Virus record (IMG/VR): IMGVR_UViG_3300032240_002260 | Span: 1-54,824 of that record | DNA: 54,824 bases | Origin: a virus | Reading direction: 5' to 3' (one strand) | In this document: piece after piece, positions 1 to 54,824 of the stretch | Position numbering within the stretch: the first letter of the stretch is position 1 | Layout: every line of letters begins with the position of its first letter | The notes under the pieces: model-generated | Database searches by the model: none | Told to the model about the DNA's origin: nothing | What the model saw: only the letters and a program-made list of their open reading frames with translations | Program-made: the position numbers and the translations under genes

Positions 1-1
1 A

Positions 2-400
2 GCAAAAGAAATAGCTGCGCTGTCTTATTGTGAAAGGGCAAAGGTTGGATCTATCTTGGTAAAAAACGGCAATATCATTTCTATGGGGTACAATGGTACT
101 CCATCTGGAATGGACAATTGTTGCGAAGAGATCAAAGAGGATGGAAGATTAGTAACAAAATCTGAAGTACTTCACGCTGAGTCAAACGCAATATTGAAAG
201 CTGCAAAGATGGGCCTTTCCACAGACGGAGCTACTATGTATTGCACTCTTTCTCCTTGCAAAGATTGCTCTAAACTTATTTTATCTTCAGGAATAAAAAA
301 AGTTGTATATTTAGAACTCTTTAAGAGAGATAATGGCAGCGTAGACTTTTTAAAACAATTTATACAAGTAGAACAATATGGTATACAAGAATCCAACTGA
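2..400 (+). CDS. dCMP deaminase (5'-truncated by window edge)
   Basis: Zinc-dependent deaminase converting dCMP to dUMP, which feeds thymidylate synthesis. The frame is open to the first base of the window and the residues before the first possible start (SYCERAKVGSILV) already match the family, so the gene begins upstream. The HAE zinc/proton-shuttle motif, the PCKDC zinc cysteines and the YNGTPSG substrate loop are all visible. The 3' end overlaps the next gene, a dCMP hydroxymethylase-like enzyme, by 23 nt, so two dCMP-consuming enzymes are coupled. Family assignment is secure; only the start is missing. Confidence 0.93.
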   Translation, partial: AKEIAALSYCERAKVGSILVKNGNIISMGYNGTPSGMDNCCEEIKEDGRLVTKSEVLHAESNAILKAAKMGLSTDGATMYCTLSPCKDCSKLILSSGIKKVVYLELFKRDNGSVDFLKQFIQVEQYGIQESN

Positions 401-1016
401 GTCATTTGAAATGTTGTATCATGATATTATGAATCAAGGTACAGACTTTGCTAATACCAAAGCTTTATTCAATGTTTCATTTACTGTTGAAAATCCAACA
501 GATAAGGTTATCAAAACACCAGAACGTAAGTTCAATCAAGACTATGCTGAGTATGAATGGCATTGGTATCTTAATGGAGATCGTGATGCAAAAGACATTT
601 CAGAAAGAGCCAAGATTTGGAAACAAATGATGATCCCAGGTACTACAGAAGTAAACTCTAACTATGGATACTTTTGGAAATATAATGATCAACTCAATAA
701 GGTGATATTAGATCTTAGACTAAATAAAGAAACACGTAGAGCTATTATTGTTCATTATATATTACATGAATTAGATAGATACAAATATGATACGCCATGT
801 AATGATGTACTTAATTTCTACGTAAAAGATAATAAACTTCACCTTACAGTATTTGCAAGATCTATTGACTTAGTTTACGGTTATTGTAACGATCAATATA
901 CATTTGCTAAATTAATGGAATATGTATCTCGTAAGACAGGTTACGAAGTAGGAGATATTCATTGGTTTATAACTAATTGTCATATCTATCCTAGACATTA
1001 TGAAATGCTTAAATAA
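378..1016 (+). CDS. dCMP hydroxymethylase-like protein (thymidylate synthase fold)
   Basis: A 212-residue thymidylate-synthase-fold protein, shorter than ThyA. Catalytic Cys is C141 in PCNDV. The RSID motif starts at R161. The residue aligned with the Asn that selects dUMP in ThyA is D172, 31 residues after the Cys, the same spacing as Cys148/Asp179 in T4 gp42. That Asn-to-Asp change is the known marker of dCMP-specific enzymes, so the likely product is 5-hydroxymethyl-dCMP; 5-methyl-dCMP is the alternative. A separate genuine ThyA lies at 4201, so this copy is not the housekeeping enzyme. The start at 378 overlaps the deaminase gene; M12 is a possible later start. Confidence 0.82.
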   Translation: MVYKNPTESFEMLYHDIMNQGTDFANTKALFNVSFTVENPTDKVIKTPERKFNQDYAEYEWHWYLNGDRDAKDISERAKIWKQMMIPGTTEVNSNYGYFWKYNDQLNKVILDLRLNKETRRAIIVHYILHELDRYKYDTPCNDVLNFYVKDNKLHLTVFARSIDLVYGYCNDQYTFAKLMEYVSRKTGYEVGDIHWFITNCHIYPRHYEMLK

Positions 1017-1021
1017 AGGTT

Positions 1022-1504
1022 ATGTTAATAGAAACAAGATTAGAAAGAGACTTTTTAGAAAACAGATTATCTAAACTAAAAAAGAGAACGTACAACCAAT
1101 TTACATGGTGGAGACGTTATCAAAATCGTGAATCACTTCATGATAGGAGAACTCTACATGATAAAATAGCAAATGGAGATTATGACCATTCAGACTATTA
1201 TTATCAAGCTTTTCATGAGAACTATCTATTAGAAGATGCTATTGGCAGTATAAAGCATTTTGAAGATAAACTTGACAAGATAAGTTTGTCTAGAGCTAGG
1301 TATAAAAAGTTAATGGATGACTATGAGAAGGATGAGATAGAGATCATGAAGAACTTTAAAAAAGACTGCTGGAGAGAATTTAAACTCTCAGGAGATGATG
1401 TAGAAAACATGATGCTAGAATTTGATGGCACATTAATGGAGTTTTATAATCACCTAGTTCAACAAAGGCAAAATAAAATCAATGAGAGTAGTAAGAATAG
1501 TTAG
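1022..1504 (+). CDS. Hypothetical coiled-coil protein
   Basis: A 160-residue, highly charged protein with an early Leu-rich helix (residues 1-25), a Tyr/Trp-rich stretch around residues 25-65, and predicted coiled coil from about 75 to 120. No enzyme motif and no signal peptide. It starts 5 nt after the dCMP hydroxymethylase-like gene and overlaps the next gene by 23 nt, so it is co-transcribed with nucleotide metabolism. I do not recognise the family. Confidence 0.75.
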   Translation: MLIETRLERDFLENRLSKLKKRTYNQFTWWRRYQNRESLHDRRTLHDKIANGDYDHSDYYYQAFHENYLLEDAIGSIKHFEDKLDKISLSRARYKKLMDDYEKDEIEIMKNFKKDCWREFKLSGDDVENMMLEFDGTLMEFYNHLVQQRQNKINESSKNS

Positions 1505-1943
1505 TAATTGCAATAAACACCAGTACGCTAGTATTTTTACAGAAAGTCACTTTGATAATTTATTAGGAGTGGTTGGACTAAATCCTTCAATATTAAAAGA
1601 AGGAAATAAAAATCCTACAATTTCTATATTGATGCAAATAGCTAAAAGAGAAGGTTACGAAGGTATATTTGTGACTAATCTCTATTCATACATAACACCT
1701 GATCCAAAAAAGTTAAATGAAGTAAAAAATCCTATAGGATCTAAAAATGAGAGGTGGATAAAACAGATGTATAAAATCTGTGACAAAGTCCTATGCATCT
1801 GGGGTAATAATAGTTCTGCAGAAATAAAAAATAAAGTATTAGGTCATATTAAAGAAAAAGCGTATACAATAGGACTTACTAAGTCTGGTAACCCTAGACA
1901 TGTACTCCATACAAAAAAAGATGCAAAATTAATGCCACTCTAA
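1482..1943 (+). CDS. DUF1643 family protein
   Basis: A 153-residue protein matching DUF1643: VGLNPS near residue 31, then NPT and an alternating helix, VTNLYSY, DPKK, NPIGSKNE and a C-terminal GNPRHVLH. DUF1643 is common in phages and mobile elements, and its biochemical role is not established. The start overlaps the previous gene by 23 nt. The gene is followed directly by the promoter at 1951-1982, so it probably closes the first operon. Confidence 0.8.
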   Translation: MRVVRIVSNCNKHQYASIFTESHFDNLLGVVGLNPSILKEGNKNPTISILMQIAKREGYEGIFVTNLYSYITPDPKKLNEVKNPIGSKNERWIKQMYKICDKVLCIWGNNSSAEIKNKVLGHIKEKAYTIGLTKSGNPRHVLHTKKDAKLMPL

Positions 1944-1950
1944 TAAAATT

Positions 1951-1982
1951 TTGTATCGTTTTCCATATTTTTCATATATTTG
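1951..1982 (+). promoter_or_regulatory. Bacteroidota-type promoter
   Basis: TTG at 1951-1953 and TATATTTG at 1975-1982 are separated by exactly 21 nt, matching the Bacteroidota -33/-7 consensus (TTG, TAnnTTTG). Transcription would start about 5 nt later, leaving a leader of about 11 nt before the ATG at 1998. Confidence 0.75.
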
Positions 1983-1997
1983 TTATAAATGTAGGTT

Positions 1998-2570
1998 ATG
2001 AATGTACAATTTCAAGATTCCTTTTTCAAGAGTTTAAAAAAATTAAAGTGGCATAGAAATCCTATTTACAGGGTCTATGACTGCTTTTCAGACAAGCTTC
2101 CAAACTTTTTCAAGAATATTTGGAAGTTTCGCCGTGAGCTTTGGGACCATCGTTGGTGGGATTATAGATTTACCTTAGAGATGTTTAAGAAGTCTATAGA
2201 GATTCAAGAAGAGGGCATGAGACTTAAAGGATGGGAAGAGCAATCTTCTAAATCTTTGAAGTTACAAAAAATGACTAGAGCGATTGAAATTATCAATACT
2301 ATCTTAGATGAAGGATGGATAGAAAGAGCTGAAGCTATTCATGGTAAGATGGTAGATAAGCCATGGAAGTTTGAAGAGACAGAAAATGGAAGTTATGTTT
2401 TAGTTGATGAAGAAACAGAAGAAGAGAAAAAGCATAACAAATTGATTTTTGAAACAGCTCATAAATTGCATAGAGAAGAATGGGATGAGCTTTGGGAGAT
2501 CATTAAAGGAAAAGAATATAAGGACTATAAAAATTATGATGGTTCTGATTTAAGAGGATGGTGGGACTAA
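1998..2570 (+). CDS. Conserved phage hypothetical protein
   Basis: A 190-residue protein rich in Trp, Lys and Glu. It has an aromatic segment near residues 45-60 (ELWDHRWWDYRFTLEMF) followed by long amphipathic helices (EIQEEGMRLKGWEE) and an acidic C-terminus. The pattern resembles a protein I have seen in large tailed phages of diverse hosts, but no function is known to me. First gene after the promoter at 1951-1982. No membrane segment or metal site. Confidence 0.75.
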   Translation: MNVQFQDSFFKSLKKLKWHRNPIYRVYDCFSDKLPNFFKNIWKFRRELWDHRWWDYRFTLEMFKKSIEIQEEGMRLKGWEEQSSKSLKLQKMTRAIEIINTILDEGWIERAEAIHGKMVDKPWKFEETENGSYVLVDEETEEEKKHNKLIFETAHKLHREEWDELWEIIKGKEYKDYKNYDGSDLRGWWD

Positions 2571-2581
2571 AAACTATTTAT

Positions 2582-2806
2582 ATGAAAGCAACACTTGAAT
2601 TTAATTTACCAGACGACATCGATGAATTTAATATGATTACTAAAGGTTCTAAGTACTACTCAACTTTGTGGGAAATGGATCAGTGGTTGAGAAGTCAAAT
2701 AAAGTATAACGAGAATTTGACTCAAGAACAACATGATGTTTATGAGATTAGCAGAGAAAAGCTTAGAGAATTTATGTCAGATAACAATGTAACTTTTAAT
2801 GATTAA
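2582..2806 (+). CDS. Conserved small phage protein (MKATLEFNLP type)
   Basis: A 74-residue soluble acidic protein. The ATG at 2582 is preferred over an in-frame GTG at 2558, because MKATLEFNLPDD is the usual start of this recurrent phage protein. It contains FNMITKGSKYYSTLWEMDQWLRS, probably two helices, and an ISREKLREFM helix. Function unknown. It follows the previous gene by 11 nt. Confidence 0.75.
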   Translation: MKATLEFNLPDDIDEFNMITKGSKYYSTLWEMDQWLRSQIKYNENLTQEQHDVYEISREKLREFMSDNNVTFND

Positions 2807-2809
2807 TAT

Positions 2810-2992
2810 ATGATACTGCTAGTTGTTTTAGTCGCAATTATACTTGCTACAATTGTATGGTTCTATGTGTCAGGGATTGACTATATGAAAAAAAAGCATC
2901 CTGATTATAATGGAGAAGATTTTCTCAATCATGTAAATAAAACAGCTGGCAGAGATTCATGGGATGATAACCTTTACGACGAAATTTATTAA
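2810..2992 (+). CDS. Small single-pass membrane protein
   Basis: A 60-residue protein with one N-terminal hydrophobic helix (about residues 2-21) followed by a charged tail. No lipobox. It begins 3 nt after the previous stop and sits with another single-pass protein (2994), suggesting a membrane-associated pair. Function unknown. Confidence 0.65.
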   Translation: MILLVVLVAIILATIVWFYVSGIDYMKKKHPDYNGEDFLNHVNKTAGRDSWDDNLYDEIY

Positions 2993-2993
2993 T

Positions 2994-3281
2994 ATGATAA
3001 AGTTATTACAAAAGCCAGGATTTATTATCTTGGTATGTTTATTTTTTATTTTAGTTGTAATAATTAGAAATCAAAGAGAAGAGATAGAAAAATTTAAAGC
3101 ATCTGAATTTATGCTTGAAGGAGGAGATATACAAAAGGCTCAATTAATAGATTCTCTTCAAAATGAACTTTTTATTTCTAATACAACAATAGATAGGTAC
3201 GATATAGCATTAGAATATTTAAGAGAGGAAGATTCTATAGCAGCAAAAAAATACGAAGACAAATTAAGTAATATAGAATAA
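2994..3281 (+). CDS. Single-pass membrane protein with coiled-coil tail
   Basis: A 95-residue protein from the ATG at 2994. A hydrophobic helix at about residues 8-24 is followed by a charged helix with coiled-coil character (residues 25-90). The layout resembles i-spanins and other inner-membrane anchored phage proteins, but the location away from the endolysin makes a lysis role uncertain. It sits 1 nt before the phosphatase gene. Confidence 0.6.
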   Translation: MIKLLQKPGFIILVCLFFILVVIIRNQREEIEKFKASEFMLEGGDIQKAQLIDSLQNELFISNTTIDRYDIALEYLREEDSIAAKKYEDKLSNIE

Positions 3282-3282
3282 A

Positions 3283-4023
3283 ATGAAAACGGTTGTATTA
3301 GGAGATACTCATGGTAGGTCTAATTGGAAATTAGCTATCTATCAAGAAGAGCCTATCGATAAACTTATTTTTATTGGAGATTATTTTGATTCATTTGATA
3401 TTCCTGGACTAGAGCAAATCCATAATTTCAAAGAGATTATTCAATATAAAGAAAAAAATCCTCAAGTTGAAGTTGTATTACTAATTGGTAACCACGACTA
3501 TCATTATTTCCCAGAAATAGGACATACAAGTACTAGCGGATATCAAAATAAAATAGCTCCATCAATTACTCAAGTTATAGATGAGAACAGATACCATCTA
3601 CAAATGGCTTATCAAATGGATGAGTTTTTATTTACTCATGCTGGTGTGAGTCCTGAATTTTTGGATCAAGTATTTGGTAGAGACGGATGGAATAAAGATA
3701 AAGTAGTAGAAGATCTAAATGAACTATTTAAGTACAAACCTAGATCATTTGACTTTAATGGTTTTGATCCTTATGGAGATAATACATATCAAACTCCAAT
3801 TTGGATTAGGCCTGGATCTTTAATGGCTTCAAATAAAAGGCATTCTAAAGGATTGAAAAAAGACTACATACAAATTGTAGGTCATACAGGAATGAAGAAA
3901 CTAGATCTTGAAGGTAGTGATAAGTTTACAGGCGGTAGATATTATTTCATAGATACTATGGATACATCAGGAGACTATCTTATTATTGAAGATGGAAAGT
4001 TAAGAGTTAATTCTGTAAAATAA
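3283..4023 (+). CDS. Calcineurin-like metallophosphoesterase
   Basis: A 246-residue phosphoesterase with the five family blocks in order: GDTHG (D8, H10), GDYFDS (residues 32-37), GNHD (about 69-72), THAG (about 121-124) and GHT (about 207-209). Layout is closest to bis(5'-nucleosyl)-tetraphosphatase and lambda-type Ser/Thr phosphatases. Substrate cannot be told from sequence: phosphoproteins, diadenosine polyphosphates or nucleotides are possible. A second, different family member (LpxH-like) is at 9394. Confidence 0.85.
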   Translation: MKTVVLGDTHGRSNWKLAIYQEEPIDKLIFIGDYFDSFDIPGLEQIHNFKEIIQYKEKNPQVEVVLLIGNHDYHYFPEIGHTSTSGYQNKIAPSITQVIDENRYHLQMAYQMDEFLFTHAGVSPEFLDQVFGRDGWNKDKVVEDLNELFKYKPRSFDFNGFDPYGDNTYQTPIWIRPGSLMASNKRHSKGLKKDYIQIVGHTGMKKLDLEGSDKFTGGRYYFIDTMDTSGDYLIIEDGKLRVNSVK

Positions 4024-4028
4024 ATAAT

Positions 4029-4172
4029 ATGAACAATTATTTTGATCCCAGAATAAGTCGTATCATAGAACTTGAAATGAGATTGACTTTAGCACTTACA
4101 AACAATCATAAAGCTTCAAATTATGACGAGTTCCAAAAAGACAGATTGGAATTAAAAAAGCTAAGAAAATAA
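4029..4172 (+). CDS. Small hypothetical protein
   Basis: A 47-residue charged helical peptide beginning MNNYFDPRISRIIELEMRL, 5 nt after the phosphoesterase stop. Spacing and the ATG context (AATAATATG) resemble neighbouring starts. Function unknown. Confidence 0.55.
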   Translation: MNNYFDPRISRIIELEMRLTLALTNNHKASNYDEFQKDRLELKKLRK

Positions 4173-4200
4173 TTAGATATAAAACGTAAAGCACAAGGTT

Positions 4201-5280
4201 ATGAACAACATCGATCGTCAGTATAAGGAACTATTAGACCACATTCTACATTTCGGAGTAGATAAAAAAGATCGTACAGGAACAGGTACCAAATCAATCT
4301 TCGGTTGGCAAATCAGACACAACATGAAGGAAGGATTTCCATTATTAACTACAAAGAAGATGGCATTCAAAAGTATGGTAACCGAGTTGTTATGGTTCTT
4401 AAAAGGAGATACTAATATTAAATTCTTAGTTGATAATGATTGTCATATTTGGGATGGTGATGCTTGGGCTAATTATTCAAAACAAGTAATAGCAAATAAT
4501 TTACACCTAATTCCAGCAATTGGTTTACCAAAAACAAAAGAAGAATTCATTAATAAAATCAAAACCGATGATGAGTTTGCTAAGGTATGGGGTGAGTTGG
4601 GACCAATTTATGGTAAGCAATGGAGAGAATGGGAAATATACAATAATGATGACGGGCCACCATGGCGAGATGTAGACCAAATCGCAAACTTAATATCGGA
4701 ACTCAAAACAAATCCCGATAGCAGACGTTTAATGGTTAATGCTTGGAATGTGGCAAAGTTGGACCAAATGGTACTTCCACCTTGTCATTACGGATTTCAA
4801 GTTTATACGAGAGAGTTGGATGAAACAGAACGAGTTAAGCTTATGGATAAACATTTAGGTTTAACTGAGAAAGATAAACTACCTCAATACTACACAGTAG
4901 AAGAATTAAAAAACAATAACATACCAACTAGGGCGATCTCATTAATGTGGAATCAACGAAGTGTAGACACATTCCTTGGTTTACCATTCAACATTGCTTC
5001 ATACGGTTTACTACTTGAGATTATAGCAAAGATTGTTAACATGATTCCTGAAGATTTAATTGGCAATTTAGGTGACGTTCATTTATATAATAATCATATT
5101 GAACAAGCCAAAGAACAGTTGACTAGAATTCCTTATGAATTACCTAAATTAAAATTCAATCCTATATTCTTAGCTAGTCTAGAACATAAAGGACTTGATG
5201 AAGCTATTAATGGGCAGATTAACTTTGAAGTAGAAAATTATCAATCGCATCCTGCAATCAAAGCTCCACTAAGCAATTAA
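4201..5280 (+). CDS. thyA: Thymidylate synthase (ThyA type)
   Basis: Methylates dUMP to dTMP using methylene-tetrahydrofolate. It has all ThyA hallmarks: DRTGTGT near residue 24, catalytic C195 in PPCHYGFQ, R253SVD, and N264 in LPFN, the dUMP-selecting Asn. At 359 residues it is longer than the usual 264; the extra sequence includes residues 97-125 and an insertion at about 205-247, positions where other ThyA proteins also carry insertions. The preceding deaminase supplies dUMP. A terminator follows the stop. Presence of both Asn-type and Asp-type enzymes implies separate thymine and modified-cytosine branches. Confidence 0.96.
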   Translation: MNNIDRQYKELLDHILHFGVDKKDRTGTGTKSIFGWQIRHNMKEGFPLLTTKKMAFKSMVTELLWFLKGDTNIKFLVDNDCHIWDGDAWANYSKQVIANNLHLIPAIGLPKTKEEFINKIKTDDEFAKVWGELGPIYGKQWREWEIYNNDDGPPWRDVDQIANLISELKTNPDSRRLMVNAWNVAKLDQMVLPPCHYGFQVYTRELDETERVKLMDKHLGLTEKDKLPQYYTVEELKNNNIPTRAISLMWNQRSVDTFLGLPFNIASYGLLLEIIAKIVNMIPEDLIGNLGDVHLYNNHIEQAKEQLTRIPYELPKLKFNPIFLASLEHKGLDEAINGQINFEVENYQSHPAIKAPLSN

Positions 5281-5305
5281 AATAACCACTCACTATAAAC
5301 AAAAA

Positions 5306-5331
5306 GGGCCTCCATATCGGAGGCTTTTTTT
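5306..5331 (+). terminator. Rho-independent terminator after thyA
   Basis: GCCTCC (5308-5313) pairs with GGAGGC (5319-5324) across a 5-nt ATATC loop, followed by seven T (5325-5331). It lies 28 nt after the thyA stop. It is the strongest intrinsic terminator in the window. Confidence 0.85.
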
Positions 5332-5338
5332 ATATTTG
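5331..5338 (+). promoter_or_regulatory. Possible -7 promoter element abutting the terminator
   Basis: TATATTTG starts on the last T of the terminator tract. No TTG lies 21 nt upstream. If used, transcription would start at or next to the ATG at 5343, giving a leaderless message. Weak call. Confidence 0.35.
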
Positions 5339-5342
5339 TGTT

Positions 5343-5540
5343 ATGAATGATCAACAAAGAAGAGACTGGCTACTAAAAACCATGAAGAAACAAACCGATC
5401 AATGGCTCAAAGAAGATGAGTACGAAGAGTGGCAGAAAAAGAATAAGCCAAAGAAAAGCTATACCTTTAAGCCAAAACGAGTAGTTAGGACTAAAGATAT
5501 TTATAATAAAGCATGGTTAGATTCTTATTACCAGCGTTAG
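5343..5540 (+). CDS. Small basic hypothetical protein
   Basis: A 65-residue, strongly charged protein (MNDQQRRDWLLKTMKK...) rich in Lys, Trp and Tyr. No recognisable domain. It is the first gene after the thyA terminator and its end overlaps the exported nuclease gene by 28 nt. Confidence 0.65.
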   Translation: MNDQQRRDWLLKTMKKQTDQWLKEDEYEEWQKKNKPKKSYTFKPKRVVRTKDIYNKAWLDSYYQR

Positions 5541-6151
5541 TATTATTTAGTCTAAATGTAAAATCTCAAGATACAGTAAGACTCCACCATAAAGAATATA
5601 GTTCACTATTTTCTAAATCTTTGAAGTATCCTTTAGAAGTAGAGTGGTGGGTAACAAAAGCTAAAGTAACATGTACTAATCCTCTTCCAAGAAAAGACCA
5701 GTTCGCACCAGATCCACTTCTGGCCTCTGAAACTAATTTGGCATTAGATTATAAGGGTTCAGGAACAGATCGCGGCCACATGTCTCCAGCAGCCGACAAT
5801 CAATGTTCTGGGCCTGACGCTATGGTAGAATGTTTTTACTTTTCTAATATGGCACCACAATATCATAGTTTGAATGCAGGAGATTGGAAAACATTAGAAA
5901 CAGTAACTCGTGATCTAGCGGCTAAACAAGATTCGATCAAAGTGTGGTGTGGATCAGTAGGATCAGTAAAAAAGATAGGATCGGTATCAGTTCCAGAAAA
6001 ATGTTGGAAAATTTTATATATAAAAGCTACAAAAGAGTGGTTTGCCTACGTATTTATTAATGATCAATCAAAACCAAATGGATTATCAGACAATAAAACT
6101 ACGGTAGATGAGATCAAAAAATTAACGCATTTAAATTTTAAAATAAAGTAA
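5513..6151 (+). CDS. Exported DNA/RNA non-specific endonuclease (beta-beta-alpha-metal)
   Basis: A 212-residue NucA/EndoG-type nuclease with an N-terminal signal peptide (hydrophobic residues 4-15, predicted cleavage near KSQ-D). Core motifs: DRGHM at 86-90 with catalytic H89, SNMAPQ at 111-116, and LNAGDW with metal-ligand N121. The enzyme would cut single- and double-stranded nucleic acid in the periplasm or outside the cell. The ATG lies inside the preceding gene, and an export signal at exactly this start supports it. Possible roles are destroying incoming DNA, degrading host DNA after lysis, or scavenging nucleotides. Confidence 0.9.
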   Translation: MVRFLLPALVLFSLNVKSQDTVRLHHKEYSSLFSKSLKYPLEVEWWVTKAKVTCTNPLPRKDQFAPDPLLASETNLALDYKGSGTDRGHMSPAADNQCSGPDAMVECFYFSNMAPQYHSLNAGDWKTLETVTRDLAAKQDSIKVWCGSVGSVKKIGSVSVPEKCWKILYIKATKEWFAYVFINDQSKPNGLSDNKTTVDEIKKLTHLNFKIK

Positions 6152-6152
6152 T

Positions 6153-6410
6153 ATGAACGTTATGTATTTTTCAGCGGATTGGTGTGGACCTTGCAAAACT
6201 TTTAAACCAACAGTGCTGCAAGTTTCACAAGACTTAAAAATTCCAATTGATTTTGTTAATGTAGATTATGATGCATCTTTATCACAGAAGTATTCAATAT
6301 CGTCAATACCTACAATTATTGTAGCAGATGAAACTGGAACAGAGGTTTTTAGGAATTCAGGAGTTATGCCAAGAGAGCAATTAATTTCAGTTTTGTCTAA
6401 ATATAAGTAA
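6153..6410 (+). CDS. Thioredoxin
   Basis: An 85-residue minimal thioredoxin with WCGPC (C11, C14) and the cis-Pro IPT motif near residue 53. Slightly short compared with about 105 residues for host thioredoxins. Likely cytoplasmic, with no signal peptide. Phage thioredoxins usually serve ribonucleotide reductase or other dithiol enzymes; no reductase is in this window. It starts 1 nt after the nuclease gene. Confidence 0.92.
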   Translation: MNVMYFSADWCGPCKTFKPTVLQVSQDLKIPIDFVNVDYDASLSQKYSISSIPTIIVADETGTEVFRNSGVMPREQLISVLSKYK

Positions 6411-6456
6411 AAATACTTAATATTTATATAAGCTAATACTAGGATAGAATAATAAA

Positions 6457-6477
6457 GGTTTCTAAATTTTGGTTTTG
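6457..6477 (+). promoter_or_regulatory. Shared 21-nt leader motif, copy 1 (possible late control element)
   Basis: A 21-nt element beginning GGTTTCTAA and ending GGTTTTG, 24 nt upstream of the endolysin ATG. The same element with 18 of 21 matches and the same 24-nt spacing precedes the holin candidate (7100-7120). The TTG inside it makes an apparent start at 6469, which I reject for the ATG at 6502. Confidence 0.55.
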
Positions 6478-6501
6478 TTAAACTTAAAATTTTTGAAACT
6501 T

Positions 6502-7095
6502 ATGAACCTAGACAAATTAAAAGGGCACATCCCTGATTCAGTTATTGCCCAACTTCCTGAGACTATTGAAAAGTTTAAATTTGATACTCCTGTAAAGTTA
6601 GCGCACTTTTTAGCACAAGCTGGCCACGAATCTGGTGGATTCAAATTAGTTAACGAAAATTTAAACTACGGAGCTAAAGGTCTTCGTGGAATATTCGGTA
6701 AATATTTTCCAACAGACGAAAAAGCTTTATTATATGAAAGAAAGCCTGAAAAGATTGCTAACCTTGTTTATGGAGGTCGCATGGGTAATGGTCCTGAGAC
6801 CACTGGTGAAGGTTGGAAGTATCGTGGTCGTGGTTATATTCAGCTTACTGGTAAAGATAACTATAAAGCCTTTGACGCTATTGTTACAGAAAATATCCTC
6901 GAGAGTCCGGACTTAGTTGCTACAAAATATCCTCTTCTTTCCGCAGCATGGTTCTTTAATAAAAACTGTATAGGAAAATGTGTAGATGCTTCTGATGCAT
7001 CAGTTTTAGCAGTTACAAAATGTGTAAATGGAGGTACTATCGGTTTAGACGATAGAAAGAAACACTTTAAAGAGTACTACGATCTTCTTAAATAA
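6502..7095 (+). CDS. Endolysin, GH19 chitinase/lysozyme-like
   Basis: A 197-residue peptidoglycan hydrolase of the GH19 fold. Visible motifs: AGHESGG with catalytic E43, the NYGAKGLRGIFGKYF block (residues 55-69), and YRGRGYIQLTG (107-117), which forms the substrate cleft. No signal peptide, so it would need the adjacent holin candidate to reach the cell wall. The start is the ATG at 6502. Confidence 0.93.
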   Translation: MNLDKLKGHIPDSVIAQLPETIEKFKFDTPVKLAHFLAQAGHESGGFKLVNENLNYGAKGLRGIFGKYFPTDEKALLYERKPEKIANLVYGGRMGNGPETTGEGWKYRGRGYIQLTGKDNYKAFDAIVTENILESPDLVATKYPLLSAAWFFNKNCIGKCVDASDASVLAVTKCVNGGTIGLDDRKKHFKEYYDLLK

Positions 7096-7099
7096 TAAT

Positions 7100-7120
7100 G
7101 GTTTCTAATATTAGGTTTTG
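7100..7120 (+). promoter_or_regulatory. Shared 21-nt leader motif, copy 2
   Basis: Second copy of the GGTTTCTAA...GGTTTTG element, ending 24 nt before the ATG at 7145. The blocks of nine and seven nucleotides at the two ends are identical to copy 1; only the AT-rich centre differs. Probably a promoter or leader used by lysis genes. Confidence 0.55.
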
Positions 7121-7144
7121 ATCAAAATTTTAAAATTTAATATT

Positions 7145-7381
7145 ATGAAAAAATTTTTCTCTGATTTATTCAATGACAATAACAGTATTAATGAAAAAGC
7201 TGTTATTGGATTCATGTCTTTTTTAGTAATGGTAATTTTTGCTATCACAGATATTGTTACCGGAACATTAGGTAAAGATCTTGTTGTTAATGAATTTATT
7301 TTTGATTCATTTAAAATTCTAACTATTGCTTGCTTCGGTATAGCTTCAGTAGATAAATTTATAAATTCTAAAAAAGATTAA
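7145..7381 (+). CDS. Holin candidate
   Basis: A 78-residue membrane protein with two hydrophobic helices (about residues 20-40 and 55-72) and a charged, Lys-rich end (NSKKD). Size, two-helix topology and position directly after the endolysin fit a class II holin. No sequence family recognised. The ATG at 7145 is chosen over upstream alternative codons because it has a proper N-terminus and fixed spacing to the leader motif. Confidence 0.7.
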   Translation: MKKFFSDLFNDNNSINEKAVIGFMSFLVMVIFAITDIVTGTLGKDLVVNEFIFDSFKILTIACFGIASVDKFINSKKD

Positions 7382-7383
7382 TA

Positions 7384-7494
7384 ATGGCAAGAGCCCACTA
7401 TAGTTTTAAACCTAAGAAAAGTAAAAAAAGCGGTATTAAAAACGATAAGCGAATAGAAAAAAACAATCAAATACTAAAAAAATATGTCACCTAA
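7384..7494 (+). CDS. Very small basic protein
   Basis: A 36-residue Lys-rich peptide beginning MARAHYSFKPKKSKK. It starts 2 nt after the holin candidate and overlaps the next start by 11 nt, the tight spacing typical of real genes here. Function unknown. Confidence 0.5.
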   Translation: MARAHYSFKPKKSKKSGIKNDKRIEKNNQILKKYVT

Positions 7495-7789
7495 AAAAAC
7501 AACTACAGTAGAAACTGTTGCTGGTAATATAAAACCGCCTATCACCTTTAAAGAATTTTCTAAAGATCCAGTAAAGGGATTATTGTTTATAGTACTAATA
7601 GCAATTGGATATTTGTATGTTGATGGAAAGATGAACTATAATAATCAAATTGACAAACAAGGAAAAAAAATTGAAAAGCTTGAATTAAAGGTCGATATAT
7701 TATCTACCCAACTAAGAAGATCAGACAGTGCATTATCAGGAGCTATTTCTACTATAAACTTGTTACAACAATTAGGAAAAATCCAGTGA
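7484..7789 (+). CDS. Inner-membrane protein with coiled coil (i-spanin-like)
   Basis: A 101-residue protein: cytoplasmic N-terminus, one membrane helix (about residues 33-48, LLFIVLIAIGYLYV), then a long coiled coil (residues 55-95). That is the usual i-spanin layout. Its last codons overlap the lipoprotein gene (7786) by 4 nt. A spanin role is inferred from topology and position only. Confidence 0.6.
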   Translation: MSPKKTTTVETVAGNIKPPITFKEFSKDPVKGLLFIVLIAIGYLYVDGKMNYNNQIDKQGKKIEKLELKVDILSTQLRRSDSALSGAISTINLLQQLGKIQ

Positions 7790-8145
7790 AAAAATACTTA
7801 ATCATATTAATATTAATTATTTTAACAGGATGTTCTCCTAAAGCTAAAGAAGAAGAATCTCAAGAAACTGTAGTAGATGAACAATCATTTACTGATATAA
7901 ATAAGTTGATTAATAATAGTAATAAAAAACAACAAGCAGTTGTAACTATTAATAAATCAGTTGACAGCAATGTAAATGAAAAGATAAGAGTAACAACAAA
8001 GGTAATTACGGTTATGAAAGAAAAAGTAATCGAATTAAAACAAACCAATGAAGTACTTAAAGATAAAATTGATAGTGCTAATTCTAATGTTGGGATCCCT
8101 TATAAGTTACTCCCAATCTTATCCGATAGCCAAGACCATAGGTAA
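7786..8145 (+). CDS. Lipoprotein with coiled coil (o-spanin candidate)
   Basis: A 119-residue lipoprotein: hydrophobic signal (residues 3-13), lipobox LTGC with C15, then a polar region and coiled coil (about 35-95). The last 98 nt also encode, in another frame, the signal peptide of the next gene. As an outer-membrane anchored partner it could pair with 7484 or 8048 to span the periplasm. No other function is visible. Confidence 0.6.
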   Translation: MKKYLIILILIILTGCSPKAKEEESQETVVDEQSFTDINKLINNSNKKQQAVVTINKSVDSNVNEKIRVTTKVITVMKEKVIELKQTNEVLKDKIDSANSNVGIPYKLLPILSDSQDHR

Positions 8146-8473
8146 TGACTCTGTAGTAATTATAACTGTTAAGCAAGCAGAAAATATAAATAGCACGCAT
8201 ACTAAACTAACTGATAGTTTAAAGAATCTAGAAACAAAATCTCTAGTTTTAGATATGGATAAAGCTCAAGGTTACTCTTTAATAGAGTCGTATAGTAAAG
8301 AGTATAAAAGAGCTAATCTAAAAATAGAAAATCTTAATTTCGAAATAGCAAATAAAGATAAAGAGATATTATTTCTTAAAACAAAAATAAGTAAAACAAT
8401 ATTTCAAAGTACATTATTATTTGTCGGTTGGACCTTATACACAGGAATAAAGACTACAGTATTTAAAAAATAA
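8048..8473 (+). CDS. Exported coiled-coil protein with C-terminal membrane helix
   Basis: A 141-residue protein whose N-terminus is a clear flavobacterial signal peptide (MKYLKIKLIVLILMLGS, cleavage near YSQ). A long coiled coil (about 45-115) follows, then a C-terminal hydrophobic helix (about 118-133). Its first 98 nt lie inside the preceding lipoprotein gene in another frame. Periplasmic coiled coil with an inner-membrane anchor fits a spanin-like protein with reversed topology. Members of this type, with NDSVVIIT after the signal, recur in Bacteroidota phages. Confidence 0.72.
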   Translation: MKYLKIKLIVLILMLGSLISYSQSYPIAKTIGNDSVVIITVKQAENINSTHTKLTDSLKNLETKSLVLDMDKAQGYSLIESYSKEYKRANLKIENLNFEIANKDKEILFLKTKISKTIFQSTLLFVGWTLYTGIKTTVFKK

Positions 8474-8479
8474 AAATGT

Positions 8480-8638
8480 ATGATAAAGAAAATATTAATA
8501 GTTGCTTTTTTGGTTTGGCTACTCTGTGTCGTTTCTCTAGAGATGTCTATAATATTACAATATTTATGCATTAATCAAGTCAATAGTAATCATATAAAAG
8601 CTTTAAAGATTATCGGATTATATTTCCAGAAGAGTTAA
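8480..8638 (+). CDS. Small membrane protein
   Basis: A 52-residue peptide with one N-terminal hydrophobic helix (about residues 4-19). An alternative ATG at 8476 gives a 32-residue reading without a helix and is less likely. It closes the lysis region. Function unknown; an antiholin role is possible but unsupported. Confidence 0.45.
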   Translation: MIKKILIVAFLVWLLCVVSLEMSIILQYLCINQVNSNHIKALKIIGLYFQKS

Positions 8639-8695
8639 TGATTTGATAATACTAAAAACCTTTTATTTGATTCCGAAGTTTTTATTTATATTAGT

Positions 8696-9397
8696 ATGAT
8701 GAAAGATTACCTTACTATAGTTATTCCTTGTAAAAATGAAAAAGGAATACTTGTAGAAACTTTAGATTACATAAAAAATCAAATTGGATCTGAAGGAATT
8801 AAAATAATAGTAGCGGATTGTTCTACAGATAATACAAGAGACTTAGTTAATTTCTATAATGAGTCTGCAAAATTAAATATAGAGTTTGTAGATGGCGGGT
8901 ATCCTGCTATTGCTAGAAATAATGGTGCTAAATTAGTTAAGACTCCTTATGTTTTATTTTTAGACTCAGACATTAATCTAGTAGACCCGTTCCATCTTTC
9001 AAATAGTTTAGAGATCATAACATCAAAAAGAGCTCATTTATTAACTTGCAAACTATCTTCAGACGATAAATATTCATTCATATTTTCTTGTTTTTTCTTT
9101 ATACAGAAAATAGTGTCTTTGTTTTCTCCAATAGCCATAGGAGGTTTTATGCTATTTAAAATTACAGAATTTAGAAAGTTGAAAGGTTTTGATGAAAGAG
9201 ATAAATTTGCAGAAGATTATCACTTAAGTTCAAAAATAAATCCTAATAGATTTGCTATCCAAAATAAAACTGCTTTAACTACAAGCAGAAGGTTTAAAAA
9301 GAAAGGATTATGGTATATGATTAAAATGGCAGTTTTGAGTGTTGTAAATAGAAACAAAAAAGAATTTTTCCACTCAGAATACGATTATTGGAAATGA
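8696..9397 (+). CDS. GT2-family glycosyltransferase
   Basis: A 233-residue GT-A glycosyltransferase. N-terminal TIVIPCKNE, then VADCSTDNT, and the metal-binding DSD at 90-92. A hydrophobic segment (about 130-155) may associate with the membrane, as in lipid-linked sugar transferases. It overlaps the LpxH-like gene by ATGA. A start at 8699 (the second Met) is equally possible. Acceptor and donor unknown. Confidence 0.85.
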   Translation: MMKDYLTIVIPCKNEKGILVETLDYIKNQIGSEGIKIIVADCSTDNTRDLVNFYNESAKLNIEFVDGGYPAIARNNGAKLVKTPYVLFLDSDINLVDPFHLSNSLEIITSKRAHLLTCKLSSDDKYSFIFSCFFFIQKIVSLFSPIAIGGFMLFKITEFRKLKGFDERDKFAEDYHLSSKINPNRFAIQNKTALTTSRRFKKKGLWYMIKMAVLSVVNRNKKEFFHSEYDYWK

Positions 9398-10140
9398 AAA
9401 CTTACAAAGCTATCATTGTATCAGATTTACATTTAGGAACTAAAGATTCAAAGGCAGAAGAATTTATAGACTTTATAGAAAAGCATCCAACTAATTTACT
9501 CATCTTAAATGGAGATATAGTAGATTCTTGGGCTTTAAATAGAGGATCTAAATGGAAAAAGACTCATACTAAAGTAATTTCTAAGTTACTTAAACTATCT
9601 AATAAAACACAGATAATCTGGATAAGAGGAAACCATGATGAATTTCTACAAGAGTTTATAGGAGATCATTTTGGTGGAATTGAAATAAGAGAAGACTATA
9701 AAATACAATATCAAGAACATGTTGAATACGATACTTGGAAAAATAGATGCTACTATATTTTTCATGGAGATATTATAGATATATTCATAACAAAATATAC
9801 TTGGTTAGCTAAAATAGGATCCGTAGGTTATGATCTAGCTTTATGGTTAAATAGATGGTATAACAAATATAGAAAGTGGCGTAAACTTCCATATAAGTCA
9901 ATATCACAGAAAATAAAAAGTAGCGTTAAAACCGCAGCTAATTATGTAAATGATTTTGAAGTTACAGCTTTAAAAATGGCAGAAAAGCAAGGCTGCGATG
10001 GAGTTATCTGTGGACATATCCACCAACCAGAAGATAGAATGATTAGTGGTAAAAGATATCTTAATAGTGGAGACTGGGTAGAAAATATGAGTGCAATTTT
10101 AATAGATTACAAAGGAACAATAGAACTATATAAAAAATAA
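9394..10140 (+). CDS. LpxH-like metallophosphoesterase
   Basis: A 248-residue calcineurin-type phosphoesterase resembling UDP-2,3-diacylglucosamine diphosphatases: SDLHLG (D11, H13), NGDIVD (D41), GNHDE (80-83), HGD (about 127-129) and GHIHQPE (about 207-213). LpxH-type enzymes act in lipid A synthesis, so together with the coupled GT2 gene this may alter host lipid A or a related glycolipid. The long insertion between the HGD and GHIHQP blocks is Trp- and Lys-rich. The ATG at 9394 overlaps the previous TGA. Confidence 0.82.
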   Translation: MKTYKAIIVSDLHLGTKDSKAEEFIDFIEKHPTNLLILNGDIVDSWALNRGSKWKKTHTKVISKLLKLSNKTQIIWIRGNHDEFLQEFIGDHFGGIEIREDYKIQYQEHVEYDTWKNRCYYIFHGDIIDIFITKYTWLAKIGSVGYDLALWLNRWYNKYRKWRKLPYKSISQKIKSSVKTAANYVNDFEVTALKMAEKQGCDGVICGHIHQPEDRMISGKRYLNSGDWVENMSAILIDYKGTIELYKK

Positions 10141-10143
10141 TAT

Positions 10144-10266
10144 ATGTACAAGTTTTTAGACCTATTATTAAATTTTCATGTCACTAAAGAGAACATGATA
10201 GTAAAAGGATTTATCTGGGCTATAAGTATTTTTTTACTTGCATTTTTATTTTCTTCATTACTCTAA
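10144..10266 (+). CDS. Very small membrane protein
   Basis: A 40-residue peptide with a single C-terminal hydrophobic helix (about residues 20-40). It starts 3 nt after the phosphoesterase stop and is probably co-transcribed with it. Function unknown. Confidence 0.45.
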   Translation: MYKFLDLLLNFHVTKENMIVKGFIWAISIFLLAFLFSSLL

Positions 10267-10274
10267 AGATAGAT

Positions 10275-10306
10275 TTTATCTATAAAAGAAATTTGTCTTA
10301 TATTTG
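10275..10306 (+). promoter_or_regulatory. Bacteroidota-type promoter
   Basis: TATATTTG at 10299-10306, with TTT at 10275-10277 in the -33 position, 21 nt spacer. It lies 25 nt before the lipoprotein start at 10332. Good -7 box, imperfect -33 box. Confidence 0.6.
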
Positions 10307-10331
10307 TAATGATAACAAAATAAAATATATC

Positions 10332-10511
10332 ATGAAAAAAATCGTTTTTACTCTTGCCACTGTTTTGGCACTTGCATCTTGTGGAGGATCTTCTGAAACT
10401 AAAGTTGAAGCAACCTATGATTCTGTTGGAGTTGATAGCTCTAATATCTTGCCAGCTCTTACTGATTCTGCAAAAGCAGATACTGTAAAAGTTATTGCAC
10501 CAGAGCAATAA
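10332..10511 (+). CDS. Small lipoprotein
   Basis: A 59-residue lipoprotein: hydrophobic signal (residues 4-15) and lipobox LASC with C17 followed by GG, then an acidic, Thr/Ser-rich mature part of about 43 residues. It would be placed on the outer or inner membrane. Such tiny lipoproteins can act in superinfection exclusion, but nothing in the sequence proves it. It has its own promoter. Confidence 0.7.
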   Translation: MKKIVFTLATVLALASCGGSSETKVEATYDSVGVDSSNILPALTDSAKADTVKVIAPEQ

Positions 10512-10529
10512 TAAAATTCAAAGTGTTGT

Positions 10530-10570
10530 CAGGGGAATTGCCTGGAAAGGATACCGTTGAAACTCCTTTT
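10530..10570 (+). terminator. Hairpins after the lipoprotein gene (possible terminator)
   Basis: CAGG/CCTG (10530-10533 with 10541-10544) is followed by AAAGGA/TCCTTT (10546-10551 with 10564-10569, 12-nt loop), ending in TTTTT. The stem is short and lies only about 20 nt before the next ATG, so it may be an attenuator or leader structure instead. Confidence 0.4.
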
Positions 10571-10590
10571 TACATTTTAAAATAATAGTT

Positions 10591-10827
10591 ATGAAAGTAT
10601 TGTGCATAGATGGATACGAAGACATTCTTACAGAAGGACAAATTTATACAGTTGTTGAAGTAAGCAAAAAAGGAAACTACATTCTAGAAGAAGTAAACAT
10701 ACCAGAACCTTATACTTCTTTTCATTCTTCAAGGTTTGTTCCAGTTGAAGATGATCCTAATTCTATTTGGACAGAAGAAATGGAAAAACAATTCTGGTCT
10801 GAACAACCTTCAACTACTGATATTTAA
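10591..10827 (+). CDS. Small phage protein (KVLCIDGYED type)
   Basis: A 78-residue protein, N-terminus MKVLCIDGYEDILTEGQIYTV and an acidic tail. It resembles small phage-encoded beta-barrel (SH3-like) proteins of the pattern K-V-x-C-I-D...G-x-x-Y-T-V. No catalytic motif. It ends 11 nt before the tmRNA. Confidence 0.65.
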   Translation: MKVLCIDGYEDILTEGQIYTVVEVSKKGNYILEEVNIPEPYTSFHSSRFVPVEDDPNSIWTEEMEKQFWSEQPSTTDI

Positions 10828-10838
10828 TAATATAACGG

Positions 10839-11234
10839 GGGGGCAACATGGTATCGATTCGGATGATGAGGTAATATCACATGCAGGCATTTGGGTATAC
10901 TGCCTTAGAAGATACCAAACAATAAACGACGAAATGTCAACTATGACCTTCGAAGACTTGATGTCTTTCGTAGGCGCCGATTACGCTCTAGCAGCCTAGT
11001 CAGCACGGGGCAGCTGATAGCCTTGCAACAGAACAGCGCTATGGCATTCTTGTTTGGGCCATGTAACTAAACAAGTGGTGGACCCCTACCTATACGGTTG
11101 GCCTACTACGGTGCAGTAGACAGACCCAGTTAACCTAAGTTAACAAACGGGCCAGAAAGCAGTACTAAGCATGTGATACGTTGGTATTATTGTCACTTTC
11201 GAAGACGTGGGTTCGAATCCCACTGCCTCCACCA
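10839..11234 (+). ncRNA. ssrA: tmRNA (transfer-messenger RNA)
   Basis: A complete 396-nt tmRNA. The acceptor stem GGGGGCA (10839-10845) pairs with TGCCTCC (11224-11230) and includes the G3-U70 pair needed by alanyl-tRNA synthetase. The T arm GTGGG-TTCGAAT-CCCAC and an encoded CCA (11232-11234) are present. The tag reading frame ends GCT CTA GCA GCC TAG. By analogy with Bacteroidota tmRNAs the tag would be GADYALAA, resuming at GGC after TTTCGTA (about 10973). Role: rescue of stalled ribosomes and tagging of unfinished proteins for proteolysis. tmRNAs are known from a few phages, such as cluster C mycobacteriophages. Confidence 0.95.
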
Positions 11235-11258
11235 ATATTTATAATAAAAGAAACATTT

Positions 11259-11777
11259 ATGAAAAAGATTTTATTTTTACTTTTTTTATCATTATCGTTA
11301 TTAAGTTGCAGTAAAAAACCTAATGATATTATTCATGCTAGTAAGACTGAACAAGCAGGTTGGGTAGTAAAAGAAAAAGGTCAAAAACCTGAAATGTCAT
11401 ACGATACATACTATCAGATCTCTCCAACTTGGGGTCAATCTATTCACTATGCGTATAAAACAAAAGATCAAGCAATTGCTGTTTTTATATCCTTTATTTT
11501 ATTCATAGCATTCTGTGCATTGTTTGTAGCTAAAACTTCTGACGCTAAATGGATACCTAAAGTATTTGAAAATACAACACTATTCTCAGCAGTACTATTT
11601 ATTTTATTAGTTGGATCTGTTTATGCTTGGTATAATAAACCTGGTAATATTAGATTTAATAACGATAAGTGGGTTAAAAAAGAAGTATACGACAAAGCTA
11701 TTAAAGAAGCAGGATCAACTCAACCTATTTGGGACAGTCTTGAAACAAATCACTTAATTGTAGACGGACCTTATTAA
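11259..11777 (+). CDS. Membrane lipoprotein of unknown function
   Basis: A 172-residue protein with a lipoprotein signal (hydrophobic residues 4-15, lipobox LLSC, C17), a polar segment, two membrane helices (about 74-93 and 108-126) and a soluble C-terminus. The ATG at 11259 follows the tmRNA CCA by 24 nt, so it may share its transcript. A lipid anchor plus two inner-membrane helices is unusual. Function unknown. Confidence 0.7.
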   Translation: MKKILFLLFLSLSLLSCSKKPNDIIHASKTEQAGWVVKEKGQKPEMSYDTYYQISPTWGQSIHYAYKTKDQAIAVFISFILFIAFCALFVAKTSDAKWIPKVFENTTLFSAVLFILLVGSVYAWYNKPGNIRFNNDKWVKKEVYDKAIKEAGSTQPIWDSLETNHLIVDGPY

Positions 11778-11778
11778 T

Positions 11779-12141
11779 ATGATTAGCTTATTATTACTAG
11801 TATTGTTTATTGCTGTCAATATAGGACTTGCAAAATTTGATGCCTGGAGAATAAAAAATGGCGTGAGAATCAGGCATGCTATAAATGCAATAGTTTATTC
11901 AGGGCTTATATTAATATTTTGGAAATGGTTGACTATATATAAAGTATTAGGAATATTACTACTTAGAATTCCTATCTTTAATATATCTCTTAATCTATTT
12001 AGAGGTCTACCTACAAACTATCTTAGCAAATCTACTACTAGTATTATAGATCAAATCATGAATCCATTCATAAACAAAGTAGGATTTATGACCTACCATC
12101 TAGCTTTATTCATTATTAGCGGAATTCTATTGTTTTTATAA
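11779..12141 (+). CDS. Integral membrane protein
   Basis: A 120-residue protein with about four hydrophobic segments (residues 1-18, 35-62 and 103-120 are the clearest). It begins 1 nt after the previous gene. Its stop codon is the first triplet of palindromic repeat copy A. No family recognised. Confidence 0.65.
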   Translation: MISLLLLVLFIAVNIGLAKFDAWRIKNGVRIRHAINAIVYSGLILIFWKWLTIYKVLGILLLRIPIFNISLNLFRGLPTNYLSKSTTSIIDQIMNPFINKVGFMTYHLALFIISGILLFL

Positions 12142-12163
12142 CTGATTGATTTTCAATCACTTA
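12139..12163 (+). repeat. 25-bp palindromic repeat, copy A
   Basis: Core TGATTG-ATTTT-CAATCA forms a 6-bp hairpin. The whole 25-nt element matches copies at 38216-38240 and 42684-42708 (opposite orientation) and 54496-54520. All four lie 94-166 nt upstream of a start codon or candidate start, ahead of a promoter. Could be an operator, a bidirectional terminator or a recombination site. Confidence 0.6.
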
Positions 12164-12203
12164 TATATTAAACAAAAAAATATCCAAAAAAAGGCTAAAA
12201 ATA

Positions 12204-12235
12204 TTTTTTTATCTCAAATGTATTTAGTATATTTG
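12204..12235 (+). promoter_or_regulatory. Bacteroidota-type promoter
   Basis: TATATTTG at 12228-12235 with TTT at 12204-12206, 21-nt spacer, 21 nt before the ATG at 12257. The non-coding stretch 12164-12203 is A/T-rich and otherwise featureless. Confidence 0.6.
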
Positions 12236-12256
12236 TTATATATCAATAATTAAGGT

Positions 12257-12799
12257 ATGGACGCAATAGTTTATTTTCATGGTTATGGATCAAATGGTAA
12301 TAGTAGGACAGCCGAATTAATTAAACAATCATATCCTGACTACGCTGTAATTACTCCAACTTACAATACAAAGGATGCAGATCTTGCAATGGAGGAATTA
12401 GACAAAACAATATATAAAACTATGAAAGAATACGACTGTGTATTTCTTATAGGCACAAGTCTAGGTGGTTTTATGGCTAATTATTTTTCTAACAAATATG
12501 CTATTCCTACTGTATTAGTCAATCCTTGTCTTGATCCTGTAGAAAGATTAGAAAAGTACAATCCTAAAGATAAAGTCAATTGTAAGTCTTTTGCAAAGTA
12601 CGATATTCCTGATGGAAACGGAATTCCTAAAATCGTAGTCTTAGGTAAGAAAGACAATATCATTCCTTATGAGACATTTATGGAAAGGTACGAGTCAAGG
12701 TATCAAATATTTATAAATGACTTAATGGGGCATAGAACAAGTTCTAAAGAAGACATTGTCCCGGCAATTAACGAAATATTGAACAATAGCATATTATGA
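12257..12799 (+). CDS. Alpha/beta-hydrolase, YqiA-type esterase
   Basis: A 180-residue small alpha/beta hydrolase of the YqiA/YcfP group. FHGYGS near residue 7 forms the oxyanion region, GTSLGG (about 67-72) holds the nucleophilic Ser, GKKDNIIP (about 133-140) carries the Asp and MGHR (about 157-160) the His. Cytoplasmic. Substrate unknown; removing acyl or ester groups from sugars or lipids would fit the glycan theme. It has its own promoter and overlaps the next gene by ATGA. Confidence 0.85.
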   Translation: MDAIVYFHGYGSNGNSRTAELIKQSYPDYAVITPTYNTKDADLAMEELDKTIYKTMKEYDCVFLIGTSLGGFMANYFSNKYAIPTVLVNPCLDPVERLEKYNPKDKVNCKSFAKYDIPDGNGIPKIVVLGKKDNIIPYETFMERYESRYQIFINDLMGHRTSSKEDIVPAINEILNNSIL

Positions 12800-13368
12800 G
12801 ACCTCTTGTAGAAAGATTTATTAACTTATTTGATCCAAAAGAAAAAGAAAAATACGCTGATGAGGTGTGGAATATGCTTCAAAAGTCTTACGAAAAAGTA
12901 GGAGGGATTCACGGATCTGGATTTAATGATAAAGAAGACATGATCAAAAACATGCCTTTTTGGAAAATAGCCAAAAAGAATGGTAAGATGGTTGCTGTAG
13001 CTTTATACAAAGATAAAGAAGGAAGAAAAAGAGTAGCTTCTGGAACTGATGGAACTGACACAGGAAAAGATCAACTAGAACTAATAGGAAAAGAAGATCT
13101 AAATCAAGAAAGAGCATTCGCTGAAGTATCATCAGCATCATTAAACTTTATGCTTAAAAGATGGAAAGGTTCTGACATAACTAAATATATGTTCCTTCCT
13201 CAAGATGCAGAGAAGGTATTAAAAACAAAGCTAGATTATCCTGTACCTGATGATGATCAAGAAGTGTTGGCACATCCAGAACTAAAGAAGTTTTTTTATA
13301 GAAGAGAAATAGGAGGCAAGCCTCATACAAAACTCATGATAGGAAAACCAGGTAAAAAAATATATTAG
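12796..13368 (+). CDS. Conserved phage hypothetical protein
   Basis: A 190-residue charged protein. Features: N-terminal MRPLVERFINLFDP helix, a GGIHGSGF segment near residue 38, KNGKMVAVALYKDKEGRKRVASGTD (about 56-80), and a Lys/Arg-rich C-terminus. The central VAVALYKDKEGRKRVASGT pattern looks like a beta sheet typical of phage GNAT-like folds, but acetyl-CoA-binding residues are not obvious. Function unknown. Confidence 0.7.
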   Translation: MRPLVERFINLFDPKEKEKYADEVWNMLQKSYEKVGGIHGSGFNDKEDMIKNMPFWKIAKKNGKMVAVALYKDKEGRKRVASGTDGTDTGKDQLELIGKEDLNQERAFAEVSSASLNFMLKRWKGSDITKYMFLPQDAEKVLKTKLDYPVPDDDQEVLAHPELKKFFYRREIGGKPHTKLMIGKPGKKIY

Positions 13369-13383
13369 TACTACAAAGATAGA

Positions 13384-13415
13384 TTGCATAATAAGAAAAG
13401 ACTATCTTATATTTG
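13384..13415 (+). promoter_or_regulatory. Bacteroidota-type promoter
   Basis: TTG at 13384-13386 and TATATTTG at 13408-13415 with a 21-nt spacer, a full consensus match. Start of transcription near 13420. Drives the small membrane protein at 13431 and possibly the structured RNA locus beyond it. Confidence 0.75.
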
Positions 13416-13430
13416 AATAAATAATAAGTT

Positions 13431-13652
13431 ATGATTGCATTCATTTACATCGTTAGTATTGCCTATTGCCTTTGGAGAATATTCAAGAGCTACAAAAGAT
13501 CTTTTGGAGACGGTAATCCTATTGGATCAACACCTGGTCTTGATACGATCTTCGTGATCCTCTTTGCTCCTTTAATGGCAGCAGTAGATATCATTGTGAC
13601 TTGGATCCAATTAATTAAAAAGTCTAACGAAGACAACGATCCAGTATTTTAA
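13431..13652 (+). CDS. Small membrane protein
   Basis: A 73-residue protein with two hydrophobic segments (about residues 2-17 and 38-60) joined by a basic loop. First gene behind a consensus promoter and immediately upstream (4 nt) of the tRNA-like module. No family recognised. Confidence 0.65.
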   Translation: MIAFIYIVSIAYCLWRIFKSYKRSFGDGNPIGSTPGLDTIFVILFAPLMAAVDIIVTWIQLIKKSNEDNDPVF

Positions 13653-13656
13653 TAAT

Positions 13657-13812
13657 TGTCGAGTGGTGAAAGCTAGATCGGCAGGCAGACACACCCACTC
13701 GTCTCGTGGGCGCTGATATCGAAATAGATGTTAGGATATGGGTTGACCACAAAGCCGGCTATTTTGTCCAACATCGAATTGCAGCGTAGAGGTTCGAATC
13801 CTCTCTCGACAG
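13657..13812 (+). ncRNA. tRNA-like module with giant variable arm
   Basis: A perfect 7-bp acceptor stem TGTCGAG/CTCGACA (13657-13663, 13805-13811), G73-like base, D stem GTG/CAC, anticodon-type stem CCCAC/GTGGG (13694-13698, 13706-13710) and T arm AGAGG-TTCGAAT-CCTCT (13788-13804). The D loop is enlarged. The variable arm spans about 77 nt and is closed by CGCTG/CAGCG (13711-13715, 13782-13786), with an inner GATGTT/AACATC helix. The anticodon loop is TCGTCTC: it lacks U33 and a purine at 37, so normal decoding is doubtful. No CCA is encoded. Either a degenerate tRNA or a tRNA mimic belonging to the adjoining RNA. Confidence 0.6.
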
Positions 13813-14324
13813 CGCGACTGAACACAGTGAGCCACCAAAAGAATTAGCCCGCAGGCCACGGATCGAAAACTCAGGAGTGCCTCTTAATAATGGACACTCG
13901 CCCTCTGAATCGTTAGTCAGCAGTGTAAAGCAACTCCACTGGAGAATAGAGTTGCAAATAAGGTTGATTGGGAAGCCTTACACCTTCATTAAAAAGTTGG
14001 AATGTAAGCGAGGAGGTTAAATGATACCAAAGTAAAGCCAATCGTAAAAGCAGGTGTCCACGCACCCATCTCCTGCTTTCCTAAAATTATTGAGAGAAGT
14101 AGACGAAAGCGATTCTATGGTCAGTGTACATATTCCATAGATAGCCGGTAGAAACATTGGAGAGTGTAGCTAACTTTCCTCTCTCATACTTAGTCAGGTG
14201 GCGGAAGGATCGGGGTGTCCCCGGTCGTGGTAGACGCTCAATAAGGCACGTTAAAAACATAGATGCTATGTGTGGTAGGTGAGGCATCATTATTGGCATA
14301 TAGGTTCGAATCCTATAGGGTCCA
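13813..14324 (+). ncRNA. Large structured non-coding RNA (unclassified)
   Basis: About 510 nt without a credible gene, of more balanced base composition than the surrounding AT-rich coding DNA and full of helices: ACTG/CAGT (13817), GAGTGCC with GGaCACTC (13875/13892), GCAACTC/GAGTTGC (13930/13949), GATTGG/CCAATC (13965/14037) enclosing CTTACA/TGTAAG, AAAGCAGG/CCTGCTTT (14047/14072), TCTATGG/CCATAGA (14114/14135). Size, phage setting and tRNA association recall the GOLLD and ROOL classes, which I cannot confirm by eye. Not a recognisable RNase P RNA or group I intron. Confidence 0.6.
14199..14324 (+). ncRNA. Second tRNA-like module with inserted D loop
   Basis: A leucine-tRNA-like D arm (TGGCGGAA...GGTAGACGC, 14199-14237) carries an 8-bp hairpin GATCGGGG-TGT-CCCCGGTC (14208-14226) in its D loop. 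CAATAA/TTATTG (14239-14244, 14290-14295) could be an anticodon stem around a 45-nt loop. The T arm ATAGG-TTCGAAT-CCTAT (14300-14316) is perfect. The 3' acceptor strand AGGGTCCA has no partner just upstream of the D arm; TGGACACT at 13891-13898 is the best partner (7 of 8), which would enclose the large RNA. Confidence 0.45.
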
Positions 14325-14340
14325 CTAAAATCAAAATAGT

Positions 14341-14472
14341 ATGAAAGATTCTATTATTATTCCTCTTGATCTGGTAAAAACAACACCAAATGATCAGGAG
14401 TTAGGAGAGATTGTCAGAACAATATATTTAGAAATATTAAAAAACAATAAAGATGAATCAACAAAGGATTAA
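14341..14472 (+). CDS. Small hypothetical protein
   Basis: A 43-residue acidic peptide (MKDSIIIPLDLVKTTPND...) starting 16 nt after the tRNA-like module and overlapping the zinc-ribbon gene by 20 nt. Function unknown. Confidence 0.5.
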   Translation: MKDSIIIPLDLVKTTPNDQELGEIVRTIYLEILKNNKDESTKD

Positions 14473-14683
14473 CATTCCACTCAATAAAACTACTCCAATA
14501 GTTTGTGAAGAGTGCGGATCTCAAGCATTTCAAGAAGCTCTAATGCTTCGTAGAGTTAGTAAGTTCTTAACAGGAGATATGAAAGACGGCGTAATGCCAG
14601 TACAAACTTTTGTATGCTCAAAATGTGGTCATATTAATAAAGATTTTTATCCATCAGAACTATTACAAGATGAGCAAGAATAA
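14453..14683 (+). CDS. Zinc-ribbon phage protein
   Basis: A 76-residue protein with two cysteine knuckles, CEEC (C18, C21) and CSKC (C55, C58), forming a zinc ribbon. The intervening segment LRRVSKFLTGDMKDGVMPV is typical of a protein found in several T4-like phages, of unknown role. Overlaps the next gene by 14 nt. Confidence 0.8.
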   Translation: MNQQRINIPLNKTTPIVCEECGSQAFQEALMLRRVSKFLTGDMKDGVMPVQTFVCSKCGHINKDFYPSELLQDEQE

Positions 14684-14936
14684 AGATATTTGGGGAGGTG
14701 TAGTTATGCATAATGATAACAATAGTAGAACAGTTCTTAAAACAGACTCTATTGTAGATTCTGTTGTTGACAAATTCATTGACAGATCTAGAGTAGGAAA
14801 AGCTAAGTACGGTATTACATTAGATAGAGAAGACTATTCACTATCAGAGTGGTTAACACACTTACAAGAAGAATTGATGGACGCTGTTAATTACATAGAA
14901 AGAATTAAAAGAATCGTAGACGGTAAAAAGAAATAA
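14670..14936 (+). CDS. MazG-like / nucleotide pyrophosphohydrolase-related small protein
   Basis: An 88-residue all-helical protein. The segment RSRVGKAKYGITLDRED followed by EWLTHLQEELMDAVNYIERI resembles the EExxDxxxY metal-binding helix of MazG-type and dATP/dGTP diphosphohydrolase-type phage proteins. If active it would trim dNTPs or alarmones. The start at the ATG 14670 lies within the previous gene; an upstream reading has no family match. Shares one base with the nuclease gene. Confidence 0.6.
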   Translation: MSKNKDIWGGVVMHNDNNSRTVLKTDSIVDSVVDKFIDRSRVGKAKYGITLDREDYSLSEWLTHLQEELMDAVNYIERIKRIVDGKKK

Positions 14937-15838
14937 TGCCTAAACCTAAAATTAATATTAACTGGGCTTACCAGAAGGCAGTTTCGTATTCTCAATATTC
15001 TATATATAAACAATGCCAATATCAATGGTATCTGACTTATATTAAGAAAGAGTCTAGTTTCAAACCTTCTATATATTTGATCTATGGTACATCTATGCAT
15101 GAGACTATTCAAACTTATTTACAGACAATGTATGATAAGTCTGGTAAAGCTGCAGATGATCTAGATCTAAATAAAATATTAGAAGAGAGGATCGTAGACA
15201 ACTATAAGCAGAGTATATCAGAAAATGATAATCAACACTTCAGCACAAAAGAAGAGTTGAAAGAGTTTTTATCTGATGGACAAGCTACCTTAGATTGGTT
15301 CAAAAAGAATAGAGGTAAGTATTTTTCTAAAAGGACTTCTGAATTAGTAGGAATAGAGATTCCTATTTTACAAAGTGTTGTTGAAGACATTCCTAATGTT
15401 CTTATGAATGGTTCTATTGACTTTGTCATATATGAAAAAGCTGTAGAGAAGTATACTATCTATGATATAAAGACTAGTACCAAAGGATGGTCTGATTATG
15501 AAAAGAAAGACCAAACAAAGATCAATCAGATACTCTTGTATAAGAGGTTCTATTCAAAAGCTCTAAATGTACCAGAAGAAAATATAGATGTTAAATTCTT
15601 TATCGTTAAAAGAAAAGTGTTTAATAGTCCTGACTATCCTACATATAGAGTACAGGAGTTCATTCCAGCTAATGGAAAGAAAAAAGTACAAGAAGCATTT
15701 AACGACTTTTCTAATTTTATTAGAGAGTGTTTTACTCCGGATGCAAAATACAAAACAGAAAGAGAGTACACAAAAAATCTAAGTAGTTGTAAATTCTGCC
15801 CTTATAAAGATAAATCTGATCTTTGTACTAGAAATTAA
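14936..15838 (+). CDS. PD-(D/E)XK nuclease, Cas4/RecB-like
   Basis: A 300-residue RecB-family nuclease: N-terminal YSQYSIYKQCQYQWYL, GTSMHE (H55), GSIDFV (D162), YDIKTS (D177, K179) and NQILLY (about 197-202). C27 plus C285, C288 and C297 are arranged as in Cas4/AddB enzymes carrying a 4Fe-4S cluster. Likely a DNA exonuclease in replication, recombination or host DNA breakdown. No Cas genes or repeats occur nearby, so a CRISPR link is not supported. Confidence 0.85.
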   Translation: MPKPKININWAYQKAVSYSQYSIYKQCQYQWYLTYIKKESSFKPSIYLIYGTSMHETIQTYLQTMYDKSGKAADDLDLNKILEERIVDNYKQSISENDNQHFSTKEELKEFLSDGQATLDWFKKNRGKYFSKRTSELVGIEIPILQSVVEDIPNVLMNGSIDFVIYEKAVEKYTIYDIKTSTKGWSDYEKKDQTKINQILLYKRFYSKALNVPEENIDVKFFIVKRKVFNSPDYPTYRVQEFIPANGKKKVQEAFNDFSNFIRECFTPDAKYKTEREYTKNLSSCKFCPYKDKSDLCTRN

Positions 15839-15853
15839 TAAAATATTTTTTTA

Positions 15854-15885
15854 TTTACGTATTTATTTATATTCTTATATATTTA
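15854..15885 (+). promoter_or_regulatory. Probable promoter of the sugar island
   Basis: TATATTTA at 15878-15885 with TTT at 15854-15856, 21-nt spacer. It lies 13 nt before the start of the ribbon-helix-helix gene, the first gene of a 20-kb same-strand block. The -7 box ends in A rather than G. Confidence 0.5.
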
Positions 15886-15898
15886 TAATAAAGAAAAT

Positions 15899-16120
15899 AT
15901 GGTAAATAGTAAATCAAAAAGAGTCATAACGTCTGTAAAAATACCACAGACTCTGTATGAAGATTTTAAAGTCACATCTTTTAAGACTAAATTAAATCTA
16001 CAAGATATTGTTGAAAGAGCTATGTTTATGTATTTAACTGATCCTGATTTTAGGCAGTCAATTCATGAACAGTACAACACTTATTACACAGGATCCACAT
16101 TAATTGAAGCAATAAAATAA
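15899..16120 (+). CDS. Ribbon-helix-helix DNA-binding protein
   Basis: A 73-residue protein with the RHH pattern: beta strand KRVITSVKIPQTLYEDFK, helix VTSFKTKLN and second helix LQDIVERAMFMYL. RHH dimers bind operator DNA through the strand. Being first in the sugar island and 7 nt before the first glycosyltransferase, it may autoregulate the operon; the palindromic repeats elsewhere are alternative targets. Confidence 0.7.
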   Translation: MVNSKSKRVITSVKIPQTLYEDFKVTSFKTKLNLQDIVERAMFMYLTDPDFRQSIHEQYNTYYTGSTLIEAIK

Positions 16121-16127
16121 ACAACAA

Positions 16128-17570
16128 ATGGTAAATGGTTATATTCCACAATCAGAAAGAAAGAAAATTCTTTTGTTATGTGATGATATCAGAATGACAT
16201 CTGGTATTTCTACAATGGCTAGAGAGATCGTTCTAGGAACATCTCACGTATTTAATTGGGTTAATCTAGGAGGAGCAATCAACCATCCAGATCAAGGAAA
16301 GAGACTAGATATTTCTCAAGACACAAATAAACATGTCGGTATCAATGATGCTTCTGTTTTCATTTATCCTATGAACGGATATGGAAACCAAGAAACTATT
16401 AGGCAGCTTATTGATATTGAAAAGCCTGATGTTCTTATGTTCTTTACAGATCCTAGATATTGGATTTGGTTATTCCAGATTGAGAATGAGATTAGGAAAA
16501 AGATTCCTATGGTCTATCTTAATATCTGGGACGATCTCCCAGCTCCTTTATATAACAAGCCTTACTATGAATCATGTGATACTTTGATGGCTATATCAAA
16601 GCAAACTTTGAATATCAATAGAATGGTATTAGGAGATAAAGCAAAAGGGAAATTATTAAAGTATATTCCTCATGGTATTAATGAGAAAGCATTTTTTCCT
16701 ATTACAGATTTCATGATGCAAGAAAATACTAATCTTCTCAAAAAGAAAAAAGAGATCTTTGGAGATTTTGAACCTGAGTTTATCGTTTTTTACAATGCTA
16801 GAAATATTAGAAGAAAGTCTACATCTGATTTGATTGCTGCCTATGCAAAATTCTGTAACAGTATAGGAAAAGAAAAAGCTAGTAGGTGCGCTTTACTTTT
16901 ACATACTCAACCATTAGATGAAAATGGAACAGATTTGCCGACTGTAATAGATCTCTTGTGTGATCCAGAATATCAAAAAGTTTATTTTTCTGATCAAAGA
17001 CTTAGTACAGAAGATGTAAATCTTTTATATAATATGTCAGATGTAACTGCGTTGGTATCTTCTAATGAAGGTTGGGGATTATCTCTTACAGAATCTATGA
17101 TGGCAGGAAAAATGATCATAGCAAATGTAACTGGAGGTATGCAAGATCAAATGAGGTTTGTTGATGAGAATGGTAAGTGGATTGATTTTAATGATAAATT
17201 CTGTTCTAATCATTTTGGAAAATATAAACAACATGGTGAGTGGGCAGTACCTGTATTCCCAAATAATATGAGTATTGTTGGATCTATACCCACACCTTAT
17301 ATCTTTGATGACCGCTGTGATTTTAGAGACATAGCAAATGCTATTGAACAGGTGTATAATCTACCTATTGAAGAAAGAGAGAGACGCGGCATGGCAGGAA
17401 GAGATTGGGTTCTATCTAGCGAATCTATGATGAGTGCAAAAAATATGTGTAAAAATGTTGTGACCACTATCAATGAAACTCTAGAAGTATTTAAACCTAA
17501 AAAGAATTTTGAATTAATTAAGATAGAAAAATTAGCGAAAAAGAAAATTGTACACCCATTAGAATATTAA
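16128..17570 (+). CDS. GT4-type glycosyltransferase (GT-B)
   Basis: A 480-residue GT-B enzyme. The C-terminal donor-binding domain shows SSNEGWGLSLTESMMAGK (about residues 309-326), the E-x7-E motif of retaining GT4 enzymes that bind a nucleotide sugar. The N-terminal domain has MTSGISTMAREI for acceptor binding. Soluble, with no signal peptide. It starts 7 nt after the RHH gene. Donor and acceptor unknown; T4 glucosyltransferases that modify hydroxymethylcytosine are also GT-B enzymes, so DNA is one conceivable acceptor. Confidence 0.88.
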   Translation: MVNGYIPQSERKKILLLCDDIRMTSGISTMAREIVLGTSHVFNWVNLGGAINHPDQGKRLDISQDTNKHVGINDASVFIYPMNGYGNQETIRQLIDIEKPDVLMFFTDPRYWIWLFQIENEIRKKIPMVYLNIWDDLPAPLYNKPYYESCDTLMAISKQTLNINRMVLGDKAKGKLLKYIPHGINEKAFFPITDFMMQENTNLLKKKKEIFGDFEPEFIVFYNARNIRRKSTSDLIAAYAKFCNSIGKEKASRCALLLHTQPLDENGTDLPTVIDLLCDPEYQKVYFSDQRLSTEDVNLLYNMSDVTALVSSNEGWGLSLTESMMAGKMIIANVTGGMQDQMRFVDENGKWIDFNDKFCSNHFGKYKQHGEWAVPVFPNNMSIVGSIPTPYIFDDRCDFRDIANAIEQVYNLPIEERERRGMAGRDWVLSSESMMSAKNMCKNVVTTINETLEVFKPKKNFELIKIEKLAKKKIVHPLEY

Positions 17571-17571
17571 T

Positions 17572-18876
17572 ATGAAACAGTTTTGCGTAATTAGTTGTCC
17601 GATAGACACACATTCGGGTTATGGTGCTAGAGCTAGAGATTTTGTTAAAGCGCTATATGAATTAAAAAAAGATGAATACGATATTCAAATTGTATCTCAA
17701 CGTTGGGGTCAAACTCCTTGGGGATATATAAATGAAAATAAAGAAGAGTGGGGATGGCTTACTAGTCTTATTTCTCCAAATGGACAACTCCAAAAACAAC
17801 CAGATATTTGGATTCAAATTACAGTTCCAAATGAATTTCAACCAATAGGTAAGTATAATATTGGCGTAACTGCAGGCATTGAAACTACTATATGTGATCC
17901 TAGTTGGATCGAAGGTTGTAATAGAATGAATGTTACATTAGCATCATCTCAACATGCCATTAATGTATTTAAATCATCTGCCTTTGAAAAGAAAGATCAG
18001 AATGGAAATACTATTCAGATAATTAAATTAGAAAAGCCTGTAGAAATTATGTTCGAAGGTGTAAATCTAAATAAGTATTTTGAAGTAGCAGATGAAAATC
18101 TTGAAGAGACAGATCTAGTATTAGAATTAGATGAGATAAAAGAAGAGTTCTGTTTTCTTTTTGTAGGACATTGGCTTCAAGGAGAAATAGGCGAAGATAG
18201 AAAAAATGTTGGTCTAATGATTAAAACATTCTTAGAGACATTCAAAGATAAAAAGCAAAAGCCAGCCTTGATTATGAAAACAACTGGTGTTGGTGCTTCT
18301 ATAATGGATCGTGAAGAAATGCTTAAAAAGATTGAAACAATTAGAAACATTGTTAAAGGAGATTTCCCTAATATCTATCTTCTTCATGGAGAACTTGAAG
18401 ATCAAGATATGAACAATCTTTATAACCATCCTAAAGTTAAAGCTATGTTTAATCTAACTAAGGGTGAAGGATTCGGTAGGCCTTTATTAGAATTTGCTAT
18501 GGCTAAAAAACCAATCATAGTATCTGGATGGTCTGGACATGTAGACTTTTTAAATCCTGAATTTACTTGCTTTATTCAAGGAGAATTAAAAAATGTGCAT
18601 CCTTCTGCACAAGTACAAAATATGATTTTATCAGAATCTGCATGGTTTAGTCCAGATATAAATCAAGCCTCAGCATTTTTAAAATTAGTTTATGAAAAAT
18701 ATGATAAGTATGTAGAGCTTGCAAAAAGACAGTCTCATCAATGTAAAGCTAATCATTCATTTGAAGAAATGAAAAAATTGCTTTCAACTTACTTAGATCA
18801 AATTCCTAAGCAAGAACAAATAAAACTACCTACTCTTAAGAAGATAGAACTTCCTAAACTTAAAAAAGCTGAATAA
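17572..18876 (+). CDS. GT4-type glycosyltransferase (GT-B)
   Basis: A 434-residue GT-B enzyme. HSGYGARARDF near residue 15 marks the first nucleotide-binding loop, and KGEGFGRPLLEFAMAKKP (about 297-314) is the E-x7-E donor site. The tail is Pro/Lys/Leu-rich with the repeated unit LPTLKKIE/LPKLKKAE, probably a flexible linker or binding peptide. It follows the previous transferase by 1 nt and shares a base with the next gene. Confidence 0.86.
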   Translation: MKQFCVISCPIDTHSGYGARARDFVKALYELKKDEYDIQIVSQRWGQTPWGYINENKEEWGWLTSLISPNGQLQKQPDIWIQITVPNEFQPIGKYNIGVTAGIETTICDPSWIEGCNRMNVTLASSQHAINVFKSSAFEKKDQNGNTIQIIKLEKPVEIMFEGVNLNKYFEVADENLEETDLVLELDEIKEEFCFLFVGHWLQGEIGEDRKNVGLMIKTFLETFKDKKQKPALIMKTTGVGASIMDREEMLKKIETIRNIVKGDFPNIYLLHGELEDQDMNNLYNHPKVKAMFNLTKGEGFGRPLLEFAMAKKPIIVSGWSGHVDFLNPEFTCFIQGELKNVHPSAQVQNMILSESAWFSPDINQASAFLKLVYEKYDKYVELAKRQSHQCKANHSFEEMKKLLSTYLDQIPKQEQIKLPTLKKIELPKLKKAE

Positions 18877-19265
18877 TGACATCAAGAGATTTTGTAATTT
18901 GGCTTAGAGGATTTACAGAAGCTTGTAACGATTTCACTGCTACACCAAAGCAGTGGGATCGCATCAAGGAAGTATTAGAAGACGTAGAAGAATATGATGA
19001 TAATCCTGGTATAGATGTAGAAATAGATGGTTGGGAAGATTGGTATCAAAAACCACCTCAAACTAATATAGATTTTCCTTTATCAGGATCTATGTCAACA
19101 ACTTCTATTAATTTGACAAGCGGATCATCAGGCACTTGTTATACTACGAAAGTATGGAATGATCAAATGGGAGCATGGCATTACACAAATTATCCTGAAG
19201 GATTTGGATTCTATACTAATAGCACATTAGAAGGAAAAAATAAAAAAGAATTACTCAATGACTGA
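18876..19265 (+). CDS. Conserved phage hypothetical protein
   Basis: A 129-residue protein. The N-terminal half (MTSRDFVIWLRGFTEACND, then PKQWDRIKEVL) is a helical module that recurs in many large phages, without known function to me. The C-terminal half is a Ser/Thr/Gly-rich tail. It lies inside the glycosyltransferase operon with a one-base overlap. Confidence 0.7.
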   Translation: MTSRDFVIWLRGFTEACNDFTATPKQWDRIKEVLEDVEEYDDNPGIDVEIDGWEDWYQKPPQTNIDFPLSGSMSTTSINLTSGSSGTCYTTKVWNDQMGAWHYTNYPEGFGFYTNSTLEGKNKKELLND

Positions 19266-19704
19266 TAAATTAATTACATGCGCGAAATGTAAAGCGCCAG
19301 ACTCTTGCTATGCGCAAGACATAAATGAATTTCATAAATCATATGTTTGTTTAAACTGCGGATTTCAAACTAACGACTTAATGAGAGAAGGTGAATTTGA
19401 TTTTGAACAATATGAACTAGAGCTTCCTGAATTATATAAGGACGTAAAATATACAGACGAAGAAGGTAGAATGTGGTATCCTAATATAATCAATATAGAA
19501 GATAAAGGTACTGTGTTTGTAAATGGAACATCAAAAGATAATTGGGAGTGGTGTGGAATTAAAAGTATTCCTTTAACACATGAAGAAAAAGAAAGTACTA
19601 GATTCAAAGGAAAGAATTATAAATCAGATTCTACAACACTTCAAAATTTTGGAACAGATTATTTTGCTGCTGCAGATTATATAGGATTCTTTGATATAAA
19701 TTAA
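19258..19704 (+). CDS. Zinc-ribbon protein
   Basis: A 148-residue protein. An N-terminal ribbon with CAKC (C8, C11), C17 and CLNC (C31, C34) is followed by an acidic beta-rich domain containing EGRMWYPNIINIEDKGTVF. Overlaps the preceding gene by 8 nt. Probably a phage-specific adaptor; function unknown. Confidence 0.65.
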   Translation: MTDKLITCAKCKAPDSCYAQDINEFHKSYVCLNCGFQTNDLMREGEFDFEQYELELPELYKDVKYTDEEGRMWYPNIINIEDKGTVFVNGTSKDNWEWCGIKSIPLTHEEKESTRFKGKNYKSDSTTLQNFGTDYFAAADYIGFFDIN

Positions 19705-19708
19705 GTAT

Positions 19709-20305
19709 ATGCCATCAATTAGTTATGCTATTACCGCGTGTAATGAACACAAAGAGCTATCCTTCTTGTTAGAATTGTTACGTAATAATATACGCCAAGA
19801 AGATGAAATAGTAATCCAATTAGACTCTAATGCGACCCAAGAAGTTAGAGATATTTCTAAAGATTATATAGAGTTTCCTTTAAATAAAGACTTTAGTTCT
19901 TTTAAAAATAATCTAAGTAAGCACTGCACTAAAGACTATATCTTTCAAATAGATGCAGATGAATATCCCCATCTAAATTTAATTGCAAACTTGGCAGATA
20001 TAGTTGATTATAATCAAACAATTGATGTATTTTTAGTTCCTAGAATAAACACTGTATCTGGACTTACTCAAGAGCACATTCAAAAATGGGGATGGAAAGT
20101 AGAAGACGATAGAATTAATTTCCCAGACTATCAATGGAGAATCTGGAAAAATAAGAGAACAATCTTTTGGGTAAATAAAGTTCATGAAAGACTCGCAGGA
20201 TTCAAACAATACTCATTACTTCCTCAAATGGAAGAATATTGTTTGTTTCATCCTAAAGATATTAAAAGACAAGAAAAACAAAATCAATTATACGAAACAA
20301 TTTAG
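19709..20305 (+). CDS. GT2-family glycosyltransferase
   Basis: A 198-residue GT-A enzyme. N-terminal ISYAITACNEH, metal-binding DADE (82-85) and a C-terminal HERL motif (about 163-166) typical of lipopolysaccharide core glucosyltransferase-like GT2 enzymes. Compact, with no membrane helix. Follows the zinc-ribbon gene by 4 nt and precedes the rfbH-like gene by 2 nt. Confidence 0.82.
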   Translation: MPSISYAITACNEHKELSFLLELLRNNIRQEDEIVIQLDSNATQEVRDISKDYIEFPLNKDFSSFKNNLSKHCTKDYIFQIDADEYPHLNLIANLADIVDYNQTIDVFLVPRINTVSGLTQEHIQKWGWKVEDDRINFPDYQWRIWKNKRTIFWVNKVHERLAGFKQYSLLPQMEEYCLFHPKDIKRQEKQNQLYETI

Positions 20306-20307
20306 TT

Positions 20308-21669
20308 ATGACAAAAGCAGAAACTTATCAGGATTTAGAAGGTTATGATTTTACTGAAAAAGAAATTCTATCATTAGTACAAAAGTACATTGAAGAAAAA
20401 CATTACAAGAAAACTTGGAAAGCTGGAAAGGATTGGGTTCAATATGCTGGACCTTATTTTGATTCTAGAGAGTATGTAGCAGCAGTTAAAAGCTTATTGA
20501 GTGAGTGGTTAGTATTAGGAGCTGATGCTAATAAGTTTGAAACTAAGTTTCCTAAAAAGTTTGGAAAAGAGTATGGTCTATTAGTTAACTCTGGTTCTAG
20601 TGCTAATTTATTGATGCTACTTGCATTGACATCTAAAAGAGGTTTAAATTTACCTAAAGGCACAAAAGTAATTACTCCTATTGCAGGTTTTCCAACTACA
20701 ATTAATCCTATTCTTCAGATTGGATTTACTCCTGTATTTGTCGATATTGAATTACAAACTCTTAATCTTGATTTAGATCAAGTAGAACAAGCTTGTATAG
20801 ATAATCCTGATGTTAAGGTAATAACATTCGCTCACGTATTAGGAAACCCTCCAAACATGAATAGATTGATGGAGATCATTGAAAAATATAAACTAATACT
20901 ACTTGAAGATTGTTGTGATGCATTAGGATCATTTTATGAAGGTAAACCTCTTGGATCTTTTGGTGACTTGGCAAGTTGTTCATTCTATCCAGCTCACCAT
21001 ATGACTATAGGTGAAGGCGGATTTGTAGCATGTAAAGATGAAAACACAGAAAGGATTATAAGAAGTTTTAGAGAGTGGGGTCGTGGTTGTTATTGTATCG
21101 GTAAACAAAATCTATTAGAGAAAGGTTCATGTGGCTGTCGCTTTAATACATGGCTACCATCGCTACCTAATGATATATTTGATCACAAATATGTTTATGA
21201 AGAGATTGGTTATAATTTGAAACCTATTGAGCTTCAGGCATCAATTGGATTAGTTCAAATGGAGAAGTTAGAAGAGATAGGACAAAAGCGTAGAGACAAT
21301 TATAAAAATCTATTCTCCGCATTTAGTAAGTACAAGGAATATTTTCATTTACATGAAGCACAACCAGGAGCTGATGTTGATTGGTTTGCTTTCCCAGTAA
21401 CTGTTAAAGATGAAGCTCCTTTTAAACGTTCTGATATATGCCAATTCTTTGAATCAAATAAAGTTCAAACTAGACCTTACTTTGCAGGTAATATTATGCT
21501 TCAACCAGCCTATGAAGGACTTATGGATCCACAAGAAGTGATTACAAAATTTCCTGTAGCAAGAAAAGTTACAACAGATACATTCTTCTTAGGAACATCT
21601 CCAGTCATTAATAAAGAGAAGACAGACTACATTGAAACTATCTTGGATAAATTTATAAGCCAATTATGA
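20308..21669 (+). CDS. rfbH: RfbH/E1-type nucleotide-hexulose 3-dehydrase
   Basis: A 453-residue DegT/StrS-fold enzyme. At the position of the usual PLP-binding Lys it has H230 (SFYPAHH), the mark of the E1/ColD 3-dehydrases that remove the C3 hydroxyl from a nucleotide-4-keto-6-deoxyhexose. C203, C261, C263 and C275 match the four cysteines that hold the [2Fe-2S] cluster in E1. E1 enzymes need a reductase partner (E3), which is absent from the window. Product would be a 4-keto-3,6-dideoxyhexose, the acceptor for the ThDP enzyme at 30692. Confidence 0.9.
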   Translation: MTKAETYQDLEGYDFTEKEILSLVQKYIEEKHYKKTWKAGKDWVQYAGPYFDSREYVAAVKSLLSEWLVLGADANKFETKFPKKFGKEYGLLVNSGSSANLLMLLALTSKRGLNLPKGTKVITPIAGFPTTINPILQIGFTPVFVDIELQTLNLDLDQVEQACIDNPDVKVITFAHVLGNPPNMNRLMEIIEKYKLILLEDCCDALGSFYEGKPLGSFGDLASCSFYPAHHMTIGEGGFVACKDENTERIIRSFREWGRGCYCIGKQNLLEKGSCGCRFNTWLPSLPNDIFDHKYVYEEIGYNLKPIELQASIGLVQMEKLEEIGQKRRDNYKNLFSAFSKYKEYFHLHEAQPGADVDWFAFPVTVKDEAPFKRSDICQFFESNKVQTRPYFAGNIMLQPAYEGLMDPQEVITKFPVARKVTTDTFFLGTSPVINKEKTDYIETILDKFISQL

Positions 21670-22652
21670 AAATAGCTTTTATATCTGAAATGGGATTTGA
21701 AGGTAAAGTGCCTTCTAATCATCCTAATGCAAGAACAGAATTTTCTTGGATGAATGCTTTGGATGCAGACCATTATAATATTAGAAATATAGATAGAGTT
21801 GTTAATTACGATCATGTGTTTATAATCTTTCCTAAAGGAGAAGTATACTTAAATGCATTTGCTGTTAAATTATCGGATAAGCAAAATTCAGTATCAGACT
21901 TATTAAGATCTTCATTAGTAGATAAACTTAAATCATGTAATAGTAAAGTTCACTATGTACAAGAAGGTCCTCATTGGCTATTCAATGATTATGAGATCTA
22001 CGATCAAATATATTTTTATAACATGATAGCCAACTGTGATTCTATATTTGCTCATAATGAACATGATGCATTATATTACAAAGGAATGTTTCCAAATAAA
22101 CCTGTGAATGTTATTCCTACATTAATGATAGAAGATCTTATTAAAGATATAGTACCGACTAAAGAAAATAAGACTATCATAGGAGGTAACTTTGCAAGAT
22201 GGTATGGAGGATTTGAAAGTTACATGGTAGCAGATAACTTTGAAACAGAAATATGGGCACAAGAGTCACATGCTAAAAGAGTTGCAGAAGAAAAGGTGGA
22301 TTGTATAAAACACTTACCAAGACTTATATGGATAGACTGGATGAAAGCTTTATCAACATTTAAGTATGGAGTTCATCTAATGCCTACAGTTGCTGCAGGT
22401 ACATTTAGTCTTAACTGTGCATATTTTGGAATACCTTGTATAGGTAATAAAGATGTTGATACACAATCTATGTGCCATCCTTATTTATCTGTTGATGTCA
22501 ATGATATACAAAGAGCTAGAGAATTATCTCTTACTTTAAAAAATGATACATCATTTTATGAGGAATGTAGTTATATTGCAAAAAATAATTATAGACTTTA
22601 TTACAATATTGAAACCTGGAAAGATAATATTTTAAATATATTAAAAAAATAA
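21666..22652 (+). CDS. Probable GT-B glycosyltransferase
   Basis: A 328-residue protein without classic motifs. It has a Rossmann-like start (MKIAFISEMGFEG), a central IIGGNFARWYGG linker, and a C-terminal segment LMPTVAAGTFSLNCAYFGIPCIG (about 239-261) that looks like a GT-B donor site. Overlaps the rfbH-like gene by ATGA, so it is coupled to deoxysugar synthesis. Moderate confidence in the activity, high in the gene. Confidence 0.65.
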   Translation: MKIAFISEMGFEGKVPSNHPNARTEFSWMNALDADHYNIRNIDRVVNYDHVFIIFPKGEVYLNAFAVKLSDKQNSVSDLLRSSLVDKLKSCNSKVHYVQEGPHWLFNDYEIYDQIYFYNMIANCDSIFAHNEHDALYYKGMFPNKPVNVIPTLMIEDLIKDIVPTKENKTIIGGNFARWYGGFESYMVADNFETEIWAQESHAKRVAEEKVDCIKHLPRLIWIDWMKALSTFKYGVHLMPTVAAGTFSLNCAYFGIPCIGNKDVDTQSMCHPYLSVDVNDIQRARELSLTLKNDTSFYEECSYIAKNNYRLYYNIETWKDNILNILKK

Positions 22653-23459
22653 ATGGAACAATACGTATTTTTACATCCAACGCAACCTAATTCAGGATTG
22701 TTTGCTTTTATTTGGCAAACATTAAGAGGCATGTATCACTATCCTAATAACAAATATTATATATTATTTGGAAAAGAATGTTGTTATTTTGATGATGATA
22801 TATACTCCCAACAAGGAGTTGATAATGTATGGGAATATTATTTTGAGCAACCTCATATCCAGATCTTACCAGAAAAAAATCAGATTGTTAAAGAAGTAGG
22901 TTTATTATTTGATGAATTTAGTGAATTCAGAGATGTATTTTTAGATCCAGAAACTTATAAAATAAGAAGATCTGAATATAATAAAATTATAACTGAAAAT
23001 CTAAAATTGCTTCCTCACGTTTCTGAAAAATTAGAAGATTTTTACAATACTAATTTTGTAGGAAAAAAAGTTTTAGGATTACATATAAGAGGCACAGATC
23101 ATCCTGATAAATTACCAATGCATTTGTATGTTGAAAAAATTAAAAAACATATAAATGATTATGACGTCCTATTTGTTACTTCAGATGAACAAAGTAGAGT
23201 AGACTATATTAAAAATGAGTTTGGAGATAGAGTTTTATTGTATCCTACATTTAGAAGCCAAAATCAACAACCATTGCATTATCAAACTAGTCATAGTTAT
23301 AATAAGTATTTTGTTGGAGAAGAGGTTATAATTGAAGCTTATTTATTAGCTAGAACAAATTTCTTATTGTGCTGCTCAGGATCTAATGTAAACTTCTTTG
23401 TTAGGAGTTTAAACAAAGATTTAGGATACGAAATATTTTATACACCACCAATTCAATAA
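22653..23459 (+). CDS. Fucosyltransferase-like GT-B protein
   Basis: A 268-residue protein whose C-terminal half has LGLHIRGTDH (about 142-151), FVTSDEQSRVDYI (about 172-184) and EAYLLARTNFLLCCSGSNVN (about 228-247). This is the layout of NodZ-like and O-fucosyltransferases, which use GDP-fucose. Begins directly after the previous stop. From here to about 29.7 kb the DNA looks more A/T-rich by eye, hinting at separate acquisition. Confidence 0.72.
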   Translation: MEQYVFLHPTQPNSGLFAFIWQTLRGMYHYPNNKYYILFGKECCYFDDDIYSQQGVDNVWEYYFEQPHIQILPEKNQIVKEVGLLFDEFSEFRDVFLDPETYKIRRSEYNKIITENLKLLPHVSEKLEDFYNTNFVGKKVLGLHIRGTDHPDKLPMHLYVEKIKKHINDYDVLFVTSDEQSRVDYIKNEFGDRVLLYPTFRSQNQQPLHYQTSHSYNKYFVGEEVIIEAYLLARTNFLLCCSGSNVNFFVRSLNKDLGYEIFYTPPIQ

Positions 23460-23461
23460 AA

Positions 23462-24442
23462 ATGATACAAATAAATTTATTTTGTGGTAAAGATCAAACA
23501 GGTCATAGATCTACTATAACTAAAGCCGCATTAAATCAGTTAGCTAGTATATCTGAAAATAATAAAAGTCAAATAGATCTTTTAATATACCATGATGAGA
23601 ATGAAGAATCTTTATGGGAAGCTGAGGCTTATAAATTGGTACAAAAAAATATATCTACCACTTTAGTTAGTATGCCTAATAATGAATACATGGAAAAGCT
23701 TAAAATAGCTTTACAATCAGAGCATGAGTATTCATGCAAATGGGATAATGACGTGTTCGTAAATTCAGACATTTGGAATTATTTGATAGAGAATATAGAA
23801 GTTGTTAAAGATCCAAAAGTTTCTTTATTGGCACCAACCCTATCTAATGGAATGCCTACTATAGAATTATTTATAAAAGATTTTCTTACAGAAAAAGAAA
23901 AGGAAGTAGTTGGAAATATTTTTATCAAAGATAATATAGTAAAAGATATTTTTAGTTGCAATTATAATGAAATAATATCTTATATATCTGGCCTAAAAAG
24001 TTGGGATGGAGATAGATATTGGAAAGTTATGGATATGCATAATCCAATTATGGATAGACCTCATTTACCTTGGTATTATAGTATAGCTAAAGGGGTTCAT
24101 CCTGGTAGGTTTTCTTATGATTACAATAAATTTATTTTAGATCATGCTATTAATAATATTGATAAAGTTTTAAATAGCAGTAATTTATATTTAGAGCCAT
24201 ACATAACTCCATATTTTTGTAATAACATATTCCTAACTACAACAGAATATTGGAAAAGATCTCAAGAATTATTCTTTGATAATTGGGATGAGGGACAACT
24301 AACAATGTTGGCTAATAGAGAAAACAAATCCCCAGTATATGTAAGAAATTGTTATGGTATTCATATGGCTTATGGATGTACAAAAAATCAATTGGAAATA
24401 GAAAAAGATTATATTGATAATTTATTTAACAAATTAATATGA
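23462..24442 (+). CDS. Probable GT-A glycosyltransferase
   Basis: A 326-residue protein with a KWDNDVFVN motif (about residues 93-101), a DxD-like metal site, and LLIYHDENEES upstream of it. No close family recognised. Overlaps the next gene by ATGA and starts 2 nt after the fucosyltransferase-like gene. The shared operon supports a sugar-transfer role. Confidence 0.6.
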   Translation: MIQINLFCGKDQTGHRSTITKAALNQLASISENNKSQIDLLIYHDENEESLWEAEAYKLVQKNISTTLVSMPNNEYMEKLKIALQSEHEYSCKWDNDVFVNSDIWNYLIENIEVVKDPKVSLLAPTLSNGMPTIELFIKDFLTEKEKEVVGNIFIKDNIVKDIFSCNYNEIISYISGLKSWDGDRYWKVMDMHNPIMDRPHLPWYYSIAKGVHPGRFSYDYNKFILDHAINNIDKVLNSSNLYLEPYITPYFCNNIFLTTTEYWKRSQELFFDNWDEGQLTMLANRENKSPVYVRNCYGIHMAYGCTKNQLEIEKDYIDNLFNKLI

Positions 24443-25080
24443 TAGACCTATCAATGATAGATATAATTTCTATTAACTGTGTGAATCCAGAAGAGTCTGT
24501 AAAAGCATTATTGTACAGTACAGAAAAAATAAAATTTGGATCCATAAAATTATTCTCTCATGTAAAGCCAGAAAATTTACCAGATCACTTTGAATTTATA
24601 CAAACAGAAAAATTCACTCATGATACTATTAATTGGTTCGCTTTAAATACTCTTCCTAGATATATAAAAAACGATTATGTGTTATCAATTCATGATGACG
24701 GATTTATTTTAAATCCAAATAATTGGAAGAATGAATTTTTAGATTATGATTATATAGGGGCTCCATGGCCTGCATTACCGTGGTGTAATAGGAATCGAGT
24801 AGGTAATGGTGGATTTGTTCTTTACAGTAAAAAATTTTTAAATTATTGTTTAAGTATTCCAAAAACAACTAAACATAATGATGTAGTTATAACTAACGAG
24901 TATTATGATTTTTTTGTAAATAGTGGATGCAAATACGCACCATTAGAAGTTGCGTGTAAATTTTCTTTAGAAAATGAAATACCAGAATGCAAATTCGATC
25001 TTACAAAAACATTTGGATTTCATGGAAAATTAAATCATCAATCAATAAAGTCTATAGAATTATTAAAAAAATATAATTAA
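24439..25080 (+). CDS. DUF5672-type glycosyltransferase-like protein
   Basis: A 213-residue protein. HDDGF (about residues 93-97) acts as a DxD-like site, then DYIGAPWPA (about 111-119) and VGNGGFVLYSKK (about 127-138), the signature of DUF5672, a GT-A related family frequent in polysaccharide loci. M1 or M6 could start translation; the ATGA overlap favours M1. Confidence 0.72.
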   Translation: MIDLSMIDIISINCVNPEESVKALLYSTEKIKFGSIKLFSHVKPENLPDHFEFIQTEKFTHDTINWFALNTLPRYIKNDYVLSIHDDGFILNPNNWKNEFLDYDYIGAPWPALPWCNRNRVGNGGFVLYSKKFLNYCLSIPKTTKHNDVVITNEYYDFFVNSGCKYAPLEVACKFSLENEIPECKFDLTKTFGFHGKLNHQSIKSIELLKKYN

Positions 25081-25081
25081 T

Positions 25082-25927
25082 ATGAAAAATTTAAATGTTT
25101 TCGGAGCATCAGGTTTTATAGGAAGTAGATTCTGTGAAATAAATGCTGCCAATGTGGTTATTCAGGATAGGAATAATTATAAATCTCAAACAAATCAAAT
25201 ACTGTATTTTATTAGTACAGTAGATAATTACAATATACATAAAGATCTTCATTTAGATATCAATACAAATTTAAATGTATTAATGTCTGTATTAGAAAAT
25301 ATCAATAAAGAAGATAAAGACTTTGTATTTAATTTTGTAAGTTCTTGGTTTGTTTATGGAAAAAATGAAGTTCTTCCATTTAATGAAAAGTATTCAATTT
25401 GTAATCCTACAGGTTTTTATTCAATTACAAAAAGAGCAGCTGAGCAATTACTGATTAGTTTTTGTGAAACCTTTGGAATAAAATATAGAATCTTTAGATT
25501 ATCTAATGTTTTAGGAGAGGGAGATACGAAAATATCTAGAAAAAAGAATGCTTTACAACATATGATAAAATGTTTATGCGACAATGAAGAGATCTTTTTA
25601 TACGATGGAGGTAATGCAGTTAGAGATTACATATATGTTGATGATGTATGTAATGCTATTATGCATTGTTTATATAATGCTCCTGTTAATGAAATTATTA
25701 ACATAGGAAGTGGAAGAAGAACTTTACTTAGAGATCTTATTTATATTGCTCAAGATTTATCAAATTCTACTTCTAAAATAAATATTATACAACCTCCACA
25801 TTTTCATGATGTAGTCCAAGTAAAAGACTCGTATCTAGACATTACTAAATTAAAGTCTTATGGATTTGAATCTAAATATAAAGTAGAAGACGTGGTTGCT
25901 AAATTAGTTAATCACTATAAAAAATAA
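25082..25927 (+). CDS. SDR-family NAD-dependent epimerase/reductase
   Basis: A 281-residue extended SDR: GASGFIGS (8-15) binds NAD(P), YSITK (Y113, K117) is the catalytic pair, and DYIYVDD (about 183-189) is the conserved epimerase segment. Likely acts on a nucleotide sugar as a C4 epimerase or reductase, for example the final reduction of a branched or 3,6-dideoxy 4-ketosugar. Exact substrate cannot be read from sequence. Confidence 0.85.
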   Translation: MKNLNVFGASGFIGSRFCEINAANVVIQDRNNYKSQTNQILYFISTVDNYNIHKDLHLDINTNLNVLMSVLENINKEDKDFVFNFVSSWFVYGKNEVLPFNEKYSICNPTGFYSITKRAAEQLLISFCETFGIKYRIFRLSNVLGEGDTKISRKKNALQHMIKCLCDNEEIFLYDGGNAVRDYIYVDDVCNAIMHCLYNAPVNEIINIGSGRRTLLRDLIYIAQDLSNSTSKINIIQPPHFHDVVQVKDSYLDITKLKSYGFESKYKVEDVVAKLVNHYKK

Positions 25928-25940
25928 TTTTTTTATTCTA

Positions 25941-26774
25941 ATGAGTTTTATTACTTTTGATAAAATAGGAATATCTGGTAATTTAGGATCTCAAATACAA
26001 CAGTACGCTTGTTTGTTTGCTATTGCAAAAGAGACTAATAAAAAAATAGTGTTTTCTAAATCTAGTTTAAATCTAGGGTTTGGATTCAAATTTTCTAAAG
26101 CATTAAATGTAGATATCGAATTAGTAGACGATTCTATTATAACGAACTTCGTATCGTTATACCCAGAAGATATTTTATTTGATCAATCTGTATTTTATTT
26201 AGATCCTAATATGAATTATAATGTTACTAATTTACTACATTCATATCAATATTGGTATCCTAAATATAAAGACGAGATTATTAATTTTGCCTGGAATAGT
26301 GAATTATTAGAAGAGGCTAATAAAATAAAACAAGATCTATTACCTAAAGATAAAGAGCTAGTATCTTTACATGTAAGAAGAGGAGACTATCTATTTCCTG
26401 AACATCATCACTTCTGCCAATTAGATAATTCTTATTATGAAGAAGCGCTAAATGATTACATCTCAGAAATAGAAAAATATCACTTTGTTATTTTTTCGAA
26501 TGATATAGCATGGTGTAAAAATAATCTTATAGAAGGAGATATGGTTACATTTATAGATCCTAATTCTGATTACATTGATATGATCCTAATGAGTTTATGT
26601 GATCATAATATTATAGCAAATAGCAGCTTTAGTTGGTGGTCAGCATTTATGAATAAAAATCCTAATAAAAAAATAACAGCTCCTACTAATTATATAAAAA
26701 ACTATAGTAAGTTTAATTTTTTAAATAACAATTATCAAATTCCTGGATGGAAAAAAATATTAAATCAAGCATAG
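25941..26774 (+). CDS. GT11 alpha-1,2-fucosyltransferase-like enzyme
   Basis: A 277-residue GT-B enzyme with the GT11 blocks: GNLGSQIQQYACL (13-25), HVRRGDY (144-150) for GDP-fucose, FSNDIAWC, and a C-terminal SLCDHNIIANSSFSWWSAF (about 217-235). Family members add fucose in alpha-1,2 linkage to surface glycans. The gene overlaps the GT2-GT10 fusion by 28 nt. GDP-fucose synthesis genes are not in the window, so the host must provide it or they lie elsewhere. Confidence 0.88.
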   Translation: MSFITFDKIGISGNLGSQIQQYACLFAIAKETNKKIVFSKSSLNLGFGFKFSKALNVDIELVDDSIITNFVSLYPEDILFDQSVFYLDPNMNYNVTNLLHSYQYWYPKYKDEIINFAWNSELLEEANKIKQDLLPKDKELVSLHVRRGDYLFPEHHHFCQLDNSYYEEALNDYISEIEKYHFVIFSNDIAWCKNNLIEGDMVTFIDPNSDYIDMILMSLCDHNIIANSSFSWWSAFMNKNPNKKITAPTNYIKNYSKFNFLNNNYQIPGWKKILNQA

Positions 26775-28462
26775 AAAAACAAAATAGATTTAAAATTATA
26801 ACTCCTTCATATAATAATGAAGATTGGGTTGAATATAACTTAGCTAGTATTTTAAATCAGACTTATACTAACTATGAAGTTCTTTATGTAGATGATAAAT
26901 CCACAGATAATACATATAAAAAAGTATTAGATATAGTAGGTGACTTGCCTAATTGGAAAATTATTAGCAATGAAAATAATAAAGGCGCTCTTAGTAATTA
27001 CTTTGATAATTTATATTTCGTAGAAGACAATGATATATTAGTACATTTAGATGGCGATGATTGGTTTTATGATGAAAATGTTTTACAAAAGTTAAATGAT
27101 TTTTATAATAGAGAAGATTGCTGGATGACATACGGAGGTTTTTTAGTATTCGAAGGAGAAGATAAAATCCCAGGTGTACCATATCCTCAATCAACAGAAT
27201 ATTCAGATTTTATACATAAGCATAAAAAATATAGGCTGGATTTATGGAGGCCTTCTCATATGAGAACATATAGAGGATTCCTTATAAAAGCAGTTAATAG
27301 AAATGATCTTAAAGATTTAGTAGAAAACAAAGATTATTGGCATGCAAGTGATTTAGCATTTCAATATCCATGTTTAGAAATGTGTTCTAAAGATAAAATC
27401 AAAGTAATAGATTTTTATGCTCATGTTTATAATCAATCTAAGACCAATAAAGATAGAACTAGGGAGAGAGAATCTACAGATAATTCAAAATACGAATTTG
27501 AAATAAGGCAAAGAAAGCATTATACAGAAGGATTAACAGGAGATAAACTTCCCCAAATAAATGTATATCCTATAGATTATTATTCAGAAAGCCATAGCAT
27601 ACCTACAAAATTTACATACGTATATGGATTGTCTAAAGGGGAGTATGATATGACTATTCTATATGACAATTCAATAAATGATTATATAGAAGGGAAAATA
27701 ATTTTAGATCCTAATAAATTAGTAGTTGCATATCAATGTGAACAAAGATCATATTTTAAAAATAATATTTTTGAAAATATAAAAAATCATTACGATAAAT
27801 TTGATTACGTACTTACTTATGATAAAGAATTACTTTCTAGTATACCTAATGCTAAATTTTTACCATCTCAAATTCAAACAACCCAATTTAATAGATTGCC
27901 TAATCCAATGGGACAGCAACCATATTCACCTATATGTGGAGATACCTCATTTGAATTAACTCCTGAAATATTTAAAATCTATCCTAAAAGCAAAATAGTT
28001 TCAGCGGTAGCTTCAAATAAGTCATTTTTGCCCGGTCATGTAAAAAGATTAGAATTTATAAATTCAATTAGTAGTAAAGTAGATTTATTTGGTAGGGGAA
28101 CTAAAAAAGAAATTTTAACTAAATTAGATGCTTTAAAAGATTATATGTTTTCTGTAGCAATAGAAAATTCTAGTGAAGACGATTATTATTTTACAGAAAA
28201 AATAGTAGATTGTTTTTTAACCGGCACTGTTCCAATTTATTATGGATGTCCACATATTGCAGAATTTTTTGATATCAGAGGCATCATAACTTTCCAAAGC
28301 TCAGAAGAATTAATAGAGATCATTGATAATCTATCAGAAAATAAATACAATTCTATGCTTCCATATATAGAATATAATTACAATAAATGTTTTGAATGGC
28401 CTATTAATAATGATATGTTATATGACATGTATTATAAACCTATTTTAAATAAAGATATTTAA
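26747..28462 (+). CDS. Two-domain glycosyltransferase: GT2 fused to GT10-like fucosyltransferase
   Basis: A 571-residue fusion. Residues 15-240: GT-A domain with KIITPSYNNEDW, DDKSTDNTY and a DGDDW metal site (about 99-103). Residues about 310-560: GT10-type domain with FSVAIENSSEDDYYFTEKI (about 467-485) and FLTGTVPIYYG, the donor-site signature of alpha-1,3-fucosyltransferases. One polypeptide could add two successive sugars. The start overlaps the GT11 gene, and the early residues MEKNIKSSIEKQ are non-conserved. Confidence 0.85.
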   Translation: MEKNIKSSIEKQNRFKIITPSYNNEDWVEYNLASILNQTYTNYEVLYVDDKSTDNTYKKVLDIVGDLPNWKIISNENNKGALSNYFDNLYFVEDNDILVHLDGDDWFYDENVLQKLNDFYNREDCWMTYGGFLVFEGEDKIPGVPYPQSTEYSDFIHKHKKYRLDLWRPSHMRTYRGFLIKAVNRNDLKDLVENKDYWHASDLAFQYPCLEMCSKDKIKVIDFYAHVYNQSKTNKDRTRERESTDNSKYEFEIRQRKHYTEGLTGDKLPQINVYPIDYYSESHSIPTKFTYVYGLSKGEYDMTILYDNSINDYIEGKIILDPNKLVVAYQCEQRSYFKNNIFENIKNHYDKFDYVLTYDKELLSSIPNAKFLPSQIQTTQFNRLPNPMGQQPYSPICGDTSFELTPEIFKIYPKSKIVSAVASNKSFLPGHVKRLEFINSISSKVDLFGRGTKKEILTKLDALKDYMFSVAIENSSEDDYYFTEKIVDCFLTGTVPIYYGCPHIAEFFDIRGIITFQSSEELIEIIDNLSENKYNSMLPYIEYNYNKCFEWPINNDMLYDMYYKPILNKDI

Positions 28463-28486
28463 TTAACAAAAACAAATAAAGATAAT

Positions 28487-29161
28487 ATGAAAAATGTGAT
28501 GTTTATACATGCTGGTAATTTAATTGTAGATAAAAATGGAGTCGATAATAAAGATAGATGTCAAAATATAGTAAATGAAATAGCTGATTATATATTGGAA
28601 TCTAAGATATACGAAGACTTAGAATTTATAAGTTTAGAGTTATTAGGAGATCCAAATATTAATTTTAATGTTCCCAAAGGAGTTATTAATTATAATGGAG
28701 CAAATGTCCATCAGTGGGAATTTCCAACTCTAAGAAAAATAATAGAGTATTCTAAATCAAATCCAGAAGATAATATTTTATATGTCCACACAAAAGGATC
28801 GAGTAATAATATAGGAGTTGCTGAATTTAAATGGATAGAAGATGTAAGAAATTATCAATTGTATTTTAATATACTTCAATACAAGGATAGTTTAGAATAT
28901 CTTAAAGAATATGATTGCTGCGGTGTTGAATTGATAGATGACCCAGTTAAACATTATTCCCAAAATTTTTGGTGGGCAAAAGCAAGTCATATAAACACAT
29001 TAGAAAATCCAGAAACAATGCCTCCTGTTTTTGATTATAGGCATAATTGTGAATTTTGGGTATGTTCTAATCCTAACTCTAAATATAAAAGTAAATTTAA
29101 TCTATATAATCATTATATTGATGCACATGATTTTTCAAAACACTTATATACAAAAAAATAA
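28487..29161 (+). CDS. Glycosyltransferase-like protein
   Basis: A 224-residue protein with ILYVHTKGSSN (about residues 96-106) and WIEDVRNYQLYFNI (about 116-129), a pattern seen in GT-like proteins of bacterial polysaccharide loci and large viruses. The C-terminus has FWWAKASHI and a cluster of aromatic residues. A 24-nt A-rich spacer precedes it. Activity not assigned. Confidence 0.6.
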   Translation: MKNVMFIHAGNLIVDKNGVDNKDRCQNIVNEIADYILESKIYEDLEFISLELLGDPNINFNVPKGVINYNGANVHQWEFPTLRKIIEYSKSNPEDNILYVHTKGSSNNIGVAEFKWIEDVRNYQLYFNILQYKDSLEYLKEYDCCGVELIDDPVKHYSQNFWWAKASHINTLENPETMPPVFDYRHNCEFWVCSNPNSKYKSKFNLYNHYIDAHDFSKHLYTKK

Positions 29162-29164
29162 ATT

Positions 29165-29740
29165 ATGAACTACTCTCAATTAAATCAAGACCTTTGGATA
29201 TTATCTAAATTTGATAAAGATTTTAAAGGCTTTTTTGTAGACGTCGGAGCTAATGATGGGATCACAATTAATAATAGTTATCTTTTAGAGCAAAACGGAT
29301 GGAATGGAGTTTGTATAGAACCTAATATACATGAATTTAATAAGTTGAATGAATCTAGAAAATCCAATAACTATCAAGTATGTATTTCAGATTTTAATGG
29401 AAAATGCTATTTTGAAGAGAATGGATTTTTTGGAAAAATATTAGGAAAAAATGCTGGTAATACTGATTGTTTCACCTTAGAATATTTTTTAGATAATATA
29501 GACGCTCCTAAAATTATAGACTACCTATCTATTGATGTTGAAGGAGGTGAATATGATATTATAAAAGACTTTCCATTTGAAAAATATTTTATCAAATATA
29601 TTACAATTGAGCATAATGCTTATGGACATAATTTTGCTTTAAAAAATAATATATACTCTGTACTTTCCAACTATTTTAATATAGAAAAAGAAAATGTAGA
29701 AGGATTTGAAGATTGGTACGTAAATAAAAAAATAATATAA
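29165..29740 (+). CDS. FkbM-family methyltransferase
   Basis: A 191-residue SAM-dependent methyltransferase: FVDVGANDG (24-32, SAM motif I), IEPN (51-54), and YLSIDVEGGEYDII (about 121-134). FkbM enzymes O-methylate sugars or polyketides. In this setting it probably methylates a hydroxyl of the glycan. It follows by 3 nt and precedes the dehydratase by 1 nt. Confidence 0.88.
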   Translation: MNYSQLNQDLWILSKFDKDFKGFFVDVGANDGITINNSYLLEQNGWNGVCIEPNIHEFNKLNESRKSNNYQVCISDFNGKCYFEENGFFGKILGKNAGNTDCFTLEYFLDNIDAPKIIDYLSIDVEGGEYDIIKDFPFEKYFIKYITIEHNAYGHNFALKNNIYSVLSNYFNIEKENVEGFEDWYVNKKII

Positions 29741-29741
29741 T

Positions 29742-30698
29742 ATGACAAAAGTAGTATATGTAACAGGATGTTTAGGACTTATTGGAAGTCATATAACAAG
29801 AGAGTGTTTAGAAAAAGGTTGGTACGTTATGGGAGTAGACGCAGTGACTTATGCTGCAAATACAGACTTATTAGTTGAGTTTACTAAATATGATAATTTT
29901 TCATTTTTAGGAGATGATATTAATAATCTTAAATTTATACATGAGTGTGATTACATTATCAACACCGCAGCAGAAACACACGTAGGCAATTCAATCGCTA
30001 ATTCAGATAAGTTCGTTACTTCTAATATTAATGGAGTCCATACTATTCTTGAACTACTAAGAAATTACAGACAGGAGACAACTAAGGTTCCTATACTACT
30101 TCACTTTTCAACAGATGAAGTATATGGAGACATAGAAGATGGTGCGCATACAGAGAAAGATTTACTTAAACCGTCTAATCCATATTCAGCAACTAAAGCT
30201 GCAGCAGATCAATTAATACTAGCATGGGGTAGGACATACAAAATTCCTTATGTTATAGTAAGACCAACTAATAATTATGGAGTAGGTCAATATGTAGAAA
30301 AGCTTATACCTAAAACATGTAAGTATCTTACTCTTGAAAGAAAGGTACCACTTCATAATGGAGGATCTCCTATTCGTAATTGGCTACATGCTGGAGATAC
30401 TGCTAAAGCTATAGTAACTATAATAGAGTCTGGAGTTCAAAATGAAATATTCAATATTGCTGGTGGATATGAGCAAACAAATTTAGACACTGTAAAGAAA
30501 GTTATAAATAATTACACTGGATTTGATACATTTGATATAAATGATTATATAGATACAGATTATTCCAGACCAGGTCAAGATGTAAGATACGCATTAGATG
30601 ATAACAAACTTAGAAGTCTTGGTTGGGAACCTACAAAAGTATTTGATATAGAAATAAAAAAGATTGTCGAGTATTATAAAAATAAGTTTATATGGTAA
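29742..30698 (+). CDS. Nucleotide-sugar 4,6-dehydratase (RmlB type)
   Basis: A 318-residue extended SDR: GCLGLIGS (9-16), catalytic T124-D125-E126 in STDEVYGD, Y148 and K152, and RPTNNYG followed by EKLIP. The TDE triad is that of dTDP-glucose 4,6-dehydratases; CDP-glucose dehydratases (RfbG) usually read differently. Product: a nucleotide-4-keto-6-deoxyglucose, the substrate for the RfbH-type enzyme at 20308. It overlaps the ThDP enzyme gene by 7 nt, placing it at the head of a five-gene biosynthetic block. Confidence 0.88.
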   Translation: MTKVVYVTGCLGLIGSHITRECLEKGWYVMGVDAVTYAANTDLLVEFTKYDNFSFLGDDINNLKFIHECDYIINTAAETHVGNSIANSDKFVTSNINGVHTILELLRNYRQETTKVPILLHFSTDEVYGDIEDGAHTEKDLLKPSNPYSATKAAADQLILAWGRTYKIPYVIVRPTNNYGVGQYVEKLIPKTCKYLTLERKVPLHNGGSPIRNWLHAGDTAKAIVTIIESGVQNEIFNIAGGYEQTNLDTVKKVINNYTGFDTFDINDYIDTDYSRPGQDVRYALDDNKLRSLGWEPTKVFDIEIKKIVEYYKNKFIW

Positions 30699-32473
30699 AA
30701 GTAAGTGATCTTATTGCCGAATTTTTAAAAGTAAAAAAAATTGATACTGTATTCGGTATTATAGGATCTGCTAATTCACATATTTTTGATTCAATACACA
30801 AATTAGGATATACAAAAATAATTAATACACATCACGAACAAGCAGCTGTAATGGCAATGGGTGCATACTATAGAGCATCAGGTAAATTGTCTGCGGCTAT
30901 TGTTACGGCTGGAGGCGGTGTGACAAATGCAGTAACTGGTGTAGTAAGTAATTGGGCAGACTCAATCCCAGGTATTATCATATCAGGCCAAGAGAATTAT
31001 AACTATGTTAGTACTCAAGAAGATCTAAGAATGTATGGAACTCAAGGTCTTAATATAACTAAGATGCTGAGTGATGTTACAAAGAAAGCAGTAGCATTTG
31101 ATAATGATATGGATATTCAAACTGTTTTAGAAATTTTAGATCATACAACAACTGTAGGTAGGCCAGGACCTGTTTGGTTAGATGTTCCAATGAATCTACA
31201 AGCTAAGATGGTAGAGAGAAGAGATTGGAAATTTATTGAACCTATTACAATAGAAACTGATATAGAATTAATTGTAGATGAGATTAACAAATCTAAAAGA
31301 CCTGTTATAGTAGGTGGTAATGGCATAAGATTATCAGGAGCCAAAAAAGAATTCAATGATCTATTAAACTATCTTAGAATACCAACACTACTTACATGGT
31401 CAGGTATAGATTTATTAGAAGACACTAATCCAAACTTTTTTGGTAGATTTGGTTTATATGGTCAAAGAGCTGCAAACTTTATTGTACAAAATGCAGATCT
31501 AGTAATTGTATTGGGAAGTAGATTGGCACTACCACAAGTTGGATATGACTTTAGTCAATTTGCAAGAGGTGCAAAGATTATTGTTGTTGATATAGATGAA
31601 CTCGAAGGAACTAAATATCCAGTAGAATTTGTTTGGGGAGATTGTAAGACAGTTATAAACAAACTAATTCAATCTTCTTATATGACATGGGGATATAAAG
31701 AAGAGTGGGTTAATCATTGTAATGAACTAAAGACTAAATATCCTTTAGTAGAAGAAGCTCATAAAGATAATGGATATCTGAACTCATATAAATTTATAAC
31801 TAAATTATCTGATCATCTAAAAGATAATCACGTTATAGTTACAGATATGGGAACTGCACTACTTAGTGGCCATCAAAATATAAAGTTAAAGAAAGATCAA
31901 GTAATGTTTACATCTCAAGGTCTTGGTGAAATGGGATATGGTCTTCCTGGTGCATTAGGCGCTGCTGCAGCTTGTCCTGATAAACCTATCTTGTGTATGA
32001 ATTGCGATGGTGGTATTATGATGAATCTACAAGAACTTCACACTATAATTGAAAATGGATTTGATAATGTTAAAATCATTATATTCAATAACGATGGTTA
32101 TTTGATGATTAAGCATACACAAAAAATGTTATTCAAAGGAGACTATGTTAGTGTAGATAAGAAAACAGGTATTGGATTACCTGATTTTAGTAAATTAATG
32201 CCTGCGTTTGGATACAATTATTATGGATTAAAGAAATGGGATGATTTTGACATGGTAGTAAATGCCTTCATAAACAGTAATAAAGCCACAGTACTAGAGG
32301 TGTTTATGGATCCAGAGCAAGATTTCATTCCTAAAGTAAAAGGAGTTCTTAAAGAAGATCTAACTATCATGGCTCCACCTATTGAAGAGATGTCTCCTCT
32401 ATTACCATTTGAAACTGTACAAAAAGAAATGATAGTAGATATTAGTGAAAAATCTAAACTAATTAAAAGATGA
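30692..32473 (+). CDS. ThDP-dependent enzyme, acetolactate synthase/YerE-like
   Basis: A 593-residue ThDP enzyme in three domains: Pyr (1-165) with catalytic E49 in THHEQAAVM, a central domain (about 185-320), and the PP domain (about 370-560) with NCDGGIMMNLQEL and NND binding Mg-ThDP. Close relatives include acetolactate synthases and YerE, which adds a two-carbon unit from pyruvate to a 4-keto-3,6-dideoxysugar. Between a 4,6-dehydratase and an aldolase/dehydrogenase pair, sugar branching is more likely than amino-acid synthesis. Substrate is inferred, not shown. Confidence 0.82.
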   Translation: MVKVSDLIAEFLKVKKIDTVFGIIGSANSHIFDSIHKLGYTKIINTHHEQAAVMAMGAYYRASGKLSAAIVTAGGGVTNAVTGVVSNWADSIPGIIISGQENYNYVSTQEDLRMYGTQGLNITKMLSDVTKKAVAFDNDMDIQTVLEILDHTTTVGRPGPVWLDVPMNLQAKMVERRDWKFIEPITIETDIELIVDEINKSKRPVIVGGNGIRLSGAKKEFNDLLNYLRIPTLLTWSGIDLLEDTNPNFFGRFGLYGQRAANFIVQNADLVIVLGSRLALPQVGYDFSQFARGAKIIVVDIDELEGTKYPVEFVWGDCKTVINKLIQSSYMTWGYKEEWVNHCNELKTKYPLVEEAHKDNGYLNSYKFITKLSDHLKDNHVIVTDMGTALLSGHQNIKLKKDQVMFTSQGLGEMGYGLPGALGAAAACPDKPILCMNCDGGIMMNLQELHTIIENGFDNVKIIIFNNDGYLMIKHTQKMLFKGDYVSVDKKTGIGLPDFSKLMPAFGYNYYGLKKWDDFDMVVNAFINSNKATVLEVFMDPEQDFIPKVKGVLKEDLTIMAPPIEEMSPLLPFETVQKEMIVDISEKSKLIKR

Positions 32474-33318
32474 TTAAAGCAGGAATTATAGGAACAGGTA
32501 ACATTGGTACTGATCTATTATTGAAAATACTGAAGACAAAAGAAATAAAACCTGTTATATTTGCAGGACGTAGAATGAATTCTGATGGTATATCAATTGC
32601 TAAAAGTAAAGGAGTAGAAGTAACAGATAAAGGCATTCAATATTTTATAGAAAATCCTAAATGTTGTGATGTAGTATTTGATTGTACTAGTGCAGCTGAT
32701 GCTATTAAACATGCATCTATATTTGAAGAACAAGGAATTAAAGTAGTGGATCTAACTCCTGCAAAAGTAGGACCTTTGTGTGTACCTAGTATTAATCCAG
32801 AAGTTATATTGACTGAAGGTAATGTTAATATGATCACATGTGGTGGACAAGCTTCTATGCCTATGTTGAATCTAATATCAAAATATTGTGATGGTTTAGA
32901 TTATATAGAGATCGTATCTCAAATTGCATCTAAGAGTGCAGGTATGGCAACTAGAATTAATATTGATTCTTATATTGACACAACAGAAAAAGCTATAAAG
33001 AAATTTACTGGCTGTGATAATTGTAAAGTGATATTGAATCTAAATCCTGCCGAACCTTGTGTTGATATGCAGACTACGATGTTTATTAAATTTAAATCAA
33101 TAAACTTTAATAGTTTAGTAGGAGAGATTTATAAGAAAGTAAAAGAACTTCAAACCTATATTCCATACTATGAATTAGTATTGCCTCCAGTAATCAATGA
33201 TGACATACTAGTTCTAAGTATTAAAGTAAAAGGAACTGGAGATTATCTTCCAGAGTATGCTGGTAATTTGGACATCATTAACTGTGCGGCAATTGAAATA
33301 ACTAAAACATTATTCTAA
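32470..33318 (+). CDS. Acylating acetaldehyde dehydrogenase (MhpF/DmpF type)
   Basis: A 282-residue enzyme interconverting acetaldehyde and acetyl-CoA with NAD. N-terminal GIIGTGNIGTD (6-16) binds NAD; TCGGQA carries the catalytic C124. Family partners are the 4-hydroxy-2-oxovalerate aldolases, and the next gene is one, sharing a base at 33318. Slightly shorter than typical (about 300-315). In a glycan operon the pair may make or use a 2-oxoacid for the ThDP enzyme. Confidence 0.9.
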   Translation: MIKAGIIGTGNIGTDLLLKILKTKEIKPVIFAGRRMNSDGISIAKSKGVEVTDKGIQYFIENPKCCDVVFDCTSAADAIKHASIFEEQGIKVVDLTPAKVGPLCVPSINPEVILTEGNVNMITCGGQASMPMLNLISKYCDGLDYIEIVSQIASKSAGMATRINIDSYIDTTEKAIKKFTGCDNCKVILNLNPAEPCVDMQTTMFIKFKSINFNSLVGEIYKKVKELQTYIPYYELVLPPVINDDILVLSIKVKGTGDYLPEYAGNLDIINCAAIEITKTLF

Positions 33319-34316
33319 TGCATAAAATTACAATAACAGATTCATCTTTAAGAGATGGTAATCACGCAGTAAAGCATACAATAAATCTTGATCAAATAAA
33401 AAGATACTGTCAATTTGCTGATAGCGCAAAGATTCCTATTGTTGAAGTAGGACATGGTAATGGTTTAGGAGCATCATCATTATTGATTGGACAATCTCCA
33501 TATTCTGATAGAGAGATCTTGAGTGTAGCTAGAGAGAATCTTAAAACATCTAAATTAGGAATTCATATTATTCCAGGAATTGCAACAGTAAAAAAAGATA
33601 TTGAACCTGCAATTGATTTAGGTGTAGATGTATTTAGAATCGCTACTCATTGTACAGAAGCAACACTATCTAAATCACATATAGAGTATCTAAAGAGTAA
33701 AGACAAAACTGTACTAGGTGTATTGATGATGAGTGCGCTGGCAGATATTAAAACATTAGTAGAGAATGCAAAGATTATGGAAGAGTATGGAGCTGAAGCA
33801 GTAATCATAATGGATTCAACAGGAACTTATCTACCTTCTGATGTATATGAAAGGATTGGTGCTCTTAAAGACAATTTAAAAATAGATATAGGTTTTCATG
33901 CTCATGATAATTTAGGTTTAGCTACAGCAAATTCATTGGCCGCAGTTGTAGAAGGAGCCACATATATTGATGCATGCATTAGAGGGTTTGGTGCCGGTGC
34001 TGGTAATGCACATTTAGAAATGCTTATACCTGTTTTAGAAAAGAGTGGATATGAAATAGGAATAGACTTTCAAAAAGTTATTATTGAAGCAGATAAAGTT
34101 ATGGACTATCTGGTACCTAATGCTCCTGTATCTACACCTGTCAATGTATTAACAGGACTTAATAGATTATTCTCAGGATTCGAGAAGCCTATTATCAAAG
34201 CATCTAAATTATATGGCATAGAATATTCATCATTAATCTTTGAACTTGGAAATAGAAAGTTAGTTGCTGGTCAAGAAGATCTTATATTAGAAGTAGCTCA
34301 AAAGTTGAAGAAATGA
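33318..34316 (+). CDS. 4-hydroxy-2-oxovalerate aldolase (MhpE/DmpG type)
   Basis: A 332-residue HMGL-like TIM-barrel aldolase: SSLRDGNHA (R12, D13), HAHDNLGL with metal-binding H194 and H196, and RGFGAGAGNAHLE (about 222-234). It cleaves or forms 4-hydroxy-2-oxovalerate from pyruvate and acetaldehyde. It is coupled to its usual partner dehydrogenase; the DmpG/DmpF pair normally channels acetaldehyde through a complex. Run in reverse it could provide a C5 2-oxoacid donor for the ThDP enzyme. Confidence 0.92.
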   Translation: MHKITITDSSLRDGNHAVKHTINLDQIKRYCQFADSAKIPIVEVGHGNGLGASSLLIGQSPYSDREILSVARENLKTSKLGIHIIPGIATVKKDIEPAIDLGVDVFRIATHCTEATLSKSHIEYLKSKDKTVLGVLMMSALADIKTLVENAKIMEEYGAEAVIIMDSTGTYLPSDVYERIGALKDNLKIDIGFHAHDNLGLATANSLAAVVEGATYIDACIRGFGAGAGNAHLEMLIPVLEKSGYEIGIDFQKVIIEADKVMDYLVPNAPVSTPVNVLTGLNRLFSGFEKPIIKASKLYGIEYSSLIFELGNRKLVAGQEDLILEVAQKLKK

Positions 34317-35089
34317 AAATACTAATTACAGGTGCAAATGGATATATAGGTAAGTCTTTATATAATGCTTTAAAAGATAAGCACGAAGTTGCAATTATTA
34401 ATAGACAAAAATGTGATCTAACAAATTCAGAAGATGTTCACTTCTATTTTTTAGATGCTTGGGTCGATGTTGTAATTCATTGCGCAGTAGCAGGAGGTCA
34501 TAGATTAAAGAATGATGAATGGAAAGTAATGGATGAGAACTTAATGATGTACTATAATTTACTACAAAATAAAAAACACTTTGGTAAGTTAATACATTTT
34601 GGTTCAGGAGCAGAGATATATAAATCAGAAGAACCTTATGGATTCAGTAAGTCTGCAATAAGGAATTCTATTTTAGTAAATGATAACTTTTACAATCTTA
34701 GAATTTATGGAGTGTTTGATGAGAATGAATTAGATACTAGGTTTATAAAAGCAAATATCAAACGGTATATCAATAAAGAACCACTATCTATATATGAAAA
34801 TAAGTACATGGACTTTATTTATATGCCTGATTTAGTTTCTGTTGTTGACTATTATATTAAAGAAACAAATCCTCCAAAAGAAACAGAATGTAGGTATAAA
34901 GGGTTTAGTAATTTAAGATCAATAGCAGAAGAAATAAATACACTATCTGATTATAGAGTACCTATTTATATAACACAAGAATACGGTGGATCTTATATTG
35001 GAACAGAGTTTCCTATTGACTTAAAATACATAGGACTAGAACAAGGAATTAAAAACGTCTATAAATCATTATTAAATGAAGCAAATTAG
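34313..35089 (+). CDS. SDR-family NAD-dependent sugar epimerase/reductase
   Basis: A 258-residue extended SDR with GANGYIGKS (7-15) and YGFSK (about 115-119, the Y-x3-K pair), and DFIYMPDL for the substrate domain. Shorter than RmlD/GalE. Overlaps the aldolase gene by ATGA and the next glycosyltransferase by 14 nt. Likely the last step on the branched sugar, for example reduction of the side-chain ketone as YerF does. Confidence 0.82.
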   Translation: MKILITGANGYIGKSLYNALKDKHEVAIINRQKCDLTNSEDVHFYFLDAWVDVVIHCAVAGGHRLKNDEWKVMDENLMMYYNLLQNKKHFGKLIHFGSGAEIYKSEEPYGFSKSAIRNSILVNDNFYNLRIYGVFDENELDTRFIKANIKRYINKEPLSIYENKYMDFIYMPDLVSVVDYYIKETNPPKETECRYKGFSNLRSIAEEINTLSDYRVPIYITQEYGGSYIGTEFPIDLKYIGLEQGIKNVYKSLLNEAN

Positions 35090-36359
35090 TTTTGTAATAA
35101 ACACATCAGTTAATACTAGAGATCACATAGAGCTATTGATTAGATCTCTAAAAGAGAACCTATCAGGAAAAGAGCATGAGATACTTGTATTTGTAGATTC
35201 AGATAATGAAGGAACTACAGAGTGGCTTAAAGAACAGAAGAAAGACTTTTATGATCTAAAAATAATAACTCATAAACTTAAACCATGCGTAGGTTACGCA
35301 AGAAACAATAACCTATTAGTTGAGTTAGCAAAACATGACATAATTTCTTATCTACAGTCTGATATGGTGATAGGTCCTAACTACGATCTACATCTATTAA
35401 ATCAAATAGAAGATAATGCAATCATATCTGCTACTAGAGTTGAACCACCACTTCATGGATTTTCAGACTACACAATAGCAAAAAACTTTGGTACTGATCC
35501 TACTGTATTTAATATGGCAGAGTGGAATCAATATTCAGAATCGGTAAGATCTAATAGAGCAGCGACTTATTTCTTTGCCCCAATTACATTCTATAAAAAA
35601 GTATGGGAAGATCTTGGAGGATATGATACTATCTTTAGAAGATCTAGAGAAGATTCTGACTTTCTTCAAAGAGCAATTCAAAAAGGAGTAAAGCTTATTC
35701 AAACATGGGAAGCAAATGTATATCATTTCACCTGTGTATCATCTAGAGGAAAGAATTGGTTTGATAGTCGTAATGAAAAAGCAAAGAAGAGAACAGAGAT
35801 CCAACAAGTTGCTGATGGAGTTGAGTTAAGGAGGTTTATCAGGAAGTGGGGTAACTTTAATCACGGAGAGTCTAAGTTAAGTAAACTAGACATGGACTTC
35901 GTAGTTGATGAAAATACTAACCTCTCAGTAGATCTATTAGTTCATATTGAGCCTTACTTCTCAAGAATGTGGTTCAAGACTCAAGAGCAAAAAGATACTG
36001 CAATTAAGATGTTCTCTAATGAACATGATCTAGCAAATGAATTATTAGGATTCACAAAAGAAGATTGGGAACTTGCCAAAAAGTATTACAACTTGACTGA
36101 TTATGATTCGATATATAAAGTAGGAGAGCCTCAAGATTTTAATATTAAAGTAACCGCTGAGTTTGGTAAGATGTATGCAGGAAATGATTTATTCCTTCAA
36201 TACCTGACGCGCCTGGGTGATGTTATAGAACCTTATGAACCAGGAATATATGAATTAGGATCAGCTAAAATAGAGGTCAGGAATGTGATCAGCCTAGTTC
36301 AGGATCAAATTAAGGTACAAAATCCACCATTCGATATGTCATTATTAACAATAGAGTAA
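35076..36359 (+). CDS. GT2-family glycosyltransferase with extended C-terminus
   Basis: A 427-residue GT-A enzyme: SFVINTSVNTRDHIE, VFVDSDNEGT (DSD at about 41-43), a second acidic site QSDMVIG (about 94-100), and GGYDTIFRRSREDSDF (about 183-198) near the catalytic base. A C-terminal domain of about 170 residues is Asp/Leu-rich and unrecognised. Last gene of the sugar island; a 22-nt spacer follows. Confidence 0.82.
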   Translation: MKQISFVINTSVNTRDHIELLIRSLKENLSGKEHEILVFVDSDNEGTTEWLKEQKKDFYDLKIITHKLKPCVGYARNNNLLVELAKHDIISYLQSDMVIGPNYDLHLLNQIEDNAIISATRVEPPLHGFSDYTIAKNFGTDPTVFNMAEWNQYSESVRSNRAATYFFAPITFYKKVWEDLGGYDTIFRRSREDSDFLQRAIQKGVKLIQTWEANVYHFTCVSSRGKNWFDSRNEKAKKRTEIQQVADGVELRRFIRKWGNFNHGESKLSKLDMDFVVDENTNLSVDLLVHIEPYFSRMWFKTQEQKDTAIKMFSNEHDLANELLGFTKEDWELAKKYYNLTDYDSIYKVGEPQDFNIKVTAEFGKMYAGNDLFLQYLTRLGDVIEPYEPGIYELGSAKIEVRNVISLVQDQIKVQNPPFDMSLLTIE

Positions 36360-36381
36360 GATATTTATATAAAAAAGATAA

Positions 36382-36693
36382 ATGGAAGCAGTTAATCCTA
36401 TATTTAATATAACCGTAGCAGGAAAAAAATTCAAACTTCAATTCGATGTTAACTCTAACCCAACTAAAAAAGGAGTTAAACTTCAATTCATACTAGATGA
36501 AGAGTTCGAAGATCCTAGAGACAAACAAATGTTGGCTAATCAAATTAGTGTAGTACTTCAAAAAAGACTTGGAGCATCTGGAATTATGGTAGACTACGAT
36601 GATAGAAATCCGTATCGCAACGTGATCGGATTCATAGTTCCTCTAAACTCAGTAGCTACTATGATTATCAAAGCAATGAAAAATCCGGAATAA
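36382..36693 (+). CDS. Conserved phage hypothetical protein
   Basis: A 103-residue beta-rich protein (FNITVAGKKFKLQFDVNSNPTKKGVKLQF...) ending in an amphipathic helix. I recall similar proteins in T4-like phages, without function. Starts a set of four small phage genes after the sugar island. Confidence 0.65.
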   Translation: MEAVNPIFNITVAGKKFKLQFDVNSNPTKKGVKLQFILDEEFEDPRDKQMLANQISVVLQKRLGASGIMVDYDDRNPYRNVIGFIVPLNSVATMIIKAMKNPE

Positions 36694-36708
36694 AAATTTT
36701 TTAAGGTT

Positions 36709-37074
36709 ATGGCACAGAAGAGAAATGTTGTAAGAGCGTTATTTGACCAGCCTGAAAGTTTAAGATCAGAAGAAGTAGCAGACTCAGAGATACTTAAAAA
36801 TCTGATGAAGGCTCACGTACCTATTGCTATAGAATTGGCTATAGCTTCAAATAAGATATATGCATCTATATTTGAAATAAATGATTCAGATTGCTATTTA
36901 GAAATACATAAGAAACATTGGGCTCAGGCATTAGAGACTTGTCTTCTTTGGTATGTAGAAGATGAAGATTATGAAACCTGTAATCATATCAAAAGTTTAA
37001 TTCATTCTGTAAAAGAAAAGAATAAAACAAGTAAAGTATCTTTTAAAAATAATAAGAATGGAGAAGGACTATAA
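36709..37074 (+). CDS. Hypothetical helical protein
   Basis: A 121-residue all-helical protein (LMKAHVPIAIELAIASNKIYASIFE, then HKKHWAQALETCLLWYVEDEDYETC) with a Lys/Asn-rich tail. Overlaps the next gene by 17 nt. Function unknown. Confidence 0.65.
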   Translation: MAQKRNVVRALFDQPESLRSEEVADSEILKNLMKAHVPIAIELAIASNKIYASIFEINDSDCYLEIHKKHWAQALETCLLWYVEDEDYETCNHIKSLIHSVKEKNKTSKVSFKNNKNGEGL

Positions 37075-37465
37075 GCAGATTCAGATGGGTATTGATTCAA
37101 TAATAGGAACTAAAACTATTATAAGAAGAAGAAGAAAATCTACTTCAGATAAGAAAAGAGAAATGTTCTTCAACTTAATTACTAGCATTGACGAACTAAA
37201 TGTAAGACAGAATATAATGTTCTCTGATCTTGATTTAGATTTTTCAAACTACGATGAAAAGTTTTTTACAGTTATAGATACTTTAATCTATATGAATTTT
37301 GGTAAACAGTGTACTGAAGTTATAGGATTCTATTTATATGAAAGGATTAATATAGATGGAACTATAAATCCTATTATTGTAAATGAAAATGAGGAGTTGA
37401 TTCTAGAGAATGTTTATGATCTTTGGAATCTACTATGTAAAATAAATCCTAAGATTGATGAGTAA
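37058..37465 (+). CDS. Conserved phage hypothetical protein
   Basis: A 135-residue protein: a basic patch RRRRK near residue 23, helices, and YLYERINIDGTINPIIVNENEELILENVYDLWNLL near the C-terminus in several segments. Similar proteins precede HNH-like genes in other phages, as here. Overlaps the next gene by 8 nt. Function unknown. Confidence 0.65.
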   Translation: MEKDYKQIQMGIDSIIGTKTIIRRRRKSTSDKKREMFFNLITSIDELNVRQNIMFSDLDLDFSNYDEKFFTVIDTLIYMNFGKQCTEVIGFYLYERINIDGTINPIIVNENEELILENVYDLWNLLCKINPKIDE

Positions 37466-38207
37466 GCATAGGTTTACAAAAGAGAATATGGCCAGAGATA
37501 AAAGGCCAGAATCTTGGTGGCATAAAGGACTTCAATTAACAGAAGAGCAGATAAGAGAGGCTATGGCAAATACTCGTAGTAATAAAGAGGCTGCGAGATG
37601 GTTAGGCATTACAGATATTACATATAAGAAATATTCTAAGTCTTATATAGATCAAGAAACGGGAAAGACTTTATTCCAACTCCATTTAAATCCTTCAGGA
37701 AAAGGCATGCCTAAAAACTGGGCAGGAGGAATATGGAAAAAGAATCTAGATGAAATGCTAATAGAGAATCAACCTATAAATTCTAAAAAGATATTAAGGT
37801 TGAAAGAACTATTAATGAAAGATGGCAGAATGGGATATCAATGTTCTGCATGTAAATTCTCAGAGAAGAGATTAACAGATATGAAAGCTCCGCTTCTATT
37901 AAATTTTAAGAACGGAAAGAAAAGCGATTGGAGACAAGAGAACTTACAGTGGCTTTGTTACAATTGTTACTTCTTATTTATTGGAAACCCATTCTCTAAT
38001 AAAATGTTAGAGAGAGTGGAGTCTCATGAGTTTAGTGTTCCTGAAATAAAGGAAGACGTACAAGAATTATATCAGCTCGACGATTTTTACTACGATCATT
38101 TAAAGAATCTTGGTTTAGAAGGCCAAGGAGATATCTTATTCAAAGACCAAGATCTAATAGACTACAAAGATACTGATGACGGATCCGAATTTATAGACCG
38201 GAAGTAG
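37458..38207 (+). CDS. HNH-like zinc-finger protein with lost catalytic residue
   Basis: A 249-residue protein from the ATG at 37458 (a TTG 3 nt upstream is less likely). The N-terminal region has a helix-turn-helix-like stretch (NKEAARWLGITDITYKKY, about 36-53). The middle has CSAC and CYNC knuckles with RQENLQWLC, the frame of an HNH/zinc finger. The position where HNH enzymes carry catalytic His (usually L-H-H) reads LLLNF, so nuclease activity is doubtful. It may be a DNA-binding descendant of a homing nuclease. Confidence 0.7.
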   Translation: MSKHRFTKENMARDKRPESWWHKGLQLTEEQIREAMANTRSNKEAARWLGITDITYKKYSKSYIDQETGKTLFQLHLNPSGKGMPKNWAGGIWKKNLDEMLIENQPINSKKILRLKELLMKDGRMGYQCSACKFSEKRLTDMKAPLLLNFKNGKKSDWRQENLQWLCYNCYFLFIGNPFSNKMLERVESHEFSVPEIKEDVQELYQLDDFYYDHLKNLGLEGQGDILFKDQDLIDYKDTDDGSEFIDRK

Positions 38208-38215
38208 TCTTTTCA

Positions 38216-38405
38216 TAACTAATTGATAATCAATCAGTTAGGATTTCATTAAATTTTATTCAATCTGGGATAGGAATCTTTGAAGATTCTTCAATAAATC
38301 CTAGACTTTACTAAACAAAACAAAAAGTTTTAAAAAAGTCTGCAGAAAAGTGCTCTGTATTAAAAATGTGTTGTATATTTACAATGTAACAAATCAATCA
38401 ACACT
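38216..38405 (+). repeat. 190-bp promoter/leader module, copy 1 (contains palindrome copy B)
   Basis: This non-coding stretch is closely matched by 42684-42873, with equal length (190 nt) up to the start codon. The first 25 nt (38216-38240) are the palindromic repeat in inverted orientation, a 9-bp stem CTAATTGAT/ATCAGTTAG. Further shared blocks include CCTAGACTTTACTAAACAAA and the promoter. No gene is encoded in it. Confidence 0.85.
38346..38390 (+). promoter_or_regulatory. Two-block phage promoter, copy 1
   Basis: AAAAGTGCTCTGTAT (38346-38360), 13-nt spacer, TATATTTAC (38374-38382) and AATGTAAC at the likely start site. The same two blocks at identical spacing occur at 42814-42858. It differs from the host-like TAnnTTTG promoters by TTTAC and a GTG where TTG would stand, suggesting a phage-specific class. 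Confidence 0.7.
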
Positions 38406-38768
38406 ATGACTATTAAGATCTTCGTTTTTAACTCACTTACCCACGAGACAATCATTGATAACACTATCGAAGTTGATAGTGATTTTGACACGGCAATGGC
38501 AAATCATGAAATGTTTAGGAAAATATTTCCTGACTGTCAAGTTAACTTTGTTGCGGACAGTAAGAATTTTATCTTTTCTCCTGCATATAATATGGAACAG
38601 GACGAGCGTGCCTACGACGAGGGTCGTATGACTTGGGACGAGTATGTAAGTAAGTGGTATAATGGTGCAATCGAAAGTGATGATGACATGTCTGACTACG
38701 AGGTTGAGCGTCAGATCGACGAACTTCTAGAGAGCGAGTGGAATGAATACGATTCTATTTGTCAGTAA
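38406..38768 (+). CDS. Acidic hypothetical protein (paralog of 43806 gene)
   Basis: A 120-residue strongly acidic protein. Its C-terminal part (YNMEQDERAYDEGRMTWDEY then SKWYNG) matches the protein encoded at 43806-44135 (YNMELDQELVDEQEM then SKWYGK). Both lie near the duplicated promoter module, so module and gene were probably duplicated together. Function unknown; acidic DNA-mimic behaviour is possible but untested. Confidence 0.72.
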   Translation: MTIKIFVFNSLTHETIIDNTIEVDSDFDTAMANHEMFRKIFPDCQVNFVADSKNFIFSPAYNMEQDERAYDEGRMTWDEYVSKWYNGAIESDDDMSDYEVERQIDELLESEWNEYDSICQ

Positions 38769-38792
38769 TTAATTAATCTTAAAATAAAAGTT

Positions 38793-38990
38793 ATGCCTAC
38801 ACAGTACACAAAATCAGAACTTAGAAATTTAGAGACAATAGAACAGGCTTGGGACGGAGACGAACTTAAGATCGACGACGGAGACCATAGAGTGTGGCTC
38901 ACACACCCAGAAAATAGGAAGTACAGCGGAGACTATACAATAGAAGTCTTGATCAATGGCAGATGGGAAGCATCATATCATTCATTCTAA
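38793..38990 (+). CDS. Small acidic hypothetical protein
   Basis: A 65-residue protein (MPTQYTKSELRNLETIEQAWDGDELKI as two helices and a strand) preceded by the recurrent AAATAAAAGTTATG start context. Function unknown. Confidence 0.6.
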   Translation: MPTQYTKSELRNLETIEQAWDGDELKIDDGDHRVWLTHPENRKYSGDYTIEVLINGRWEASYHSF

Positions 38991-39001
38991 AAATAAAAGT
39001 T

Positions 39002-39193
39002 ATGCAATTCAAAAAGTACAAACAAAATTTGAGAATAGTAGACGTGGACGGATCCTCTTATGTACAATCATATAGTACTCTAGTAGCTAAAATAGAAGGT
39101 TCTAAAATGATACAGTTAGGATGGTGGTCAGTTACTACTCAGAAGCATATCAATTACGCAGCTAAGGAAATGAATCTTGAATTGGTAAAATAA
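39002..39193 (+). CDS. Small conserved phage protein
   Basis: A 63-residue protein from the ATG at 39002: MQFKKYKQNLRIVDV, then LGWWSVTTQKHINYAAKEM. The WSVTTQKHINY signature recurs in phage proteins of unknown function. AAATAAAAGTTATG start context. Confidence 0.65.
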   Translation: MQFKKYKQNLRIVDVDGSSYVQSYSTLVAKIEGSKMIQLGWWSVTTQKHINYAAKEMNLELVK

Positions 39194-39207
39194 AAAAAAT
39201 AAAAGTT

Positions 39208-39570
39208 ATGACTCAACAAGAAATTAAAACATTAGCGACAGAAATTATCGGTGACGGACAACTTCCAAACAAATTCTTTGTTACCGCAGGACCGTGGGTA
39301 ACAGTTACAGATGAATTTGGAGACGTACAATTTGAATTACTTGATGGATTCGATGAAGACTATACTGAAACTAAAGTATTTGACACTTATGAAGATGCCA
39401 ACAAATATTTCGAATCAGTAGAGTTGGACATTTATGACGGAGTTGCACAAATTCTATTAGAAGACAGATTGACAGGAGTTATAAAAGAATCTAGTCTAGA
39501 AAAAATTATTAAGATAGACTACACAATGTCTACTCACAGTTCAGCAAAAATGTTTGGCTACGAAAAATAA
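39208..39570 (+). CDS. Acidic hypothetical protein
   Basis: A 120-residue acidic protein with mixed alpha/beta pattern. No motif recognised. Start context AAATAAAAGTTATG as for its neighbours. Confidence 0.62.
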   Translation: MTQQEIKTLATEIIGDGQLPNKFFVTAGPWVTVTDEFGDVQFELLDGFDEDYTETKVFDTYEDANKYFESVELDIYDGVAQILLEDRLTGVIKESSLEKIIKIDYTMSTHSSAKMFGYEK

Positions 39571-39580
39571 AATAAAAGTT

Positions 39581-40054
39581 ATGGAAAAAGTAATATCAAT
39601 TTCAGACATAGTAAAATCTCAAGGATCTCATTCACTTAAACAAGGTGAATATAATGATTGTGTTGTTCTTTCTCTTGCGGCTTCATTAGGAGTATCTTAT
39701 GACGAGGCAAATCGGTTAGCTAAGACTCAACTTAATAGAGAGCCTAGAAAAGGAGTTAGACTTGGAACATTAGTTCAGTGGTTTGATTCTAATAATGAAA
39801 TTGTAGTTAACGATATAGTCTCAAAGTCAGTAGAAAAAGTAAACACTAAAAGTGCCTATCTATATAAAAGATCAGGTAAAGTAAACTACTGTCAAATGAA
39901 TCTTAATACATTCATCAAGACATATCCTAAAGGATGCTACTATATGATTGTGTCTAATCATGCACTTGTTATTAAAGATGGTAACATAATAGATCACGCA
40001 CATAATGTAGTTAGAAAAAATCGTATTGTTAAATTTGCTTGGAAAATAAAATAA
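39581..40054 (+). CDS. Papain-like cysteine peptidase-like protein
   Basis: A 157-residue protein. GEYNDCVVLSLAASLGVSYDEA (starting near residue 22) places a Cys (C27) on a helix as in papain-fold peptidases, and SNHALVIKDGNIIDH (about 127-141) supplies His (129) and Asp/Asn. The layout suits a C39/C1-type peptidase or deubiquitinase-like enzyme, perhaps acting on host proteins early in infection. Start at 39581 with AAATAAAAGTTATG context. Family membership inferred from motifs only. Confidence 0.6.
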   Translation: MEKVISISDIVKSQGSHSLKQGEYNDCVVLSLAASLGVSYDEANRLAKTQLNREPRKGVRLGTLVQWFDSNNEIVVNDIVSKSVEKVNTKSAYLYKRSGKVNYCQMNLNTFIKTYPKGCYYMIVSNHALVIKDGNIIDHAHNVVRKNRIVKFAWKIK

Positions 40055-40059
40055 AAGTT

Positions 40060-40467
40060 ATGAAAAAAGTTACAGTAAAAAAACAGCTCGTAGATTTTAT
40101 GATCACAAACGGTAATGATTTTACTTACACAGATGTGATTAAAGCAACACTCAGAATTTGTAAAGGAGACGATCATAAGTATGACTGGAGAGTTGACCGT
40201 GGATTCTATGCAACTAACTTCTCAGTACGTGGTTATATGGTGAATGGTGGTGGAACCTGTGGAGTATACAAAAAACCAAATGGTAAGTGGTCTGCAAAGT
40301 ATTACACTCCAGAAGAAATTTTTGAATATAAGATTAAAAGAATTATATTTACCTTGGTTAGATCAACTAAGAGAATATATAACGAGTACGAATATATTTC
40401 AACAGATCTTATTAACGATCTTAAAGAGTCTTCTATTAAATCTATTGTTAAACTGTATAAAAAATAA
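40060..40467 (+). CDS. Hypothetical protein, possible winged-helix
   Basis: A 135-residue basic protein. TYTDVIKATLRI followed by YMVNGGGTCGVYKKPNGKWSAKYY resembles a winged-helix turn and wing. Start at 40060 in AAATAAAAGTTATG context. No function known. Confidence 0.6.
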   Translation: MKKVTVKKQLVDFMITNGNDFTYTDVIKATLRICKGDDHKYDWRVDRGFYATNFSVRGYMVNGGGTCGVYKKPNGKWSAKYYTPEEIFEYKIKRIIFTLVRSTKRIYNEYEYISTDLINDLKESSIKSIVKLYKK

Positions 40468-40472
40468 GTGTT

Positions 40473-40700
40473 ATGAATCAACAAAAGTTAAACATTCAGA
40501 AATCTATTATTCCAAGTGCACGTCCAAAATATAACGAATGGACAGAAACTTTTAATTTTGGAGCAGCTTATGATAGAGCTACAGATAAAAATAAGTTTGT
40601 TAATCACGATCTAAATAAGGACTATGACTTTTCAAAACTATTTAATCCTGCTTCTCAATCTTTTTTATCCAAGATAATTAATTTTCTTAAATTAGCCTAA
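40473..40700 (+). CDS. Small hypothetical protein
   Basis: A 75-residue polar protein ending in a short hydrophobic helix (FLSKIINFLKLA). No motif. It begins 5 nt after the previous stop and ends 2 nt before the SWIM gene. Confidence 0.58.
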   Translation: MNQQKLNIQKSIIPSARPKYNEWTETFNFGAAYDRATDKNKFVNHDLNKDYDFSKLFNPASQSFLSKIINFLKLA

Positions 40701-40702
40701 CT

Positions 40703-41032
40703 ATGATAAAGTGGTTCATACATAGCTTTGAAGCGCCATTAGTACTTAAAGATGAGTCTGGAACTTATACTAATGTTGACGGTAGAAGACTAGATCTTCC
40801 AAGTGGAGTAACAAACGGTAACTTTGTGTGGTTTAGAAAACCTTATAAAGGAGGAAAAAATCCTGCGTTTCATGTGGAATTAGATTGGGAGGTTGAGGGA
40901 TCCGGTGGTAAGAAATACAAAGTAAGTATGAACCACAAAGAGTGGACTTGTAATTGTCATGCGTTTAAATTCTCTGGATTAAAAAGATCATGTAAACACA
41001 CCGAACAAGTTAAAGCTTCATATTTATCATAG
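40703..41032 (+). CDS. SWIM zinc-finger protein
   Basis: A 109-residue protein ending in a SWIM finger, C83-x-C85-x11-C97-x-H99 (TCNCHAFKF...SCKH). SWIM domains bind DNA or protein and occur in recombination and transposase-related proteins. The N-terminal half is beta-rich. Stand-alone small SWIM proteins occur in some phages without assigned role. Confidence 0.78.
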   Translation: MIKWFIHSFEAPLVLKDESGTYTNVDGRRLDLPSGVTNGNFVWFRKPYKGGKNPAFHVELDWEVEGSGGKKYKVSMNHKEWTCNCHAFKFSGLKRSCKHTEQVKASYLS

Positions 41033-41059
41033 GACTAACCGTTACTAAAAAGGTTTACT

Positions 41060-41653
41060 ATGAATAAAAAGGCTACAGAGTTTATTAAGTATGTCAAGTC
41101 AGAATGTAAAAAGTATGGAGTAGTCTGTGATCTAAGAAATACCAAGTACGTTAAATTGTCCGGTAATATTAAATGCTCAGGTTATTTTGACGAAGAGGTT
41201 CCTAAGTTGGTATGTTCTATGAACCGTCCAGATGCATTAGAGATCCTCGCACACGAGTTCTGTCATGTTACCCAATGGATAGATAAGATAGATCTTTGGG
41301 ATGAATCAGGATCCTCTATATCGCTTGTGGATGAATGGTTAGGAGGAAAGGAAGTCGCTAATATCAAGAAACATCTTTCAGTCTGTAGAGATCTAGAGTT
41401 AGATAATGAGAAGAGGGTTATTAAATTGATCAAGAAGTTTGATCTGGACATAGATGCGGATAGATATATAAAGAAAGCTAATGCGTACGTATTCTTTTAT
41501 AACCACATGGCAAATACAAGAAGATGGTGTACTCCAAAGAATAGTCCGTACAGTAACCCAAGGATAATTGAAAAAATGCCAGGCTATTTTATGAAAGACT
41601 ATAGCGTTACTCCAAAGAAGGTTCATAAAGTATTTGTTGAAGAAAATCTATAA
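41060..41653 (+). CDS. HExxH zinc metallopeptidase-like protein 1
   Basis: A 197-residue protein with LAHEFCHVTQW, that is H65-E66-x2-H69, and a downstream acidic helix DLELDNEKRV (about 112-121) that may give the third ligand. Cytoplasmic, no signal. Comparable HExxH proteins are seen in many phages, without known targets. Another HExxH protein follows directly. Confidence 0.72.
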   Translation: MNKKATEFIKYVKSECKKYGVVCDLRNTKYVKLSGNIKCSGYFDEEVPKLVCSMNRPDALEILAHEFCHVTQWIDKIDLWDESGSSISLVDEWLGGKEVANIKKHLSVCRDLELDNEKRVIKLIKKFDLDIDADRYIKKANAYVFFYNHMANTRRWCTPKNSPYSNPRIIEKMPGYFMKDYSVTPKKVHKVFVEENL

Positions 41654-41654
41654 C

Positions 41655-42035
41655 ATGGAACAGAGTAAGATAAAAGTAACAAAGAGGCACGCTAATAAGA
41701 TATTTGAATGGTGTGTTAAAACCTATGGTAAATCTAAGTACAATAAGATTGTTCCTGAGATCGAGTATCGTAAAGGAGATCATACTACAGAAGAATGTTC
41801 TGCATTCTATGATGAAATAGAAGGGATTATTTTTATAGACAAAGATCAGAATGACACATTAGAGGAGTTGGCAAATACAATTATCCATGAGTACACTCAC
41901 TACAAACAAAATATGAAACACTATCAGATACTCAGTTTGTATTTGACTGAAGATAAAAATCCTATGGAATTAGAAGCAGAGCAGATTGCAGAAAAAGATA
42001 CAAAAAAATGTTTATCTGAAGTGTTTAATATGTAG
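41655..42035 (+). CDS. HExxH zinc metallopeptidase-like protein 2
   Basis: A 126-residue protein with IIHEYTHYKQ (H78, E79, H82) and ELEAEQIAEKD (about 105-115) as probable third-ligand helix, resembling SprT/ImmA-type minimal metallopeptidases. The ATG at 41655 follows the previous stop by 1 nt. Two adjacent but dissimilar metallopeptidases suggest a shared process such as remodelling host proteins. Confidence 0.75.
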   Translation: MEQSKIKVTKRHANKIFEWCVKTYGKSKYNKIVPEIEYRKGDHTTEECSAFYDEIEGIIFIDKDQNDTLEELANTIIHEYTHYKQNMKHYQILSLYLTEDKNPMELEAEQIAEKDTKKCLSEVFNM

Positions 42036-42084
42036 TTCTTTCAAGTAACTAAATATTTATTGTTATATTAAAATTGTACTCTAG

Positions 42085-42375
42085 ATGGAACTACTTCAGA
42101 CTGTAAATACTCTTGACATACAAGATTATACTTTACAATATGGGGTTTTGGGAATTTTGGCTTTTGTTCTTGGATATTTTGCTTATATTCAATATAAAAG
42201 ACTCGTTAAAAAAAATGACGATTTAGAACAAAAAGTAGATAGACTACAAGAAGAAATGATGTCAATCTTAATTGAAGAAAGAGACAGACTAGCAGAATTA
42301 ATTAAAGAAAATAGTAACGCATTAAAAGAATTGCAGCAAACAATATTAAAGTACATGATTAAAAAAAGCGATTGA
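42085..42375 (+). CDS. Single-pass membrane protein with charged coiled coil
   Basis: A 96-residue protein: membrane helix at about residues 18-38 (YGVLGILAFVLGYFAYI) then a long, highly charged coiled coil. Layout is like BhlA/UviB-type holins but also like other membrane-anchored regulators. Overlaps the next gene by 1 nt. It is far from the endolysin, so a lysis role is only a possibility. Confidence 0.58.
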   Translation: MELLQTVNTLDIQDYTLQYGVLGILAFVLGYFAYIQYKRLVKKNDDLEQKVDRLQEEMMSILIEERDRLAELIKENSNALKELQQTILKYMIKKSD

Positions 42376-42686
42376 TGAATTTAAGTAGATTCTCTTTAGG
42401 AAAAATGGGAGATGCATTAATAAAAGCTGCTGAAGCTAAAGCCCATTTTGATGACAGAGAAAAACTTAAAACATCGGATCAACAGAAGATCGAGACTTTA
42501 AAGAATATACTCACAGAAGAATATAAATTCCTTAGTAAGAATAAAAACAAACATCAACAATACGCTATAAGATTTGATGTAGTAGAAAAACATGTTGAGT
42601 ATATAAAGAAACTACAAAGTAAGAAGATACTAGAAAATTCAGACAGGGAGATTATAGAAAAGCTCCTAAATAAGTACTCTAAATAA
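42375..42686 (+). CDS. Helical hypothetical protein
   Basis: A 103-residue Lys/Glu-rich helical protein from the ATG at 42375. Likely coupled to the membrane protein upstream. Its stop lies at the first bases of the second 190-bp module. Function unknown. Confidence 0.6.
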   Translation: MNLSRFSLGKMGDALIKAAEAKAHFDDREKLKTSDQQKIETLKNILTEEYKFLSKNKNKHQQYAIRFDVVEKHVEYIKKLQSKKILENSDREIIEKLLNKYSK

Positions 42687-42873
42687 CTAATTGATAATCA
42701 ATCAGTTAGGATTCCATTAAAAATTCTTCAATCCAGGATCAGAATCGTTAAATATTCTTCAATAAAACCTAGACTTTACTAAACAAAACAAAAAGTTTCA
42801 AAAAAATATAGAAAAAAGTGCTCTGTATCAACAATTGTTAGTATATTTACAATGTAACAAAACAATAAAGTTT
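42684..42873 (+). repeat. 190-bp promoter/leader module, copy 2 (contains palindrome copy C)
   Basis: Same length and order of blocks as 38216-38405. The 25-nt palindrome (42684-42708) is identical to copy B. Substitutions are scattered, mostly in the AT-rich middle, whereas palindrome, CTAGACTTTACTAAACAAA and promoter blocks are conserved, which points to selection on those parts. Confidence 0.85.
42814..42858 (+). promoter_or_regulatory. Two-block phage promoter, copy 2
   Basis: AAAAGTGCTCTGTAT (42814-42828), 13-nt spacer, TATATTTAC (42842-42850), then AATGTAAC (42851-42858). Drives the gene at 42874. Identical blocks and spacing as at 38346-38390. Confidence 0.7.
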
Positions 42874-43764
42874 ATGAATAATCAAATCATCTTGTCCGCT
42901 CTTAACGCCCAATTGGATATCAAAAAGGCCGAATTAAATTCTATCGAATCTACAGTATGTCAACCCGCTAGACAGTCACTCACTAGTGAAGTTCTCACGT
43001 ATCTTAAAGATAGTGTGTCTCCTTTGATCAATAAAATTTCAGCCAATGATGATCGTTTAGAAATATTCAAAGCTGCAAGTCCAAACTCAGGTTGGGGCGG
43101 TATGACTGTTTCTATACTAAGTAATTGGAGATCAGAAGATAAAAAATTATTTGCTAGAATGAATTGGTATGGTTCAAGTGCAACAGTAGAAGATCAAAAT
43201 ACTCTGATCGATGTAGAGATTTTTGGCGCAGTTGCTTCTAAACTTCACTTAATTGAACATGAGTTTATAAATAATTGGAGACCTAAGTTTATCGAGATTG
43301 ACAAAGCGCCTGATGCTATAGAGAATGAGATAATGAATATCGAACATAGCATACGCGCTACAGAGTCTCAGATCAAACAAGAAGGCATCGCTAGCTATAA
43401 GAAAGCCGGATTCGCTTGTACTATCAGTAAAGGTCTAGAAATTTCCAGAAATTGGGATGACGATAATGACACTAAATACTACTTGAAAGACTGCGATTAT
43501 CGTATTCAATTGAGGATTGGTAGATCTAAGTGGGACTATTTGTATCCAATTTCATTTAAAGTACTGAAGACTAATAACTACAAAACCACTGTAGAAGTTA
43601 ATCTTAATGATGATAGGGTTAGAGAGTATACAGTTACAGCCAAGTCATTTAATGACTTCATCGAACAAGTATATAGTTGGGAGACTAAGGGATGTCAAGA
43701 GTCTAGAACTAAGTCAACAGAAAGATTCAATAATCATTACGCTAAACAAGAGACTACTGCATAG
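42874..43764 (+). CDS. Hypothetical protein with central coiled coil
   Basis: A 296-residue protein from the ATG at 42874. N-terminal helical part, central helix (residues 150-185), and a beta-rich C-terminal half (YRIQLRIGRSKWDYLYPISF). No catalytic motif. First gene after promoter module copy 2. Function unknown. Confidence 0.68.
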   Translation: MNNQIILSALNAQLDIKKAELNSIESTVCQPARQSLTSEVLTYLKDSVSPLINKISANDDRLEIFKAASPNSGWGGMTVSILSNWRSEDKKLFARMNWYGSSATVEDQNTLIDVEIFGAVASKLHLIEHEFINNWRPKFIEIDKAPDAIENEIMNIEHSIRATESQIKQEGIASYKKAGFACTISKGLEISRNWDDDNDTKYYLKDCDYRIQLRIGRSKWDYLYPISFKVLKTNNYKTTVEVNLNDDRVREYTVTAKSFNDFIEQVYSWETKGCQESRTKSTERFNNHYAKQETTA

Positions 43765-43805
43765 TAGTTCTCTTTTCTATAATTAATTAATCTAAAATAA
43801 AAGTT

Positions 43806-44135
43806 ATGATAAAGTGTAATTTAACAATCAAAGATTGGTTCACTGCAAAGGTGACAAAGAAAGTTATTATGCCAAAGGATCCAGAGGTTGCGGCTCGTAT
43901 TCATTCAAAGAATAACCCAAATGCATCTGTAATAGTAGAATGGGCTAATCCTAGATCTATGAGACTCGCACTACTTCCATACAATATGGAGTTGGATCAA
44001 GAGTTAGTGGATGAACAAGAGATGGATGTAGACTACTTTACATCTAAATGGTATGGTAAAGTAAGTAAAGCCAAGATGCAGAAATTGCAAGAGGAAATAG
44101 AATCAGAATTTGTAACCTCAGAAATTGAAAACTAA
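43806..44135 (+). CDS. Hypothetical protein (paralog of 38406 gene)
   Basis: A 109-residue protein sharing YNME-x-D, the acidic segment and SKWYGK with the product of 38406-38768. The leader ATTAATTAATCT plus AAATAAAAGTTATG before it is nearly the same as the one at 38771-38795, further evidence for block duplication. More basic in its N-terminal half than its paralog. Confidence 0.68.
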   Translation: MIKCNLTIKDWFTAKVTKKVIMPKDPEVAARIHSKNNPNASVIVEWANPRSMRLALLPYNMELDQELVDEQEMDVDYFTSKWYGKVSKAKMQKLQEEIESEFVTSEIEN

Positions 44136-44136
44136 T

Positions 44137-44343
44137 ATGGAAAAGAAGTTTTGTAAAGTGTGTCAGAAAGAAATTCATCCTAAACGTGTAGCTCTTGGGT
44201 ATTCAACAACATGCGTAGATCATTCAACATCAGAAAGATATACGGGAATTGTAGCCGCAGGATCTAAGAATGACTTTGAAGTTCATGTTATTAAAGATCC
44301 TGAAATGGGTAAGAGACTTGTACAAATGAGTAATATTTATTAA
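44137..44343 (+). CDS. Small zinc-finger protein
   Basis: A 68-residue protein from the ATG at 44137: CKVC (C6, C9) and C26-x2-H29 make a four-ligand finger reminiscent of TraR/DksA-type phage proteins, though the long coiled coil of those is absent. Could modulate RNA polymerase; not shown. Confidence 0.6.
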   Translation: MEKKFCKVCQKEIHPKRVALGYSTTCVDHSTSERYTGIVAAGSKNDFEVHVIKDPEMGKRLVQMSNIY

Positions 44344-44353
44344 AAAGTAAAGT

Positions 44354-44635
44354 ATGAACTACATAGATCCAGTAAAATATACAAAGAGTCTTAAAAAATT
44401 AAATGAGAACGAAGATACTTTTGAGATGAGTAAATCTCAAATGGAAGAACCTCTTACTATGAGAGAAAGAATATCTGAAATGTCTCCTGATAATAAAAAG
44501 AAGTTGAAAGAATACATTAATGCAGTTAAAGAAATAAAAAAGTCTATTGAGGAATTGATCAATGGTAAAGATTCAATGGAAGAAGGTGGAAACGTGTCAA
44601 AAGATCTTTATCTATACACTACAGAAGAAGAATAA
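44354..44635 (+). CDS. Acidic helical hypothetical protein
   Basis: A 93-residue protein rich in Glu, Lys and Ser, mainly helical with likely disorder. No motif. It lies 10 nt after the zinc-finger gene. Confidence 0.6.
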   Translation: MNYIDPVKYTKSLKKLNENEDTFEMSKSQMEEPLTMRERISEMSPDNKKKLKEYINAVKEIKKSIEELINGKDSMEEGGNVSKDLYLYTTEEE

Positions 44636-44650
44636 TAAAAAACAAAGGTT

Positions 44651-44992
44651 ATGGTGAATCTATTTTATGGTATCTTCTATGGTATCATAGGACAAGTGTT
44701 GTCCTTTATACAACTTCAAGTTGGAATTAAATATGGATGGACTGAACGATTTGGTTGGGCTCTAATGTTATTAGGCCTACCAATTAGTTGGTCATTCATG
44801 AAAAGTGTTCACTACATTATCTTATCATTTGATGGTCAAGGATGGCCAGCAAGACTCCTAGGATTTGGCATAGGAGTAATTATCTTTAGTATCTTAAGTT
44901 GGTTTATATTCAAAGAAGCTATAACCTATAAGACATTTGTTTGTCTTATGCTATCATTAGCCATAATATTAGTACAAATATTCTGGAAATAA
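44651..44992 (+). CDS. Four-helix integral membrane protein
   Basis: A 113-residue protein with four hydrophobic helices (about 2-24, 34-52, 64-86, 92-112). Size and layout recall small multidrug-resistance/DMT-type half-transporters, but without their conserved Glu in helix 1. Function unknown. Confidence 0.68.
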   Translation: MVNLFYGIFYGIIGQVLSFIQLQVGIKYGWTERFGWALMLLGLPISWSFMKSVHYIILSFDGQGWPARLLGFGIGVIIFSILSWFIFKEAITYKTFVCLMLSLAIILVQIFWK

Positions 44993-45049
44993 TTTATGAA
45001 CTAGAGAGATAGTTTTTTCATTTAAATTTATTTATTTTAATTTTACCTT

Positions 45050-45211
45050 ATGACAATATTATTTGGTATCATCTTATCATTGGTATGGATTTGGATCTAT
45101 TTAGAAGTAGAAAACCATCCGCTATCAGATGATCAAGGAAACTTCCACTACAAAGAATACTTTACAATTTTTGGAATTAAGTTATTTAAAAACAAACGCA
45201 AAAACAAATAG
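45050..45211 (+). CDS. Small membrane protein
   Basis: A 53-residue peptide with an N-terminal membrane helix (residues 2-18) and a basic C-terminus (KNKRKNK). Preceded by an AT-rich 57-nt gap and followed by the next ATG after 2 nt. Function unknown. Confidence 0.5.
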   Translation: MTILFGIILSLVWIWIYLEVENHPLSDDQGNFHYKEYFTIFGIKLFKNKRKNK

Positions 45212-45213
45212 TT

Positions 45214-45471
45214 ATGCCTAGATTTTATGCAGAAGATATGGACATCGATGTAGATGAATTTCTAGAAAGCTGTTCATCTAGTGAAATTGATGAGGTCATA
45301 GATTATCTAATAGATATGGGACACATCAAACCATCTCAAAGAGAGGATTACGAAGTATTAAGTCTCCCAGAAAGAGAATTCGAAGACACTCTAAATAAAC
45401 TTCATGGTAAGTATCGATCTCTAACAAAAGCAGAAGAAGAGATCATAGCTGCAATTGCAAAAAGGTTTTAG
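45214..45471 (+). CDS. Acidic hypothetical protein
   Basis: An 85-residue acidic helical protein (AEDMDIDVDEFLESC..., LTKAEEEIIAAIAKRF). No motif. It lies 1 nt before the exported glucosaminidase-like gene. Confidence 0.6.
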   Translation: MPRFYAEDMDIDVDEFLESCSSSEIDEVIDYLIDMGHIKPSQREDYEVLSLPEREFEDTLNKLHGKYRSLTKAEEEIIAAIAKRF

Positions 45472-45472
45472 T

Positions 45473-45919
45473 ATGAAAAAATTATTATTTTTTATTTTAT
45501 TGGCCATAAGTATATCAACTAATGGTCAAGTACCAACTCACAAAGAAGTTTATACTGAGATTGTAAAAGTAGGTATTCTATATCCGGAAATAGCTTACGC
45601 TCAATCTGTATTAGAATCTGGAGCATTTAGATCTAAGCTTGCAAAGTTCAATAAGAATCTATTTGGTATGCGTATGCCAAAGTATAGAGAGACTTTAGCA
45701 ACAGGAAAGAAAAGAGGATACGCTACATATAAAAGTTGGCAGGCCAGTATAAAAGACTATAAACTATGGCAGGACTATTTGTTTAGAAAAGGAATAATGA
45801 CTGCTAGACAATTTAAGAACTATTTGAACCTAAGGTATTCAGAGACTGATAAGTACGTTGCTAAACTGAATCTTATAATCAAAGTTAATAAGATTAAATA
45901 TGAAGAAGCACAATTTTAA
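45473..45919 (+). CDS. Exported glucosaminidase-like (GH73-type) peptidoglycan hydrolase
   Basis: A 148-residue protein. Signal peptide at residues 1-19 ending ISTNGQ. Mature part: AQSVLESGAFRSKLAKFNKNLFGM (about 44-67), where the Glu in LESG is the expected catalytic acid of beta-N-acetylglucosaminidase/LYZ2 domains. Unlike the GH19 endolysin it carries its own export signal, so it reaches the periplasm without a holin. Possible roles: lysis timing, wall remodelling, or virion-related wall digestion. Confidence 0.82.
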   Translation: MKKLLFFILLAISISTNGQVPTHKEVYTEIVKVGILYPEIAYAQSVLESGAFRSKLAKFNKNLFGMRMPKYRETLATGKKRGYATYKSWQASIKDYKLWQDYLFRKGIMTARQFKNYLNLRYSETDKYVAKLNLIIKVNKIKYEEAQF

Positions 45920-45989
45920 AATAGGATTGACTGTACTATTATTTTATTTTATTATATTTTTAATTACATTTTATGCCTGGAGTTGTTGA
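45900..45989 (+). CDS. Very small membrane peptide
   Basis: A 29-residue peptide, almost entirely one hydrophobic helix (residues 8-26). It overlaps the end of the previous gene by 20 nt and the start of the next by 17 nt. Existence is uncertain; holin-like activity cannot be inferred. Confidence 0.35.
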   Translation: MKKHNFKIGLTVLLFYFIIFLITFYAWSC

Positions 45990-46137
45990 TCTAACAGATC
46001 GTATTGAAGAAATGCTTTTAGAAGTTCATGATAAAAGAAAGAAAAAAGAATATCAAGAATGGAAAAAGATCATTAATAAGTTAATTGAACAAGTGAATAA
46101 AGAGTCTAAAATAAAAATGTATAATTCAATAAAATAA
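45973..46137 (+). CDS. Small charged helical protein
   Basis: A 54-residue Lys/Glu-rich helix (MPGVVDLTDRIEEMLLEVHD...). Ends 1 nt before the next gene. Function unknown. Confidence 0.52.
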   Translation: MPGVVDLTDRIEEMLLEVHDKRKKKEYQEWKKIINKLIEQVNKESKIKMYNSIK

Positions 46138-46138
46138 T

Positions 46139-46336
46139 ATGATGTTAGAATTTGAACATCCTATACCAGTTGTAGTAGAAGGAGGCAAAGAGGGTTATGC
46201 AATATACGTATCAAATTCTGGTACTTTTGAAAATGATATTTGGTGTATAGTATTATGTGATGGAGGAATTGTTAGACACTATAGAACAGATCAAATAATT
46301 ATACATCAGAATGCTACTTTAGATCTTAAAAAGTAA
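46139..46336 (+). CDS. Small beta-rich phage protein
   Basis: A 65-residue protein: MMLEFEHPIPVVVEGGKEGYAIYVSNSG start in two strands, and CDGGIVRHYRTDQI. Probably an SH3-like barrel. Function unknown. Confidence 0.6.
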   Translation: MMLEFEHPIPVVVEGGKEGYAIYVSNSGTFENDIWCIVLCDGGIVRHYRTDQIIIHQNATLDLKK

Positions 46337-46337
46337 A

Positions 46338-46550
46338 ATGGAAAAGATAGTAAATACATATAATGTAGAATTAAAAATAGGCGACAAAATAATAATAACA
46401 AAAGATAAATTAGGTAATAAGATATTAGCAAACGTAGAAAAAGACGAAGTGTTAATTATAACAGGATTTTCTGATGATGGAAAAATAATGTATCATAATA
46501 TATCTTTAGCTTTGCCTGTAAATAGTAACATATACAAAAAAATAGAATAA
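46338..46550 (+). CDS. Small beta-rich protein
   Basis: A 70-residue protein whose pattern (ELKIGDKIIITKD, then NVEKDEVLIITGF) suggests an SH3-like or KOW-like barrel. Starts 1 nt after the previous stop. Function unknown. Confidence 0.55.
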   Translation: MEKIVNTYNVELKIGDKIIITKDKLGNKILANVEKDEVLIITGFSDDGKIMYHNISLALPVNSNIYKKIE

Positions 46551-46566
46551 AAATAAATAATAAATC

Positions 46567-46716
46567 ATGGTAGCATCAATCATTTTTTTAGTATTATTAG
46601 GAACACTAATAGGTAAGTTGGTATATGATCATCAACTTTCAAAAGAATTAAATAAAATAGAAGAATATAGTTCTATCTATGAAATAGATGAAGATCTTGA
46701 TCAAAATATTTATTAG
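46567..46716 (+). CDS. Small membrane protein
   Basis: A 49-residue peptide: one N-terminal helix (residues 3-19) and an acidic tail. Lies 3 nt before the retropepsin-like gene. Function unknown. Confidence 0.48.
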   Translation: MVASIIFLVLLGTLIGKLVYDHQLSKELNKIEEYSSIYEIDEDLDQNIY

Positions 46717-46719
46717 TAT

Positions 46720-47199
46720 ATGAAAAAGACTATACTATTTGTTTACTTAGTTTCATTAGCAGGAATATCTTCTTGCCAAACTGTAGACAATCAATTTCAA
46801 GGAGACAATAAAATAAACTTTGTAAGTTACAATAAACTTCCTATTGTAGAAGGTAAAATAAATAATAGAAAAGCGTACTTTATCCTAGATTCAGGAGCAA
46901 GTATTTCTGTACTAGATGAAACTCAATCTCGTAAATTTAATTTTGATGTTGAGGAATCATCAAGTGAAGCTGCAGGTTATGGAGGTATTGCACAATTTTC
47001 AAGTGTATACAATGCAGATCTAGAATTAGGAGGTCTACCTATGACTACTAATTTTAAAGGTCAAGATCTAACAGCTATTATAGCAACAATGGAAGCATCA
47101 GAAGGTATTACTATATCAGGTATAATTGGAAATGATATAATGAAGCCAAACAAGTTTATTATTAACTTTGCTGATGAAACAATTTCAATAGGGAAATAA
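46720..47199 (+). CDS. Retropepsin-like aspartic protease lipoprotein
   Basis: A 159-residue lipoprotein: signal at residues 1-18, lipobox ISSC with C19. The mature part is a single retropepsin-like domain: ILDSGAS (D57-S58-G59) is the catalytic Asp loop, followed by AGYGG, LELGGL and SGIIGNDIM, the usual psi-loop and helix. As in retroviral enzymes it would act as a dimer. Location is probably the periplasmic face of the outer membrane. Target unknown. Confidence 0.82.
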   Translation: MKKTILFVYLVSLAGISSCQTVDNQFQGDNKINFVSYNKLPIVEGKINNRKAYFILDSGASISVLDETQSRKFNFDVEESSSEAAGYGGIAQFSSVYNADLELGGLPMTTNFKGQDLTAIIATMEASEGITISGIIGNDIMKPNKFIINFADETISIGK

Positions 47200-47202
47200 G
47201 TT

Positions 47203-47469
47203 ATGATAAACATATTAGGTTATATTGGAGGAATCCTTTTAGGGCTATGCGGTCTTCCAGAAACATGGAGAACTATTAAAGATAAGCGTTGTCATATTGG
47301 TTGGGGATTCTTATTAATGTGGTATTTTGGTGAGATCTTTATGCTTATCTATACTTTAAAATTAAATGACATTGCCTTAATAGGTAACTATGGATTTAAT
47401 ATTTTACTTATATCAATAATGCTTTACTTTAAAATAAGAACGATCAAATGGAAAACCAAACTCCGGTAG
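47203..47469 (+). CDS. SemiSWEET/PQ-loop-like membrane protein
   Basis: An 88-residue protein with three hydrophobic helices. Helix 1 ends in GLPETWRTIKDK and is followed by WGFLLMWYFGEIFML, similar to the P-[QE] motif and second helix of SemiSWEET sugar transporters, which are about 90 residues with three helices. If true it could move small sugars. Overlaps the next gene by 22 nt. Confidence 0.6.
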   Translation: MINILGYIGGILLGLCGLPETWRTIKDKRCHIGWGFLLMWYFGEIFMLIYTLKLNDIALIGNYGFNILLISIMLYFKIRTIKWKTKLR

Positions 47470-47696
47470 AAAAAATATTTGAATGGATTGAGGAAGATAA
47501 AATTTCTGAACTAGTAGAAATTAAAGAGTGGTTCTTAATGGAAGAAGAGAAGATAGTAGAGAATGCAATCCTATACGCATTAGACGCAGACGGCCACACA
47601 GGAGAATGGAAATTAAAGTTTGCACAAGATTATATTGACAGAGTAATTAGAAAGAATCCAAACAAACAACAAAAGAAATACTTCGGAAACTTATAA
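47448..47696 (+). CDS. Small acidic hypothetical protein
   Basis: An 82-residue helical, acidic protein (VEKIFEWIEEDKI, WKLKFAQDYIDRVIRKNP). The start lies inside the previous gene. Function unknown. Confidence 0.6.
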   Translation: MENQTPVEKIFEWIEEDKISELVEIKEWFLMEEEKIVENAILYALDADGHTGEWKLKFAQDYIDRVIRKNPNKQQKKYFGNL

Positions 47697-47705
47697 AAAA
47701 TAACC

Positions 47706-48110
47706 ATGTTAAAAATAGATAAGAAGACTATTATAAGGTTTACAATTATATGCGCCCTATTAACTCAGATATCGCATGCAGCTAGTTTATTCTTTCTTAT
47801 AGGTGGAGAAGACACTACATTTGCAATAGTTATGAGTTGGATATTTGCTGTTAGTTTAGAGTCTAGTATATACATCTTTACTATGTACGGCAAAAGAAAT
47901 ACAGCAATATTTTTTGGATTAATTTCTTGGGCTATTAATATACTATACTATTGGTTCGAAGTGGGATTCACACAGAAGTTTGTAGCCATGAATATAATAA
48001 GTCCTATAATTCCAATTACGATATATTATTATTCTGAACTTATACAGCAAGAGAAGAGGGTAAGAATAAGAAACACTAAAAAAAATACAAAATATTTTGG
48101 TACTCTATAA
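47706..48110 (+). CDS. Four-helix integral membrane protein
   Basis: A 134-residue membrane protein with helices at about 10-32, 39-59, 66-86 and 90-110 and a basic, soluble C-terminus. Similar small membrane proteins recur in Bacteroidota phages; function unknown. Confidence 0.65.
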   Translation: MLKIDKKTIIRFTIICALLTQISHAASLFFLIGGEDTTFAIVMSWIFAVSLESSIYIFTMYGKRNTAIFFGLISWAINILYYWFEVGFTQKFVAMNIISPIIPITIYYYSELIQQEKRVRIRNTKKNTKYFGTL

Positions 48111-48119
48111 AATCATTAT

Positions 48120-48326
48120 ATGAATCCAAAAGAAAGAGCTTTATTTATAAGACAGAAGTACGGTGAAAAAGCAGAAGATGTAGTCTCAGATGTTTTAAGC
48201 CATCTAGATAAAAATGATCCTGATGTCAAGTATTGGGAACAAGTAAAGAAAGAACTGTCTACCCAACCACTACCTGCTGAACCTACAGTTCACTATCTGA
48301 GTGAGTTTATAAGAATAATCATGTAA
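48120..48326 (+). CDS. Small helical protein, distant member of the QEKAKEL family
   Basis: A 68-residue protein. PKERALFIRQKYGEKA, and VKYWEQVKKEL at about residues 36-46 resemble the QEKAKEL...YWxEVKxELEKL proteins at 48618, 53663 and 53875. Function unknown. Confidence 0.58.
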   Translation: MNPKERALFIRQKYGEKAEDVVSDVLSHLDKNDPDVKYWEQVKKELSTQPLPAEPTVHYLSEFIRIIM

Positions 48327-48336
48327 AAAATAAAGT

Positions 48337-48621
48337 ATGAATATAAAGAAACTAATTGCTAAATGGCTCAAGATCACAGAGGCCGATGTTATAGCTAATA
48401 ACTTGGATTACATACCTAAAAAGTTTGGTGAATCAAGATCAGTTGAGTACGAATTTAAAGGATTGGCTGATGTGTTCTGTAAAGTAACCAAATGGTCTAA
48501 TGGTGAAGGATACGACATCAGCTTTGAAACAGACAAGCTTAGTAAGAGAATAGAACTGCACGTTGAAGAATTAGATACCTTATTCTATTGTTTGAACGAT
48601 CTAAAACATTTTGATCTATGA
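48337..48621 (+). CDS. Hypothetical protein
   Basis: A 94-residue alpha/beta protein (FKGLADVFCKVTKWSNGEGYDISFE). Overlaps the next gene by 4 nt (ATGA). Similar small proteins are frequent in Bacteroidota phages; function unknown. Confidence 0.6.
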   Translation: MNIKKLIAKWLKITEADVIANNLDYIPKKFGESRSVEYEFKGLADVFCKVTKWSNGEGYDISFETDKLSKRIELHVEELDTLFYCLNDLKHFDL

Positions 48622-48833
48622 CACCACAAGAGAAAGCTAAAGAAATATTTGATCGAATGTACGAAGCAATCCCTGCACATCCTGAAGGCGGAAGTATTGA
48701 ATATGACGCTGCAAAAGAATGTGCCTTAATAGCTGTGGATGAGATATTAGAGGATAGAAAGCAAATAGACGGAATGAGAGTAATAAATGATCCATATTGG
48801 TTGGAAGTGAAAAACGAAATAGAGAAATTGTGA
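48618..48833 (+). CDS. Small QEKAKEL-family protein
   Basis: A 71-residue protein: TPQEKAKEIFDRMYEA, then AAKECALIAVDEIL, and YWLEVKNEIEKL at the C-terminus. Same architecture as the products of 53663-53878 and 53875-54090. A helical family typical of Bacteroidota phages, of unknown role. Confidence 0.68.
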   Translation: MTPQEKAKEIFDRMYEAIPAHPEGGSIEYDAAKECALIAVDEILEDRKQIDGMRVINDPYWLEVKNEIEKL

Positions 48834-48856
48834 TAATAAAGTAAAAAGTGAAGTAA

Positions 48857-48888
48857 TTATTCGATATATCTTAGAGCAAATATATTTA
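48857..48888 (+). promoter_or_regulatory. Candidate promoter of the T9SS-cargo gene
   Basis: TATATTTA at 48881-48888 with TTA at 48857-48859, 21-nt spacer, 29 nt upstream of the ATG at 48918. The boxes are imperfect, so confidence is limited. Confidence 0.4.
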
Positions 48889-48917
48889 TATAATATTATT
48901 TGATCAATTAATAAGGT

Positions 48918-51143
48918 ATGACAAAACTTAGTTACTTTGTTCTTGGATTGTTTCTATTGTTTCTATCTCCAATTTACAGTCAAACAATTCGATACGCAAC
49001 ATCACAGGATACACTGACAATTAAAAATGCAAAAGTAGGAGATTTATTAATTACAGGTGGAACTGAAATCTCAAATGGTTTACCTGCTATATTAATAAGA
49101 CCAGATGCAAGCTGGATAGTAGACCCAGGAAAAAAAATTTTAATTAAAGGAGGAGTATACGATTGGATTGAAATCGATAACAGTTCTTCCGGCACAAGCG
49201 GATCTCCTATAGTTATTACAAATTATGATGGGCAAGTTGAAACTAAGCAATTAACACTCAAAGGTTTAAAATATTTCAAGTTGACTGGTAAGTATGATTC
49301 TGTGGCAAAGACGGGCGACAAGAATTATCCTGGTCATGCTGCAGGATATGCATGGAGTCAGGGGAAGTACGGTATTTTCATTAATAGAAAATGGACAAAT
49401 CAAAATACCCAACTATTAGAAATCCAATCAACCATTATTGGAGGCACTACCTACAGATCTGATAATTATGAAGTGGAATATATCGAATCTGGAAATGGTG
49501 GGTACACCAATTCCTTTAAGTGGGATAGTAATACTGATTATGCTATCTTAAAAAATATTAAAATTCATGATTGTTATTTCCATGATACTGGAGGTGAAGG
49601 TATTTACATGGGATATTCTGAAAATGCTCCGCATTATGAATTGTTTGAAGGATTACAAGTATATAACAACAGATTTATAAGGTGTGGTAGAGAAGGTATG
49701 CAGATCAAAAGGTTTATTAAAGGCACCAACATATATAATAATGTTTCTGTGAATACAGGTATGGCATGCTGGGATAGTCAAGACTATTCAACTGTTCTTT
49801 GGACAATAGATGGAAATACATCAGTTAATAACAACCTCTACTATGGTAATTCAGGCTTTGCGTCTGTTCAATATTATGGATCAAATGATATGGACTATGT
49901 TCCATTAGGAGGCGTTGCAAGTTTCACCAATAATGTAATACTATACATGGGTGTCAATGGTGTTATATATAATGGAGCTTATGGTTTACATTTGGAAATG
50001 AACCACTCAAATAATACAGGAGCTAACAACATCGCACCAGCTTCAATGGCAATAAATAATAACTATTGGGGATTTGTTAATACTGGTAGAGGCGAAAATT
50101 ATACAGTGGTTAATGATACATATTATCCTAGTATTTCTTCTCCATTAGTATCTACAGGTAATACATACGACAATACTGGTAACACAAAAACAGGATTTTG
50201 GCAAACTGGACAGTCGACGTCTCCAACAACAAATACAGGAAACTCATTAGGCACTGTTAATGATGCTTCTTTTGTTAACATGAACTACGGAACAGGATTT
50301 GACTACCATAAATTTAATTTCTGGAGTGCTCCGACATCTAATAGCACAAACAGTTATTCAGTAGGTTGGTACGTTTCTTACAAATCAAAAATCTATAAAG
50401 CAATTAATATAACACCTGCAACAAATATAGAACCTGAAGTAACTCCAGGATGGCAATCTTACTGGCAACTACAAACTTATAATGGAGGAACTTCATTCTT
50501 CCCAGCTGATGATGTAAGACTTGTTGAAGGTAGTTTTTATAAGCTTCTTAATTGTGGATTATTGGATCAAGCTCCAAATACACCACTTCCTGTAACTCTA
50601 ACCAACTTCTCTGCAAAAGCAGGTATAAACAATACAGTAAACTTATCATGGTCTACTGCATCAGAAATATTAAATAAAGGATTTAATACTCAAAGGCAAG
50701 TAAGTGGAACAAACGGAAAGTTCGAAACAATTAGATTTATTCCTTCAAAAGCTCAGAATGGTAATAGTAATATTCCTTTATACTATAGCTTTGTAGATAT
50801 ATCACCTATAAAAAATGCAACGAACTACTACCGTTTAGCACAAGTTGATCTGGATGGCAAAACAACCTACAGCGATGTTAAATGGGTACGCATCGGTGGT
50901 GAAACAGCAACCATGGTGTATCCAAACCCAAGCAGTGGAGTGGTGAATATTTCACGATCAGCTAATGCAAGCAAAATGAATGTTCAGATTTTGGATATGA
51001 GTGGCAGAATGGTACAGCAGTATAATAACATTACAAAATCAAACCTCACTATTAAAATTAATTTTTATGGGGTATATAACATAAAACTTTTGTATCCTGA
51101 AACTATGGAACAAACAATTCAAAAGATTATTATTCAAAAATAG
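48918..51143 (+). CDS. Secreted beta-helix protein with carbohydrate-binding and T9SS sorting domains
   Basis: A 741-residue multi-domain protein. Signal peptide 1-21 (ends PIYSQ). Residues about 85-430 repeat short beta strands with Asn and Gly turns (FTNNVILYMG, INNNYWG), as in right-handed parallel beta-helices of polysaccharide lyases. Residues about 479-520 (VGWYVSYKSKIYKA...GWQSYWQ) resemble CBM5/12. Residues 555-655 are an Ig/FnIII-like module (LPVTLTNFSAKAG). Residues 665-741 (VYPNPSSGVVNIS, LDMSGRMV) form a type A T9SS C-terminal domain, which directs export and surface attachment in Bacteroidota. Probably a host-secreted enzyme or adhesin acquired by the phage. Confidence 0.9.
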   Translation: MTKLSYFVLGLFLLFLSPIYSQTIRYATSQDTLTIKNAKVGDLLITGGTEISNGLPAILIRPDASWIVDPGKKILIKGGVYDWIEIDNSSSGTSGSPIVITNYDGQVETKQLTLKGLKYFKLTGKYDSVAKTGDKNYPGHAAGYAWSQGKYGIFINRKWTNQNTQLLEIQSTIIGGTTYRSDNYEVEYIESGNGGYTNSFKWDSNTDYAILKNIKIHDCYFHDTGGEGIYMGYSENAPHYELFEGLQVYNNRFIRCGREGMQIKRFIKGTNIYNNVSVNTGMACWDSQDYSTVLWTIDGNTSVNNNLYYGNSGFASVQYYGSNDMDYVPLGGVASFTNNVILYMGVNGVIYNGAYGLHLEMNHSNNTGANNIAPASMAINNNYWGFVNTGRGENYTVVNDTYYPSISSPLVSTGNTYDNTGNTKTGFWQTGQSTSPTTNTGNSLGTVNDASFVNMNYGTGFDYHKFNFWSAPTSNSTNSYSVGWYVSYKSKIYKAINITPATNIEPEVTPGWQSYWQLQTYNGGTSFFPADDVRLVEGSFYKLLNCGLLDQAPNTPLPVTLTNFSAKAGINNTVNLSWSTASEILNKGFNTQRQVSGTNGKFETIRFIPSKAQNGNSNIPLYYSFVDISPIKNATNYYRLAQVDLDGKTTYSDVKWVRIGGETATMVYPNPSSGVVNISRSANASKMNVQILDMSGRMVQQYNNITKSNLTIKINFYGVYNIKLLYPETMEQTIQKIIIQK

Positions 51144-51150
51144 ATAAGTT

Positions 51151-51348
51151 ATGACAGAACAAGAATTCAAAAAACTAGAAGATCTAATCAATCAAAGACT
51201 AGATAGAATAGAAGCAAAATTAAATAAGACAGAGATCTTATGTGACACTATAATGGTAGAAATAGAGAAGTACTATAGCGCAAAAAAAACGTGGTACACT
51301 TATAAAAAAGACGAAGAATTAGTTCCTTCTTCCGGTAGGCCGTGTTAA
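51151..51348 (+). CDS. Small coiled-coil protein
   Basis: A 65-residue helical protein (EQEFKKLEDLINQRLDRIEAK) with a short polar tail containing two cysteines. Follows the T9SS gene by 7 nt. Function unknown. Confidence 0.58.
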   Translation: MTEQEFKKLEDLINQRLDRIEAKLNKTEILCDTIMVEIEKYYSAKKTWYTYKKDEELVPSSGRPC

Positions 51349-51401
51349 TAGATTAAGTACTTCACTTAAAACGTGGACTTTTCGTTTGCCCTAAAATTTT
51401 G

Positions 51402-51410
51402 TATATTTAC
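51402..51410 (+). promoter_or_regulatory. TATATTTAC-type promoter element before denV
   Basis: TATATTTAC at 51402-51410, 15 nt before the denV ATG, matching the -7 box of the duplicated phage promoters. The upstream AAAAGTGCTCTGTAT block is missing, so the -33 part is unclear. A short upstream ORF (ATG at 51415, four codons) overlaps the denV start by one base. Confidence 0.45.
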
Positions 51411-51425
51411 ATAAATGCAAAAAAC

Positions 51426-51818
51426 ATGACAAGGATAAACCTCTCGATACCTCCGAAAGAACTAGTCAACATGCACTTACTTGCAGAACACAGAGAAATG
51501 AAAAGAATCCCAAACCAAGTAAGTAAAGGTAAATACAATATAAAAAATGTACCTAAGGAATTTACTTTAGGAAAAGGGCACGTAGCTTTCTTTTATACTA
51601 AGTTACTATATTTAAAAAAGAGGTACGAAGAGGTATATAAAGAATGTCTTGAAAGAGGATTCAACATCCAATATTATGGAGGAGCATGGGATAATATACC
51701 AATGAGCTTGATGAATGACTACGAGCCGACTAAGAAGGACGAAGAGATTATAAGACAGAGAATTAAAGAAAAATTAGATCTATATGACAGTAAGAGAATT
51801 AATAGAAAAGCTAAATAA
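51426..51818 (+). CDS. denV: Pyrimidine-dimer DNA glycosylase (T4 endonuclease V homolog)
   Basis: A 130-residue protein matching T4 endonuclease V throughout: MTRINL start with catalytic T2 (its free amino group attacks the sugar after Met removal), HLLAEHREMKR with E24 equal to T4 E23, LGKGHVAFFYTKL, and ECLERGFNI. It removes UV dimers and cleaves the abasic site. The start is fixed by the need for Thr at position 2. It overlaps the next gene by 35 nt. Confidence 0.95.
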   Translation: MTRINLSIPPKELVNMHLLAEHREMKRIPNQVSKGKYNIKNVPKEFTLGKGHVAFFYTKLLYLKKRYEEVYKECLERGFNIQYYGGAWDNIPMSLMNDYEPTKKDEEIIRQRIKEKLDLYDSKRINRKAK

Positions 51819-52014
51819 GATAGAAGATAAAGAACTTCTAGTATTTGTGAATGGATATGAAGGAGGACTTGATGATGCAGAATTAGGAACCGAGGTGTGG
51901 AGTGTTTTAATGAATTACAACAAGGATTGGTACTATGGAAAACATCAGAGGTTAATGAATGACATAGAATCAGAAGGTTATGAAGTAAAAGAAGGAATTA
52001 TAATTTATGGGTAA
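51784..52014 (+). CDS. Small conserved phage protein
   Basis: A 76-residue protein: MTVRELIEKLNKIEDKELLVFVNGYEGG, a helix-strand pattern seen in many small phage proteins of unknown function. It starts inside denV. No catalytic site. Confidence 0.66.
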   Translation: MTVRELIEKLNKIEDKELLVFVNGYEGGLDDAELGTEVWSVLMNYNKDWYYGKHQRLMNDIESEGYEVKEGIIIYG

Positions 52015-52035
52015 TATTTATTATAAAGATAGTAA

Positions 52036-52629
52036 ATGAAGTTAATTAAGATACTAGAGGAAATAATAACAGAGATAGGAGACGCAGAAGGAAAGAAGCC
52101 ATACACAATATCGCCTCGTAAATCCAAAGATAATACTATTATCGAATATAAATTCCAATCAGATAATGGTGCAAAGTATAAAGCATATGTACTTAAGAAT
52201 ATGTGGAATGAAAAATATGGTGACTCATCTTCACCTCTTCTAGCAAACTATGATGTATTATTCGGTAAGGTATCTAAAGCAGCAGGGGGGATTAATTTCG
52301 ATGTATCAAGTAAGGACAAGAGGCACAAGTTCGGGGACATATTTAGAGTCATGGCAACCATGATTGAGATTGTTAATCAAGAAATAGAACATGATCTCTC
52401 AAACGGCATAAAACCAACGATCATAACTATATCACCTTCAAAGAGAAGAGATAAGTCTGGTGATAAAGATATGAGTGATATGAGACGTGCTAACCTCTAC
52501 CTAGCCTATGTAAAAGAACACATGCCTCCAGGCAGTACAGTAGAAATGGATAAGGACGGTCAAGAAATAGCTATAGAGTTACCAGAAAATATAAAAGTAA
52601 AGAGAAAAAGCCAAGATAAAGAACAATGA
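52036..52629 (+). CDS. Phage protein with MKLIKILE N-terminus
   Basis: A 197-residue basic protein. Its N-terminus (MKLIKILEEIITEIG) matches that of the next gene's product (MKLIKILEQVLKEN), though the rest is unrelated. The central part has YKFQSDNGAKYKAYV and the C-terminus is Lys-rich. Shared N-termini on unlike proteins recall T4 capsid-targeting sequences. Function otherwise unknown. Overlaps the next gene by ATGA. Confidence 0.68.
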   Translation: MKLIKILEEIITEIGDAEGKKPYTISPRKSKDNTIIEYKFQSDNGAKYKAYVLKNMWNEKYGDSSSPLLANYDVLFGKVSKAAGGINFDVSSKDKRHKFGDIFRVMATMIEIVNQEIEHDLSNGIKPTIITISPSKRRDKSGDKDMSDMRRANLYLAYVKEHMPPGSTVEMDKDGQEIAIELPENIKVKRKSQDKEQ

Positions 52630-53192
52630 AATTAATCAAGATACTAGAGCAAGTATTAAAAGAAAACCTATTACAATTCTATCACGGTTCAACAGATAAG
52701 GATCTAGCAGGTAAGAATGGAATTCATGTAGGATCTAAACTTGCTGCCACTCAAGCACTCCAAGCAAGAATAGGAGTTCCTGCTGAAGGTGAATGGGATG
52801 GTACAAGAGAATACGGTAAGACTAAACTAGCAGGAAAGAAAACCTTAGATAGAAGAGAAAAGGAATTAGGATATTTCTTAAAATCAGGATATAATGTTCA
52901 ATCTGAAGTACCTGAAGAAGATTATTACCCTGAAGACAGAGATAAATTGCCAACTTATTCGGATGGTACACATATAAGTTTAGACTCTAAACCTATAATA
53001 TTTCCTGTGAAGATCAAAGGACCGATGAATAATACCGTAAGAAACCCGAAGACAGATATGGCAGCAAACTCACTCATGATGAGAGGACTAAGGAAAGGTA
53101 ATGCAAAAAATGGATACTACTACGTAAATGATGCAGAGGATGCAGGATCGATAAGTGCGGTCGTCCCCAATAAAGATTGGCTGCAATATTAA
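52626..53192 (+). CDS. Possible ADP-ribosyltransferase-like protein with MKLIKILE N-terminus
   Basis: A 188-residue protein. After the shared N-terminal peptide comes FYHGSTDKDL and GIHVGSKLAATQAL, resembling the first strand of ADP-ribosyltransferase-like folds, and near the C-terminus YYYVNDAEDAGSISAVVP. The family is only suggested by these fragments. T4 Alt is also an ADP-ribosyltransferase packaged by an N-terminal targeting peptide, a loose parallel. Followed by a terminator. Confidence 0.6.
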   Translation: MKLIKILEQVLKENLLQFYHGSTDKDLAGKNGIHVGSKLAATQALQARIGVPAEGEWDGTREYGKTKLAGKKTLDRREKELGYFLKSGYNVQSEVPEEDYYPEDRDKLPTYSDGTHISLDSKPIIFPVKIKGPMNNTVRNPKTDMAANSLMMRGLRKGNAKNGYYYVNDAEDAGSISAVVPNKDWLQY

Positions 53193-53196
53193 AAGT

Positions 53197-53231
53197 AAAA
53201 AGAGGATTCACTAAAAACGAATCTTTTTTTA
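53197..53231 (+). terminator. Rho-independent terminator
   Basis: GATTC (53205-53209) pairs with GAATC (53219-53223) over a 9-nt loop. The stem extends by A-T and G-T pairs into AAAAGAG on one side and T7 (53224-53230) on the other. It lies just after the stop at 53192. Confidence 0.75.
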
Positions 53232-53247
53232 TTTAAATGGATTGGTG

Positions 53248-53256
53248 TATATTTAC
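53248..53256 (+). promoter_or_regulatory. TATATTTAC-type promoter element
   Basis: TATATTTAC at 53248-53256, 17 nt before the ATG at 53274, directly after a terminator. TTT is present 21 nt upstream within the terminator tract. Probably starts the last operon of the window. Confidence 0.5.
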
Positions 53257-53273
53257 CTAAACAAATAAAAGTT

Positions 53274-53390
53274 ATGAGATACAAAACCAAAGACCCACTC
53301 TATACAACAGTAGTTGTATTCTCTAGTATAGTAATCATCCTAAATGTAATAGCACTAGTCTTAAAAGTAGTAATGAACATTTCAAAATAA
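53274..53390 (+). CDS. Very small membrane protein
   Basis: A 38-residue peptide with one membrane helix (about residues 12-32). It has the AAATAAAAGTTATG start context and lies directly behind a promoter, which supports expression despite its size. Function unknown. Confidence 0.55.
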   Translation: MRYKTKDPLYTTVVVFSSIVIILNVIALVLKVVMNISK

Positions 53391-53395
53391 AAGTT

Positions 53396-53878
53396 ATGGC
53401 AGTAATAGATTTGCTAAAAAAAGAACTCGAAGATTACGGTGATAGTTCTCTTCTATCATTAGATTGGGAAACTTTTGATGAATTAGTTGAACAAGCCAAA
53501 GAACTGGAAAGAGCCCAAAGAATTAAAGACTACAACGCAGGATATGAAGATGCTCAGTGTAATCATGTAAATGATGCTGAGAACTACGTCAACGAATCTG
53601 AGTACATACAGGAACTCCATCATCATATGCTTTCATTAAGAATAGAAAAACGCAAATCAGTTATGACAGCACAAGAGAAAGCCAAAGAATTAGTTGATCA
53701 TTTCATGGATCTAAGCGAAGAGCAAGAGTATAATACGCCAAGGTATATGACTAAAGAAATGGCTATAAAGTGTGCACTAATATCAGTAAATGAGATAAAG
53801 ACTTTATTGTATAACTCAGATAGTATGAATCAATATGATTATTGGTATGAAGTAAAACAAGAATTGGAAAAAATATGA
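53396..53878 (+). CDS. Fusion of two small phage protein types
   Basis: A 160-residue protein. Residues 1-89 contain FDELVEQAKELERAQRIKDYNAGYEDA-like sequence (FDELVEQAKELERAQ, GYEDAQCNHV), a small phage protein type. Residues 90-160 start MTAQEKAKELVDHF and end YWYEVKQELEKI, a full QEKAKEL-family protein. The internal ATG at 53663 has a GTTATG context, so it may also be translated alone. Overlaps the next gene by ATGA. Confidence 0.68.
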   Translation: MAVIDLLKKELEDYGDSSLLSLDWETFDELVEQAKELERAQRIKDYNAGYEDAQCNHVNDAENYVNESEYIQELHHHMLSLRIEKRKSVMTAQEKAKELVDHFMDLSEEQEYNTPRYMTKEMAIKCALISVNEIKTLLYNSDSMNQYDYWYEVKQELEKI

Positions 53879-54090
53879 CAGCACAAGAGAAAGCAAAGGA
53901 GTTATACTCTAAATTCTATCCATACGTGGATGACTACATTCTTCCTGAAGTAGCAGCAAAGGAGCTGTGTATAATAGCAATAGAAGAAATGATAAGGATA
54001 GCACCATGGGGAGGAGATAACGATGTACAGATAGAAGACGGCTCTAAAGAGTTTTATACGAATGTAAAAACAGAAATAGAAAAACTGTAA
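53875..54090 (+). CDS. Small QEKAKEL-family protein
   Basis: A 71-residue protein: TAQEKAKELYSKFYPYV, CIIAIEEMI and VKTEIEKL. Adjacent paralog of residues 90-160 of the previous protein and similar to the 48618 product. The first eight residues are identical to the internal start of the fusion, indicating tandem duplication. Function unknown. Confidence 0.66.
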   Translation: MTAQEKAKELYSKFYPYVDDYILPEVAAKELCIIAIEEMIRIAPWGGDNDVQIEDGSKEFYTNVKTEIEKL

Positions 54091-54126
54091 CAAAGAAAGA
54101 AAGAAAGTAATATATAAAATCCAGTA

Positions 54127-54321
54127 ATGAATAAGAATAATAATCCAGACCCACACCCAAAAATATATATAGCCTTAGATAAAGCAGAGATAAAAGAATT
54201 AAAACAAAGAGCAAGAAATTATATAAAGGAAAATAAAACAGAAAGAGCAGAAGGTATATTAGAATCTATAGAATGGATAACAGATCATGATATATACACA
54301 AGACCTTGGTCAACCAAATAA
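54127..54321 (+). CDS. Small charged hypothetical protein
   Basis: A 64-residue Lys/Glu-rich helical protein (EIKELKQRARNYIKENKTERA). Last clear gene of the window. Function unknown. Confidence 0.55.
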   Translation: MNKNNNPDPHPKIYIALDKAEIKELKQRARNYIKENKTERAEGILESIEWITDHDIYTRPWSTK

Positions 54322-54495
54322 GATCCTATAGATAGAAATAAGACTCTTTATACAAATATCCAAATATATATAGATAAAAATAGAGTGTACTTAAAAATAA
54401 GAATATAGGGATATACTAATATATGTATTGTTTGTGTTAGAAAAACCAAAGGGAATAGAATCCAATAACCTGGGCCGTGTCCTGCCCGCGGCATC
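54322..54495 (+). other. Non-coding stretch
   Basis: AT-rich DNA without a credible ORF, ending in a short GC-rich patch near 54473-54494 (GGGCCGTG...CCCGCGGC) that stands out from the rest. No hairpin with T tract. It leads into palindrome copy D and a promoter. Confidence 0.6.
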
Positions 54496-54520
54496 TAAGT
54501 GATTGATTTCCAATAAGTTA
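54496..54520 (+). repeat. 25-bp palindromic repeat, copy D
   Basis: Contains TGATTGATTTCCAAT, close to copy A in the same orientation; its symmetry is less complete than in copies B and C. It lies 125-130 nt before the two candidate ATGs downstream. Confidence 0.5.
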
Positions 54521-54591
54521 CAGATTATAAATAAAAATATACATAAAGGGTTGACTCTCAATAAAAACTTTTGAAAATAGTTAGCCAAATA

Positions 54592-54632
54592 TTTCTCCAT
54601 GTCACAGGATTGTCTTACTTTTACTATGTAAC
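54592..54632 (+). promoter_or_regulatory. TTTAC-type promoter, third copy
   Basis: TTT at 54592-54594, 21-nt spacer, TACTTTTAC at 54616-54624, then TATGTAACAAATCAAT, which matches the start-site region of the module at 38374-38398. The upstream AAAAGTGCTCTGTAT block is absent. Confidence 0.55.
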
Positions 54633-54641
54633 AAATCAATA

Positions 54642-54680
54642 ATGACTATGAGTATGATTACAAACAGTATTGTGCAGTGA
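54642..54680 (+). pseudogene. 12-codon ORF behind the third promoter copy (remnant or leader peptide)
   Basis: ATG at 54642 (or 54648, same frame) runs only 12 codons to TGA. The other two TTTAC modules drive full genes, so this may be a remnant after deletion or a leader peptide. Too short to judge. Confidence 0.25.
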
Positions 54681-54747
54681 AGGCTAGGACATGGGCAAGT
54701 AAGTTATTCGTAATGAATGCCTAATCCTATATAAAGTAAAGCTTTAA

Positions 54748-54761
54748 GTAAAACGTTTTAC
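54748..54761 (+). repeat. Perfect 14-bp palindrome
   Basis: GTAAAACGTTTTAC is fully self-complementary. It lies between an AAAGCTTT motif (54738-54745) and the direct repeats below. Possible protein-binding site. Confidence 0.55.
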
Positions 54762-54762
54762 C

Positions 54763-54824
54763 TAAACAAAAGCTTTATATAGAAATGCCCTGCAGAATAT
54801 CTACTTAAACAAAAGCTTTATATA
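54763..54824 (+). repeat. 19-bp direct repeats at the window edge
   Basis: TAAACAAAAGCTTTATATA occurs at 54763-54781 and again at 54806-54824, a 43-bp period. The inverted form TATATAAAG lies at 54729-54737. The second copy touches the window end, so the array may continue. Iterons of an origin or repeated operators are possible. Confidence 0.65.

Follow-up and report, generated by a model that had tools for sequence, protein, structure and literature searches.

A probable phage version of the bacterial erwiniose-type pathway for C4-branched 3,6-dideoxyhexoses

The window, the whole 54,824-nt stretch of viral DNA that was analysed, is a fragment of a T4-type phage syntenic with Flavobacterium phage immuto (NC_055915). 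It carries a swappable glycan cassette (Table 1) in the same genomic slot as that of Immutovirus immuto, flanked by a PD-(D/E)XK nuclease and two glycosyltransferases on one side and by an HNH gene on the other. The immuto cassette features WecE-type transaminases; no relative of the ThDP enzyme or of acetaldehyde dehydrogenase (AcDH) is annotated in the part of it that was read, and searches of phage records for the ThDP enzyme and aldolase found none in immuto. The Gp23 capsid gene was not found in the window itself, and was present in seven of eight related records longer than 130 kb. Together with the immuto synteny and a Bacteroidota-type secretion signal, its presence in these large relatives supported assignment to a T4-type phage of Bacteroidota, and the phage and Bacteroidota context of the viral records was likewise established by computation.

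An earlier note, made from the sequence alone, had called a route to a branched-chain 3,6-dideoxysugar in this region, and every gene it named was found where it had been placed. It had also described four genes overlapping at consecutive stop/start codons, which held and was extended, as the junctions from the RmlB-like gene onward overlap by 7, 4, 1, 4 and 14 nt over six consecutive genes.

Table 1. Genes of the glycan cassette and its flanks; loci numbered L are related viral or bacterial loci.
Feature	Position	Strand	Evidence
PD-(D/E)XK nuclease, left cassette flank	14936..15838	+	PF12705 68 bits; 43% to immuto 48008-48949
Glycosyltransferase, 480 aa, conserved left flank	16128..17570	+	PF00534; phrog_2170; 63% to immuto 49172-50614
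Glycosyltransferase, 434 aa, conserved left flank	17572..18876	+	phrog_2170; 58% to immuto
GT2 glycosyltransferase, final clear immuto-syntenic gene on the left	19709..20305	+	PF00535; 54% to immuto
RfbH/E1-type NDP-4-keto-6-deoxyhexose 3-dehydratase; removal of C3 hydroxyl inferred	20308..21669	+	PRK15407; PDB 3bcx; His230; four Cys
Uncharacterised protein, 328 aa, common to related viral cassettes	21666..22652	+	No Pfam/PHROG match; viral-locus homologues 60-81%
Uncharacterised protein, 268 aa	22653..23459	+	No Pfam/PHROG match; homologues in L024, L028, L038, L056
Uncharacterised protein, 326 aa	23462..24442	+	No Pfam/PHROG match; homologues in L024, L028, L036, L038
DUF5672 protein	24439..25080	+	PF18922
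SDR, NAD-dependent epimerase/dehydratase family	25082..25927	+	PF01370; close homologues limited to some relatives
GT11-family glycosyltransferase	25941..26774	+	PF01531
GT2 + GT10 two-domain glycosyltransferase	26747..28462	+	PF00535, PF00852
Uncharacterised protein, 224 aa	28487..29161	+	No Pfam/PHROG match; 65% homologue in L038
FkbM-type methyltransferase	29165..29740	+	PF05050
RmlB-like NDP-glucose 4,6-dehydratase, phage-specific clade; 4-keto-6-deoxy product inferred	29742..30698	+	TIGR01181 289 bits (<365); PDB 2hun; motifs
ThDP-dependent YerE-like (JanthE group) C-C ligase; activity inferred	30692..32473	+	Three Pfam TPP domains; PDB 8rph 552 bits; Foldseek; tree; motifs
Acetylating acetaldehyde dehydrogenase (AcDH); direction acetyl-CoA to acetaldehyde inferred	32470..33318	+	TIGR03215; Cys124 in NMITCGGQA
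4-hydroxy-2-oxovalerate aldolase, sugar-cluster subgroup (His83/Phe285); synthetic direction inferred	33318..34316	+	TIGR03217; DmpG_comm; His/Phe signature
RmlD-like SDR, candidate branch ketoreductase (inferred from position)	34313..35089	+	PF01370/PF04321; after aldolase in most viral loci
GT2-domain glycosyltransferase, right cassette flank	35076..36359	+	PF00535; 28% to immuto 58717-59988
Small conserved protein, right flank	36382..36693	+	29% to immuto 60009-60353
HNH endonuclease, right flank	37455..38207	+	phrog_10822; 35% to immuto 61395-62060

The proposal that the first gene of the cassette encodes an RfbH/E1 enzyme with His230 and four cluster cysteines held. The protein scored 466 bits against PRK15407, above the NCBIfam cutoff of 423, and His230 aligned with the catalytic His220 of E1 (PDB 3bcx). 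The four [2Fe-2S] cysteines (Cys261, Cys263, Cys275 and Cys277) were present, with the spacing of the third unlike that in E1. PDB 3bb8, of the same E1 enzyme, has Lys at the His220 position. The His in place of Lys and the four cysteines argue against an ordinary aminotransferase.

The earlier note had reported that an E3 reductase partner and a nucleotidyltransferase were missing from the window, and a domain search of the window indeed found no 2Fe-2S E3-type domain (PF00111) and no nucleotidyltransferase domain (PF00483). A dedicated E3 partner was also not detected elsewhere, as no Fer2 domain was found in the 26 viral records searched. However, E3 was not found nearby in the bacterial loci examined either, and SpnQ, which functions with generic reductases, shows that enzymes of this type can do without E3 (PMC8987622). 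The absence of E3 is therefore no anomaly. An RfbH-type 3-dehydratase also occurs in the cyanophages S-H68 and S-B43 of Synechococcus (42% identity), in whose records no ThDP branch module was detected.

The dehydratase scored below the curated TIGR01181 cutoff and is therefore dTDP-glucose dehydratase-like rather than a curated RmlB member. Its catalytic motifs were kept (TDE at 124-126 and YxxxK at 148-152), with PLHN at 203 in place of PIYG and RPGQD at 276 in place of RPGHD. Viral members with these columns had PLHN and RxGQD (or RxGMD). The phage proteins form a clade with altered nucleotide-pocket residues; because of these residues and the low score, neither the substrate nor dTDP specificity is established. 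In their version of the pathway, bacteria have a CDP-glucose enzyme in place of this RmlB-like one.

The nearest solved relative of the ThDP enzyme was JanthE of Janthinobacterium sp. HH01 (PDB 8rph; 45% identity; Foldseek TM 0.93 at 43% identity), which it matched with 552 bits compared to 228 for YerE (5ahk). The two proteins share a rare CDG motif, at 438 in the phage enzyme, which also has Glu49 and retains four of five JanthE pocket residues (Y268, P293, Y297 and K567), the exception being V121, which is Thr in the phage. YerE, the Yersinia enzyme for yersiniose A, belongs to the same family and has the same chemistry, being a ketone-accepting ThDP ligase that acts on a 4-keto-3,6-dideoxy sugar; however, PpYerE is only 28% identical to the phage enzyme and has a GDG motif and a C3-limited donor (PMC12247030). 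Phylogenetic analysis grouped the phage enzyme with JanthE and sugar-cluster homologues (support 100/100), with acetolactate synthases (ALS) and PpYerE outside; the tree did not include ErwE, whose sequence was not compared. A housekeeping ALS was rejected by the tree, by a TIGR00118 score of 322 bits (cutoff 538) and by an identity to ALS of 27-31%. Together, these data support the enzyme being a YerE-like ketone-branching ligase of the JanthE subgroup, its aldehyde-ketone coupling activity being inferred.

These were the structure and phylogeny comparisons that the earlier note had proposed, and the YerE-like part of its YerE/ALS-like label held, with JanthE nearer than PpYerE. It had named grouping with housekeeping ALS without activity on ketosugars, or an ordinary aminotransferase in place of RfbH, as refuting its reading; both came out against refutation, with ketosugar activity unassayed.

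Both calls downstream, of AcDH and of the aldolase, passed curated cutoffs: AcDH scored 323 bits (TIGR03215, cutoff 282) and has catalytic Cys124, and the aldolase scored 337 bits (TIGR03217, cutoff 286) and kept DmpG_comm, the catalytic R/D/H and the metal His pair. The aldolase failed the catabolic-subgroup test of Leu88 and Tyr291 (DmpG numbering), carrying His and Phe instead. Across viral and bacterial sugar-cluster aldolases, which have this signature in common, His replaced Leu88 in 70 of 71 and Tyr291 was kept in none of the 71 (Phe, with Met in three), whereas typical catabolic controls had Leu/Tyr in 9/9. The only two controls with His/Phe were both beside a ThDP gene. In BphI, Y290F lost stereocontrol and L87N/Y290F was (4R)-specific (PMC3962088), and by analogy with these engineered variants (4R) or relaxed stereochemistry is possible for the sugar-cluster aldolases. 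The BphI precedent at residue 87 is Asn or Trp rather than His, which weakens the transfer.

The gene-neighbourhood search suggested earlier showed that the dehydratase-ThDP-AcDH-aldolase set recurs in viral loci, in 44 distinct versions (the window and 43 others). The RmlB-like gene was within 1 kb upstream of the ThDP gene in 39 of these and AcDH directly downstream in 37, and in an independent aldolase search every one of the 32 untruncated loci had ThDP and AcDH upstream. A His-type C3-dehydratase was present in 38/42 records, the remaining four being cut off nearby, and the C3-dehydratases among viral loci were of two types. One locus (L039) has the contiguous run RfbH-RmlB-ThDP-AcDH-HOA-SDR. 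In three phages (L040, L042 and L049) HpcH/HpaI-type aldolases replace AcDH-aldolase, with the rest of the set kept. The viral ThDP enzymes, which form their own tree group apart from one MAG, have three pocket types, and one group (L027-L039 and others) combines a changed JanthE pocket (I/Q/L) with the same aldolase pair. Since a bacterial clade (L073-L088) keeps AcDH-aldolase beside a GDG-motif ThDP enzyme, the CDG motif alone is no donor marker. Values of dN/dS were approximately 0.06-0.15 for the RmlB-like, ThDP, AcDH, aldolase and close RfbH relatives, with the caveat that dS was near saturation; these low values indicated purifying selection, and therefore that the gene set is not there by chance.

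Bacterial loci L061 and L066 also have this AcDH and aldolase pair, again bearing the His/Phe signature, together with RfbF, RfbG, RfbH and the ThDP gene. RfbF and RfbG, the CDP-glucose enzymes of the bacterial loci examined, were absent from all viral loci searched, which have the RmlB-like dehydratase instead. In Pectobacterium atrosepticum, the erwiniose pathway resembles that of the phage in deoxygenating C3 with an RfbH-type enzyme and in having a ThDP ligase of the YerE-like kind. This ligase, ErwE, joins hydroxy-2-oxo acids with CDP-4-keto-3,6-dideoxyglucose, which yields erwiniose, and rejects pyruvate (PMC12247030). We consider the cassette likely to be a phage version of this bacterial erwiniose-type pathway to a C4-branched 3,6-dideoxyhexose, although all reactions are inferred and no enzyme has been assayed.

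In this pathway, the RmlB-like enzyme would convert host-supplied NDP-glucose to NDP-4-keto-6-deoxyglucose, from which RfbH, with host ferredoxin or flavin reductases supplying the electrons, would remove the C3 hydroxyl to give NDP-4-keto-3,6-dideoxyglucose. AcDH would reduce acetyl-CoA to acetaldehyde and hand it to the aldolase, which would join it to pyruvate, giving 4-hydroxy-2-oxovalerate, possibly (4R). The JanthE-like enzyme would decarboxylate this donor and add what remains, a 3-hydroxybutanoyl unit of four carbons, at the C4 ketone, forming a tertiary alcohol. The SDR after the aldolase would probably reduce the ketone of the branch, making it 1,3-dihydroxybutyl in a sugar of ten carbons, and phage glycosyltransferases would transfer the sugar, probably to the virus or host. 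The donor, stereochemistry, nucleotide, reductase role and attachment site are each inferred. A point against this explanation is the distance of RfbH from the other genes in this phage, 8 kb upstream with glycosyltransferases in between.

The earlier inference of a longer, hydroxylated side chain is supported by comparison without any biochemical test, since ErwE and JanthE accept 4-hydroxy-2-oxo acids (PMC12247030, PMC12188165), the aldolase and AcDH genes stay firmly tied to the ThDP gene, and another pyruvate-type aldolase substitutes where the pair is missing. The earlier note knew this sugar type from no phage, and its phage location is new, but erwiniose in Pectobacterium shows that the chemistry already existed in biology.

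A yersiniose-type sugar, with pyruvate as donor of a two-carbon branch and AcDH/aldolase serving another use such as acetaldehyde handling, would fit the YerE paradigm (PMC12247030) and the acceptance by JanthE of pyruvate as well as 4-hydroxy-2-oxovalerate, its physiological substrate being unknown (PMC12188165). We consider this very unlikely, as the phage aldolase relatives were seen only behind the ThDP gene and overlapping it, their signature is absent from catabolic controls, and the lost pair is replaced by other aldolases. Less improbable, but still unlikely, is the same kind of branched sugar made from another aldehyde (altering branch length), another nucleotide or a C3-oxygenated sugar. 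ErwE takes C4 to C6 hydroxy-oxo acids (PMC12247030), and the differing RmlB-like residues, the three viral pocket types and the two C3-dehydratase types also favor it; however, AcDH points to an acyl-CoA-derived aldehyde, most simply acetaldehyde, and a His-type C3-dehydratase is almost always present.

Auxiliary metabolism that raises host carbon flux, whether by making acetolactate and branched-chain amino acids or by breaking down acetaldehyde and pyruvate, can practically be dismissed. The ThDP enzyme is generically annotated as acetolactate synthase and one virome paper gives K01666 as an amino-acid AMG (PMC13303688), but the enzyme is distant from ALS and outside its clade, the genes sit among glycosyltransferases with RfbH and the RmlB-like gene, and the aldolase lacks the catabolic residues. 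There is equally little room for misfiled bacterial sequence or a decaying passenger. Contamination of IMG/VR is possible, the records are mostly fragments, and four small loci (L022, L023, L026 and L044) differ in layout. Against this stand Gp23 in the large records, synteny with the cultured immuto, low dN/dS, the separate grouping of the viral proteins, and the presence of the gene set in only 1 of 397 Flavobacteriaceae genomes.

This kind of branched sugar was already known, previously from bacterial cell surfaces only; what is new is the phage location, the dehydratase swap and the interchangeable donor module. We speculate, with slightly more doubt than conviction, that Bacteroidota T4-type phages adopted the pathway, with an RmlB-like enzyme replacing RfbF/RfbG, and exchanged one aldolase module for another (AcDH-HOA, HpaI pair) to alter the branch, such that the ten-carbon sugar, carried by virions, by DNA or by the host surface, would be a variable, hard-to-copy tag. 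Viruses were named as an unexplored source in a review of ketone-branching ThDP enzymes (PMC12247030); the enzymes described here are a defined viral clade whose neighboring genes name the likely donor, and the three phages with HpcH/HpaI-type aldolases, set against other viral relatives, are a natural donor-swap experiment. The His/Phe signature provides a simple sequence rule for telling biosynthetic 4-hydroxy-2-oxovalerate aldolases apart from catabolic ones and for predicting stereochemistry. If the proposed pathway is correct, phage glycan cassettes would add carbon skeletons, beyond rearranging common sugars.

The genes that an earlier note had read as a phage route to a branched-chain 3,6-dideoxysugar were all present and intact in the window, with the expected active-site residues, and this part of the claim held. 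Along the run of genes encoding the RmlB-like protein, the ThDP enzyme (a YerE-like C-C ligase, by inference), acetylating acetaldehyde dehydrogenase (AcDH), 4-hydroxy-2-oxovalerate aldolase, an SDR and a glycosyltransferase, every junction was an overlap (7, 4, 1, 4, and 14 nt, respectively). With synonymous sites near saturation, dN/dS was approximately 0.07–0.15 for the RmlB-like, ThDP, AcDH and aldolase genes, and 0.17–0.38 for the SDR gene.

The same arrangement was found across related viral loci. The viral set comprised 44 distinct, full-length ThDP genes: 39 had the RmlB-like gene no more than 1 kb upstream, and 37 had AcDH immediately downstream. An independent search seeded with the aldolase identified ThDP and AcDH upstream in 32/32 loci, a count that leaves out loci truncated by a contig end. 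RfbH (at least 51% identity) was identified in 27 of 42 viral records, and 11 had instead a 380-residue, ColD-like relative with His at the same position and no Fe-S cysteines; the four with neither are contigs that stop shortly upstream of the cluster. In one locus (L039), RfbH, RmlB-like, ThDP, AcDH, aldolase and SDR genes formed a single unbroken run. Four small contigs (L022, L023, L026, and L044) had the aldolase on the other strand, and AcDH, where present, preceded ThDP.

Positions of features in the window and in loci around relatives of the ThDP gene
Feature	Record	Position	Strand	Remark
Thymidylate synthase homologue	window	378-1016	+	
Thymidylate synthase homologue	window	4201-5280	+	
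tmRNA gene	window	10839-11234	+	
741-residue protein	window	48918-51143	+	
Alternative module after ThDP	L042	11764-14745		
Alternative module after ThDP	L049	11655-14636		
Alternative module after ThDP	L040	11779-15475		
380-residue DegT protein	L012 and relatives	4597-5739 (L012)		His for Lys; nearest E1 and ColD

The top PDB match of the window ThDP enzyme was 8rph (552 bits), well above Pseudomonas YerE (228 bits) and acetolactate synthases (no more than 222 bits). Foldseek, which named 8rph as JanthE of Janthinobacterium, aligned an AlphaFold model of the enzyme (pLDDT 87.6) to it with a TM score of 0.93, with acetohydroxyacid synthases well behind. In a maximum-likelihood tree, 54 viral sequences and one from a Flavobacteriaceae MAG formed one group adjoining that containing JanthE; the two were united with support of 100/100, and PpYerE and the acetolactate synthases fell outside. 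JanthE and ErwE have 4-hydroxy-2-oxo acids as documented substrates, and ErwE converts CDP-4-keto-3,6-dideoxyglucose to erwiniose (PMC12188165, PMC12247030). The CDG motif reported as peculiar to JanthE was present in every aligned viral sequence except those of L040, L042 and L049. We rejected this motif as a donor marker, as AcDH-aldolase also adjoins bacterial GDG members.

L040, L042 and L049 retained RmlB-like and ThDP genes; however, AcDH-aldolase was exchanged for a module encoding two HpcH/HpaI-family proteins (one HpaI-like), an LdpA-like protein carrying a pair of 4Fe-4S motifs and a small HAD-like protein, to which L040 adds a flavin reductase. A pyruvate-type aldolase therefore accompanies ThDP in every group having enough sequence to tell. 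In the sugar-cluster aldolases, viral and bacterial, His replaces Leu88 of DmpG in all but one of 71, and Tyr291 is replaced by Phe (Met in three). Among controls taken from gammaproteobacterial genomes chosen at random, typical catabolic aldolases retain Leu/Tyr; the only two controls with His/Phe both adjoin a ThDP gene. In BphI, Y290F abolished stereocontrol and L87N/Y290F was (4R)-specific (PMC3962088). Based on the His/Phe signature and, by analogy, these variants, we predict a (4R) or stereochemically relaxed product.

In the bacterial loci L061 (Flavobacteriaceae) and L066 (strain KB13), the genes for RfbH, ThDP, AcDH and aldolase stand beside curated RfbF and RfbG. By contrast, RfbF and RfbG were absent from all viral ThDP loci searched, and the phages have the RmlB-like gene in their place. 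This protein retains TDE and YxxxK, with PLHN and RxGQD (or RxGMD) at the PIYG and RPGHD of dTDP enzymes. No nucleotidyltransferase (PF00483) was found in the window, and PF00483 matched in 5 of 26 viral records, mostly inside long reading frames. Host dTDP-glucose is the simplest guess for the substrate, although the nucleotide is not settled. The absence of E3, the reductase partner of RfbH, was also confirmed. We do not consider it anomalous, because none was seen near the bacterial loci examined either and SpnQ functions with generic reductases (PMC8987622). As possible stand-ins for E3 we weighed the LdpA-like ferredoxin and the flavin reductase of the L040/L042/L049 module, but the association was poor since L040, which bears the reductase, has the Fe-S-free dehydratase.

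The window is an entire IMG/VR virus record of 54,824 bases, with a G+C content of 31%. Seven of eight related viral records larger than 130 kb had a T4-type Gp23 capsid gene, one product of which had 57% identity to gp23 of the cultured Flavobacterium phage immuto. Immuto was collinear with the window on the left (PD-(D/E)XK nuclease, two glycosyltransferases, a small protein and a GT2 gene, 38–63% identity) and on the right (HNH endonuclease). Between these flanks, however, immuto has WecE-type transaminases where the window has the branched-sugar genes, and the slot therefore holds a swappable glycan cassette. A cyanophage host was rejected, as psbA was absent from 26 records and gp23 was nearest to that of a Flavobacterium phage. 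The window encodes a 741-residue protein that begins with a signal-like stretch and ends in a type IX secretion sorting domain (PF18962, 39 bits, cutoff 27). Type IX secretion is a system of Bacteroidota. Judged from sequence alone, the protein is apparently destined for export by this system, which is consistent with a Bacteroidota host. A complete tmRNA gene was also present (ARAGORN; Rfam RF00023, 78.5 bits, cutoff 47).

Searches of 50,697 deposited phages identified no close relative of the ThDP enzyme or the aldolase: the former had solely acetolactate-synthase-like matches (about 35% identity at most, mostly in bacterial-looking records) and the latter a single catabolic-type match (35%, Salmonella contig). 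PHROGs had no family for AcDH or aldolase. On these grounds the pathway looks undescribed in phages. No phage-borne version was found in the literature searched; uncommented deposited phage genomes could still hold one. The related bacterial enzymes, however, are already well described.

Erwiniose is 3,6,8-trideoxy-4-C-(1-hydroxyethyl)octose, equivalent to a 3,6-dideoxyhexose bearing a 1,3-dihydroxybutyl branch. This is exactly the predicted product of the gene set. The cassette is likely the counterpart, in phages, of the erwiniose-type branched-sugar pathway of bacteria, its reactions being inferred and the decorated target not identified. The window has two thymidylate synthase homologues, one short and divergent and the other long with an insertion. 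One of them could serve DNA modification as a pyrimidine hydroxymethylase; if so, this would bear on the destination of the sugar.
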